From assembly GCA_019118865.1 (NCBI GenBank), contig DWYD01000194.1, positions 1 through 47,805 of the forward strand: a stretch of 47,805 nt of DNA, read 5' to 3'. A program made the translations under genes and the position numbers. Each line of letters opens with the position of its first letter. Position 1 is the first letter of the stretch. This document shows positions 1-47,805 of this stretch, in pieces. Below the pieces are notes generated by a model. It was not told the DNA's origin. It did no database searches and was given only the letters and a program-made list of their open reading frames with translations. The stretch comes from Candidatus Coprenecus merdipullorum. GTDB taxonomy: Bacteria > Bacteroidota > Bacteroidia > Bacteroidales > UBA932.

Positions 1-1491
1 CCCCAGATGTTCTTCCCCGACATGGCCTACAACCAGCTCTACATCGAGTACCGCATGCCCGAGGGCACCGCTCCCGGCAAGGTGGAGAAGGATCTGGAGG
101 AGATGGAGGCATATATCCGTCAGGATGACAATGTCAATCACGTCGTCACCTCCCTCGGCGGCACTCCGGGACGGTACTGCCTGGTAAGGGCCATCGCCGA
201 CCCCTCGCTGAGCTACGGAGAGCTGATCATCGACTATGAGGACTACGACAAAATGATAGAGAGCATCCCCAGGATGCAGAAGGAGCTGATGGCCGCCTAC
301 CCCGAGGCATACGTCAGGGTAAAGCAGTACAACCTGATGTACCGCCCCTACCCCGTCGAGGCCATGTTCCAGGGGCCTGACCCCGCCGTGCTCAAGGACC
401 TCTGCGCCCAGGCCCAGGCCATAATGGAGGAGAGCGACGCCACCTGGCTGGTGACCGACGACTGGTCTCCGATGGTACCGGCCGTCAAGGTGGACTACGA
501 CCAGGCCGCTGCCCGTCAGGCCGGAATCTCCCGCAGCTCGGCCGGCATCTCAGTGATGGCTGCGGCAGAGGGCATACCCTGCGGTACCCTCAATGAGGAA
601 GGCGAAAGGATAGGCATCTACATCCGCAGCACCGGTATGGACGGAGAGCCCGTGGAGAGCATCCGCAATACCCCGGTATGGGGCCTGCTGCCGTCCCTAT
701 CGTCGGTAGCCAACATGGAGACCGTACAGGGAGTGATGACCGGCACCACCGGCCGGGAGGATATCATCGACGCCTTAGTGTCGCCCCTGCCCCTGAACAC
801 CATAACCTCGGGCACGGTCATCGAATGGAACGAGCCCAAGATCTGCCGGTACAACGGACAGAGAGCCATCAAGGCCCAGTGCAACAACACGGCGGGCTAT
901 ACGGCAGCCCAGGCCCGCGACGCCGTCAAGGACCGGATAGAGGCCATAGAGCTGCCCGACGGCTACACCCTCACCTGGCTGGGCGAGTACGATGCCAGCC
1001 GGCAGTCCACCCGCTTTCTTTTCAAGTACTTCCCGCATGCGATAGTGGTCATGCTGCTGATTATGATAGCCCTGTTCAAGGGCATCAAAAAGCCGCTGAT
1101 CATAGTCTGCTGCCTGCCACTGGTGGCCATAGGCATAGTCTTCGGGATGCTGGCCGCCGGCATGAGCTTCGGCTTCGTGGCCATGGTCGGCTGCCTGGGC
1201 ATCATAGGCATGATGATCAAGAACGGCATAGTCCTCATCGACGAGATAGACCGGCAGCTGAGCCTCGGAGTAGAGCCTTACAAGGCCGTAGTGGACTCCA
1301 CCCTCTCCCGTCTGCGCCCCGTGATGATGGCCTCGATGACCACCGTCCTTGGCATGGCGCCCCTGCTCTTCGACCCGCTCTTCGGCTCGCTGGCAGTGAC
1401 CATCATGGGCGGACTGACGGTGGGCACCCTGATTACCCTCGTCTTCCTGCCCGTACTGTACTCATTGTTCTTCAAGATTAAAAAGGCATGA
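1..1491 (+). CDS. RND efflux transporter permease, C-terminal part (5' truncated by window edge)
   Basis: Open frame runs to the window start; porter-domain sequence followed by TM segments typical of AcrB/HAE1 RND pumps (GMLAAGMSFGFVAMVGCLGIIGMMIKNGIVLIDEID; SRLRPVMMASMTTVLGMAPLL). Confidence 0.95.
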   Translation, partial: PQMFFPDMAYNQLYIEYRMPEGTAPGKVEKDLEEMEAYIRQDDNVNHVVTSLGGTPGRYCLVRAIADPSLSYGELIIDYEDYDKMIESIPRMQKELMAAYPEAYVRVKQYNLMYRPYPVEAMFQGPDPAVLKDLCAQAQAIMEESDATWLVTDDWSPMVPAVKVDYDQAAARQAGISRSSAGISVMAAAEGIPCGTLNEEGERIGIYIRSTGMDGEPVESIRNTPVWGLLPSLSSVANMETVQGVMTGTTGREDIIDALVSPLPLNTITSGTVIEWNEPKICRYNGQRAIKAQCNNTAGYTAAQARDAVKDRIEAIELPDGYTLTWLGEYDASRQSTRFLFKYFPHAIVVMLLIMIALFKGIKKPLIIVCCLPLVAIGIVFGMLAAGMSFGFVAMVGCLGIIGMMIKNGIVLIDEIDRQLSLGVEPYKAVVDSTLSRLRPVMMASMTTVLGMAPLLFDPLFGSLAVTIMGGLTVGTLITLVFLPVLYSLFFKIKKA

Positions 1492-2948
1492 CCATGAGAC
1501 ATATACCCTCATATACCCGGATTCTGGGCCTGATGACGGCGGTCCTCCTCCTGCTTCCTGCCGCAGCCACGGCCCAGCCGCAGAAACGCTTCCTCACCCT
1601 GGAGCAGTGCCGGAGCATTGCCCTGGACAGCAGTGCCATACTGCGCAGCGCCAGGCTGATGGAAGAGAAGACCGCACTGGACCGCAAGGCGGTAATCACC
1701 AACTTCCTGCCCAAATTCTCCGCCTACAGCCTCTACCTCTGGACCTCCAGTTCATTTGACTACGATTTCAGCGGAGGAGCCCTGCCCATATACAAGAACG
1801 TCTACGGCAACCTGGTACCGGACCTGATGAAGGACGCCGCCGGCAACATCGTCTACAACAACGGCATACCCGTCTTCAACCAGTACGCCGTCATTCCTCC
1901 GATGACCCTGTCCGTGGACCTTGCCAATACCTTCACGGCCGGGATTTCCGTAACTCAGCCCGTATTCATGGGTGGTAAAATCGTTTCCGGCTACCGGATG
2001 GCCGACATCGGCAAGGAGATGGCAGTCCTCAACTCCAGGCTGAAGGCCGACGAGGTCATAGTCTCAGTGGACGAGGCCTACTGGATGTACGTAAAAACCT
2101 GCAGGCTGCTGGAAACGGCCGAAAGCTTCAGCAGCACAGTAGACAGCATGTACACCTTCGTTGAGAATGCCATAGACGTGGGCATGGCCACATCAACCGA
2201 CCTGCTGAAAGTAGAAGTACAGCGGAACAATGCCGCCCTCATGCTCTCCAAAGCCCGCAACGGACAGCGTCTGGCCATGATGAATCTGTGCCACATCCTG
2301 GGACTGCCTCTTACCACAAAGATTGAAGTTGACCAGAGCGGTTTCGACGTGGACAGCACGGAGTTCCTGCCCGAAACCGTCTTTACCGAATCCGACACCG
2401 TTGAAGAACGGGCCGATTATAAGCTTCTGGCCAGACAGGCCGAGCTGAAGCGGCGCAACGTAGACTTTGTCCGCTCCGACTTTCTTCCCCAGCTGGGAGT
2501 GATGGCCAGCTACGGATACACCTACGGGCTCAAGCTCCAGGACAATATCCTGCTCAACCAGACCGGATTTACCGTCATGGCCACTCTGAGAATCCCCATC
2601 TTCGCATGGGGCGAAGGTTATCTCAAGGTACAGTCAGCAAAAAAAGAACAGGAAATGGCGGAGGAGGAGATGGACCGTCTCTCCGGACTGATGGAACTCG
2701 AGATGACACGCAACAGATATGCTGTATCGGAAGCCGCGCTGCAGGCCCGGATGGCAAGGACTGCCCTCGAAAGCGCAGCAGAAAACCTTAAGGTATGCCG
2801 CGACCAATACGAACTGGGGATGGAAACTCTGGTCAATGTACTGGAGGCCCAGTCCCAGTGGCAGAAATGCAGCAGTGACTGGATCGAGGCTGTAACCGGC
2901 TACAAACTTTCCTGCACGGAATACTTAAAAGCCACAGGCAGATTATAA
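1488..2948 (+). CDS. TolC-family outer membrane efflux protein
   Basis: Signal peptide, LTLEQCRSIALDSS and repeated OEP-like segments; overlaps the RND gene by 4 bp. Confidence 0.93.
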   Translation: MTMRHIPSYTRILGLMTAVLLLLPAAATAQPQKRFLTLEQCRSIALDSSAILRSARLMEEKTALDRKAVITNFLPKFSAYSLYLWTSSSFDYDFSGGALPIYKNVYGNLVPDLMKDAAGNIVYNNGIPVFNQYAVIPPMTLSVDLANTFTAGISVTQPVFMGGKIVSGYRMADIGKEMAVLNSRLKADEVIVSVDEAYWMYVKTCRLLETAESFSSTVDSMYTFVENAIDVGMATSTDLLKVEVQRNNAALMLSKARNGQRLAMMNLCHILGLPLTTKIEVDQSGFDVDSTEFLPETVFTESDTVEERADYKLLARQAELKRRNVDFVRSDFLPQLGVMASYGYTYGLKLQDNILLNQTGFTVMATLRIPIFAWGEGYLKVQSAKKEQEMAEEEMDRLSGLMELEMTRNRYAVSEAALQARMARTALESAAENLKVCRDQYELGMETLVNVLEAQSQWQKCSSDWIEAVTGYKLSCTEYLKATGRL

Positions 2949-3038
2949 CATTTTTGATATTTCATAAATATTTGCCAAATTTGCAGCAGATAGAAAACCG
3001 CTTTCAAACAACACTGCTCACCATATACACAAACCCAT

Positions 3039-3638
3039 ATGATTTGCGATTACAGACTTAAAGTTTTCTACACCGTAGCAGTCAAGGGTTCCTTTACTGC
3101 TGCCGCAAAAGAGCTTGGCATTACACAGCCGGCCGTAAGCAACCACATATCTGAACTTGAGGGAAACATCGGAGACCTGTTGTTTTACAGAAGCCGCAGG
3201 GAAACGGTACTGACACCGAAAGGGCGCATTCTCTTCGACTATGCCGAGAGAATCCTCAATCTTTACCGTTGCGCCGGCCGTGAGCTTATGCCCGTCAAGA
3301 AGGAAGAGCGCCGTCAGATTGTGATAGCCGCAGTACCTGAAGCAGCCCGGCTGATTCTCAAGCCGATTGTAGACCATTTCATCCGCATCTATCCAGGAAC
3401 GGACATTTCATTGCTGGAGCGCAGCCGCGAGGATGCAGCAGAATCCATCAAAGACGCAGAAGCAGACATAGCCGTCACCGACGCACCCGCAGAAGGATGC
3501 GACAGCACCGTATTCGCTACAGTATCAGTAAACGGAGCCGCCGTTCCTATGGCCACATACTACCTGAGCCGCTCTGCTGACAGTTCGGGCAACAGTGCTG
3601 TAAATGATTTTCTTCTCTGCTGCAGGACCTTCAAATGA
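3039..3638 (+). CDS. LysR-family transcriptional regulator with short effector domain (199 aa)
   Basis: N-terminal LysR wHTH (FYTVAVKGSFTAAAKELGITQPAVSNHISELEGNIGDLLFYRSRRETVLTPKGRILFDYAERIL); C-terminus about 100 aa shorter than usual. Confidence 0.88.
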   Translation: MICDYRLKVFYTVAVKGSFTAAAKELGITQPAVSNHISELEGNIGDLLFYRSRRETVLTPKGRILFDYAERILNLYRCAGRELMPVKKEERRQIVIAAVPEAARLILKPIVDHFIRIYPGTDISLLERSREDAAESIKDAEADIAVTDAPAEGCDSTVFATVSVNGAAVPMATYYLSRSADSSGNSAVNDFLLCCRTFK

Positions 3639-4954
3639 GAAAACATTGGAAAATACTGACCGCATCGTTTCTGCTTGCCACGGCAGTATCCATAACCGTC
3701 CTTACGGTCACAGGACATCCAGGCAGGTCAAAATATCCGGCAGAGGAATTCCCCAATTCTGAGTCAGAAGAATACATTTCCATCAACGGGTTCCTGTCCA
3801 ACGATCTTAGCAGTACATCCCAGGCTGAGGCTCTGGATGCCTATATCGGGAAATTCATGAAACGGTGGGAGCTCAAGGGAGGCAGTCTCGCTGTCATGAA
3901 AGACGGACAGCTTATCTACTCCAAAGGATATGGATGGGCTGACGAGGAAGCAGGCATACCCATGTCCCCCGGCCACATCATGCGCATAGCCTCTCTGTCC
4001 AAGCTCGTGACGGCAACCGCAGTAATGCAGCTCTGCGAGCGCAAGGTTCTGAACCTGGACGACAGGGTATTCGGAGAGGGCGGAATTCTCAACTGCGAGC
4101 AGTTCAGCGACATAAGAGACAAAAGAGCAAAAAACATCACAGTAGGTCAGCTCCTGCGGCATCAGGCGGGTTTCACCATGCACAAGGGAGACCCCATGTT
4201 CACAACGCGTGAAATCATGATATGGGAAGACCTTGACACGGTTCCCGACATGGACAGAATAATCGAGTATGCGCTTGGCGAAAGACTCGGCTATACTCCT
4301 GGACAAGGATTCAGATACTCCAATCTGGGATATCTGATCCTTACCAAGATCATAGAAGTCTGCAGCGGCATGGACTATGAGGAATACTGCCAGGAGAACA
4401 TCCTCCATCCTGCGGGCTGCTACGACATGCACCTGGCCCACAATCTCTATGAAGAACGTTATCCCAACGAAGTCCGCTACTATGAGACTCACGATGCCAC
4501 GCCTGTCCCTGCCTTCGACAACAGCGGAGACACCCTGTGGAGACGGTACGGCGGCAGTAACATAGAAGGCCTGCGGGGAGCCGGTGCATGGGTCGCATCG
4601 CCTTCTGAATTTGTCCGCTTCGTCGCCTCCATTGACGGAGATCCCGTTATCCCAGATGTTCTTTCCCAGGAAAGTATCCGCATCATGACCTCCTCTTCTG
4701 ACCACACACGTCCCATCGGATGGGCACGTGCGGGCGAGGATACAGACTGGTCCAGGACCGGAACACTCGCCGGCACCAGCGCTCTGGTCAAAAAGCAGAA
4801 GAACGGTTACATCTGGATGTTCGTCACCAATACCAGCTCATGGAAGGGTTCCAGATTTACCCGGGAGATAGAGAGTATGTACCGTAACGCATCTGCCCGC
4901 GTAAGCAGCTGGCCGGCGAGAGACCTGTATACGGAATACAGGAAGGAGATATAA
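3635..4954 (+). CDS. Serine hydrolase, beta-lactamase class C / PBP-related family
   Basis: Signal/TM N-terminus; SLSK (SxxK) and YSN (YxN) motifs; overlaps the LysR gene by ATGA. Confidence 0.9.
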   Translation: MRKHWKILTASFLLATAVSITVLTVTGHPGRSKYPAEEFPNSESEEYISINGFLSNDLSSTSQAEALDAYIGKFMKRWELKGGSLAVMKDGQLIYSKGYGWADEEAGIPMSPGHIMRIASLSKLVTATAVMQLCERKVLNLDDRVFGEGGILNCEQFSDIRDKRAKNITVGQLLRHQAGFTMHKGDPMFTTREIMIWEDLDTVPDMDRIIEYALGERLGYTPGQGFRYSNLGYLILTKIIEVCSGMDYEEYCQENILHPAGCYDMHLAHNLYEERYPNEVRYYETHDATPVPAFDNSGDTLWRRYGGSNIEGLRGAGAWVASPSEFVRFVASIDGDPVIPDVLSQESIRIMTSSSDHTRPIGWARAGEDTDWSRTGTLAGTSALVKKQKNGYIWMFVTNTSSWKGSRFTREIESMYRNASARVSSWPARDLYTEYRKEI

Positions 4955-4985
4955 TTTGTTTTTTAACATAAAAAAGATAACTTTG
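4955..4985 (+). promoter_or_regulatory. Bacteroidetes-type promoter TTTG-N19-TAACTTTG
   Basis: TTTG at 4955-4958 and TAACTTTG at 4978-4985, upstream of the acyltransferase gene. Confidence 0.7.
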
Positions 4986-5003
4986 TAGGATGTATATACG
5001 GTT

Positions 5004-5885
5004 ATGTATAGAATAGTCCTATTTTTCCTATATGCCTTTTCACTGCTGCCGCAGAAGGTCCACTATGCCTTTTCCGGCATCATCGCCTGGTTCCTGCACA
5101 GAGTACTGCATTACAGGATGTCCACGGTGGTGACCAACATAGCAAGGTCTTTTCCCGAGATGTCATATGACGATATAAACCGGACGACGGACGAGTTCTA
5201 CCGCCATCTCGCAGACGTCATAGTAGAGTCGGTCTGGGCATTGGGAGCATCCACCGAAAAAATCGGAGAACAGGTACGCATAACGGGGCAGGACAATCTG
5301 AACAGAGCCATGGCACTGAACCGCAACGCGGTGATTATGGTAGGCCACTTGGGCAACTGGGAGATATTCACAGGACTTCCGGATCTGCGCAGCCATTACG
5401 GCATAGACCTGGACAACCGCAACTTCGTATACGTTTACAAAAGGCCCTCCAGCAGGACCGCGGACAAAGTAATGTCCCGGATCAGGACAAGGCACAACTC
5501 CTGCTCCATAATCGAATCCCACCAGATAATCCGCCACATTGTCAAGCACAGGAATGGCAGGGACGCCTTTTTTTTCATCTGCGACCAGAACCCGTATTAC
5601 AATGAGAGCCGTTTCGTGGCTGACTTTCTGAACCAGAAGACATATATGATAGAGGGACCTGAGGCCATCGCCTCAAAAATGGGCATGCCCGTACTTTACT
5701 GCGGCTTGATAAGACACGGCCGCAGAAACAATGAGGCGCATTTCGAACTGATTACAGAGAATGCTTCCGAATGTCCCGAGGGATACGTAACATCCACATT
5801 CGCACGGATGCTGGAAACTGACATAAAGAATCATAAGGGAACATGGCTGTGGAGCCATAAAAGATGGAAAAAACGAATAGTATGA
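5004..5885 (+). CDS. Lipid A biosynthesis (LpxL/HtrB-like) lysophospholipid acyltransferase
   Basis: HxxxxE motif in MVGHLGNWEIF; overall LpxL/HtrB-like sequence. Confidence 0.9.
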   Translation: MYRIVLFFLYAFSLLPQKVHYAFSGIIAWFLHRVLHYRMSTVVTNIARSFPEMSYDDINRTTDEFYRHLADVIVESVWALGASTEKIGEQVRITGQDNLNRAMALNRNAVIMVGHLGNWEIFTGLPDLRSHYGIDLDNRNFVYVYKRPSSRTADKVMSRIRTRHNSCSIIESHQIIRHIVKHRNGRDAFFFICDQNPYYNESRFVADFLNQKTYMIEGPEAIASKMGMPVLYCGLIRHGRRNNEAHFELITENASECPEGYVTSTFARMLETDIKNHKGTWLWSHKRWKKRIV

Positions 5886-7006
5886 AACCAAGAATCATCA
5901 CCGCGCTGGCTCTGGCCTGCGCCGTCACGGCAAATGCTGCCGCCCAGAACATCAACCGAATCGAAAAAGGCGGGGACATTCCCGATGGAGTTGTAGTGTA
6001 CTCTCTGCCTCTGACGACAATACGGCTGGACGTGGAGGCCGTATGCGAGGCATATACTCCCGGACCTTACAGCCAGTGGGCAAAAAAATATCTCGGAATC
6101 GATGTCCCGCAGGAAGCAGGCACATCCTACACGCTCAGCAAAGTCCGAATGACTCCTTTCCTTGAGGCTGACCGCAGCTGCAGCTATATCGTCAACCTGA
6201 GCGGACTTCTTGGAGATGCCTCCCCCGCCAATTTCTTTGAATTCTCATCCCAGGGCCTGCTGCTCCTGTCCGATGAGAACAAAGGCAACGGCAGTTCCTG
6301 GAGATTTCCCACCACGGCACCGGGCACAGGAACCATGGCATCCGAAGCTACATCCAACCTTACATCCACAGAGACGACCCTCTACAGATCTGTCCGCAAT
6401 GAAAGCGGAGGATACGACAGGGTCGCCGTCCGCCAGAGCCAGGTAGTTGAGAAAAGTCCTGAGAAAAAGGCCCAGGAAGCCGCAGCGATGATTCTGTCTC
6501 TGCGAGAAAGCCGCATCAACATCATTACCGGCAACACCGATGCGACATTCAGCGGGGACGCCCTCCGCGCCGCAGTTGAAGAGATAAGCCGCCTTGAGGA
6601 AGAATATATGAGCCTTTTCACCGGTGTCACCACAACTTCACTGCAGACTATGAGTTTCGATGTTGTTCCTGCCGCAGGGACAGAAGAGGATCTTACAATA
6701 GCCTTCCGGATTTCCGACACCCAGGGTCTACTTCCGGCAGATGACATTTCAGGCCGGCCCATTGTCATGGAGATTACTCCTGAAGATTCTGAAGATTTCT
6801 ACTCTGAGCAGGCTATAACAGAAACCAGGACTTCCAAATCCAGAGCCAGATACGAAGCCGACCAGCGCGGCAGCATATACTACCGCATACCTGCCATATG
6901 CTCCGTCAGAATTACCGACGGTCAGGATCTTATCCTCAAGAACCGCATGCCGGTGTATCAGAAAGGACAGGAGCTTTCATTCCCTGTCCATGTACTCGTA
7001 AAATGA
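5882..7006 (+). CDS. DUF4831 family secreted protein
   Basis: ORF 5864-7006; start at 5882 (MKPRIITALALACAVTANAAAQ) gives a clean signal peptide; DUF4831-like sequence (VVVYSLPLTTIRLDVEA). Confidence 0.8.
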   Translation: MKPRIITALALACAVTANAAAQNINRIEKGGDIPDGVVVYSLPLTTIRLDVEAVCEAYTPGPYSQWAKKYLGIDVPQEAGTSYTLSKVRMTPFLEADRSCSYIVNLSGLLGDASPANFFEFSSQGLLLLSDENKGNGSSWRFPTTAPGTGTMASEATSNLTSTETTLYRSVRNESGGYDRVAVRQSQVVEKSPEKKAQEAAAMILSLRESRINIITGNTDATFSGDALRAAVEEISRLEEEYMSLFTGVTTTSLQTMSFDVVPAAGTEEDLTIAFRISDTQGLLPADDISGRPIVMEITPEDSEDFYSEQAITETRTSKSRARYEADQRGSIYYRIPAICSVRITDGQDLILKNRMPVYQKGQELSFPVHVLVK

Positions 7007-7039
7007 CAATTCAACAAACCTCATAAACACTAATTCAGT

Positions 7040-8494
7040 ATGACAATCGACAATCTAGACCCCAAGTGCGTGTGGAAGAATTTCTACGCACTGACACAGA
7101 TTCCCCGCCCCTCGAAGAAAGAGTGGAGGGCAGTGGACTTCATGGAGAATTTCGGCAAGAGCCTGGGACTGGAAACCATCCGCGATGAAGTGGGCAACAT
7201 CGTTATCCGCAAGCCGGCCACTCCTGGTATGGAGAACCGCAAGGGCGTCATTCTCCAAGGGCACCTCGACATGGTTCCCCAGAACAACAATGACGTACAG
7301 CACGACTGGGAAAAAGACCCTGTTGAAACTTATATAGACGGCGAATGGGTAAAGGCCAAGGGTACTACTCTCGGCGCCGACAACGGACTGGGCTGTGCCG
7401 TCGCCATGGCCGTACTTGAATCCACCGATCTGGTACACGGTCCCATAGAGGCCCTCTTCACCATAGACGAGGAGACCGGCATGACAGGAGCGCAGGCCCT
7501 CAAAGGAGGTATTCTACATGGAGACATCCTCATCAATCTCGATTCCGAGACCGAAGGTGAGCTGTATGTAGGCTGCGCAGGCGGTCTGGACACCGACGCC
7601 GAATTCAGTTACAAGCCCGAGTCAGTGAGCAAGGAGATGAATCAGTTCCGCATCGTAATCAAAGGGCTGCGCGGAGGCCACTCCGGAATGGAAATCAACG
7701 AGGGACGCGCCAATTCCAACAAACTGATGGCCCGCATCCTTCTGCCACTGCTCCGTGACTTCAAGGGAGAGCTCATATCCATTGAAGGCGGCAACATGCG
7801 CAACGCCATTCCCCGCGAAGCCGCTGCTGTCATTGCGCTGCCCGAGAAAAAAACCGCCAAGGCTCTCAAATGCCTGGAGGCCGCAGCTGCTGACATCAAG
7901 CACGAATACGCGCCAATCGATCCCGGTATCGAGATACTAGTAGAGGAGACCAAGGGATTCAAGAAGATTATCCCCTCAGATGTGGCTCTCAACGTAGTAA
8001 AGGCACTTCTCGCATGTCCCTGCAATGTAGACCGCATGAGCCTCGTAATGCCCGGTCTGGTAGAGACGTCAAACAATCTCGCCATCGTAAAGTCCGAAGG
8101 CAAGAAGATAAACGTCAAGACTCTCATGAGGGGATCTACAGACTCTGCCAAATACGCTCTCAGGGATGCTGTTCAGAGTGCTCTTGAGCTTGGCGGCGCC
8201 AAGGTAAAATTCTCCGGCGGTTACTCAGGCTGGCAGCCCGATATGGAGTCCTGCATCCTCCGCACCATGAAAGATACCTATAATGCACTCTACGGCAAGG
8301 AGCCCGAGGTCAAGGCCATCCATGCCGGCCTTGAGTGCGGCATCCTCTCGACCAACTATCCTCATTGGGACATGATTTCCTGTGGTCCTACCCTGATGTC
8401 GCCTCACTCACCGGACGAGCGCCTGCTCATCCCCACAGTCGGGAAATTCTGGGACTTCATCAAGGAAGTACTGAAGAATATTCCTCAGAAATAA
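7040..8494 (+). CDS. pepD: Aminoacyl-histidine dipeptidase (PepD, M20 family)
   Basis: M20 metal motifs (LQGHLDMVPQ, TTLGADNGLGCAVAMAVLE, IDEETGMTGA); PepD-type length. Confidence 0.95.
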   Translation: MTIDNLDPKCVWKNFYALTQIPRPSKKEWRAVDFMENFGKSLGLETIRDEVGNIVIRKPATPGMENRKGVILQGHLDMVPQNNNDVQHDWEKDPVETYIDGEWVKAKGTTLGADNGLGCAVAMAVLESTDLVHGPIEALFTIDEETGMTGAQALKGGILHGDILINLDSETEGELYVGCAGGLDTDAEFSYKPESVSKEMNQFRIVIKGLRGGHSGMEINEGRANSNKLMARILLPLLRDFKGELISIEGGNMRNAIPREAAAVIALPEKKTAKALKCLEAAAADIKHEYAPIDPGIEILVEETKGFKKIIPSDVALNVVKALLACPCNVDRMSLVMPGLVETSNNLAIVKSEGKKINVKTLMRGSTDSAKYALRDAVQSALELGGAKVKFSGGYSGWQPDMESCILRTMKDTYNALYGKEPEVKAIHAGLECGILSTNYPHWDMISCGPTLMSPHSPDERLLIPTVGKFWDFIKEVLKNIPQK

Positions 8495-8510
8495 AACATA
8501 CATTCAGCAG

Positions 8511-8549
8511 AAAATCCCGGAAAGTCACTGGCTTCTTCCGGGATTTTTT
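8511..8549 (+). terminator. Rho-independent terminator downstream of pepD
   Basis: aaaatcccggaa...ttccgggatttttt hairpin plus T-tract. Confidence 0.85.
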
Positions 8550-8569
8550 CAGGTACTTACATAAATAAT

Positions 8570-8592
8570 AAAAGCCGCCGAGAACCGGCAGC
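8570..8592 (-). terminator. Rho-independent terminator downstream of the copA-like gene
   Basis: Minus strand GCTGCCG-GTTCT-CGGCGGC followed by TTTTATTATTT. Confidence 0.75.
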
Positions 8593-8638
8593 CCTTATTA
8601 CTTAACCTAATACTTAACCTATGAAAAAACTATCCGAT

Positions 8639-10891
8639 TTATTTTATTACAAACTGTGTGCCAAATTTATTGCTAAGGCGCAGACTGTTGGACACAACAC
8701 TGACGCTGCTCAGGGCCATGGCTGCACCCCCTATCATAGGATTGAGAAGAAAACCATTAACAGGATAGAGGACGCCGGCAGCTATCGGAATCGCTATAAT
8801 ATTGTAAATGAAAGCCCAAAAAAGATTTTCCCTGATAGTCTTTACAGTCAGCTGCGAAAGACGGACAGCCTCCGGAATCTTCATCAGGTCAGATGAAAGA
8901 ATCGTTATCATAGCTGTATCTATGGCTATGTCGCTGCCGGTACCCATAGCAATGCTCAGATCCGCCTGAGCCAGGGCTGCGCTGTCATTGATGCCGTCAC
9001 CGGCCATCGCCACCTTGTGTCCCGCAGCTTGAAGCTCCTTGACGAAGAGTGCCTTGTCCTGCGGAAGGACACCCGCGCGGAATTCCGTTATGCCGGCCTG
9101 ACGGGCCACCGCGGCTGCAGAAGACTCATTGTCTCCCGTAAGCATGACTGTATGAATACCCATTTCACGAAGTTTCGCAACTGCTTCCGCTGAAGTAGGC
9201 TTGATACGGTCTGTTACGGCCACGGCCGCAAGGATTCTGGTACCGCCGGCAAACCATATCACTGTCCGTGCCTCCCTGAGCCAGACTTCTGAACGGGCAA
9301 GAAGCTCCTGAGAAGGCTCCGCTCCCGCATCCCGCAGCAAGTCCATATTTCCTGCATAATACGTAACGCCGTTGAAAACTCCGCGGACTCCCTTGCCGGG
9401 GATATTCCCGAATGAGGTGATACCGGACTGTATCTCCTGGATTCCGACACTGCTCCCGGCATTGGCGTCTGCCCCCATAGCCTTAGTGACAGCACCGGCC
9501 AGAGGATGCTCTGAAAGGGACTCGAGGGCCGCAAGAACCGGACGCAGGTGCTCCGTTCCAGGCATCCAGCACTGATCAACCACCTCGGGATGACCTTCGG
9601 TAAGAGTACCTGTCTTGTCCACCACCACCGTATCCACTTTTCGGGCCACCTCCAGACTGGCTGCGTCCTTGACAAGAATACCGCTGCGGGCTCCCCTCCC
9701 CACACCTACGATAATGGCTGTGGGTGTTGCCAGACCGAGAGCGCAGGGACAGGCGATGATAAGCACGGTAATCATGGAAAGCAGGCCGTGGATAAAACCA
9801 TCCTGAGGGGCGAATATCCACCAGGCAGCGAAAACCAATACGGCGATACCTATTATAATAGGCACAAATACCGAGGCTATCCTATCCACAAGATTCTGCA
9901 CCGGAGCCTTACTGCCCTGTGCATCCTGCACCATACGGATAATCTGTGACAGCATCGTGTCGCTGCCTGTCTTGTCGGCCCGGAAACGGAAAGAGCCCTT
10001 CTGGTTGATAGTCCCTGCAAAAACCTGAGCACCTGCCTGCTTGATAACAGGGACCGGCTCACCGCTGAGCATGCTCTCGTCTACATATGACTCACCGCTG
10101 ATTACTGTACCGTCGACCGCGACACGCTCGCCCGGCCTAACTATGATGGTATCACCTGGACGGGCCCACTGTATAGGGACCTCCTTCGCGCTGCCGTCCT
10201 CCGCAAGCACCGTCACAGTCTTGGGCTGCAGCCCCATAAGAGCTCGGATGGCCCCTGTGGTCTTCCGCTTGGCACGGGCCTCGAGGAGACGCCCGATGAG
10301 GATGAAAGCAATGATAACACTTGCCGCCTCGAAATACAGGTGCGGTTCTATGCCCCTTGACAGCCAGAACTCAGGGAACAGCAGGTTGAATGTGCTGAAC
10401 AGCCAGGCGACTCCGGTGCTGCCGGCCACGAGGGTGTCCATGTTGACGGCACCGTGACGCAGCTGCTTGACAGTATTGATGAAAAACCGGCGTCCGAAAA
10501 CGAATACCACTAGGGTAGATAAGACAAATGTCACCCACTGCCCCCAGCGGAGGTCCATGAAGAACATACTCAGAACGAATACCGGAACAGCCCCTGCGAG
10601 AGCGCCTGCGGTCTGCCGTCGGAGCGCGCGGTACTGTCTGAGCCGCTCAGCCTCCGCTGCCTCCTCCTCATTCTCCACATCGGTTATCAGACCGTAACCT
10701 GCTTCCTCCACGGCTTTCCGCAAAGACTCCGGAGAACATCTGCTGTCATCGTAGGTCACCAGAGCAGTTGCCGAGGCATAATTGACATTTGCATCCTCGA
10801 CTCCATCGCAGGAACTGAGTACTTTGTTGACTCTGGCTGCACATGCCGCACAGCCTAGACCCGTAACGGGAAATATCTCTTTTTTCTGCAT
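8639..10891 (-). CDS. copA: Heavy-metal (copper) translocating P-type ATPase
   Basis: N-terminal HMA with CAAC, CPC (IACPCALGLATP), DKTGTLTEGH, GDGINDSAALAQADL. Confidence 0.95.
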   Translation of the reverse strand: MQKKEIFPVTGLGCAACAARVNKVLSSCDGVEDANVNYASATALVTYDDSRCSPESLRKAVEEAGYGLITDVENEEEAAEAERLRQYRALRRQTAGALAGAVPVFVLSMFFMDLRWGQWVTFVLSTLVVFVFGRRFFINTVKQLRHGAVNMDTLVAGSTGVAWLFSTFNLLFPEFWLSRGIEPHLYFEAASVIIAFILIGRLLEARAKRKTTGAIRALMGLQPKTVTVLAEDGSAKEVPIQWARPGDTIIVRPGERVAVDGTVISGESYVDESMLSGEPVPVIKQAGAQVFAGTINQKGSFRFRADKTGSDTMLSQIIRMVQDAQGSKAPVQNLVDRIASVFVPIIIGIAVLVFAAWWIFAPQDGFIHGLLSMITVLIIACPCALGLATPTAIIVGVGRGARSGILVKDAASLEVARKVDTVVVDKTGTLTEGHPEVVDQCWMPGTEHLRPVLAALESLSEHPLAGAVTKAMGADANAGSSVGIQEIQSGITSFGNIPGKGVRGVFNGVTYYAGNMDLLRDAGAEPSQELLARSEVWLREARTVIWFAGGTRILAAVAVTDRIKPTSAEAVAKLREMGIHTVMLTGDNESSAAAVARQAGITEFRAGVLPQDKALFVKELQAAGHKVAMAGDGINDSAALAQADLSIAMGTGSDIAIDTAMITILSSDLMKIPEAVRLSQLTVKTIRENLFWAFIYNIIAIPIAAGVLYPVNGFLLNPMIGGAAMALSSVSVVSNSLRLSNKFGTQFVIK

Positions 10892-10926
10892 GGTGAATAT
10901 GATTTCTTATGCGGACGGAAAGGTAA

Positions 10927-11760
10927 TCAGACTACGTTGCGGAATCTCTCAGGTATCTCCACTACTACGCGCAGCCCCAGGCTGCCCGGCTTGTTGAGGG
11001 CAAATACCTGGCGCACCACCGTCTGTAACAGACGCATTCTTCTGACTGTGACATCCCAGGGACGGACATCTGCGGAAGTGACTATGCGTATGCTGCGGAC
11101 TCTCTTGCGGAAATGCCTTGACCACCCGCTGCTTATACGCTCCTTGTCTCCATGTTTCTTTTCCAGCATCTTATAGTCGACACAACCGAAATGGAAAAGA
11201 AAAAGATGCGGATCGATATGATAGTTGCGTCCCTTGACTCTGTGGAAACCGGAGCCCCAGCGCTGGCGTCCAGCCATGACAGTCGCCTTTGTGTAACGGG
11301 AGGTAAGATACCCGAATCGCCTCTGACTTAGAAAAGGACGCAGGGAATCTATCTCCGTCTCAAGTTCCAGATGCTGTGCAACATCCACCCCAAGCCCCGA
11401 AACGGTGGCCTTGATGTCCAGCGAGCTGAGGTATTCAGGGAGACTGACTCCGAGAGCGGGATCAACAGCCAGGAACTCATCCACATCCGTGCCGAGGGCC
11501 AGGTCATAACGGTCCATCAGAGATTGGGCACAACTGGAGATACAACGGATACGGCCCTTGTCGGCCTTTATCACCTTACCGGTAATACGTTCATGAACAA
11601 GAATATTCGCGCCTTGGCAGAAGTCCGGAGCCTTCTGGTCCTTGCCGTCAAAAAGAATGTACAGGTTCTCCTTGCCGAGTATGCCGCCATAGTAGCTCAC
11701 CCATTTGCGCAGGAAAAACTCGTCATTCCTGACCATTGTGATAGCGCAGATTCTTTTCAT
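10927..11760 (-). CDS. Glycosyltransferase, family 2-like / GT92-like
   Basis: MKRICAITMVRNDEFFLRKWVSYYGGILG...YDLALGTDVDEFL (DxD) typical of Glyco_tranf_2_4-like proteins. Confidence 0.8.
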   Translation of the reverse strand: MKRICAITMVRNDEFFLRKWVSYYGGILGKENLYILFDGKDQKAPDFCQGANILVHERITGKVIKADKGRIRCISSCAQSLMDRYDLALGTDVDEFLAVDPALGVSLPEYLSSLDIKATVSGLGVDVAQHLELETEIDSLRPFLSQRRFGYLTSRYTKATVMAGRQRWGSGFHRVKGRNYHIDPHLFLFHFGCVDYKMLEKKHGDKERISSGWSRHFRKRVRSIRIVTSADVRPWDVTVRRMRLLQTVVRQVFALNKPGSLGLRVVVEIPERFRNVV

Positions 11761-11776
11761 CCGTTAAAATAGCTGC

Positions 11777-11784
11777 CAAATATA
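11777..11784 (-). promoter_or_regulatory. -7 element TATATTTG upstream of the glycosyltransferase gene
   Basis: Exact TAnnTTTG on the minus strand, 16 nt upstream of the ATG. Confidence 0.5.
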
Positions 11785-11785
11785 C

Positions 11786-11823
11786 AAAAAAAATCCGCTC
11801 CGATACTCTCGAAGCGGATTTTT
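11786..11823 (-). terminator. Terminator for tRNA-His
   Basis: Minus strand aaaaatccgct...agcggattttt hairpin with flanking A/T tracts just after the tRNA 3' end. Confidence 0.8.
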
Positions 11824-11833
11824 GACGTTAAAG

Positions 11834-11908
11834 GGTGGAAGATGGGACTCGAACCCACGACCCTTGGTGCCACAAACCAATGCTCTAACCAACTGAGCTA
11901 CATCCACC
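11834..11908 (-). tRNA. tRNA-His (GTG)
   Basis: Minus strand GGTGGATGTAGCTCAGTTGGTTAGAGCATTGGTTTGTGGCACCAAGGGTCGTGGGTTCGAGTCCCATCTTCCACC; anticodon GTG; G-1:C73 identity pair; no encoded CCA. Confidence 0.95.
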
Positions 11909-11938
11909 ATTTAAAAATATTTCCCTCAAAAGGGAGTG

Positions 11939-11946
11939 CAAATATA
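11939..11946 (-). promoter_or_regulatory. -7 element TATATTTG upstream of tRNA-His
   Basis: TAnnTTTG on the minus strand, about 30 nt upstream of the tRNA 5' end. Confidence 0.5.
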
Positions 11947-11976
11947 AGAATACTTTTCTTATTCACGCAAATTTTC

Positions 11977-11984
11977 TATATTTG
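11977..11984 (+). promoter_or_regulatory. -7 element TATATTTG upstream of the carboxyltransferase gene
   Basis: TAnnTTTG 32 nt upstream of the ATG at 12017. Confidence 0.55.
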
Positions 11985-12016
11985 AAGACAAATTTTTAAC
12001 AAAACACTATTACCGT

Positions 12017-13798
12017 ATGGCACGTGAAATCAAATTCTCCCTTGTTTACAGGGATATGTGGCAGTCTTCGGGCAAATACGTCCCGAGGGTTGACCAGCTT
12101 GTTCAGATCGCTCCCGTCATCATCGACATGGGCTGTTTCGACAGGGTCGAGACCAACGGAGGAGCGTTCGAGCAAGTGAACCTCCTCTTCGGAGAGAACC
12201 CCAACAAGGCCGTAAGAGCCTGGACCGCACCCTTCAACAAAGTCGGCATACAGACACACATGCTCGAAAGAGGCCTTAACGCCCTCCGTATGAATCCAGT
12301 CCCGAGGGATGTCAGGGGCCTCATGTATAAGGTAAAGGCAAAACAGGGCACCAACATCTCCCGCTCGTTCTGCGGCCTCAACGACCACCGCAACCTCAAG
12401 GACTCCGTCATCCTCGCCAAGGAGGGCGGCATGATCTCCCAGGTGGCCCTCAGCATCACCTACTCCCCCATCCACACCGTAGAGTACTACATGGACATCG
12501 TGGACAAGGTGGTGGAGTACGGCTGCGACGAGACCTGTCTCAAGGACATGGCCGGCATCGGACGTCCCGCCTTCCTGGGCCGTCTGACCAAGAGCATCAA
12601 GGACAAATATCCCCACATCATCGTGCAGTATCACGGCCACTCGGGCCCCGGCTTCTCGACAGCCTCCATGCTGGAGGTGGCCCGCGCCGGCGCCGATTAT
12701 CTGGACGTGGCCATGGAACCCCTGTCCTGGGGTAAGATCCATCCCGACGTAATCACCATCCAGGCCATGCTCAAGGACGCAGGCTTCCTGGTCAAGGACA
12801 TCAACATGGACGCTTACATGGAGGCCCGCCGTCTTACCCAGACCTTCATCGACGACTTCCTGGGCATGTTCATCGAGCCGAACAACTACATCAGTTCCTC
12901 CCTCCTGGTAGGCTGCGGTCTGCCCGGCGGCATGATGGGCTCCATGATGGCCGACCTCAAGGGCTTCCAGAGCGCCATCAACATGTCACTGCGCAACCAG
13001 GGCAAGAAGGAGGTCTCCCTCAACGAACTGATGGTGATGCTGTTCCAGGAGGTAGAGTACGTATGGCCCAAGCTCGGCTATCCCCCTCTCGTAACTCCTT
13101 TCAGCCAGTATGTGAAGAACACCGCCCTGATGAACCTCATGCACACCCTCAAGGGCGAGCCCAGGTGGAAGACCATCGACAAGGACACCATGAACATGAT
13201 TCTCGGCAAGACCGGTACCCTACCCGGCCCTCTGGCTCCCGAGATTCTCAAGATAGTCAAGGAAAAAGGCCTGGAATTCTACACCGGCAATCCTCAGGAC
13301 GCCTTCCCCGACGAACTGCCTCACTTCATCGAGGAGATGAAGAAGGAAGGCTGGGACCGCGGTCAGGACGACGAGGAGCTCTTCGAGTTCGCAATGCACG
13401 AGCGCCAGTACCGGGACTACAAGAGCGGAGTGGCCAAGGACCGCTTCAACAAGGAGCTCGAGGCCGCACGCGAGAAGGCCGGTGCCCCGAAGATCGTCAC
13501 CCGCAAGGTGGTCGAGGTACCCGCATTCGATGTGGAGAAGATCATGGCAGAGCATCCCAAGGCCATGCCCATCCAGGCCGTTGCCAAAGGCAAGCTCATC
13601 TGGAGGTACAATGTCTCCGATGACAGCACTGCCCCCGCCATCGGCACCAAGTTCGAGGAGCTCACCCCGATCTGCTACATCCAGACCTACTACGGAGTGG
13701 AGCCTGTATATGCACCCATTACCGGCAAGCTCATCCAGATAGAAGTCAAGCACAACGAAAACGTGGAAATCAACCAGGTACTCTGCTTTATCGAGTAA
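12017..13798 (+). CDS. Pyruvate carboxylase subunit B / oxaloacetate decarboxylase alpha-like carboxyltransferase with degenerate C-terminal biotinyl-like domain
   Basis: HMGL-like carboxyltransferase TIM barrel (YRDMWQS, VETNGGAFEQ, LKDMAGIGRP, VQYHGHSGPGFSTASMLEVARAGADYLDVA), PYC_OADA-like middle and biotinyl-like end (APITGKLIQIEVKHNENVEINQVLCFIE). Confidence 0.88.
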   Translation: MAREIKFSLVYRDMWQSSGKYVPRVDQLVQIAPVIIDMGCFDRVETNGGAFEQVNLLFGENPNKAVRAWTAPFNKVGIQTHMLERGLNALRMNPVPRDVRGLMYKVKAKQGTNISRSFCGLNDHRNLKDSVILAKEGGMISQVALSITYSPIHTVEYYMDIVDKVVEYGCDETCLKDMAGIGRPAFLGRLTKSIKDKYPHIIVQYHGHSGPGFSTASMLEVARAGADYLDVAMEPLSWGKIHPDVITIQAMLKDAGFLVKDINMDAYMEARRLTQTFIDDFLGMFIEPNNYISSSLLVGCGLPGGMMGSMMADLKGFQSAINMSLRNQGKKEVSLNELMVMLFQEVEYVWPKLGYPPLVTPFSQYVKNTALMNLMHTLKGEPRWKTIDKDTMNMILGKTGTLPGPLAPEILKIVKEKGLEFYTGNPQDAFPDELPHFIEEMKKEGWDRGQDDEELFEFAMHERQYRDYKSGVAKDRFNKELEAAREKAGAPKIVTRKVVEVPAFDVEKIMAEHPKAMPIQAVAKGKLIWRYNVSDDSTAPAIGTKFEELTPICYIQTYYGVEPVYAPITGKLIQIEVKHNENVEINQVLCFIE

Positions 13799-13904
13799 CC
13801 CGGAAAGGCAGCCTCACACCTGATGCGAGGGTGGCCCAAAAGGGTAATTTCTGTGTTATGCTTGATCCGAAAATCCTCATGTACGACAGTACACTCCGGT
13901 TTTC

Positions 13905-14822
13905 TCATCTGCGCAAGCCTTGAAATTCCTCCTCTTGGGTCACCCTTAATTTTTCATATATCCGTTCGATAATCCGGGCATCCACTCCGTCATCAAATTT
14001 ACGGGCCCAGAAATGAGGGACACTCATCAGCAGGTCCCAGTCTTCAAGACGGAATGTCCACGGGTGACGGATACTCTCCCCGCGAGTCCAGTCAATAAAG
14101 CGCATATTGCTCTCATTTACCACATGTTCCTCTACAGGCTCCTTGACAAAGAGACGGTCCCTGAATGGAGAGTTCCATACAAGTGTGGCCAGAAATATCT
14201 CATCGCAGGTGTCGGTGTGGCTGAACACTTTCTCCAGCCATACCTCCTTTGACAGGACGTACCTGGCCAGAGGCTCGGTAATGCTGAACCACTGGGATGC
14301 GAAACGGAAATCCACATCACGGTTGATGCGGTAGCCGACTGCCATCTGCAGGCCTTTGAATATGTTGTTTGCAAGATTAGTCCAGAAATATCCGGCTCCT
14401 TCGGGAAACAAGGTGTAATAATGGAAACGGGACCTGGTTGTTTTCTTAAAATTCCAGAAATTGACAAATTCCGTCCCGCTGTGGCTGTCAAAAAAACTGT
14501 GTATCGTATCCTGGTCCTTAATAGGAAGGTCCATACCGGAAAGCAGGTGGAAGTAATCGTACTTTCCGTGGGAAAGTGCCTCACGCAGCAGGGCCAGCTC
14601 ACTACGCATAATGCTCACACCTCCCCAGCTGACCCTGAGACGGTTTTCCAAAAACACCAGGGCTGAATAACGGCACACATTCCGCCATTCCTCCGGGTCG
14701 AAAACCGCCTTCGCATCCACATGTACGAATATATCGTTGCGGGGATCATCGAGAAGTTCTATCAGCTTGCGCAGCTGAGAAAAATGGTGGTGAGCCAGTA
14801 TCAGGTATGCGTGTCTTTTCAT
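13905..14822 (-). CDS. GT14-type (core-2/I-branching beta-1,6-GlcNAc transferase-like) glycosyltransferase
   Basis: AYLILAHHHFSQLRKLIELLDDPRNDIFVHVDAK; YDYFHLLSGMDLPIKDQDTIHSFF. Confidence 0.9.
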   Translation of the reverse strand: MKRHAYLILAHHHFSQLRKLIELLDDPRNDIFVHVDAKAVFDPEEWRNVCRYSALVFLENRLRVSWGGVSIMRSELALLREALSHGKYDYFHLLSGMDLPIKDQDTIHSFFDSHSGTEFVNFWNFKKTTRSRFHYYTLFPEGAGYFWTNLANNIFKGLQMAVGYRINRDVDFRFASQWFSITEPLARYVLSKEVWLEKVFSHTDTCDEIFLATLVWNSPFRDRLFVKEPVEEHVVNESNMRFIDWTRGESIRHPWTFRLEDWDLLMSVPHFWARKFDDGVDARIIERIYEKLRVTQEEEFQGLRR

Positions 14823-16552
14823 TTTCTACCGTGCAATATTTTCCCACGAAGATAGGAAATATATCGTAAAATCATATCCGGACCGGAGCCTCCCAGCAGC
14901 CTGCCAACATAATCTTTACCGTACAGTCTGTCGGCATCCTCCCTGACAGCCGCTGCGACAGACGGATTTCCGGCATGTTCCAGCACATATCCGACCTGTC
15001 TTCCCAGACAGCCGTTGTGACGGGTAAACGCGCTTTTTTTTATAAAGGGCGCTCCTGCCTTCCAGGACGCCTTGACCCTGTTGTAAAAAGACTTACCCTT
15101 AAACCGGAACAATGCATCAAAAGTCACGGAATGACTTGCCAGGAGTTCCGTCAGTCCTGTCTCATACTTCATGCACACCGCTTCCTTGCTTTCCTGCGGT
15201 ACCACATCCTCCAAAAAACGTGAAAACCACTCAGAAAGAAACACCTCTTTCCGCAGTCCTATGAACCAGGACTGAAGATGAGGCCGGCGGTGATGAGGAT
15301 TGAGCACCATGCCCGATGCCCCGGTACCCATAGACTCCATCCTCTCCAGACAGCTCCCCAGAGACCGCAACGGGCCATATACCGAATCATTGACCAGGTA
15401 CAGCACGTCGTAGTCCCGCAGGGACAAATGTTCCCTCGCCCATGCATATGCACGTTTATAAGAGCCGAAGTCATATTCTCCGTGGCGCTCCGCGCCGCAG
15501 TACAGTACGTATGGCCTGAGCTTATCCTGCTCCCCGGCCGCCGCAGCATTGTCCATCACCACGATGACATCCCCATAAACGGAAAGTTCCCTGACATAAG
15601 CCTCCAGCGCCGGTCCTACCTCACCTTTTCTGTCATACGCAGCCATAAGGAACAGCCTTCTGACTCTTCTCCCTGCCAGATGATAATAAATCTTGTCAAT
15701 GATGTCACTGTCCACGCCCTCGTCGAATTTTCTCGCCCAGAAATGCGGCACGCTCATCAGCAGGTTCCAGTCCTCCAGGCGGAATGTCCACGGATGGCGG
15801 CAGCTGCTTCCCCGGCTCCAGTCGATAAAACGCATGTTGCTCATGTTGACGGCATGGTTCTTCGCCACCTCGCAGCAGTACAGGTTCTGACGGAACGGGG
15901 AATTCCATACGACAGTAGCCAGAAACAGTTCATCGCAGTTGGACGTGTGGCTGAACACCTTCTCCAGCCAGTCCTCCTTCGAGATGATGTAGCGGACGAG
16001 CGGATCGGTGATGCTGAACCATACCGATGAGAAATGGAAATCCACATCTTTGTTGATGCCACGCCCCGCCGCCTTCTGGATATCCTTGAACAGACCGTTG
16101 ACAAAGTGCGAGAGAAAGTTTCTCTCCCCCTCGGGGAACAGCGTATAATAGCGGACTCTTTCATAAATATCCCCGTCCATCTCCCAGAAGTCGATGAACT
16201 CCTTGCCATCGTGCTTCTCGAAAAATGCATGGACTGTATCCTGGTCCTTCAACGGCAGGTCCATACCTGAAAGCAGATGGTAGTAGCTGTACGGACCGTA
16301 AGCGACAGCCTCTTTCAGCAGTGCCAGCTCGCACCTCATGCTGTTCACTCCACCCCAGTATACTTTCTTTCTCGGCTCTATGAAAACCAGTCTGGAGAAA
16401 CTGCAGGCATTCTTCCATTTATCAGGATTAAAGGACGCCTTCCCGTCTACATGCACGAAGATATCATTGCGCGGATCGTCCAGCAGGGACAGCAGCTTGC
16501 GGAACTGTCCGAAATTCTTATGGACCAGAATCAAATAAGCGTGACGTCTCAT
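14819..16552 (-). CDS. Two-domain glycosyltransferase: N-terminal GT14 plus C-terminal rhamnan-synthesis F (RgpF)-like domain
   Basis: Residues 1-290 parallel the neighbouring GT14; C-terminus YVRELSVYGDVIVVMDN...EYDFGSYKRAY...DVLYLVNDSVYGPL...LQSWFIGLRKEVF is RgpF-like. Confidence 0.85.
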   Translation of the reverse strand: MRRHAYLILVHKNFGQFRKLLSLLDDPRNDIFVHVDGKASFNPDKWKNACSFSRLVFIEPRKKVYWGGVNSMRCELALLKEAVAYGPYSYYHLLSGMDLPLKDQDTVHAFFEKHDGKEFIDFWEMDGDIYERVRYYTLFPEGERNFLSHFVNGLFKDIQKAAGRGINKDVDFHFSSVWFSITDPLVRYIISKEDWLEKVFSHTSNCDELFLATVVWNSPFRQNLYCCEVAKNHAVNMSNMRFIDWSRGSSCRHPWTFRLEDWNLLMSVPHFWARKFDEGVDSDIIDKIYYHLAGRRVRRLFLMAAYDRKGEVGPALEAYVRELSVYGDVIVVMDNAAAAGEQDKLRPYVLYCGAERHGEYDFGSYKRAYAWAREHLSLRDYDVLYLVNDSVYGPLRSLGSCLERMESMGTGASGMVLNPHHRRPHLQSWFIGLRKEVFLSEWFSRFLEDVVPQESKEAVCMKYETGLTELLASHSVTFDALFRFKGKSFYNRVKASWKAGAPFIKKSAFTRHNGCLGRQVGYVLEHAGNPSVAAAVREDADRLYGKDYVGRLLGGSGPDMILRYISYLRGKILHGRK

Positions 16553-16568
16553 ATTGCTTCTATTTTAC

Positions 16569-17468
16569 TCACATCCTCAGCATTATATCTGAAAAACTGC
16601 CGGGTACCGGCGATGAGGCTGCTGCGGACTTGTATTCGGTTTTCTGAAAAAAAGAGCCGGCTGTCAACCTGCTGAATTCTTCCTGGCAGAAAGGTCTGTT
16701 CCTGTAGTCCCACCACAGGACATGCGTGGGATCCTGGCTGATCCGTGGCATTCGGGCGAACAGAGCGGCAGCCCTCGGATTATTCTCGACAGCGAGTCTG
16801 AATAGTAACTGATGTACGAAATAGTCAACCGTACTGCTCTCATATTTCCAGTAGGCCTGCATGGCTGTATTCCAGGCTTTGAGCAGATAATTTCCTTTCC
16901 TGGACCTGAAAAAACAGTTCTGGACAAAGGCATAAGCCCCGAAAACAGATTCTCCGCTCATGAAGATAAAAAAATCCTGGTTCATAATACTGTCCGGGAC
17001 AGGAGATGTCATAAAGTCTGTCGCATCCATCCACACTCCCCCGTGCCTGTAAAGCAGCTCCGTACGGCAGATATCTGAAAAATGGGCCGGGCGGATCTTT
17101 CCGGCCTTCCATTTGTCCATGATGTACCCCGGCAAATCTATCCAGTCCGACATACTGCTGCTGTCCAGCACTACCAGTTCCTGCCTGCTGTGCCTCCTCA
17201 TGCTTCTGAAACATGCCTTTACAATAGGCGGCGCATTCTCCTCCCCCTGCAGCCATATTGAGAACATTCTCTCAGGCTCCTTCCCTGCAGGACCGTCTTC
17301 CGGTATATCGCTGATATAAGGGACGTATTGCTGAAGATAGGCAAGCACTGCATCACGCACAGCATCTCCGCGGCGGCGGCGTCTCTCTGAATCAGGCAGC
17401 CACAGCCAGTTGAGAATATGCCCGTACAAGGCAATATGCAGATGCACATTAATTCTTCTTAGGTTCAT
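16569..17468 (-). CDS. Capsular polysaccharide synthesis / DXD sugar-binding glycosyltransferase
   Basis: MFSIWLQGEENAPPIVKACFRSMRRHS...HFSDICRTELLYRHGGVWMDATDF, typical of Caps_synth/OCH1-like GTs; start set at MNLRR because the longer ORF start (17522) runs into a terminator hairpin. Confidence 0.85.
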   Translation of the reverse strand: MNLRRINVHLHIALYGHILNWLWLPDSERRRRRGDAVRDAVLAYLQQYVPYISDIPEDGPAGKEPERMFSIWLQGEENAPPIVKACFRSMRRHSRQELVVLDSSSMSDWIDLPGYIMDKWKAGKIRPAHFSDICRTELLYRHGGVWMDATDFMTSPVPDSIMNQDFFIFMSGESVFGAYAFVQNCFFRSRKGNYLLKAWNTAMQAYWKYESSTVDYFVHQLLFRLAVENNPRAAALFARMPRISQDPTHVLWWDYRNRPFCQEEFSRLTAGSFFQKTEYKSAAASSPVPGSFSDIMLRM

Positions 17469-17502
17469 GACAAATGAAGTTCCGTTATATATAATCAAAA
17501 GA

Positions 17503-17532
17503 ATTCCGGCAGATACGGACACCTGCCGGAAT
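17503..17532 (-). terminator. Terminator downstream of PFOR
   Basis: Perfect 10-bp stem attccggcag/ctgccggaat flanked by A/T stretches. Confidence 0.65.
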
Positions 17533-17560
17533 CTTTTTACTCAATCGTCCGGATGACTGA

Positions 17561-20500
17561 CTACTGGGCCAGTCTCTTATAGGACTCGTAGCGGATCTTG
17601 GCAAACTGCTCGGTCTTGTCGAAGAGTTCCTGAGCGATGTCGGGGAAGCTCTTCATCAGCGAGCTGTAGCGCACCTCTCCTTTGATGAACTCCTGGAACT
17701 TGCTCCAGTCGGGCTCCTTGCTGTCGAGGCTGAAAGGATTCTTGCCCTCCTCGGCCAGAGCCGGGTTGAAGTGATACAGATGCCAGTAACCGCACTCGAC
17801 GGCGAGTTTCTCCTCGTGCTGGCTCCTGCCCATGCCGTTGCGCAGACCGTGGTTGATGCAGGGTGCGTAGGCGATGATCAGGGAAGGTCCGTTGTATGCC
17901 TCAGCCTCCTTGAGCACGTTGAAATACTGAGCGGGGCTGGCGCCCATAGCCACCTGCGCGACGTACACGTAGCCATAGCTCATGGCCATCATGCCGAGGT
18001 CTTTCTTGCGTACTCTCTTGCCCGAGGTTGCGAACTTGGCCACGGCACCTGCAGGGGTCGATTTGGACGACTGTCCACCGGTGTTGGAGTACACCTCTGT
18101 GTCGAGAACGAGGACGTTGACATTCTCGCCGGAAGCCAGGACATGGTCCAGTCCGCCGTATCCGATGTCGTATGCCCAGCCGTCACCGCCGAAGATCCAC
18201 TGGCTACGGGCAGGGATGTAGTCCTTGTATCCGAGAAGCTCGCGGCATGCCTCGCAGTCGCTTTCCTCGAGCATCGGCACGAGCTTGTCGCAGATCTCGC
18301 GGGTTGCAGCGGCGTTGCCTCTCTCAGAGAGCCACTGCTCGAAGAGGGCCTTGATCTCGGAAGAGCACTTCGGGCACTCCAGTCCCTTCTTCATCAGCTC
18401 TGCCACTGTATTGCGCAGACGCTCGGTTCCTAGTCTCATACCGAGACCGAACTCGGCGTTGTCCTCGAACAGGGAGTTGTCCCATGCGGGTCCGCGGCCG
18501 TTGCGGTCGGTGCAGTAAGGAGACGAGGGGAAGGAGCCGCTGTAGATAGAAGAGCAACCGGTAGCATTGGCCACCATCATGTGGTCGCCGAAGAGCTGGG
18601 TGATGGTCTTGATGTAAGGTGTCTCACCGCAGCCGGCGCAGGCACCTGAGAACTCGAACAGAGGCTGTGAGAACTGGGAGTTCTTGAGGTTCTGAGTCTT
18701 GGGAGCAACGGTATCCTTGTAGCCCACGTTGGCATGCATGTAGTCAAATACAGGCTGCTGGTCCATCTGAGTGGCAAGGTGCTTCATTTCGAGAGCCTTC
18801 TCCTTGGCGGGACATACGTCCACGCAGTTGCCGCAGCCGGTGCAGTCCATTGGAGACACCTGCATGGTGAAGCGGTAAGCCTTGAAAGCGGCGATGCCCT
18901 GGGTGCTCTTGACTGCCTTGGGAGCCTTGGCCAATTCCTCCTCAGTAGAGAGGAAAGGACGGATGGCGGCGTGAGGGCAGACGTATGCGCACTGATTGCA
19001 CTGGATACATTTCTCAGGATTCCACTCGGGAACGCTTACGGCGATACCTCTCTTTTCGAATGCAGCTGTACCGGCAGGGATAGTTCCGTCTGCATGCTCT
19101 CCGGTAAAGGCGCTGACAGGGATGTCATATCCGTTCTGGGCGTTGACCACATCGGCCACGCTGCGCACCCACTCGGGCGCCAGACGGTCGAAGTTGGCGG
19201 GACGGAAGCGGGCAACGATGCCGTTCCACTCGGCAGGTACTGCCAGTTCCTCGTACTCGGCTCCGCGGTCCACTGCGGCGTAGTTCATGCTGACCACCTT
19301 CTCTCCCTTCTTGCCGTAGCTCTTGTCGATGGCTTTCTTCATGAAGGCCACTGCCTGCTCGTAGGGGATGATGCCTGTAATCTTGAAGAATGCCGACTGG
19401 AGGATGGTGTTGGTACGGTTGCCCAGACCTATCTCCTCGGCTATCTTGGTAGCGTTGATGATGTATACCTTCAGGTTCTTCTCGGCGATAACCTGCTTTA
19501 CATGATCAGGGATTCTCTTGATGGTCTCCTCTACAGACCAGAGGCTGTTGAGGAGGAATGTACCGCCTCTCTTGATACCCTTGAGCACATCGTACTTGTA
19601 GAGGTATGAAGGCACGTGGCAGGCCACGAAGTCAGGCGTGGATACGAGGTAGGGAGAAGTAATCGGGCTGTCACCGAAACGCAGGTGCGAGCAGGTATAA
19701 CCGCCGGACTTCTTGGAATTGTAGTCGAAATATCCCTGGCAGTACTTGGGAGTATGGTCGCCGATAATCTTGATGGTGTTCTTGTTGGCGCCCACTGTAC
19801 CGTCGGAACCGAGACCGTAGAACTTGCACTCGTATGTACCCTTCTTTGCCAGTGATACTTCTTCGCCTACAGGGAGGGACTTGAATGTCACGTCATCGGT
19901 GATGCCGATGGTGAAGTCTGCCTTGGGCTGTTTCTGCTTGAGGTTCTTGAACACTGCGAAGATCTGGGCAGGACTGGTATCCTTAGAGGACAGACCGTAA
20001 CGGCCGCCGATGACATAGGGAGCCTCTCCGCCCATCTCGGCGAGAGTTGACTTGATATCCAGATACAGAGGCTCGCCCACACTTCCGGGCTCCTTGCAGC
20101 GGTCGAGAACGGCGATTCTCCTGACGCTCTTGGGCAGTACCCTGAAGAAATACTTGGCGGAGAAAGGTCTGTACAGACGTACGGTAATCACACCTACCTT
20201 CTCGCCCTTGGCCATGAGAGCGTCAACTACCTCACGGATAGTCTCGCAAACAGATCCCATGGCAATGATTATATCCTTGGCATCCGGATCTCCGTAGTAG
20301 TCGAACGGCAGGTAATGGCGTCCTGTCAGCTCGCCTATCTCGCCCATATAGCGGGCTACGATGTCGGGAACCGCATTGTAGTATGTATTGCATGCTTCAC
20401 GTGCCTGGAAATATACATCGGGATTCTGTGCAGTACCGCGGGTCACCGGTTTATTGGGATTGAGGGCTTTTCTGCGGAAAGCAGCGAGAGCCTTCTCGCT

Positions 20501-21091
20501 GATCATTCCCTTGAGAGCCTCGGAATCCAGAACCTCTATCTTCTGAATCTCGTGGGACGTACGGAATCCGTCAAAGAAGTGGATGAAAGGCACACTGGAC
20601 TTGATGGTGGACAGATGGGCCACAGCACCGAGATCCATGGCTTCCTGCACGCTAGAGGAGGCAAGCATGGCGAAACCTGTCTGCCTGCAGGCCATCACGT
20701 CCTGATGGTCTCCGAAAATGGAAAGAGCCTGTGTAGCAAGAGCACGGGCGGAGACATGGAACACTGTAGGCAGCAGCTCGCCCGCAATCTTATACATGTT
20801 GGGAATCATCAGCAGCAGTCCCTGGGATGCGGTGAAAGTAGTTGTCAGGGCACCTGCCTGAAGCGAACCGTGAACTGCACCGGCAGCACCGCCCTCACTC
20901 TGCATCTCAGTGACCTTAACAGTCTCTCCGAAAAGATTCTTCTTACCGAAAGCAGCCCACTCGTCCACATACTCGGCCATAGTCGAAGAAGGCGTGATGG
21001 GATAGATGGCGGCATGCTCGCTGAACATGTACGCAACATGTGCGGCGGCGTAGTTACCGTCACAGGTAATAAATGTTTTTTCTTTTGCCAT
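17561..21091 (-). CDS. nifJ: Pyruvate:ferredoxin (flavodoxin) oxidoreductase, fused single-chain form
   Basis: 1176 aa; ITPSSTMAEYVDEWAA; two 4Fe-4S motifs (CIQCNQCAYVCPH, CTGCGNCVDVCPA); TPP-binding GDGWAYDIGYGGLDHVLASGENVNVLVLDTEVYSNTGGQ. Confidence 0.97.
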   Translation of the reverse strand: MAKEKTFITCDGNYAAAHVAYMFSEHAAIYPITPSSTMAEYVDEWAAFGKKNLFGETVKVTEMQSEGGAAGAVHGSLQAGALTTTFTASQGLLLMIPNMYKIAGELLPTVFHVSARALATQALSIFGDHQDVMACRQTGFAMLASSSVQEAMDLGAVAHLSTIKSSVPFIHFFDGFRTSHEIQKIEVLDSEALKGMISEKALAAFRRKALNPNKPVTRGTAQNPDVYFQAREACNTYYNAVPDIVARYMGEIGELTGRHYLPFDYYGDPDAKDIIIAMGSVCETIREVVDALMAKGEKVGVITVRLYRPFSAKYFFRVLPKSVRRIAVLDRCKEPGSVGEPLYLDIKSTLAEMGGEAPYVIGGRYGLSSKDTSPAQIFAVFKNLKQKQPKADFTIGITDDVTFKSLPVGEEVSLAKKGTYECKFYGLGSDGTVGANKNTIKIIGDHTPKYCQGYFDYNSKKSGGYTCSHLRFGDSPITSPYLVSTPDFVACHVPSYLYKYDVLKGIKRGGTFLLNSLWSVEETIKRIPDHVKQVIAEKNLKVYIINATKIAEEIGLGNRTNTILQSAFFKITGIIPYEQAVAFMKKAIDKSYGKKGEKVVSMNYAAVDRGAEYEELAVPAEWNGIVARFRPANFDRLAPEWVRSVADVVNAQNGYDIPVSAFTGEHADGTIPAGTAAFEKRGIAVSVPEWNPEKCIQCNQCAYVCPHAAIRPFLSTEEELAKAPKAVKSTQGIAAFKAYRFTMQVSPMDCTGCGNCVDVCPAKEKALEMKHLATQMDQQPVFDYMHANVGYKDTVAPKTQNLKNSQFSQPLFEFSGACAGCGETPYIKTITQLFGDHMMVANATGCSSIYSGSFPSSPYCTDRNGRGPAWDNSLFEDNAEFGLGMRLGTERLRNTVAELMKKGLECPKCSSEIKALFEQWLSERGNAAATREICDKLVPMLEESDCEACRELLGYKDYIPARSQWIFGGDGWAYDIGYGGLDHVLASGENVNVLVLDTEVYSNTGGQSSKSTPAGAVAKFATSGKRVRKKDLGMMAMSYGYVYVAQVAMGASPAQYFNVLKEAEAYNGPSLIIAYAPCINHGLRNGMGRSQHEEKLAVECGYWHLYHFNPALAEEGKNPFSLDSKEPDWSKFQEFIKGEVRYSSLMKSFPDIAQELFDKTEQFAKIRYESYKRLAQ

Positions 21092-21129
21092 TACTAAGAC
21101 AATTTAGTAGTTATTGTTATTGAGTTAAA

Positions 21130-21990
21130 TTACTTTTCAGCCGGAAGGCATTTCTTGATAAGTCCTTGGAGAACGGCCCCGGGACCGAGCTCCACAAACT
21201 CCGATGCACCGTCACGATGCATGTTGAGGACAGTCTGCGTCCATCTCACGGGGGAGGTAAGCTGCTTCAGCAGTTTCTCCTTGATTACCGCCGGGTCTGT
21301 CGAAGGCAGGGCGTCCACGTTCTGATACACAGGGCAGACCGGAGTCTTTATCTCCGTCCGTCCTATCGCCTCGGCCAGTTCTACACGGGCAGGTTCCATC
21401 AGAGGAGAATGAAATGCCCCTCCCACAGCCAGACGCAGTGCTCTCTTGGCACCGGCCTCCTTAAGCACGGCGCATGCCTTGTCCACCGCCTCTATTTCAC
21501 CGGATATCACAAGCTGTCCGGGACAGTTGTAATTGGCAGGGACCACTATTCCGTCTATCTCCGCACAAGCCTTCTCCACTGCATCATCAGGCAGTCCGAT
21601 GATGGCTGCCATCGTCGAAGGATGTGCCTCGCAGGCCTTCTGCATAGCCATTGCCCTGGCATATACCAGACGGAGCCCGTCCTCGAAGGACATTGCTCCC
21701 GCCGCTACAAGAGCCGAGAACTCTCCTAAGGAATGTCCTGCAGTCATATCAGGGTGGAAATCCTCAATAGTGACTGCAGCGGCTACTGAATGAATGAAAA
21801 CAGCCGGCTGGGTAACTCTGGTCTGTTTAAGATCGTCTGCCGAGCCGGTGAACATTATATTGCGTATATCGAATCCAAGAATATCGCAAGCACTGTCAAT
21901 CAGTGCCTTTGCCTTGGGACTGGCATCATACAGATCCTTGCCCATCCCTGTAAACTGTGCTCCCTGACCGGGAAAAACATAAGCTGTCAT
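21130..21990 (-). CDS. fabD: Malonyl-CoA:ACP transacylase
   Basis: VFPGQGAQFTGMG; GHSLGEFSALVAAGAMSFEDGLRLVYAR; GGAFHSPLM. Confidence 0.96.
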   Translation of the reverse strand: MTAYVFPGQGAQFTGMGKDLYDASPKAKALIDSACDILGFDIRNIMFTGSADDLKQTRVTQPAVFIHSVAAAVTIEDFHPDMTAGHSLGEFSALVAAGAMSFEDGLRLVYARAMAMQKACEAHPSTMAAIIGLPDDAVEKACAEIDGIVVPANYNCPGQLVISGEIEAVDKACAVLKEAGAKRALRLAVGGAFHSPLMEPARVELAEAIGRTEIKTPVCPVYQNVDALPSTDPAVIKEKLLKQLTSPVRWTQTVLNMHRDGASEFVELGPGAVLQGLIKKCLPAEK

Positions 21991-22013
21991 ATCAAATATT
22001 CAGTTTTTATTTA

Positions 22014-22021
22014 TACATTTG
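22014..22021 (+). promoter_or_regulatory. -7 element TACATTTG upstream of tRNA-Arg
   Basis: TAnnTTTG ending 10 nt before the tRNA 5' end. Confidence 0.55.
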
Positions 22022-22031
22022 CAGTCCGTTT

Positions 22032-22103
22032 GCCTCCGTAGTTTAATGGATAGAATGAGAGATTCCGGTTCTCTTGGTTGGGGTTCGATTCCCCACGGAG
22101 GTA
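22032..22103 (+). tRNA. tRNA-Arg (CCG)
   Basis: GCCTCCG...CGGAGGT acceptor, anticodon arm AGAGA-TTCCGGT-TCTCT (anticodon CCG), T-arm TGGGG-TTCGATT-CCCCA; no encoded CCA. Confidence 0.93.
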
Positions 22104-22694
22104 CTATTCTTCAATCTGCCTCACCGTATCTTCCATATTGCCATCAGTATTTATATTTTTCATTTCCTTCCTTATCGTATAGGTGGAAGCAAACTCTGAC
22201 ACCGAGTACAGCAGCAGGGTGGAGCCGAAAAGAATGAACAGTACATTGCCGCTCTCTCCCGGGAAGAAAAACATCACCACACCTAGAATCAGAGTGAGGA
22301 CAGGGCCGATATACAGCGGCCACGGCACCCTGACAACCCTCGCTGTACGGAACAGGTTGACAACCTCACTCAAACCGAAAATCAGCAGAATAAGACCGAA
22401 TACGAACATAATCAGTCCGGTGAAGAACTTAGGGAAAATTATCAGCACCAGACCGAATGCTATGTCTACAATAGAATTAAGCAGCAGAAGGGGAACTTTT
22501 TCCTTCTTCCACTTTCCGGTATACGACATAATGAGACTGACCAGCCCGACCGCCAGAATCAGGGAGCCAAGGATGATCATAATGGAGTTCTTTACCGCCT
22601 CCGGCCAGATAACCAGGACAAGACCACCTAGCAAAGCTACAATAGCCCGCGCATATCCGTAAGATCTGTCAAAAAAAACGTTTGCTGTTTTCAT
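22104..22694 (-). CDS. DUF308 / HdeD-like membrane protein
   Basis: Six hydrophobic segments in DUF308 style (AIVALLGGLVLVIWPEAVKNSIMIILGSLILAVGLVSLI). Confidence 0.85.
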   Translation of the reverse strand: MKTANVFFDRSYGYARAIVALLGGLVLVIWPEAVKNSIMIILGSLILAVGLVSLIMSYTGKWKKEKVPLLLLNSIVDIAFGLVLIIFPKFFTGLIMFVFGLILLIFGLSEVVNLFRTARVVRVPWPLYIGPVLTLILGVVMFFFPGESGNVLFILFGSTLLLYSVSEFASTYTIRKEMKNINTDGNMEDTVRQIEE

Positions 22695-22698
22695 ACTG

Positions 22699-22706
22699 CA
22701 AAGATA
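22699..22706 (-). promoter_or_regulatory. -7 element TATCTTTG 4 nt upstream of the DUF308 ATG
   Basis: Minus strand TATCTTTG-CAGT-ATG; TTTG 22 nt upstream of the -7 element. Confidence 0.6.
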
Positions 22707-22715
22707 GTAAAGGAT

Positions 22716-22746
22716 TTTGAAAACTCATCAAAACAAATTACCTTTG
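22716..22746 (+). promoter_or_regulatory. Bacteroidetes-type promoter TTTG-N19-TACCTTTG
   Basis: TTTG 22716-22719 and TACCTTTG 22739-22746, upstream of the patatin gene. Confidence 0.7.
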
Positions 22747-22824
22747 TCTAGCAGTACCACTGCAATAAACACACCAAGCCTACACACTATGAAAAATATC
22801 TTCTTTTCCTAGATTAAATAAAAT

Positions 22825-23739
22825 ATGACAACTGCCAAAAATGTAGCCCTGGTCCTGGCCAGCGGCGGGTCCAGAGGGCTGGCCCACATAGGGGCGATAG
22901 AAGTTCTGGAAGAACACGGATTCAGAATAACCTCGATAGCAGGAGCCTCCATGGGCGCCCTGGTGGGAGGAATATACGCAGCAGGAGGACTGGAGGCATT
23001 TAAAGAATGGATGAAAACCGTAGACCGGATGAAAGTCCTCAACCTGATGGACTTCACTATAGGAAACGGCGGCTTCGTCAAGGGAGAAAAAGTAATATCC
23101 GAGCTCAAGAGCATTATTCCTGACAAGTCAATCGAGAACCTTCCGGTACCGTTTACAGCTGTCGCGACCGACATCCTCCACCGGCGGGAAGTGGTATTCG
23201 ACAGCGGAAGCCTCTACGATGCCATCCGCTCTTCCATCTCCATGCCCTCAATATTCACACCCTACCGGATCAAAGACATGCTCCTGGTAGACGGAGGCGT
23301 GGTCAATCCTGTTCCCGTCAACAGAGTTCCAAGGACACCCGGCGATATACTCGTAGCAGTTGACCTCAACGGTCCGTTCATATCCAGGCAAGAGGAAAAG
23401 CCCGAACACCAGAAAGAGAAAGGACGCGTACGCCAGAGAATCGAGAAGATCATGGATTCTTTCGCAGACAAGGTGAAAAAGGAAGAAGTAGACGCACATA
23501 TTCTGCCGCAGAACAATGAAAAAGAGGATGAAAACGATATGGGTATCGTATCCATCCTCAATCAGTCATCGAGCATGATGATTCAGACCAATGCGGACCT
23601 GACCCTCAAGCTCTACCCTCCTGACATCCTCGTGCGCATCGCCAAGAACGCATATTCGACCATGGAGTTCTACAAGTACGACGAGATCGTCGCCCTCGGC
23701 CGCACAAAGATGGAGGAAGCCCTGCGGAATTTCCGCTAG
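22825..23739 (+). CDS. Patatin-like phospholipase family protein
   Basis: SGGSRGLAHIGAIEVL, GASMG nucleophile elbow (GxSxG), DGG (LLVDGGVVNPVP). Confidence 0.93.
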   Translation: MTTAKNVALVLASGGSRGLAHIGAIEVLEEHGFRITSIAGASMGALVGGIYAAGGLEAFKEWMKTVDRMKVLNLMDFTIGNGGFVKGEKVISELKSIIPDKSIENLPVPFTAVATDILHRREVVFDSGSLYDAIRSSISMPSIFTPYRIKDMLLVDGGVVNPVPVNRVPRTPGDILVAVDLNGPFISRQEEKPEHQKEKGRVRQRIEKIMDSFADKVKKEEVDAHILPQNNEKEDENDMGIVSILNQSSSMMIQTNADLTLKLYPPDILVRIAKNAYSTMEFYKYDEIVALGRTKMEEALRNFR

Positions 23740-24485
23740 AGCATACCGCCGTCACAGATAATCACCTGACCTGTCACATACGAGGAGAGGTCGGATGCGA
23801 GGAACAGAGCCACATTGGCGATGTCCTCGGGTGTACCGCCGCGACGGAGAGGAATCTTCTTGTTCCACTCGTCACGCACCTCCTGAGGCAGTGCATTGGT
23901 CATGTCGGTGATGATGAAACCGGGCGCTATGGCGTTGGCGCGGATGCCGCGTGAACCCATCTCCTTGGCTATGGACTTGGCCAGACCGATCAGACCGGCT
24001 TTGGAAGCGGAGTAGTTGCACTGTCCGGCGTTGCCGTTCACACCCACCACCGAAGAGATGTTGATGATGCTGCCGCCTCTCTGACGTGCCATGATGGGAG
24101 TCAGGGCATGGGTGAAGTTGAAAGCACTCTTGAGATTGACTGTGATGACGCTGTCCCACTGCTGTTCGGACATCCTCATCATCAGACCGTCACGGGTAAT
24201 GCCGGCATTATTGACCAGAATGTCGATGTGACCGAAATCTTTCTGAATCTGATCTACGGTAGCGTGAGCTTCGGCGAAGTCGGCGGCATTCGAGGCATAG
24301 CCCCTGCACTGCACGCCGAGGGCGGAGATTTCCGCTACGGTGTTTTTGAAATTGTCGTCCTCCTTGAGGTCAGTGAAAGCTATGTCAGCTCCGGCAGAAG
24401 CCAGCTTCATGGCTATGGCCTTGCCTATTCCTCTGGCAGCTCCGGTAATGAGAGCCACCTTTCCTTTTAATAATCCTTCCAGCAT
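23736..24485 (-). CDS. fabG: 3-oxoacyl-ACP reductase
   Basis: SDR: TGAARGIGKAIA, NNAGITRD, YSASKAGLIGLAKS. Confidence 0.95.
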   Translation of the reverse strand: MLEGLLKGKVALITGAARGIGKAIAMKLASAGADIAFTDLKEDDNFKNTVAEISALGVQCRGYASNAADFAEAHATVDQIQKDFGHIDILVNNAGITRDGLMMRMSEQQWDSVITVNLKSAFNFTHALTPIMARQRGGSIINISSVVGVNGNAGQCNYSASKAGLIGLAKSIAKEMGSRGIRANAIAPGFIITDMTNALPQEVRDEWNKKIPLRRGGTPEDIANVALFLASDLSSYVTGQVIICDGGML

Positions 24486-24488
24486 AAT

Positions 24489-24920
24489 TTATTTTACTTT
24501 ATCATTTGGAATTACTGCGAACGACAGGTTCGCCTCCACTGCAAGCTCGCCGTCCACCATTGCCTTGGCCTCTATATAGAACAGCATGGCCCTGTGATTG
24601 GTAATGTGGGCGTGCACCTCAACGGTGTCACCGGGACGGACCTGACGTTTGAAGCGGGTCTTGTCGATACCTGTGAAGAGGGTAGTGTGACCTACCAGAT
24701 AATCCTTGATGAGCAGTGAGCTGCACTGCCCCATAATCTCGCAGAGGATGACTCCGGGCACTACCGGATAGCCGGGAAAATGTCCCTGGAGGAAGAACTC
24801 GTCACCCCTGACATGGTACTTTCCGATACACTCGGTACCTTCATTCTGAAGTTCCATCTCGTCCACCAGAAGCATGGGCTCGCGGTGGCGCAGGAATTGT
24901 TTTATTTCTTCTCTATCCAT
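24489..24920 (-). CDS. fabZ: 3-hydroxyacyl-ACP dehydratase
   Basis: HFPGYPVVPGVILCEIMGQ; start set at MDREEIKQFLRHREPMLLVDE. Confidence 0.93.
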   Translation of the reverse strand: MDREEIKQFLRHREPMLLVDEMELQNEGTECIGKYHVRGDEFFLQGHFPGYPVVPGVILCEIMGQCSSLLIKDYLVGHTTLFTGIDKTRFKRQVRPGDTVEVHAHITNHRAMLFYIEAKAMVDGELAVEANLSFAVIPNDKVK

Positions 24921-24945
24921 AATATTGAGTTTAGTTAGTACATGG

Positions 24946-26211
24946 TCAGATGAGTCTGAACGCAAGCACGGCATTGTGCCCGCCGAATCCCAGGGACGAG
25001 GAGAGAGCCATGGTCAGCCTGGCCTCACGGGCAGTGTTGGGATTGACATCCAGGTCGCACTCGGGATCAGGTTCCTTATAGTGGATGGTAGGAGGTACTA
25101 TTCCGTTCTTCAAGGCGAGCACAGCTGCCACAGCCTCGATACCGCCGGCAGCTCCGAGAGCATGTCCGGTCATGGACTTGGTGGAACAGAGAATGGCACG
25201 GCGGGCCTCAGACTCACCGAGGGCGAGCTTGATGGCTGCTGTCTCCGACTTGTCGTTCAGAGGGGTACCGGTACCGTGAGTATTGATGTGCAGCAGGTCA
25301 GAGGTCGAATAGTGAGCCTCGGTCAGAGCCTGCCTGAAAGCCTTGGCGGGTGTCGAACCGTCCGGACAGGGGGCCGTATAATGGTAAGCGTCGCATGTAT
25401 TGCCGTAACCGCATATCTCTGCGTATATCTTCGCTCCACGGGCGACGGCGTGCTCATACTCCTCGAGGACCACTACTCCGGCGCCCTCTGCGATGACGAA
25501 GCCCTGACGGCGGGCATCGAAGGGCAGTGAGGCTGCCATGGGATCCTCTGCAGGAGAGAGGGCCTTGCTGTTGGAGAAACCTCCGATGGCCAGAGGGGTG
25601 ACAGCAGCCTCGGTACCGCCGGCGATAATGGCGTCCGCATATCCGAACTTGATGGCCCTGTATGCCTCACCTATAGAGTGTGTACCTGTGGCACAGGCAG
25701 TCACGATAGGCAGGCAGACACCGCGGGCGTGATGGGCTATCGCTACATTGCCTGCGGCTATATTGGCTATCATGGTGGGGATGAACAGAGGCGATATCCA
25801 CTGAGGGCCGTCCTTGATCAACTTGGCAGTCTCGTTGACGAAAGAATGCATGCCTCCGATACCTGAGCCGATATATACTCCGAAACGGTCGGCGTGCACT
25901 GTTCCGGGAGTATTGTCCTCCTCGTCATCCGTCGCCTTAAGTCCGCTCATGGCCACTGCCTGATTGGCTGCTGCGAGGGCAAAAAGGCTGAAACGGTCGA
26001 ACTTCCTGGCCGCCTTGGGCTCAATACCGTAATCCGCGGGCTTGAAGTCTTTCACTTCTCCTGCAATCTTTACTGAAAGACCGTCAGTGGGGAACTGCGT
26101 GATAAAATCGATTCCGCAGACACCGTCCACGATGTTCTTCCAGAAAGTCTCCACATTGTTTCCGACAGGGGAGACCACTCCTAAACCTGTCACTACTACT
26201 CTTTTTTCCAT
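24946..26211 (-). CDS. fabF: Beta-ketoacyl-ACP synthase II
   Basis: VVVTGLGVVSPVGNNVETFW; TACATGTHSIGEAYRAI; INTHGTGTPLND; STKSMTGHALGAAGG. Confidence 0.96.
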   Translation of the reverse strand: MEKRVVVTGLGVVSPVGNNVETFWKNIVDGVCGIDFITQFPTDGLSVKIAGEVKDFKPADYGIEPKAARKFDRFSLFALAAANQAVAMSGLKATDDEEDNTPGTVHADRFGVYIGSGIGGMHSFVNETAKLIKDGPQWISPLFIPTMIANIAAGNVAIAHHARGVCLPIVTACATGTHSIGEAYRAIKFGYADAIIAGGTEAAVTPLAIGGFSNSKALSPAEDPMAASLPFDARRQGFVIAEGAGVVVLEEYEHAVARGAKIYAEICGYGNTCDAYHYTAPCPDGSTPAKAFRQALTEAHYSTSDLLHINTHGTGTPLNDKSETAAIKLALGESEARRAILCSTKSMTGHALGAAGGIEAVAAVLALKNGIVPPTIHYKEPDPECDLDVNPNTAREARLTMALSSSLGFGGHNAVLAFRLI

Positions 26212-26222
26212 ATAGTTTTATT

Positions 26223-27179
26223 TTACTTTGACCAGCGGAGAATACATGCACCGGTAGTGAATCCTGCTCCGAACGCACTGAGCAGCAGCATTTCTCCTGT
26301 TTTTAATTGATTACCTCTACTGAGGTCGTCCAGCAGAGCGGGTATCGACGCGGACGAGGTGTTTCCGTACTTGTCGAGGTTGAATGGAAACTTGCTCTTA
26401 TCCTGATTGACGAAATGACGGATGGACTCGATGATGCGGACATTGGCCTGATGCAGCACATACAGGTCGATGTCATCCGCTGTCATGCCGGCCATGGTCA
26501 GCACCTTGTCGATATCCTTGATGGAAGAGGATACGGCGAGCTTGAATACATCCTGACCGTTCATAACCACACCCTCAGTGTCGACCTCCTCCTTGGTTAT
26601 GAAGGGAGTCGGCTGAAGCTTGCGCTTCTGGTAGAGAGCCTCTACCTTGCAATGGGTGGACACGCGGATGGCCTTCAGGTCATCACCCTTGGTTACTACC
26701 ACAGCACCGGCTGCATCTCCGAAGAGGATGCAGGAGGAGCGGTCATGCCAGTTCATCATGCGGGCAGGCTCCTCGGCACAGACGATGAGGATGTTCTTCA
26801 GGTCCTTGGTGGCCAGGTACGCCTCAGCTATATCGAGAGCGTAGATAAATCCCGTGCAGGCACAGTTGATGTCCACGGTGGGGCATGTAGCGCCCAGCAT
26901 TCCCTGGATGACACATCCCAAACCGGGAGTGACATATTCGTTCACCACATTGGAACAGATGATGAAATCCACCTGCTCCGATGTTATCCTCGCGTCTTCC
27001 ATGGCATTCCGGGCAGCTGTCGCAGCCAGGTCCTCCAGTCTCTCGGAGGATATTACGCGCCTTTCATGGATGCCGGTACGGGTCACGATCCACTCGTCGC
27101 TGGTATCCAGAAAGTTCTCCAGCATCGCATTGGTCACGACCTTTGAGGGGCGCGCACTGCCAGTTCCTATAATTCTCAT
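26223..27179 (-). CDS. fabH: Beta-ketoacyl-ACP synthase III
   Basis: Catalytic Cys (INCACTGFIYALDIA), His (LHQANVRI), Asn (YGNTSSASIP). Confidence 0.95.
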   Translation of the reverse strand: MRIIGTGSARPSKVVTNAMLENFLDTSDEWIVTRTGIHERRVISSERLEDLAATAARNAMEDARITSEQVDFIICSNVVNEYVTPGLGCVIQGMLGATCPTVDINCACTGFIYALDIAEAYLATKDLKNILIVCAEEPARMMNWHDRSSCILFGDAAGAVVVTKGDDLKAIRVSTHCKVEALYQKRKLQPTPFITKEEVDTEGVVMNGQDVFKLAVSSSIKDIDKVLTMAGMTADDIDLYVLHQANVRIIESIRHFVNQDKSKFPFNLDKYGNTSSASIPALLDDLSRGNQLKTGEMLLLSAFGAGFTTGACILRWSK

Positions 27180-27203
27180 ATTTTATCTTATATTAAAACC
27201 GCG

Positions 27204-27234
27204 CAAAAATATACATTTTGCTGTAAAATTCAAA
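27204..27234 (-). promoter_or_regulatory. Promoter TTTG-N19-TATTTTTG upstream of fabH
   Basis: Minus strand TTTG (27234-27231) and TATTTTTG (27211-27204). Confidence 0.65.
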
Positions 27235-27269
27235 AGTCCCCGCAGCGACACTCCGCCGCAGGGACTTCA
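27234..27269 (-). terminator. Probable terminator downstream of ftcD
   Basis: aagtcccCgcAgcg...cgcCgcAgggactt hairpin with two mismatches between the ftcD stop and the fabH promoter. Confidence 0.6.
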
Positions 27270-27277
27270 AAGGGTTG

Positions 27278-28975
27278 TCAGCCTATCTTAGCATTGACTA
27301 TATCAATGATTCTGGCCTCCTGCACAATAGCCTCCTTTCCAATGGCAGAGGCCTCGGCCACGAGGGCATCGGCCTTCTCGCGGTCCTTCAGGCCGGCAGC
27401 ATTGATCTTGACGTTGAGGAGAGCTCCAAGGACTGCGGAACGGGCCGCGAGAGCACCTACACCTGCATCGGATACGGAGTTGGGATTACCCTCCGAGGCC
27501 ATTGCCTCCACCAGCTCGAACACCTTGAAAGAGGCCTTCATGGTCCTCAGAGGCACCTCGGTGGCATAGAGAGTGGCCTCCTGCATGGCGGCAGCGCGGG
27601 CAGCCTTCTCCTCATCAGTCTTCTTGGGCAGGGACATGGCGTCCATGATACGGTTGAATGCGGCCGTATCCTCGTCCACGAGGTGCAGCAGCTCGTACAT
27701 CAGCTCCTGTCCCTTCTCAGCCCACTCGGAGAACTTGGGGCACTGGTCATCCCAACCTCTCTTGTGCGAGGACAGGTTAGCCACCATGGCTCCGAGAGCG
27801 GCTCCGAGGGAGCCCATATATGCGGATATCGATCCGCCGCCGGGAGCCGGAGACTCGCGGGAGGTCTCCTCCGCGAAGCCGCGGACGGTCAGGTCCACCA
27901 GCTTGGGAGTCCTGTCACTGTCCTCGAGGATGTACTCGATAACTTTCTCGCGGGGATTGAAAGGCTTGAGGTCGTCCAGTCCCATGGACTTCACGGCGAT
28001 CTTTATGATGTCCTCCTCGGGGATACCGCAGGAGCGGTTCTGCTTGGCCAGATAGTGCTTGCCGGCGTCGATGAGCACCTTCTTGGGGATAAGGCCGACA
28101 ATCTCCGAGCCGGTCACCCTCAGACCGCGGGCGTGAGCCTTCTCACATACCTCGTCGAAGGCCACATGTACGGGAGTGACGTTGATATTGGTCACATTCA
28201 TGGACACCTGGGCGATGCCGTACTCCTCGATGAACCAGCCGATAGCCTTGCAGCCCTTCAGTGTACCGGGAATCCAGACCACATTGCCGTTCTCATCCTT
28301 CACCACCTTTCCGGTGATAGGGTCGCCCTCTCTCTTCTTGCGGCCCTTCTCGCGCACGTCGAAGGCCACGGAGTTGGCACGGCGGGTGGAGGTGGTGTTG
28401 AGGTTATAGTTGATGGCCACGAGGAAATCCCTGGCGCCCACAGCAGTAGCACCTGTACGTGCGGTATAGTCGTCGATGACGGCCGGGCCGAAATCGGGCT
28501 TCTCCCCGTCGGCGAATCTCTTGGCCAGGCCCTCATACTCGCCTGCGCGGCATACGGCCAGATTCCTGCGTGCCTCGGTATAGGCAGCGCTCTCATAGCA
28601 GAATACCGGGATTCCCAGCTCCTCGCCTATCCTCTTGGCCAGGGTGCGGGCATACTCAGCGCACTCCTCCATAGTCACGCCTGCGATGGGCACGAGAGGG
28701 CACACGTCGGTGGCACCCATGCGGGGATGCTCGCCATGATGGTGTCTCATGTCGATGACCTCGGAGGCCTTCCTGACTGCGCGGAAAGCAGCCTCCATGA
28801 CCTTCTCGGGTTCTCCTACGAAAGTAACCACCGTACGGTTGGTGGCGGCACCGGGATCCACGTCCAGGAGCTTTACACCCTCGACACTCTCGGCGGCGTC
28901 GGTAATCTGTTTGATAATCTGCATATCGCGTCCCTCGCTGAAGTTGGGAACGCACTCGATAAGTTTACGTGTCAT
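27278..28975 (-). CDS. ftcD: Glutamate formimidoyltransferase / formimidoyl-THF cyclodeaminase fusion
   Basis: FTCD N-terminal (LIECVPNFSEGRD), C-terminal (TNINVTPVHVAFDEVCEKAHARGLRVTGSEIVGLIPKK) and cyclodeaminase (ESPAPGGGSISAYMGSLGAALGAMVANLS) in one 565-aa ORF. Confidence 0.95.
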   Translation of the reverse strand: MTRKLIECVPNFSEGRDMQIIKQITDAAESVEGVKLLDVDPGAATNRTVVTFVGEPEKVMEAAFRAVRKASEVIDMRHHHGEHPRMGATDVCPLVPIAGVTMEECAEYARTLAKRIGEELGIPVFCYESAAYTEARRNLAVCRAGEYEGLAKRFADGEKPDFGPAVIDDYTARTGATAVGARDFLVAINYNLNTTSTRRANSVAFDVREKGRKKREGDPITGKVVKDENGNVVWIPGTLKGCKAIGWFIEEYGIAQVSMNVTNINVTPVHVAFDEVCEKAHARGLRVTGSEIVGLIPKKVLIDAGKHYLAKQNRSCGIPEEDIIKIAVKSMGLDDLKPFNPREKVIEYILEDSDRTPKLVDLTVRGFAEETSRESPAPGGGSISAYMGSLGAALGAMVANLSSHKRGWDDQCPKFSEWAEKGQELMYELLHLVDEDTAAFNRIMDAMSLPKKTDEEKAARAAAMQEATLYATEVPLRTMKASFKVFELVEAMASEGNPNSVSDAGVGALAARSAVLGALLNVKINAAGLKDREKADALVAEASAIGKEAIVQEARIIDIVNAKIG

Positions 28976-28998
28976 GTCGGTTTATAATTTTTCTGTTT

Positions 28999-30258
28999 TT
29001 AATATTTCTTTCCGTTCAGTATTGTTGTCTCTATAAGCTGTGATGTAAAACTGTAAGGAACAAATTCGTATGAGGGTATCTTCTTGGTAATGAAGAGGAA
29101 AGCCTTCTTGCCTGGAGTAATGCTCCCGTATTCGGAGGCTACACCCATGGCAAACGCACCGTTGACAGTGGCTGCATTCAACACTGTCTCGAGAGTCAGA
29201 CGCATCTTGATCATGGCCAGGGCCATCATGAACTTCATGTCACCGGAGGGGCAGGATCCGGGATTGTAGTTGGAGGCAATGGCCAGCGGCAGGTCATACT
29301 CCAGCATCTCCTTCGCCTTAGGATAATCCATATCCAGGAAAAATGTCGCACCGGGCAGGAGCGTAGCGATGGTCCCGCTGCCCTGCAAGGCCTTGAACTC
29401 CTCAGGGCCGGTGAACTCGAGATGATCGACAGAAGCAGCGCCATAGCGCACGCCCACCTGCACTCCGCCGGAAAAACTCATCTGGTTGGCATGCACCTTC
29501 GGAACCATGCCGTACTTGGCGGCGGCCTCGAAGATCCGGGAAGCATCCTCCACAGTGAAGAATCCCTCCTCCACGAAAATATCCACGTAGTCGGCCAGTC
29601 CCTCGGCGGCGACGGCCGGCATGATCTCACGGACTATCTCGTCCACATACCCCTCCCGGTTGCCTTTATAACGGGCGGGCACGGCGTGGGCTCCGAGGAA
29701 GGTGGTGCGGACCCGGAGCGGAGTCTCCTCCTCCACCCTGCGGGCGACCCGGAGCATCTTGACCTCATCCTCGACGGTGAGGCCGTAACCGCTCTTGATC
29801 TCCACCGCACCGGTGCCTAAGGAGATTATCTCCCATGCACGGACCAGGGTCTGCTGCAGGAGGTCATCCTCCGGAGTATTGTGCAGCAGTTCCACCGAAT
29901 TGAGGATACCGCCGCCCCGGCGGGCAATCTCCTGATAAGAGAGGCCGCGCAGCTTGTCCATGAACTCCGTCTCGCGGCTGCCGGCATAGACCAGATGGGT
30001 GTGGGAGTCGCAGTAGGAAGGGAACACCATCCTCCCCTCAGCGTCAATCACCTCTTCCGCAGAGCGTTCCATCGCCTCCAGTTCCTCCGGCCGGAGGTCC
30101 TGCATCCTGCCGAGGCGGGAGATACGGTCTCCCTCCGTCAGCAGCCAGGCGCCGTCAAGACAGGGCAGCGACAGCATCTCCTCTCCCCGCAACGGGGCAG
30201 AGGGAGCCGCTTCCCGCACATTGACAAGCTTTTTTATATTTTTTATAAAAATTGACAT
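28999..30258 (-). CDS. hutI: Imidazolonepropionase
   Basis: Amidohydrolase motifs (DSHTHLVYAGSRETEF, VHANQMSFSGGVQ, SNYNPGSCPSGDMKFMMALA). Confidence 0.95.
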   Translation of the reverse strand: MSIFIKNIKKLVNVREAAPSAPLRGEEMLSLPCLDGAWLLTEGDRISRLGRMQDLRPEELEAMERSAEEVIDAEGRMVFPSYCDSHTHLVYAGSRETEFMDKLRGLSYQEIARRGGGILNSVELLHNTPEDDLLQQTLVRAWEIISLGTGAVEIKSGYGLTVEDEVKMLRVARRVEEETPLRVRTTFLGAHAVPARYKGNREGYVDEIVREIMPAVAAEGLADYVDIFVEEGFFTVEDASRIFEAAAKYGMVPKVHANQMSFSGGVQVGVRYGAASVDHLEFTGPEEFKALQGSGTIATLLPGATFFLDMDYPKAKEMLEYDLPLAIASNYNPGSCPSGDMKFMMALAMIKMRLTLETVLNAATVNGAFAMGVASEYGSITPGKKAFLFITKKIPSYEFVPYSFTSQLIETTILNGKKY

Positions 30259-30260
30259 TT

Positions 30261-31757
30261 TTAAATTTCTGCGTTTTTAATAAACTCTATGGAATCCTTG
30301 ATACGGGTGTACATCACCGTATCCTCCTCTACGAAAGGCACAGTCCTGCGGTAGTCCTCGAAGAATTTCTCAATCACGGGCGAGGACTTGCCGACACCGG
30401 CGCGATGACGGAACTCGAGGGCCTGGGCGGCGTTCAGCATCTCGATTCCGAGGATCTTCTCCACATTCTCTATAACTCTGACGCATTTGGTCGCGGCGTT
30501 GGCGCCCATGCTGACATGGTCCTCCTGACCCTGGGAAGAGTCGATGGTGTCTACCACGCAGGGAGTGCACAGCTGCTTGTTCTGGCTGACTATGGATGCC
30601 GCGGCGTACTGCGGAATCATGAAGCCGGAGTTCAGTCCTGACTTGGCCACTAGGAAGGAGGGGAGTCCCCTCTTGCCGGAAATCAGCTGATAGGTACGGC
30701 GCTCGGATATGGAGCCAAGCTCCGCCATGGCGATGGCCAGGAAATCCAGGGTTATGGACAGAGGCTGTCCGTGGAAGTTGCCGGCGGAGATGACCTGGTC
30801 CTCGTCGGGAAGGACGGTAGGGTTGTCGGTAGCGCTGTTGACTTCGGTCATGAAGACGCTCTCCACATACCCGAGCGCGTCCTTGGACGCTCCGTGCACC
30901 TGAGGCACACAGCGGAAGGAGTAGGGATCCTGCACTTCCTTGCCGGGTCCGTCGATGAGCTGGCTGCCCTGGAGATAGCCGAGGATGACGCGGGCCGTCT
31001 CCATCTGTCCCTTATGAGGACGGACTGCATGCACACCGGGTGTGAAGGGCTCCTTGCGGCCGTTGAAGGCCTCGAGGGAAACGGTGGCTATCTTGTCGGC
31101 GGCCGCAGAGATATGCTTCGCATGACACAGGCACCATACGGCATGGGCCAGCATGAACTGGGTGCCGTTGAGAAGGGCCAGACCCTCCTTCGACGCTAGT
31201 GTCAGAGGCTTCCATCCGAAGAGTTTCTCCAGTTCGCTTCCGGGATATCTCCTGCCCTTGTAGTCAAACTCGCCGAGCCCCAGCAGAGGCAGGCACATAT
31301 TGGCCAGAGGTGCCAGGTCGCCGGACGCGCCGAGAGAGCCCTGCTGATATACCACCGGAATCACACCCTCATTGAAGAAGTCCACCAGCCTCTCCACGGT
31401 CTCCACCCTAACGCCTGAATATCCGTAAGAGAGAGACTTGACTTTCAAGGCCAGCATCAGCCGGACAATCTCGGGACGCACCTCGTCCCCCACCCCGCAG
31501 GCGTGGGACATCACCAGATTCTTCTGGAGCTGGGAAAGCTGGTCGCGGTCCACAGACACATTGCACAGCGAGCCGAAGCCGGTAGTTACTCCATAAATCG
31601 GGGCTTTCTGGCTCTTCATGCGCTCGTCCAGATAGTTGCGGCACTTTTCAATTCTTTTGCGTGAAGCCTCGCCCAGATGCAGACGGCACTCGGGATCGAG
31701 GAGGGTCCTTACGTCTTCGAAGGAATGCTGAAGGATGTCTATGTCAAACTGTATCAT
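30261..31757 (-). CDS. hutH: Histidine ammonia-lyase
   Basis: MIO triad ASG in QQGSLGASGDLAPLANM; YGVTTGFGSLCNVSV. Confidence 0.96.
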   Translation of the reverse strand: MIQFDIDILQHSFEDVRTLLDPECRLHLGEASRKRIEKCRNYLDERMKSQKAPIYGVTTGFGSLCNVSVDRDQLSQLQKNLVMSHACGVGDEVRPEIVRLMLALKVKSLSYGYSGVRVETVERLVDFFNEGVIPVVYQQGSLGASGDLAPLANMCLPLLGLGEFDYKGRRYPGSELEKLFGWKPLTLASKEGLALLNGTQFMLAHAVWCLCHAKHISAAADKIATVSLEAFNGRKEPFTPGVHAVRPHKGQMETARVILGYLQGSQLIDGPGKEVQDPYSFRCVPQVHGASKDALGYVESVFMTEVNSATDNPTVLPDEDQVISAGNFHGQPLSITLDFLAIAMAELGSISERRTYQLISGKRGLPSFLVAKSGLNSGFMIPQYAAASIVSQNKQLCTPCVVDTIDSSQGQEDHVSMGANAATKCVRVIENVEKILGIEMLNAAQALEFRHRAGVGKSSPVIEKFFEDYRRTVPFVEEDTVMYTRIKDSIEFIKNAEI

Positions 31758-31796
31758 ACATTTGTAATTAAATGGTCGAATAACATTACAAATGTA
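31757..31796. repeat. 12-bp perfect inverted repeat, 16-bp spacer, at the hutH promoter/start
   Basis: TACATTTGTAAT (31757-31768) and ATTACAAATGTA (31785-31796). Confidence 0.9.
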
Positions 31797-31819
31797 GCAA
31801 AAAAAATCAAATCAGCTCC

Positions 31820-34078
31820 TTATCTCTCAATCCAAATCAAAGGGCTCCTACCATCAATCTCCTCTATTATGCCCTTCATATATCCTTCAAAATACTTTTC
31901 TGCATACTTGAAAGCCGGGAAATCCGGAGCAGGCACAGACTCAGCCCTTCGGGAAAGTCTCACTGGCCAGTTGGTGATACTGTACCTGTCCTTCGGCCGC
32001 AGGTCAGGCATCCAGTTGAAATCCCGGAGCCGGCTGTTCTCCTGCTTGAGATCCCTTATCGGAAATGCATCGCTCTTGACATTTTCAAGATACAGGATCC
32101 TCTGAACCTGACCGTCCTTAAGCCGTCCAGTCATAATCCTGCACTCTTTCTGGTTCATCGTAGTGATAAGAGAATCTTCCGCAATATAGAACATCGCTGT
32201 CACTCCGCCCAGTGCATCAAAACGGGAAACCTGGTTATCCTGAAAATATCCTATCATTTCCGGAGACTTGATCTGATGATAGAATCTGTCCGGTTCCTCT
32301 TCCGATATGACAAACGCATTGGCAAAAAGGAACCCTTTGTCCAGGGTCTCATTACGTATAAGGAACTGCATGCTGTCGGCTGTAATCTGATTCTTAATCT
32401 CATACCAAAGAATGGGCTCGGTAAACAGCCTCGCAATAGAGTCAATGGACGAGAACAGCAGGGAATCGCACGTCACCTGAAGATCACTCTTAAATATGCG
32501 TACGTGATGGTAAGCCTCCACAAACGACACCTGAGTCGTATCAGGAGGTGGTGGTACAGAGAGAGAATCCGATACTGACAGTGAATCAGACACCATGATA
32601 GAATCCTGTATCGGCAGCGAATCAGACACCATTACGGAATCCTGTATCAGCAGCGAATCAGTCACAACTGGAAGCGAATCCGTAGCCACCTGTGGATCCG
32701 GAGAATCCAAGGAATCAATACGTCCTATGGAATCCGCCACTACTATAGAATCCATGACAGCCAGAGTATCAGCAGCCAGAATCTCTCCAAGCGTATCCTG
32801 AGGGCTGAAATAAGGATACGGCAACGTCCCGGGAGGAGCTGTCTGCTGGCCGGATCCTGACATACGGGGCGGCCCCCCGGCAGAACCTACGGAGGATGAG
32901 GCAGAGGCCCCCGCCTTGCTTCCTGCAGACGTTCCGGAAGATGCTCCTGCTGACGTTCCGGCAGGTGCTCCGGAAGATGTTCCGGAAGACGCCCCGGACG
33001 ATGCCCCGTTCTGCTTTTTCGCATCAAGAGGATCCACCAAAGCCTCAGCGTACCTCTGTTTTGCTGTCGCTACAACAGCACTGTCAACCTCAAACATCCG
33101 CTTGGTATAATATATGAGCGTATCCGAGGCCATGAACAGTGAATCACGTCCCCCGTCCTCTGTCTCCTCAATAAGCACTATCGCCGGATCACGGTATAGC
33201 TCCGCACGGCGCGGCTCATTCCAGAACCTGAGCTCTCCGGCCAAGACTACCGCATTGTCTACGGTATCCAGAAGCTGAACATTTCCCAGCAAATGTGAAT
33301 ACTCCACATTTCTATCATATGTAAGCGAGTCACACCACACCTCATAATCTTCCGTAAGGATATGCACGTCCTTGTAGAAAAAGAACTGTTCCTCAGGCCT
33401 GACATAACGGCCCTTCCCGGAAGAAATGGCATTCAGGTCATACCAACCCTTCGTACTGCCGTAAAAATCCGCAATGTCCGCACGCGCATCATATATGAGG
33501 GTATCACAGACGAAAAACATGGAATCAGAGAACATCTCGACTTCCCCCACGAAGTCGAACATCTCCAGCTTGGACTGATACTTTCCGGTAAGGCTCTCTA
33601 TCAGATTGCCGTCGTGGTCCCTCATTGCAGCACCGCGGTAGAAGAATGCCACACTGTCCCTGGTGTTATAGTCCAGATAGTTGGTCCTCAACACATTGCT
33701 GTCCCGGTCTATCAGTTCGACAAGATGCCCGCGGAACCTTGCTGTATTCTGAGGAATGATATATTTGATACTGTCACCTGTCAATACAGTATTCTCCTGT
33801 TCGATTTTTATATGTCCTATCGCATCAATATACTCCTCGTCCACATTCCAATATGCAGTGTCGCAATACAGATAAGTGTCATTATGGAGAAATACCGCGT
33901 TCCCCTCCACCTTACGGTAAGGCCTGCCGCCGATCTCAATGAGCCTGGCTCTCTCAGCCGTTATCAGCCGGACCAGGGAATCTCTATCCTCCCGGGAGTC
34001 CCTGCTTCCGGATGCAGAAAGCGGGACAGCGGTCACCTGCAGGAGCAAAATGCAGAATATCAGCGCCCTGTACCTCAT
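31820..34078 (-). CDS. OstA-like (LptA/OstA family) protein with internal low-complexity Ser/Gly/Ala and Asp-Ser-Leu repeats
   Basis: Signal peptide; OstA-like N-terminus (NAVFLHNDTYLYCDTAYWNVDEEYIDAIGHIKIEQENTVLTGDSIKYI); operon with SurA-like genes and guaB. Confidence 0.85.
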   Translation of the reverse strand: MRYRALIFCILLLQVTAVPLSASGSRDSREDRDSLVRLITAERARLIEIGGRPYRKVEGNAVFLHNDTYLYCDTAYWNVDEEYIDAIGHIKIEQENTVLTGDSIKYIIPQNTARFRGHLVELIDRDSNVLRTNYLDYNTRDSVAFFYRGAAMRDHDGNLIESLTGKYQSKLEMFDFVGEVEMFSDSMFFVCDTLIYDARADIADFYGSTKGWYDLNAISSGKGRYVRPEEQFFFYKDVHILTEDYEVWCDSLTYDRNVEYSHLLGNVQLLDTVDNAVVLAGELRFWNEPRRAELYRDPAIVLIEETEDGGRDSLFMASDTLIYYTKRMFEVDSAVVATAKQRYAEALVDPLDAKKQNGASSGASSGTSSGAPAGTSAGASSGTSAGSKAGASASSSVGSAGGPPRMSGSGQQTAPPGTLPYPYFSPQDTLGEILAADTLAVMDSIVVADSIGRIDSLDSPDPQVATDSLPVVTDSLLIQDSVMVSDSLPIQDSIMVSDSLSVSDSLSVPPPPDTTQVSFVEAYHHVRIFKSDLQVTCDSLLFSSIDSIARLFTEPILWYEIKNQITADSMQFLIRNETLDKGFLFANAFVISEEEPDRFYHQIKSPEMIGYFQDNQVSRFDALGGVTAMFYIAEDSLITTMNQKECRIMTGRLKDGQVQRILYLENVKSDAFPIRDLKQENSRLRDFNWMPDLRPKDRYSITNWPVRLSRRAESVPAPDFPAFKYAEKYFEGYMKGIIEEIDGRSPLIWIER
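32586..32665. repeat. 36-bp direct repeat (about 2.2 units) inside the OstA-like gene
   Basis: tcagacaccatgatagaatcctgtatcggcagcgaa / tcagacaccattacggaatcctgtatcagcagcgaa / tcagtcac; starts at 32586, 32622 and 32658. Confidence 0.85.
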
Positions 34079-35433
34079 TTTAGCCAGCCTTCACGTATGA
34101 AATCGCATTTCTGGAAAAGAGGATCGATAACGATATAGGTAGTAGCCTGCTTCTCCTTTATGAAGTTTTCTATGGCCTCCATGGATTTCTTGTTTGCGGC
34201 TATATCCAGCAGAACATTGAAATCCTCTTCGAAAGAAGCCGGATGAGCCGGTTTTATCTTCTCGAGACGGACGATCTTGTAGACCGTATGTCCGCTCCGG
34301 CCCTCATCATCGACAGACTCGAACGGTCGCGAGATTTCTCCTTCTTTCATGTTCGCAATAGCCTTGTAATCCGCGGGCTTCATTCTGTCCACCTCGAAAA
34401 ATGGAGCGCCGGTATCCGGATCCGCCACCAGACCTCCGTTTGTACGGCTTTTAGGATCTTCTGAGAACTTCCATGCAGCCTGCTGGAATGTCAGACTGTC
34501 CTCGAGTATGACATTGCGTATAGAGTCCAGCCTGGTAAAAGCAGAATCCCTGTCCTCGGCAGTATACCTGGGTTTGAGAAGAATGTGCCTGGCATTGAAC
34601 ATATTCCCGTTCTTGGCGATCATCTGTATAAGATGAAAACCGTCAGGGGTCTCAACTATGGAAGAGACCTGACCTTCCTTCAGGGCCATGGCTGCATCGC
34701 TGAATGAAGGCCAGAAAATATCTTTCGAACTCATCCCTAGCTCACCACCGCGCATGGCACTGCCGTCCTCCGAATAGAGAGTCGCCAGAAGAGAGAATTT
34801 TTCACCGTCCAGAATTCTCTGACGGAACTCAAGCAACCGCTCGCGGACAGCCATGTTGGCCCTCTCGACATCAGGATACAGCACTATCTGGCTATACTGG
34901 TACTGGGCAGGTATCATAGGCAGACTATCCTTGGGGATACTGCGGTAGTACTGCTGCACATCCTTAGGCGTCACTTCGGAAATTCCTCCTGCCACAGTCC
35001 TCTGCATTTCCTGTACCAGATTCTGCTCTACAAACATATCATGCCACTCCTGACGGAGTCTGTGGAGCGGTTTTCCGAAATATTTCTCCGTCTCCTCCAC
35101 TCCTCCAAGCTGGGACAGTATACCGCTGACCCTCTCGTTTAGAGCAGCATTCACCATATCCTGATTCACAGTGAGACTGTCCAGCTGAGCCTGGGTATAG
35201 AACAGTTTCGAGATAAGCATATTTTCCAGAACCTCACACCGGAGATCACGGTCCGATACATAACCCTGAAACTGCATCATCTCTACCTCGGACTCTATCT
35301 GCGAAAGCTGGATCATGCTGTTACCTACCAAGGCCACCGTCTTGTCTATCACCCCCTCATACGCCTGTGCGCGGAGAACGGCAAAGGGTGCCAATGCAAT
35401 GGCCAGAAAAGCCAGTATTGTTCTTGTCTTCAT
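34075..35433 (-). CDS. SurA-like peptidylprolyl isomerase
   Basis: Signal peptide, SurA-type N-terminus (VALVGNSMIQLSQIESEVEMM) and two parvulin-like segments (YQYSQIVLYP...GGELGM; FNARHILLKP...NGGLV). Confidence 0.92.
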   Translation of the reverse strand: MKTRTILAFLAIALAPFAVLRAQAYEGVIDKTVALVGNSMIQLSQIESEVEMMQFQGYVSDRDLRCEVLENMLISKLFYTQAQLDSLTVNQDMVNAALNERVSGILSQLGGVEETEKYFGKPLHRLRQEWHDMFVEQNLVQEMQRTVAGGISEVTPKDVQQYYRSIPKDSLPMIPAQYQYSQIVLYPDVERANMAVRERLLEFRQRILDGEKFSLLATLYSEDGSAMRGGELGMSSKDIFWPSFSDAAMALKEGQVSSIVETPDGFHLIQMIAKNGNMFNARHILLKPRYTAEDRDSAFTRLDSIRNVILEDSLTFQQAAWKFSEDPKSRTNGGLVADPDTGAPFFEVDRMKPADYKAIANMKEGEISRPFESVDDEGRSGHTVYKIVRLEKIKPAHPASFEEDFNVLLDIAANKKSMEAIENFIKEKQATTYIVIDPLFQKCDFIREGWLK

Positions 35434-36285
35434 TTATTGATTCTTATAAATTTTCAATTTTTCTGACGCTACAGCATCCCTAAGCAGATTTCGTTCCAAA
35501 CTTTCAAGAAGCTCGTGTTTTCTCTTACTTAAAATGACATCCCTTATTCCCGGACGGCAATATTCAAAGGGAGCACTCTCCCCCTGATGGACATATCTGT
35601 CCACTGACACCAGATAGACATAGCCCGATGAGCGTCTTTCCAAAAAAGAGTTCCCGCCCAGCGCAACATCCATTTCCGAGATATTCATTCCCGTACCGTC
35701 CAGTATCGCGTCTATCGGGACCCACTCGTCATTCTTCCAGTACTTTTCAGCCGAGGTATAACAAAGCTGCTCCAGACGTTCCAAATCCTCTGCGACTCTG
35801 GAACGGTAAAGCGACCTTACCGGATTAAGGTTCGGAGAGCTGCCGCTTATCTTGATATAAATACCTTTCATCAGCGGTACACGGGCAATAAAATTATCCT
35901 GATGAGAGTCATAATACTCCCTGTATTCCTGCAAGGAAATCGCCGTATCCAGACGCTGCTCCACATACTGCTGCTCATAACGGTACACCAGCAGCTGACG
36001 GCGGTATTCCTCCAACTGCGCCTCCACGTCCCTGTCCGACTTGGACAGATGACTCTCCGCCATATCAAGCAACAGTCTGTCCTTGGCCCATGAATGTATG
36101 TAACGTTCTACCATGCGGGCACTGTCTTCAGGAGAGAACCCCTTGACACCCAGCTCATCGACATCACTGCGATACAACACATCCTTGCCGACCCTCGCGA
36201 CTACGTCTCCTTTAAAGAGACTGTCGTAGAGCCGGCATGATGATACTGACAGACAGAGCAGGAATATCCAGGCAATCTTCCTCAT
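35434..36285 (-). CDS. SurA/PpiC-N-like lipoprotein without an evident parvulin domain
   Basis: Lipobox-like LSVSSC; VVARVGKDVLYRSDVDELGVKGFSPEDSARMVERYIHSWAKDRLLLDMAE; in operon with the SurA-like gene. Confidence 0.75.
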   Translation of the reverse strand: MRKIAWIFLLCLSVSSCRLYDSLFKGDVVARVGKDVLYRSDVDELGVKGFSPEDSARMVERYIHSWAKDRLLLDMAESHLSKSDRDVEAQLEEYRRQLLVYRYEQQYVEQRLDTAISLQEYREYYDSHQDNFIARVPLMKGIYIKISGSSPNLNPVRSLYRSRVAEDLERLEQLCYTSAEKYWKNDEWVPIDAILDGTGMNISEMDVALGGNSFLERRSSGYVYLVSVDRYVHQGESAPFEYCRPGIRDVILSKRKHELLESLERNLLRDAVASEKLKIYKNQ

Positions 36286-36301
36286 GGACTTATGGGAAGT
36301 A

Positions 36302-37771
36302 CTACCTGCTGTAGTTGGGTGCCTCGCGCGTTATGGTCACATCGTGAGGATGGCTCTCGGCCATACCTGCAGCGGTAATGCGCACGAAACGGGCATTCTT
36401 CAGCTCGGTCAGGTTGTGCGCTCCGCAGTAACCCATTCCGGCGCGGAGACCGCCGATGAGCTGGTATACCACCTCGGAAAGGGTACCCTTGTAGGGAACC
36501 TGAGCCACGATGCCCTCAGGCACAAGTTTCTTGATGTCCTCCTCCATATCCTGGAAGTAACGGTCCTTGGAGCCCAGCTGCATGGCCTCGAGCGAACCCA
36601 TACCACGGTAGGACTTGAACTTACGTCCGTTGAGGATGATGGTCTCTCCGGGAGACTCCTCCACTCCGGCGAAGAGCGAGCCGGCCATGATGGTGTCGGC
36701 ACCGGCGGCCAGAGCCTTGACAATGTCACCCGAATAGCGTATACCTCCGTCTGCGATGATGGGGATACCGGAGCCCTTCAGAGCCTCGGCGGCCATCATG
36801 ACTGCAGAAAGCTGGGGCACGCCCACACCGGCAATGATACGGGTGGTGCATATAGAACCGGGGCCTATGCCGACCTTCACGGCATCCACCCCACACTCCT
36901 TCAGAGCCTTGGCGGCCTCACCTGTAGCGATGTTGCCGGCGATGATCTGCAGGTCGGGGAACTTCTGACGGACTGTCTTCAGGACTCTCAGCACACCCTC
37001 GGAGTGGCCGTGCGCCGTATCGAAGACCAGGGCATCGGGCTCCACTGTCATCAGCATCTCGACTTTCTGGATGCTCTCGGAATTGATGCCTACTGCAGCA
37101 GCTACGAGCAGACGGCCCTTGGCGTCCTTGCTGGCAGTGGGATTGTCCTTGATCTTCATAATGTCCTTGTAGGTAATCAGTCCGGCAAGACGGCCGTCCT
37201 TGTCCACTACGAGGAGTTTTTCGATCTTGTAGCGCCGCAGGAGCTCCGTCGCCTCCTTGAGATTGGTACCGTCGGTGGTAGTAATCAGGTTCTCCTTGGT
37301 CATCACCTCGGATACAGGAGTCTTGGGGTTGTCCTGGAAACGCAGGTCGCGGTTGGTGACGATGCCGCAAAGCATGCCGCGGGCGTCCACGACGGGGATA
37401 CCTCCGATATGGTTCTCATGCATGAGGTTGAGGGCATCGCCGACCGTGGCGTTCTCCCGTATGGTCACGGGATCGTAGATCATTCCGTTCTCAGCCCTCT
37501 TGACCTTACGCACCTGCTCCATCTGGACTTCGATGGGCATATTCTTGTGTATCACTCCGATACCGCCCTCACGGGCAATGGCTATCGCCAGGTCAGCCTC
37601 AGTCACGGTATCCATGGCCGCAGAGACTATGGGGGTATGGAGCGTAATCTCCCTGGTCAGCTTCGTAGTGATGTCCACCTCGCGGGGCAGCACGTCCGAG
37701 TGGGCCGGAATGAGGAGGACATCATCGAAAGTGAGGCCCTCCACTATGGGTGAATTGGTGTACATCTGCAT
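36302..37771 (-). CDS. guaB: IMP dehydrogenase
   Basis: [17 protein letters not shown] pair; [20 protein letters not shown] catalytic Cys loop. Confidence 0.97.
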
Positions 37772-37788
37772 AACGGCCGCTCCTATGA

Positions 37789-38070
37789 TTACTCGGCTTT
37801 CTTGGCCACTATTGCACTGAGACTGTCATACTTTACATCAAGAGCGCTGAGCAGCTCGTCTGTGAGGTTGCGGTAATAGGCTCTCTTGTCGCCCTCGGGA
37901 TGGCTGACTCTGGACAGTATCTCATCTCTGAGATCTAGAACATCGTTGATCAGGCCCACTATCTGCTCGGCCTTCTCATTATCGTCATGAAAACTCATGC
38001 TGATGACAGCGTCCGATACGAACTCGTTCACCATGTAATTGATGTCTTTCTTGATAACTCTTAAATTCAT
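37789..38070 (-). CDS. Conserved-looking small hypothetical protein (93 aa)
   Basis: Compact helical ORF 17 bp upstream of guaB on the same strand; family not recognised. Confidence 0.65.
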   Translation of the reverse strand: MNLRVIKKDINYMVNEFVSDAVISMSFHDDNEKAEQIVGLINDVLDLRDEILSRVSHPEGDKRAYYRNLTDELLSALDVKYDSLSAIVAKKAE

Positions 38071-38106
38071 GATACTCGCGATTTATAAATTGTTAATTCT
38101 CATTTT

Positions 38107-39072
38107 CTAAAAATACCACGGATGTTCCAGAACCGTAACTATCCCCGGTTCTGCGTCCTGATGCCCAAGGATACGGCAGGCTCCCACAATCTTCTTGCTG
38201 GTGTAGGAGTCGGGACGTCCCGGCAACAGGGAATTGATTCTCACCCTCAGGGATGAATGAATCATCATCCCGTCCCCCATGCTTATGCCCACATGGCTTA
38301 CGCTGCGTCCCCGTGTGTCTGTAGCGTTCCGGCCGAAAAATACCAGGTCTCCTGCCTGAAGATTCCCAAGGATGTCACTGTAGTCCAGCGGCTCCCCTGT
38401 TCCTATCTGCTGGGAAGCATCCCGCAGAAGTATGATACCGTTGAGGAAATAGCTCAACTTGACCAAGCCGCTGCAGTCCAGGCCTTTGGGAGAAAGACCA
38501 CCCCACAGGTAGGGGAAACCGAGGAACTGACAGGCCGTTGAGACGATGTCCTCCCCGGAAGGTCCGGCGGCATTTTCCATCCATTGCCTCAAATCCTGCA
38601 CACTGCCTGAGGGAACATATCCCTTACGGCCATCCGGCAAAATAACGGGGACATACCCGTTTTCACTGTCCCTACCGCTGTCGGCTTCCAATATATTTCC
38701 CATAACACAATCAGAAAGAACTCCTGTCCCGTCAGCAGGTCCGGATGTTATCAATGCAAAATAATCCTTTACTATCAGTCTGTCTGTCTGTTTCCAGTCT
38801 CTCATTTTCTCTTCTGACATCAGAACTATATTCTGCTCTGTCGTCCAGCCTCTGTAACCTTCTGGGGTCACTATCGAATACCAATAACCTTCCTTGCCGA
38901 CAACCTCAACTGGAGTTCCCATCATGGCCTGTGAAACCGTCTCGGACTGATAGTCCGGGGCTTTCTTCATATCGGTGACAGATACTGAGACCAGAGCCAT
39001 GCCCTCCCGAGCCTCCACGGAAAATGTGAAGAACAGGGCCAGGCACAGAATTATGAACAAAACTTTCTTCAT
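38107..39072 (-). CDS. SH3 domain-containing C40 (NlpC/P60) peptidase
   Basis: LDCSGLVKLSYFLNG...LQAGDLVFFG...VSHVGISMGDGMMIHSS; start set at MKKVLFIILCLALFFTFSVEA (signal peptide). Confidence 0.92.
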   Translation of the reverse strand: MKKVLFIILCLALFFTFSVEAREGMALVSVSVTDMKKAPDYQSETVSQAMMGTPVEVVGKEGYWYSIVTPEGYRGWTTEQNIVLMSEEKMRDWKQTDRLIVKDYFALITSGPADGTGVLSDCVMGNILEADSGRDSENGYVPVILPDGRKGYVPSGSVQDLRQWMENAAGPSGEDIVSTACQFLGFPYLWGGLSPKGLDCSGLVKLSYFLNGIILLRDASQQIGTGEPLDYSDILGNLQAGDLVFFGRNATDTRGRSVSHVGISMGDGMMIHSSLRVRINSLLPGRPDSYTSKKIVGACRILGHQDAEPGIVTVLEHPWYF

Positions 39073-39077
39073 TCCTG

Positions 39078-39085
39078 CAAATATA
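39078..39085 (-). promoter_or_regulatory. -7 element TATATTTG 5 nt upstream of the NlpC/P60 ATG
   Basis: Minus strand TATATTTG-CAGGA-ATG. Confidence 0.55.
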
Positions 39086-39098
39086 GGCGAGATTTTCT

Positions 39099-39106
39099 TA
39101 TTTTTG
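39099..39106 (+). promoter_or_regulatory. -7 element TATTTTTG upstream of the DUF4105 gene
   Basis: TAnnTTTG 12 nt before the ATG at 39119, divergent to the previous element. Confidence 0.5.
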
Positions 39107-39118
39107 AAATTATTTATT

Positions 39119-40267
39119 ATGAAACGGATACTGATTATATTTCTATTTGCCTCCCTGTACCTGGGAGCCAGGGCCCAGGACTCGCTCAGCATATCCCTGC
39201 TGACCTGCTCACAGGGCGGAGACATATCCTCCGCATTCGGACATTCTGCCATAAGAGTCAAGGACATACAGCATGGACGGGATTTAGTGTTCAACTACGG
39301 CACCTTCAGTTTCAACGAGCCGCATTTTATGCTCAATTTCCTACGTGGCGACCTCAACTACTTCCTGTCAGTAAGTTCTTTCAACCAGTTCAAGGAATCC
39401 TATGAAAGAGCCGGCCGCGGCATCACCGAACAACAGTTCAATCTTACGCCCGCACAGACCGCCCGGATGTACGAATTCCTTTTGGAGAACTACAGACCCT
39501 CAAACCGATATTACCTCTATGACTTCCTGCAGGACAACTGCGCCACACGTATCCGGGACATATTCGACGACTCTCCTGACTTCACTATAATTGACAGCCT
39601 TTCAGGCATGACTTACCGCGAGGAACTTACCCGCCTGGTAGGAGACCGCCGATGGATGATGTTCGGCATAGACCTGATATTGGGAGCCAGGATAGACCGT
39701 ACTATCACCGTGCGTGAAACCGCCTTCCTGCCCGACCGTCTTTCGGAAGTGATGGAGCGCTACAGCAATCAGGAGCTGAACGGAAGTCCGCTGGTCTCAG
39801 CCGGCCATACCATCTCAGAACCTGCGCCCGGACCGGGCAGATGGAAGGACATCCTCTCCAAGGCCACAAGTCCCTTTACCGTATTTACGCTGCTGTTTGT
39901 ACTTTACCTCACAATCTACCTGCGCTGCACCGACAAGTGGAAATTCATGAATATCTGCTCCACCATCCTGTATATCATACTTGGACTGGGCGGAGTAATT
40001 ATCTGCCTGCTGTGGTTCGCGACCAATCATGTCTGGACGTCCGACAACTGGAACCTGCTGTGGATGAATCCACTCTTCCTGATTCCCGTATGCATGCCCA
40101 GCTGCTGGGCCAAAAACCTGATTATCGACCTGCTCGCAGCTGTGGCCGGCATCGGGCTGATCTGCTCGTGGCTGCTGCCTCAGGCATTCCATCCGGCATC
40201 GGCGGTCATCATTCTGCTGACCGTACTCATGGCGCTGAGCCGCAGGGCCATCTACCGTAAATACTAA
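39119..40267 (+). CDS. DUF4105 (Lnb N-terminal periplasmic-like) membrane protein
   Basis: Signal peptide MKRILIIFLFASLYLGARAQ; FGHSAIRVKD...FNYGTFSFNEPHFMLNFLRGDLNYFLSV...YLYDFLQDNCATRIRD; C-terminal TM segments. Confidence 0.88.
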   Translation: MKRILIIFLFASLYLGARAQDSLSISLLTCSQGGDISSAFGHSAIRVKDIQHGRDLVFNYGTFSFNEPHFMLNFLRGDLNYFLSVSSFNQFKESYERAGRGITEQQFNLTPAQTARMYEFLLENYRPSNRYYLYDFLQDNCATRIRDIFDDSPDFTIIDSLSGMTYREELTRLVGDRRWMMFGIDLILGARIDRTITVRETAFLPDRLSEVMERYSNQELNGSPLVSAGHTISEPAPGPGRWKDILSKATSPFTVFTLLFVLYLTIYLRCTDKWKFMNICSTILYIILGLGGVIICLLWFATNHVWTSDNWNLLWMNPLFLIPVCMPSCWAKNLIIDLLAAVAGIGLICSWLLPQAFHPASAVIILLTVLMALSRRAIYRKY

Positions 40268-40282
40268 CACACTTTATACTAT

Positions 40283-40729
40283 ATGATACTCGATTCACTT
40301 AAAAGCTTCGAAAAATACACAAACCTGCACGCATCATTCGGCAAGGTATTGGATTTCATACGCAAAAACGACCTTCACACCCTCCCCGAAGGCAAGCACG
40401 TCATCGAGGAGGACAATATCTGGTGCACCATATCCACCGCCCAGTGCAAGGATGAGAGCGAGTCCCCTCTGGAGGTGCACGACTCATTCATCGACATCCA
40501 CGTCGTGCTGGAGGGCACGGAGATTATCGGCTTCCGCGACAGGGCCAAGTGCCTGGGCGTAAACGTAGAGTACAATGCTGAAAAAGACGTGGCCCTCCTC
40601 AAGGAAGAGCCCGAGGCCTACATCAGCTACGGTGACGACAACATGGTCATCTGCTTTCCTCAGGACTGCCACGCACCCCTTATCGGAGACGGAGAAGTAC
40701 GAAAGGCTGTATTCAAGGTCCGGTTCTAG
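40283..40729 (+). CDS. YhcH/YjgK/YiaL family protein
   Basis: EVHDSFIDIHVVLEGTEIIG; FPQDCHAPLIGDGEVRKAVFKV. Confidence 0.9.
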   Translation: MILDSLKSFEKYTNLHASFGKVLDFIRKNDLHTLPEGKHVIEEDNIWCTISTAQCKDESESPLEVHDSFIDIHVVLEGTEIIGFRDRAKCLGVNVEYNAEKDVALLKEEPEAYISYGDDNMVICFPQDCHAPLIGDGEVRKAVFKVRF

Positions 40730-40741
40730 ACGGCCCTGACA

Positions 40742-41686
40742 ATGTACCGACAAAACTCCCGTACTGTGGGCCGATATAACTCGTACATAGGCTATTTCAA
40801 GAAAACATACGGCGAGCGGCTGCAGAAAGTCGTTGTGGACGCAGGCTTTACCTGTCCCAACCGGGACGGGCTGGTCGGGACAGGCGGCTGCACGTACTGC
40901 GACAACGCCGCCTTCCACCCGGGCTACAGTACGGCCGGTATTCCCATTCTCGAACAGATCGACGAGGGCATCAAGTTTCACCGGGTCCGCTACCGCAAGG
41001 CAGAGAAGTTCCTGGCCTATTTCCAGCCTTACTCCAACACATACGCACCTCTCGAAAGGCTGCGTGAGGTGTATGAGGAAGCCCTCTCCCACCCCTTGGT
41101 GGCCGGTATCGTCATCGGTACCCGGCCTGACTGCGTGGACGAAGCCAAACTGGACTATCTGGCATTGCTTGCCCGGGACCACGTGGTGGTCATCGAATAC
41201 GGCATAGAGTCCGTCTACGACCGGACCCTGAGGCGCATAAACCGGGGACATTCCTTCGAGGATGCCGCACGCGCCGTGGAAATGACGGCCGCCCGGGGAC
41301 TTACTCAGGGCGCGCACTTCATCTTCGGGCTGCCTGGAGAGACGGTCGGGGACATGCTGGCCTACGCACCTATTATAAATAAGATGCCGCTGCACTCGGT
41401 CAAGTTCCATCAACTGCAGATCGTCCGCGGCACTGCCATGGAGCGGGAGTTCGCCTCGCATCCCTCCGACTTCGTGACATTCTCCCTGGACGAGTATTTA
41501 GATTTCATTGCCGACCTGCTCGAGCGCCTCCGCCCTGACCTGTACATCGAGCGCTTCGCCGGGGAGGTCCCGCCCCGCTTCGTCAACTCCACCCCTTGGG
41601 GACTTCTCCGCAACACCGAGCTCATCCGCCTTCTCGAGCAGCGCCTGGAAGAGCGCAATACCTTTCAAGGACGGCTTTACAAATAA
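40742..41686 (+). CDS. TIGR01212-type (YhcC-like) radical SAM protein
   Basis: CPNRDGLVGTGGCTYCDNAAF cluster motif; YFQPYSNTYAPLERLREVYEEAL; GIVIGTRPDCV. Confidence 0.92.
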   Translation: MYRQNSRTVGRYNSYIGYFKKTYGERLQKVVVDAGFTCPNRDGLVGTGGCTYCDNAAFHPGYSTAGIPILEQIDEGIKFHRVRYRKAEKFLAYFQPYSNTYAPLERLREVYEEALSHPLVAGIVIGTRPDCVDEAKLDYLALLARDHVVVIEYGIESVYDRTLRRINRGHSFEDAARAVEMTAARGLTQGAHFIFGLPGETVGDMLAYAPIINKMPLHSVKFHQLQIVRGTAMEREFASHPSDFVTFSLDEYLDFIADLLERLRPDLYIERFAGEVPPRFVNSTPWGLLRNTELIRLLEQRLEERNTFQGRLYK

Positions 41687-41720
41687 AAAAACTGACTCAC
41701 GGTTCTGCGAGTCAGTTTTT
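41685..41720. terminator. Bidirectional terminator between radical SAM gene and pnp
   Basis: aaaaaaactgactc-acggttctgc-gagtcagttttt between convergent genes. Confidence 0.9.
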
Positions 41721-41744
41721 CTATTATGAGAGTACTGGATACGC

Positions 41745-43991
41745 TTACTTGCGTCCGCCTCTGTCGCCGTCGCGACGGGGACCTCTGCCACGGTCGCCTC
41801 CACGGTCACGGCCGCCGCGGCCGCCGCCGTTGGATGCTCCGTTGAGACGGGGCTTGCGCTCATGCTCCACCCATCCTTCTGGAGCGGGCAGCAGAGCCCT
41901 GCGGGAAAGTCTCATCTTGCCGGTCTTCTGGTCGATTTCGAGGAGCTTGACATCCACCTCGTCTCCTACCTGAAGTACATCCTCCACCTTGTCGACCTTC
42001 TTGTAATCGAGCTCAGAGATATGCAGCAGGCCTTCCTTGCCGGGCAGAATCTCCACGAAAGCACCGAACTCGAGGATCGACACTACCTTGCCGTGGTATG
42101 TCTCACCGACCTCAGGCACAGTGGTGATGGCCTTGATGCGGGCCAGAGCAGCGTCCATGGACTCTTTGTTCTCACCGAAGATGTCAATGATGCCCTTGTC
42201 ACCCTCCTCAGTGATGGTGATGGTGGTACCGGTAGTCTTCTGTATCTCCTGGATAACCTTGCCTCCGGTGCCGATAACGGCTCCGATAAACTCGGAAGGT
42301 ATGGTAATCTGCACGATACGGGGAACGTTGGGACGGTAGTCGGCGCGGGGCTCGGAGATGGTCTTGAGCATCTCGCCCATGATGTGGGCACGGCCTTCCT
42401 TGGCCTGTGCCAGAGCCTGCTCGAGAACCTCGTAGGGCAGTCCGTCCACCTTGATATCCATCTGGGTAGCAGTGATGCCGTCCTTGGTTCCGGTCACCTT
42501 GAAGTCCATGTCTCCGAGGTGGTCCTCATCGCCGAGGATATCGGAGAGCACCACGAACTTGCCTGTCTTCTCATCGGAGATCAGACCCATGGCGATACCG
42601 GCTACGGGTTTCTTAATCTTCACACCGCAGTCCATCAGGGCCAGAGTGCCGGCGCAGACTGTAGCCATGGAAGAAGAACCGTTGGACTCGAGGATATCGG
42701 ACACCACGCGGACAGCGTAGGGATTCTCCTCGCCCACGGGCACTACGGGCTTGAGAGCCCTCCATGCCAGGTTGCCGTGACCGATCTCTCTGCGGCCCAC
42801 ACCTCTCTGCGGCTTGGCCTCACCGGTAGCGAAGGGAGGGAAGTTGTAGTGCAGCACGAACTGCTGGGTATCCTGAACCAGCACCTCGTCCAGCTCCTTC
42901 ATGTCCATCTTTGTACCGAGAGTCACAGTCGACAGGGACTGGGTCTCGCCGCGGGTGAAGATGGCCGAGCCGTGCGCTCCGGGCAGATAGCCCACCTCGC
43001 ACCAGATCGGACGGATCTGAGCGGTGGTACGTCCGTCAAGACGCACACCCTCGTCGATAATCATGCGGCGCATGGCCTCTTTCTCCACTGCACCGTAATA
43101 TCTGCTTACCATCATGGCCTTCTCCTCTCTCTCCTCCTCGGGGATGGTCTCCATGAATTCTTCCTTGAGAGCGTCGAATGCGTCCTCACGCTCATGCTTG
43201 GCCAGACCGCTCTTGGCGATGGCGTAGCACTTGTCATAGCAGTAGTCGTGAACTGCCTTGCGCAGGTCCTCGTCATTGACCTCGTGGCAGTAGGCCTTCT
43301 TCTCCACCTTGCCTACCTCCTCCATCAGTTCCTTCTGTGCACGGCACTGGCCCTTGATGGCCTCGTGGGCACACTTGATGGCCTCAAGCATCTCGGCCTC
43401 GCTCACCTCGTTCATCTCGCCCTCCACCATCATGATGTTCTCCTCGGTGGCAGCTACTATCAGGTCAATATCCGCATCCTTTACTATGTCGAATGTAGGG
43501 TTGATCACAAATTCACCGCCGATACGGGCAACTCTCACCTCTGAGATAGGGCCGTGCCAGGGGATATCGCTCACTGCCAGGGCTGCGGATGCTGCCAGAC
43601 CCGCGTATGAATCAGGCATGTTCTGCTTGTCAGCGGAGATCAGAAGCACGTTTACGAACACCTCTGCGTGGAAATCATCGGGGAAGAGGGGACGCAGAGC
43701 CCTGTCCACGAGCCTGGCCACCAGAATCTCGGAATCAGAGGCACGGCCCTCCCTCTTGAGAAATCCTCCGGGATAGCGGCCTGCAGCGGCATATTTCTCT
43801 TTATACTCCACCGACAGAGGCATGAAGTCCACATCCTCCTTGGCGTCCTTTGCACATGTGACAGTCGCCAGCAACATGGTACCGCCGACCTTTACGACTA
43901 CCGAACCGGCCGCCTGCTTGGCGAGTTTACCGGTCTCGATCTCAACGATCGTTCCATCACCCATTGTGATGGTCTTCTTAACTATATTCAT
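41745..43991 (-). CDS. pnp: Polyribonucleotide nucleotidyltransferase
   Basis: Two RNase PH domains ([31 protein letters not shown]), KH ([17 protein letters not shown]), S1, Arg/Gly-rich tail. Confidence 0.97.
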
Positions 43992-44044
43992 ATTATCCTT
44001 CTAATTGTGTCTGCCTTTATGCGAGAGTGCCGCGGCCATCTAAG

Positions 44045-44078
44045 AAAAAGGGGCTGCCCAGTCTGTCTTGACAACCCC
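44045..44078 (-). terminator. Terminator between rpsO and pnp
   Basis: Minus strand GGGGTTGTC...GGGCAGCCCC followed by TTTTT. Confidence 0.8.
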
Positions 44079-44102
44079 GTTTCTCTTACGAAGCCAAAGC
44101 GC

Positions 44103-44378
44103 TTACTTACGTAAACCGAGCGCTTTGACAATCTCCCTGTATCTCTCAATATCCTTGGCCTTCAGGTAATCGAGGAGGCGGCGCCTCTTACCTACAAGAC
44201 GGAGCAGGGCACGCTGGGTGCCGAAGTCCTTCTTGTTGTTGCGAAGGTGTTCTGTCAGATGAGCGATACGGTAGGAAAATAGAGCAATCTGACTCTCTGC
44301 CGAGCCGGTGTCCGTATTAGACTTCCCGTATTTAGCGAAAATCTCCTGCTTCTTGTCTGCTGCAAGATACTCTGCCAT
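44103..44378 (-). CDS. rpsO: 30S ribosomal protein S15
   Basis: DTGSAESQIALFSYRIAHLTEHLRNNKKDFGTQRALLRLVGKRRRLLDYLK. Confidence 0.97.
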   Translation of the reverse strand: MAEYLAADKKQEIFAKYGKSNTDTGSAESQIALFSYRIAHLTEHLRNNKKDFGTQRALLRLVGKRRRLLDYLKAKDIERYREIVKALGLRK

Positions 44379-44435
44379 AAACCTTTAAATTAATAAATCA
44401 GTTAAACTTATAATTCTTCCCCAAAATCGGGGTTG

Positions 44436-44443
44436 CAAAGATA
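44436..44443 (-). promoter_or_regulatory. -7 element TATCTTTG of rpsO
   Basis: TAnnTTTG on the minus strand 57 nt upstream of the rpsO ATG. Confidence 0.6.
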
Positions 44444-44502
44444 TGTAATTAAAATCAAATTATACTACTTTTGCAGACAAATTTTTCCTCAACGACAAAA
44501 CT

Positions 44503-45105
44503 ATGTCCCGGACAAATTCCCAGAAAGTCATCACAGTTCCCGGAATCGGAGAAGTCCTCATGCTCAGGAAAGCCGGAGCACGGAGACTGCGTATCAGCGT
44601 ATCGCCCAGACGGGGAGTAACAGTGACCGTACCGTGGCCGGCACCCTATGCCGCAGCAGAAAGATTTCTCATGTCCAAAGTCCAATGGATAAGGAACGTC
44701 CTGCAAAAACAGGCACTCAGGCAGCAGCATGCAGAAGCAGAAGGCCGGACGGCAGGTGTTCCGGACGACCCGGCCGCTCTCGAACGGATGCGGGAAGAGG
44801 CCCGCGCTGTACTGGCGCCGAAATTGAGGGAAGCCGCAGCAAGATATGGATTTCCCTTCAAGGGCCGCATGGCCGTCAAAAACAACGTCTCCAACTGGGG
44901 ATCCTGCTCCTCGAAGGGCAATATCAACCTCAACATGCGCCTGATTCTCCTCCCGGAGCACCTGCAGGACTACGTCATCCTGCACGAGCTATGCCACCTC
45001 CGTTACCAGGACCACGGCCCCGGGTTCCACGCCCTGCTGGACTCCCTGCTCAGCGGTCGCGAAACAGCACTTAGCCGTGAACTTCACGACTGGCGCATAA
45101 TATGA
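44503..45105 (+). CDS. YgjP-like (DUF45) metallopeptidase
   Basis: HELCHLRYQDHGPGFH zinc motif; NWGSCSSKGNINLNMRLILLP. Confidence 0.92.
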   Translation: MSRTNSQKVITVPGIGEVLMLRKAGARRLRISVSPRRGVTVTVPWPAPYAAAERFLMSKVQWIRNVLQKQALRQQHAEAEGRTAGVPDDPAALERMREEARAVLAPKLREAAARYGFPFKGRMAVKNNVSNWGSCSSKGNINLNMRLILLPEHLQDYVILHELCHLRYQDHGPGFHALLDSLLSGRETALSRELHDWRII

Positions 45106-45128
45106 TTTCCTGATACCGGCCTCCAGTG

Positions 45129-45818
45129 TCAGAAGCGGTAACCGATACCCGCGGTGAGTCCCCCGTACAGGGTTCCCCACTCTATACGGCCGTAAAGATT
45201 CCGGCCCACGGTAAGTCCGACCAGACAGATATCCGGCGTAAAACGGGTAGTTGTCACATAGGTCTCTGAATCCGCCACATCCTGCGACAGAAGATTCGTC
45301 CTGCATACACCCACTCCGGCACCCACACTGGAGTACATCCGCACCCACTTGCGGTTCAGCCAATAAAACTTGACCTTGGCGGTCACTGTTGTCAGGTGAG
45401 TGTTCTCCGTCCACAGATACTGCCCGGAATCCATATCCTCCATGGGCCGCGAGCAGCCGGAATAATTGACTGCCACACCGACATTAAGCCAGCTGAGGAC
45501 ATTATACCCGTATTCAGCCCGGAGATTCGGGATGAATCTGTCCCCTCCCGCCGCATTGGCGTTCACCCGGTCGGCCGGCTCATTGCCATAAATGATGTCA
45601 AGTACATCACCTGCCCAATTATTAATCCACAATGCCCCTCTGTTCATATCCGCCATATAGGCCAGAGCATACGCTGTCGGGAATCCCACACTGACATCCA
45701 CTTCATGTGTTCCGGTGTAATCCACCCACTTGGGATGTTTGCCCTTAGACTGTCCGTACAGAGGCATGGAAGCGAGAACTGCTGCAATCACCAGCGCAAA
45801 TGTGTAAATCTTTCTCAT
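45129..45818 (-). CDS. Putative outer membrane beta-barrel protein
   Basis: Signal peptide (MRKIYTFALVIAAVLASMPLYGQ), alternating amphipathic strands, terminal aromatic (GIGYRF). Confidence 0.7.
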   Translation of the reverse strand: MRKIYTFALVIAAVLASMPLYGQSKGKHPKWVDYTGTHEVDVSVGFPTAYALAYMADMNRGALWINNWAGDVLDIIYGNEPADRVNANAAGGDRFIPNLRAEYGYNVLSWLNVGVAVNYSGCSRPMEDMDSGQYLWTENTHLTTVTAKVKFYWLNRKWVRMYSSVGAGVGVCRTNLLSQDVADSETYVTTTRFTPDICLVGLTVGRNLYGRIEWGTLYGGLTAGIGYRF

Positions 45819-45848
45819 AACGTTAAAATTTTAGTCAATTAGCTATGG

Positions 45849-45878
45849 CAAAGCTAAAAAAAAAATCAATAAGCCAAA
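45849..45878 (-). promoter_or_regulatory. Promoter TTTG-N18-TAGCTTTG upstream of the OMP gene
   Basis: Minus strand TTTG (45878-45875) and TAGCTTTG (45856-45849). Confidence 0.5.
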
Positions 45879-45886
45879 TTAAATCC

Positions 45887-45894
45887 TATATTTG
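45887..45894 (+). promoter_or_regulatory. -7 element TATATTTG of the thi operon
   Basis: TAnnTTTG ending 6 nt before the TPP aptamer. Confidence 0.6.
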
Positions 45895-45900
45895 CATACG

Positions 45901-45996
45901 GAAAAGAGGGGTGCCTCCCGTATTACCGCACGGTCGCGGAGGCTGAGATTACACCCGTCGAACCTGATACGGTCAGTACCGTCGTAGGGACTTTTC
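45901..45996 (+). ncRNA. TPP riboswitch (THI element)
   Basis: GGGGTGCC...GGCTGAGATTACACCC...GAACCTGATACGGTCAGTACCGTCGTAGGGA; P1 closed by gaaaag/cttttc. Confidence 0.96.
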
Positions 45997-46058
45997 GAGT
46001 GCAAGGCTCTTCCGCCGCGCATCCGCGGCATCTCTCCGTTCCGGATAATTTTTGAGAA

Positions 46059-47805
<1,747 letters not shown>

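Follow-up and report, generated by a model that had tools for sequence, protein, structure and literature searches.

What does a carboxyltransferase do when the lysine that should carry biotin is missing from its own biotinyl-like domain and its genus encodes no biotin carboxylase? This question is raised by a stretch of 47,805 nucleotides from Candidatus Coprenecus merdipullorum (hereafter the window, meaning the whole stretch analysed), which encodes a 593-aa carboxyltransferase (CT) not far from a set of fatty-acid genes (Table 1). From its motifs, its relatives and their gene neighbourhoods, we conclude that this CT is probably the 5S-like subunit of a three-part transcarboxylase in which BCCP and MmdA are supplied in trans, and we predict that it supports the reaction oxaloacetate + acetyl-CoA -> pyruvate + malonyl-CoA.

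Table 1. Positions of the features discussed in the text, with the clade-B proteins used for comparison
Feature	Position in window	Strand	Remarks
Clade-C carboxyltransferase (CT)	12017-13798	+	593 aa; 5S/OadA-like CT domain, PYC_OADA domain and degenerate biotinyl tail
Biotinyl-like tail (predicted fold) without biotinyl Lys	13559-13795	+	Residues 515-593; AlphaFold2 pLDDT 89.5; Foldseek 1bdo TM 0.86; pN/pS 0.22
QTYYG hairpin motif	13682-13696	+	Tyr559 codon (13691-13693) at the biotinyl Lys position
Pyruvate:ferredoxin oxidoreductase (PFOR, nifJ type)	17561-21091	-	TIGR02176, 1905.6 bits, over cut-off; synteny
fabD, malonyl-CoA:ACP transacylase	21130-21990	-	TIGR00128, 321.6 bits, over cut-off
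fabG-like ketoacyl-ACP reductase	23736-24485	-	PF13561; 41% to L087 FabG
fabZ/fabA-like dehydratase	24489-24974	-	PF07977
fabF-like ketoacyl-ACP synthase II	24946-26211	-	PF00109/PF02801; 64% to L087 FabF
fabH-like ketoacyl-ACP synthase III	26223-27179	-	PF08541/PF08545
Clade-B proteins			L167, L168, L169, L171, L173, L155, L158, L159, L160, L179, L180

Profile searches matched the CT to PF02436 and PF00682, with PF00364 below threshold, and the protein resembles the PycB, OadA and 5S carboxyltransferases while scoring far under every equivalog cut-off. Because it reaches just 157 bits against the transcarboxylase 5S equivalog NF008984 (cut-off 827), we do not file it as a member of the 5S family and propose only that it would work like one; the OadA model TIGR01108 gives 222 bits against a cut-off of 756.5. 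Across an alignment of 46 relatives, the RDxxQ (R12, D13, Q16), KDMA (K176, D177) and HxH (H206, H208) motifs are invariant, and these are the metal and substrate motifs known for the enzyme class. Judged by these residues, the catalytic centre of the CT is intact. The full-length AlphaFold2 model (pLDDT 83.6) has its best fold matches in Foldseek to PycB (5ks8) and transcarboxylase 5S (1rqh; TMt 0.82), and also matches OadA (2nx9).

The initial annotation had read the C-terminus as a biotinyl-like fold with a tyrosine where the biotinylated lysine belongs, and both parts of that reading are borne out. PF00364 alone scores the tail at 16.8 bits, under its gathering cut-off of 22.1; a profile built from 51 relatives, however, matches residues 516-592 with E. 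coli BCCP (E ~1e-4) and with the biotinyl domain of PycB (5ks8), pairs the QTYYG-type motif with the EAMKM of E. coli BCCP, and places Y559 on the lysine position, with no conserved lysine in the alignment. Modelled alone with AlphaFold2, the tail reaches a mean pLDDT of 89.5 and turns its hairpin at Y558-Y559, and its top match among 350,542 PDB chains is the E. coli BCCP biotinyl domain 1bdo (Foldseek TM 0.86/0.85, rmsd 2.2 A). An hhalign comparison with one MmdC covered the second half of the tail only, and the structural search settled the fold: the last 79 residues are predicted to form a biotinyl domain, a flattened beta-barrel. Two of the results that the initial annotation had named as refuting it, a conserved lysine at the hairpin tip and a tail of some other fold, therefore did not arise in the alignment and the model.

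Lysine occupies the hairpin position in none of 117 distinct relatives of the window's type (clade C, below), versus 15 of 15 proteins in the OadA sister group (clade A). Its absence from all 117 rules out chance or a sequencing slip, and by this count the missing lysine is a fixed family trait of clade C. Within the genus, the tail has a pooled pN/pS of 0.22, compared with 0.14 in the linker and 0.05 in the CT domain, and W529, Y559, G560 and E562 are invariant among 74 relatives; together the tail's ratio and these residues rule out a recent pseudogene or a decaying tail, and the substitution pattern is one of purifying selection. The earlier suggestion that the domain may have turned structural or regulatory fits such selection on a domain closed to standard biotinylation. 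We take its role to be probably structural or one of docking, and the tail clearly exemplifies a swinging-arm domain that is minus its prosthetic-group site and still maintained by selection.

How this architecture arose can be followed within the Bacteroidales, where the wider family forms three groups. Clade A comprises OadA proteins with an EAMK(T/V) motif and a GTGH loop, flanked in annotated cases by oadG before and oadB after. Clade-A OadA (L022, L023) shares ~51-63% identity with the window CT over the aligned part and has a homologous tail; unlike the window CT, it has the biotinylation motif, a linker in front of the biotinyl domain, and oadG and oadB as neighbours. Clade C, the type found in the window, comprises proteins of ~577-621 aa without the lysine, in which the CT loop reads mostly G(K/M)(V/I)H, a departure from GTGH that we count against the reading proposed here. 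We dropped an attempt to pin this loop change to a named catalytic residue, the alignment with PC being ambiguous there. Clade-B proteins (~720 aa) have the tail swapped for a longer region with a genuine biotinyl domain at its end (PF00364 56.8 bits; AMKMEN). In a tree of the CT part, clade A is a basal grade, B and C form one clade (100/100) and B is nested within C, from which it follows most simply that the common stem of B and C lost the lysine and that B afterwards acquired a carrier again, through fusion; by this topology, clade C arose from a biotinylated OadA. Clades A and C occur together in several species, such as Bacteroides finegoldii (L022 and L021). The closest named relative of the window CT comes from Candidatus Coprenecus stercoravium (L030, 93%), and each of the 18 genomes of the genus (its own and 17 others) holds one CT copy and no other OadA-like gene at the same threshold.

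The gene content of the genus is equally distinctive. None of the 18 genomes yielded a biotin carboxylase in a search that was positive in 13 of 14 control genomes; the single silent control was Thermotoga maritima, whose order is reported to be without the biotin carboxylase of acetyl-CoA carboxylase (PMC3199775). A genus without biotin carboxylase has no standard acetyl-CoA carboxylase, though its fatty-acid genes are present. BirA is found in all 18 genomes and OadB/MmdB in 17, and one member of the genus (G004) encodes a complete mmdA-mmdD-mmdC-mmdB operon with mce upstream. The window's own assembly, 81.5% complete, yielded no mmdA, and its only OadB/MmdB match is an MmdB end at the edge of another contig, followed by the genes that also lie downstream in G004. 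The initial annotation had seen no biotin carboxylase, oadB or oadG gene beside the CT, and none was found adjoining it in the window. Of the two partners that it had proposed seeking elsewhere in the genome, biotin carboxylase is absent throughout the genus and a stand-alone BCCP was not recovered in the window's own assembly. Its suggestion that the enzyme may use a separate BCCP gains strong support from relatives whose operons combine CT, MmdA and a BCCP with EAMKM, and from the mmdA-mmdC locus of the genus.

Two such operons each lie on a single strand. In locus L182 (genome G093), the CT gene is followed 74 bp downstream by mmdA, then by a small MmdD-like ORF and a BCCP gene with EAMKM; this MmdA (PF01039) has TIGR01117 as its best family at 820.7 bits, yet falls under that model's cut-off. 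Some 2 kb downstream of the L182 operon lies a Cas9-like gene (10959-13001). Locus L087 (Bacteroidales RGIG5433) runs fabK-like, fabF, fabZ, mmdA, BCCP, fabD, fabG and CT, with the ATG of the CT gene ~15 bp past fabG. The 12S-type (mmdA) and BCCP partner genes are likewise present at loci L210 and L213. Between mmdA and the BCCP gene of L210, whose genome has lost MmdB, a 72-aa MmdD-like ORF without a membrane part (6419-6634) is a putative soluble remnant of a dismantled Na+ decarboxylase.

Linkage to fatty-acid genes extends beyond L087. In 10 further relatives, fabD lies ~0.15-4.6 kb from the clade-C CT, mostly with an adjacent PFOR gene, and PFOR is a recurrent neighbour of both genes. A rough count gives fabD linkage in 11 of 80 loci, against 0.6% expected for each; when the cases, which are mostly close relatives, are counted conservatively as two lineages, p is ~0.006. 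By this rough count the linkage is far above chance, most of the fabD/PFOR cases coming from one set of close relatives and L087 being the only fully separate fab-operon case. In the window, three glycosyltransferase-like ORFs (13905-17522) separate CT from PFOR, as they do in L029; the gap is just ~90 bp in the closest relatives L108-L110, so this block is variable. Beyond the fab genes of the window (27275-31757) lie genes for a formiminotransferase-cyclodeaminase, an amidohydrolase and an aromatic amino acid lyase, a cluster of the histidine-degradation type. Taken together, the lack of biotin carboxylase in the genus and the closeness of the fab genes to the CT point to a transcarboxylase, a reading absent from the initial annotation, as were both of these observations, and suggest that the CT, working with a separate biotin carrier, probably stands in for the enzyme that normally opens fatty-acid synthesis, in bacteria where that enzyme is missing.

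In the mechanism that we propose, the CT would move the carboxyl group of oxaloacetate onto biotin on a separate BCCP (MmdC, EAMKM), leaving pyruvate. The carboxybiotin would then swing to an MmdA-type (12S-like) subunit, which would convert acetyl-CoA to malonyl-CoA and probably also interconverts propionyl-CoA and methylmalonyl-CoA. Genomes without biotin carboxylase would in this way obtain malonyl-CoA for fatty-acid synthesis with no ATP spent at the transcarboxylase step. The C-terminal domain, presumably descended from the biotinyl domain of the OadA ancestor, would now be a fixed structural part serving assembly, docking or as a lid. PFOR would turn the product pyruvate back into acetyl-CoA and FabD would take up the malonyl-CoA, which would make the neighbourhood metabolically coherent.

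Transcarboxylase is known from propionibacteria, and the parallels are close. Like the 5S subunit of Propionibacterium shermanii (1rqb/1rqh; with 12S and 1.3S), the window protein is a pyruvate/oxaloacetate CT domain without biotin of its own and without a biotin carboxylase, and relatives of it have the same types of partner, an acyl-CoA carboxyltransferase and a small BCCP, encoded beside them. Unlike 5S, whose alignment ends at residue 462 and includes no counterpart of the tail, the window CT retains a degenerate biotinyl domain and appears to have arisen from a Bacteroidales OadA. The same three-part enzyme could instead run the Propionibacterium reaction, methylmalonyl-CoA + pyruvate -> propionyl-CoA + oxaloacetate, its job being propionate rather than malonyl-CoA; we consider this unlikely, although it is the strongest competitor. 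It draws on the mce-mmdA-BCCP loci of two Dysgonomonas-like clade-C genomes without MmdB, G035 (also without biotin carboxylase) and G125 (biotin carboxylase present), and on the adjacency of mce and mmdA in G004. At the Dysgonomonas-like loci, mmdA adjoins methylmalonyl-CoA epimerase, which favours methylmalonyl-CoA as the probable substrate there. A propionate role leaves unexplained both the malonyl-CoA source of genomes without biotin carboxylase and the linkage to fab operons and fabD; the two reactions can, moreover, coexist in one enzyme.

Could the CT stand in for the usual alpha subunit of a Na+-translocating oxaloacetate decarboxylase, borrowing MmdC and MmdB from methylmalonyl-CoA decarboxylase? 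OadB/MmdB occurs in 17 of 21 tested clade-C genomes, and the sister clade A consists of OadA proteins accompanied by oadG and oadB. The four remaining genomes, all of high quality (G030, G035, G093 and G125), have a clade-C CT without any OadB/MmdB, which weakens Na+ pumping as a general role; moreover, none of the clade-C loci read showed linkage to oadG or oadB, and pairing with mmdA and fab genes would be unexpected of such a pump. We judge it improbable. In G030, a relative at the family level that is 100% complete, mmdA and BCCP are kept while MmdB is missing genome-wide and biotin carboxylase is absent, and G093 likewise yielded neither biotin carboxylase nor OadB/MmdB. With mmdA and BCCP present and both biotin carboxylase and MmdB absent, the only job that known enzymes would leave to biotin in G030, G035 and G093 is to ferry carboxyl groups from one carboxyltransferase to another.

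That the CT is instead a biotin-independent oxaloacetate decarboxylase, aldolase or lyase, with the TIM-barrel metal site kept and the tail used for assembly only, would accord with the missing lysine, with the HMGL-like superfamily fold, and with the lone free-standing gene of many genomes, the window included. We give it little credence, since the operons with BCCP and a CoA carboxyltransferase, together with the biotinyl domain gained anew by fusion in clade B, argue that the CT domain still acts on biotin. The CT half of a pyruvate carboxylase, with biotin carboxylase and BCCP in trans, is very improbable despite the similarity of the CT to PycB, and, barring an unrecognised biotin carboxylase, is rejected for the genus: biotin carboxylase is found in 0 of its 18 genomes, and is missing from 16 of the 22 clade-C genomes of our survey. 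PycB of the two-subunit pyruvate carboxylase (5ks8) shares the order and fold of the CT and biotinyl domains and, unlike the window CT, carries biotin and depends on a biotin carboxylase partner.

That survey covered 119 Bacteroidales genomes from ~98 families, at least 95% complete except for the window's own assembly (81.5%), which was included; its statistics ignore kinship. With kinship so ignored, PYC_OADA CTs occur in 39 of 47 genomes without biotin carboxylase versus 33 of 72 with it (Fisher p 3.7e-5), and clade C occurs in 16 of 47 versus 6 of 72 (p 5e-4). The association is not strict, since six clade-C genomes have biotin carboxylase and eight near-complete genomes (G023, G044, G046, G051, G082, G085, G094 and G113) have neither biotin carboxylase nor a PYC_OADA CT; these eight also imply that other solutions exist. 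BCCP co-occurrence was uninformative as a test, BCCP being present in 117 of the 119 genomes.

Several clade-B genes adjoin a CoA carboxyltransferase, enoyl-CoA hydratase, acyl-CoA dehydrogenase or HMG-CoA-lyase-like gene, and some clade-B genomes are without biotin carboxylase. These neighbours make clade B a candidate oxaloacetate-dependent methylcrotonyl-CoA transcarboxylase, an arrangement in which the CT would have taken the place of the biotin carboxylase part of methylcrotonyl-CoA carboxylase. The widest form of our proposal, which we advance tentatively and with slightly less than even confidence, is that many Bacteroidales without biotin carboxylase, and hence without acetyl-CoA carboxylase, make malonyl-CoA by ATP-free transfer from oxaloacetate through a three-part transcarboxylase derived from an OadA with a dead biotinyl domain, and that the CT module subsequently acquired a carrier domain by fusion and replaced biotin carboxylase, giving oxaloacetate-dependent carboxylation of methylcrotonyl-CoA in leucine breakdown.

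Bacteria are usually assumed, almost without exception, to begin fatty-acid synthesis with acetyl-CoA carboxylase, itself a drug target. If our proposal is true, a large group of Bacteroidales from the gut dispenses with that enzyme, forms malonyl-CoA without ATP at that step, and ties its lipid synthesis directly to the flux of oxaloacetate and pyruvate. A precedent lies in Giardia, for which Jordan et al. in 2003 reportedly proposed that a fusion protein makes malonyl-CoA from oxaloacetate without biotin carboxylase. A later paper (PMC8700996), citing Jordan et al. 2003 for "transcarboxylase", describes this PC/ACC/BCCP fusion as GL50803_113021, of 1338 aa. The likeness lies in the combination of PC-type and ACC-type enzymes with a BCCP; the Giardia enzyme is one fused eukaryotic protein, whereas separate bacterial subunits would act here, the CT among them bearing a dead biotinyl domain. 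Two genome-based studies point away from a Bacteroidales transcarboxylase: a reconstruction of gut propionate pathways places the enzyme only in Propionibacterium and Corynebacterium (PMC9403272), and Xylanibacter ruminicola is described as using a Na+ pump rather than transcarboxylase (PMC11575231). The open-access literature that we searched contained no description of an oxaloacetate-dependent malonyl-CoA route in bacteria or of the Bacteroidales form. What is new here is a proposed Bacteroidales form of transcarboxylase that bears a dead biotinyl domain and may replace acetyl-CoA carboxylase.

Ten other PYC_OADA genes from genomes without biotin carboxylase include seven that encode no biotin domain of any kind. 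These seven (L195-L198 and L202-L204), CTs of ~570 aa from Bacteroidales without biotin carboxylase, mostly end in a ...RLMxGLYNYNW-like sequence and are possibly a second, independent 5S-like line.
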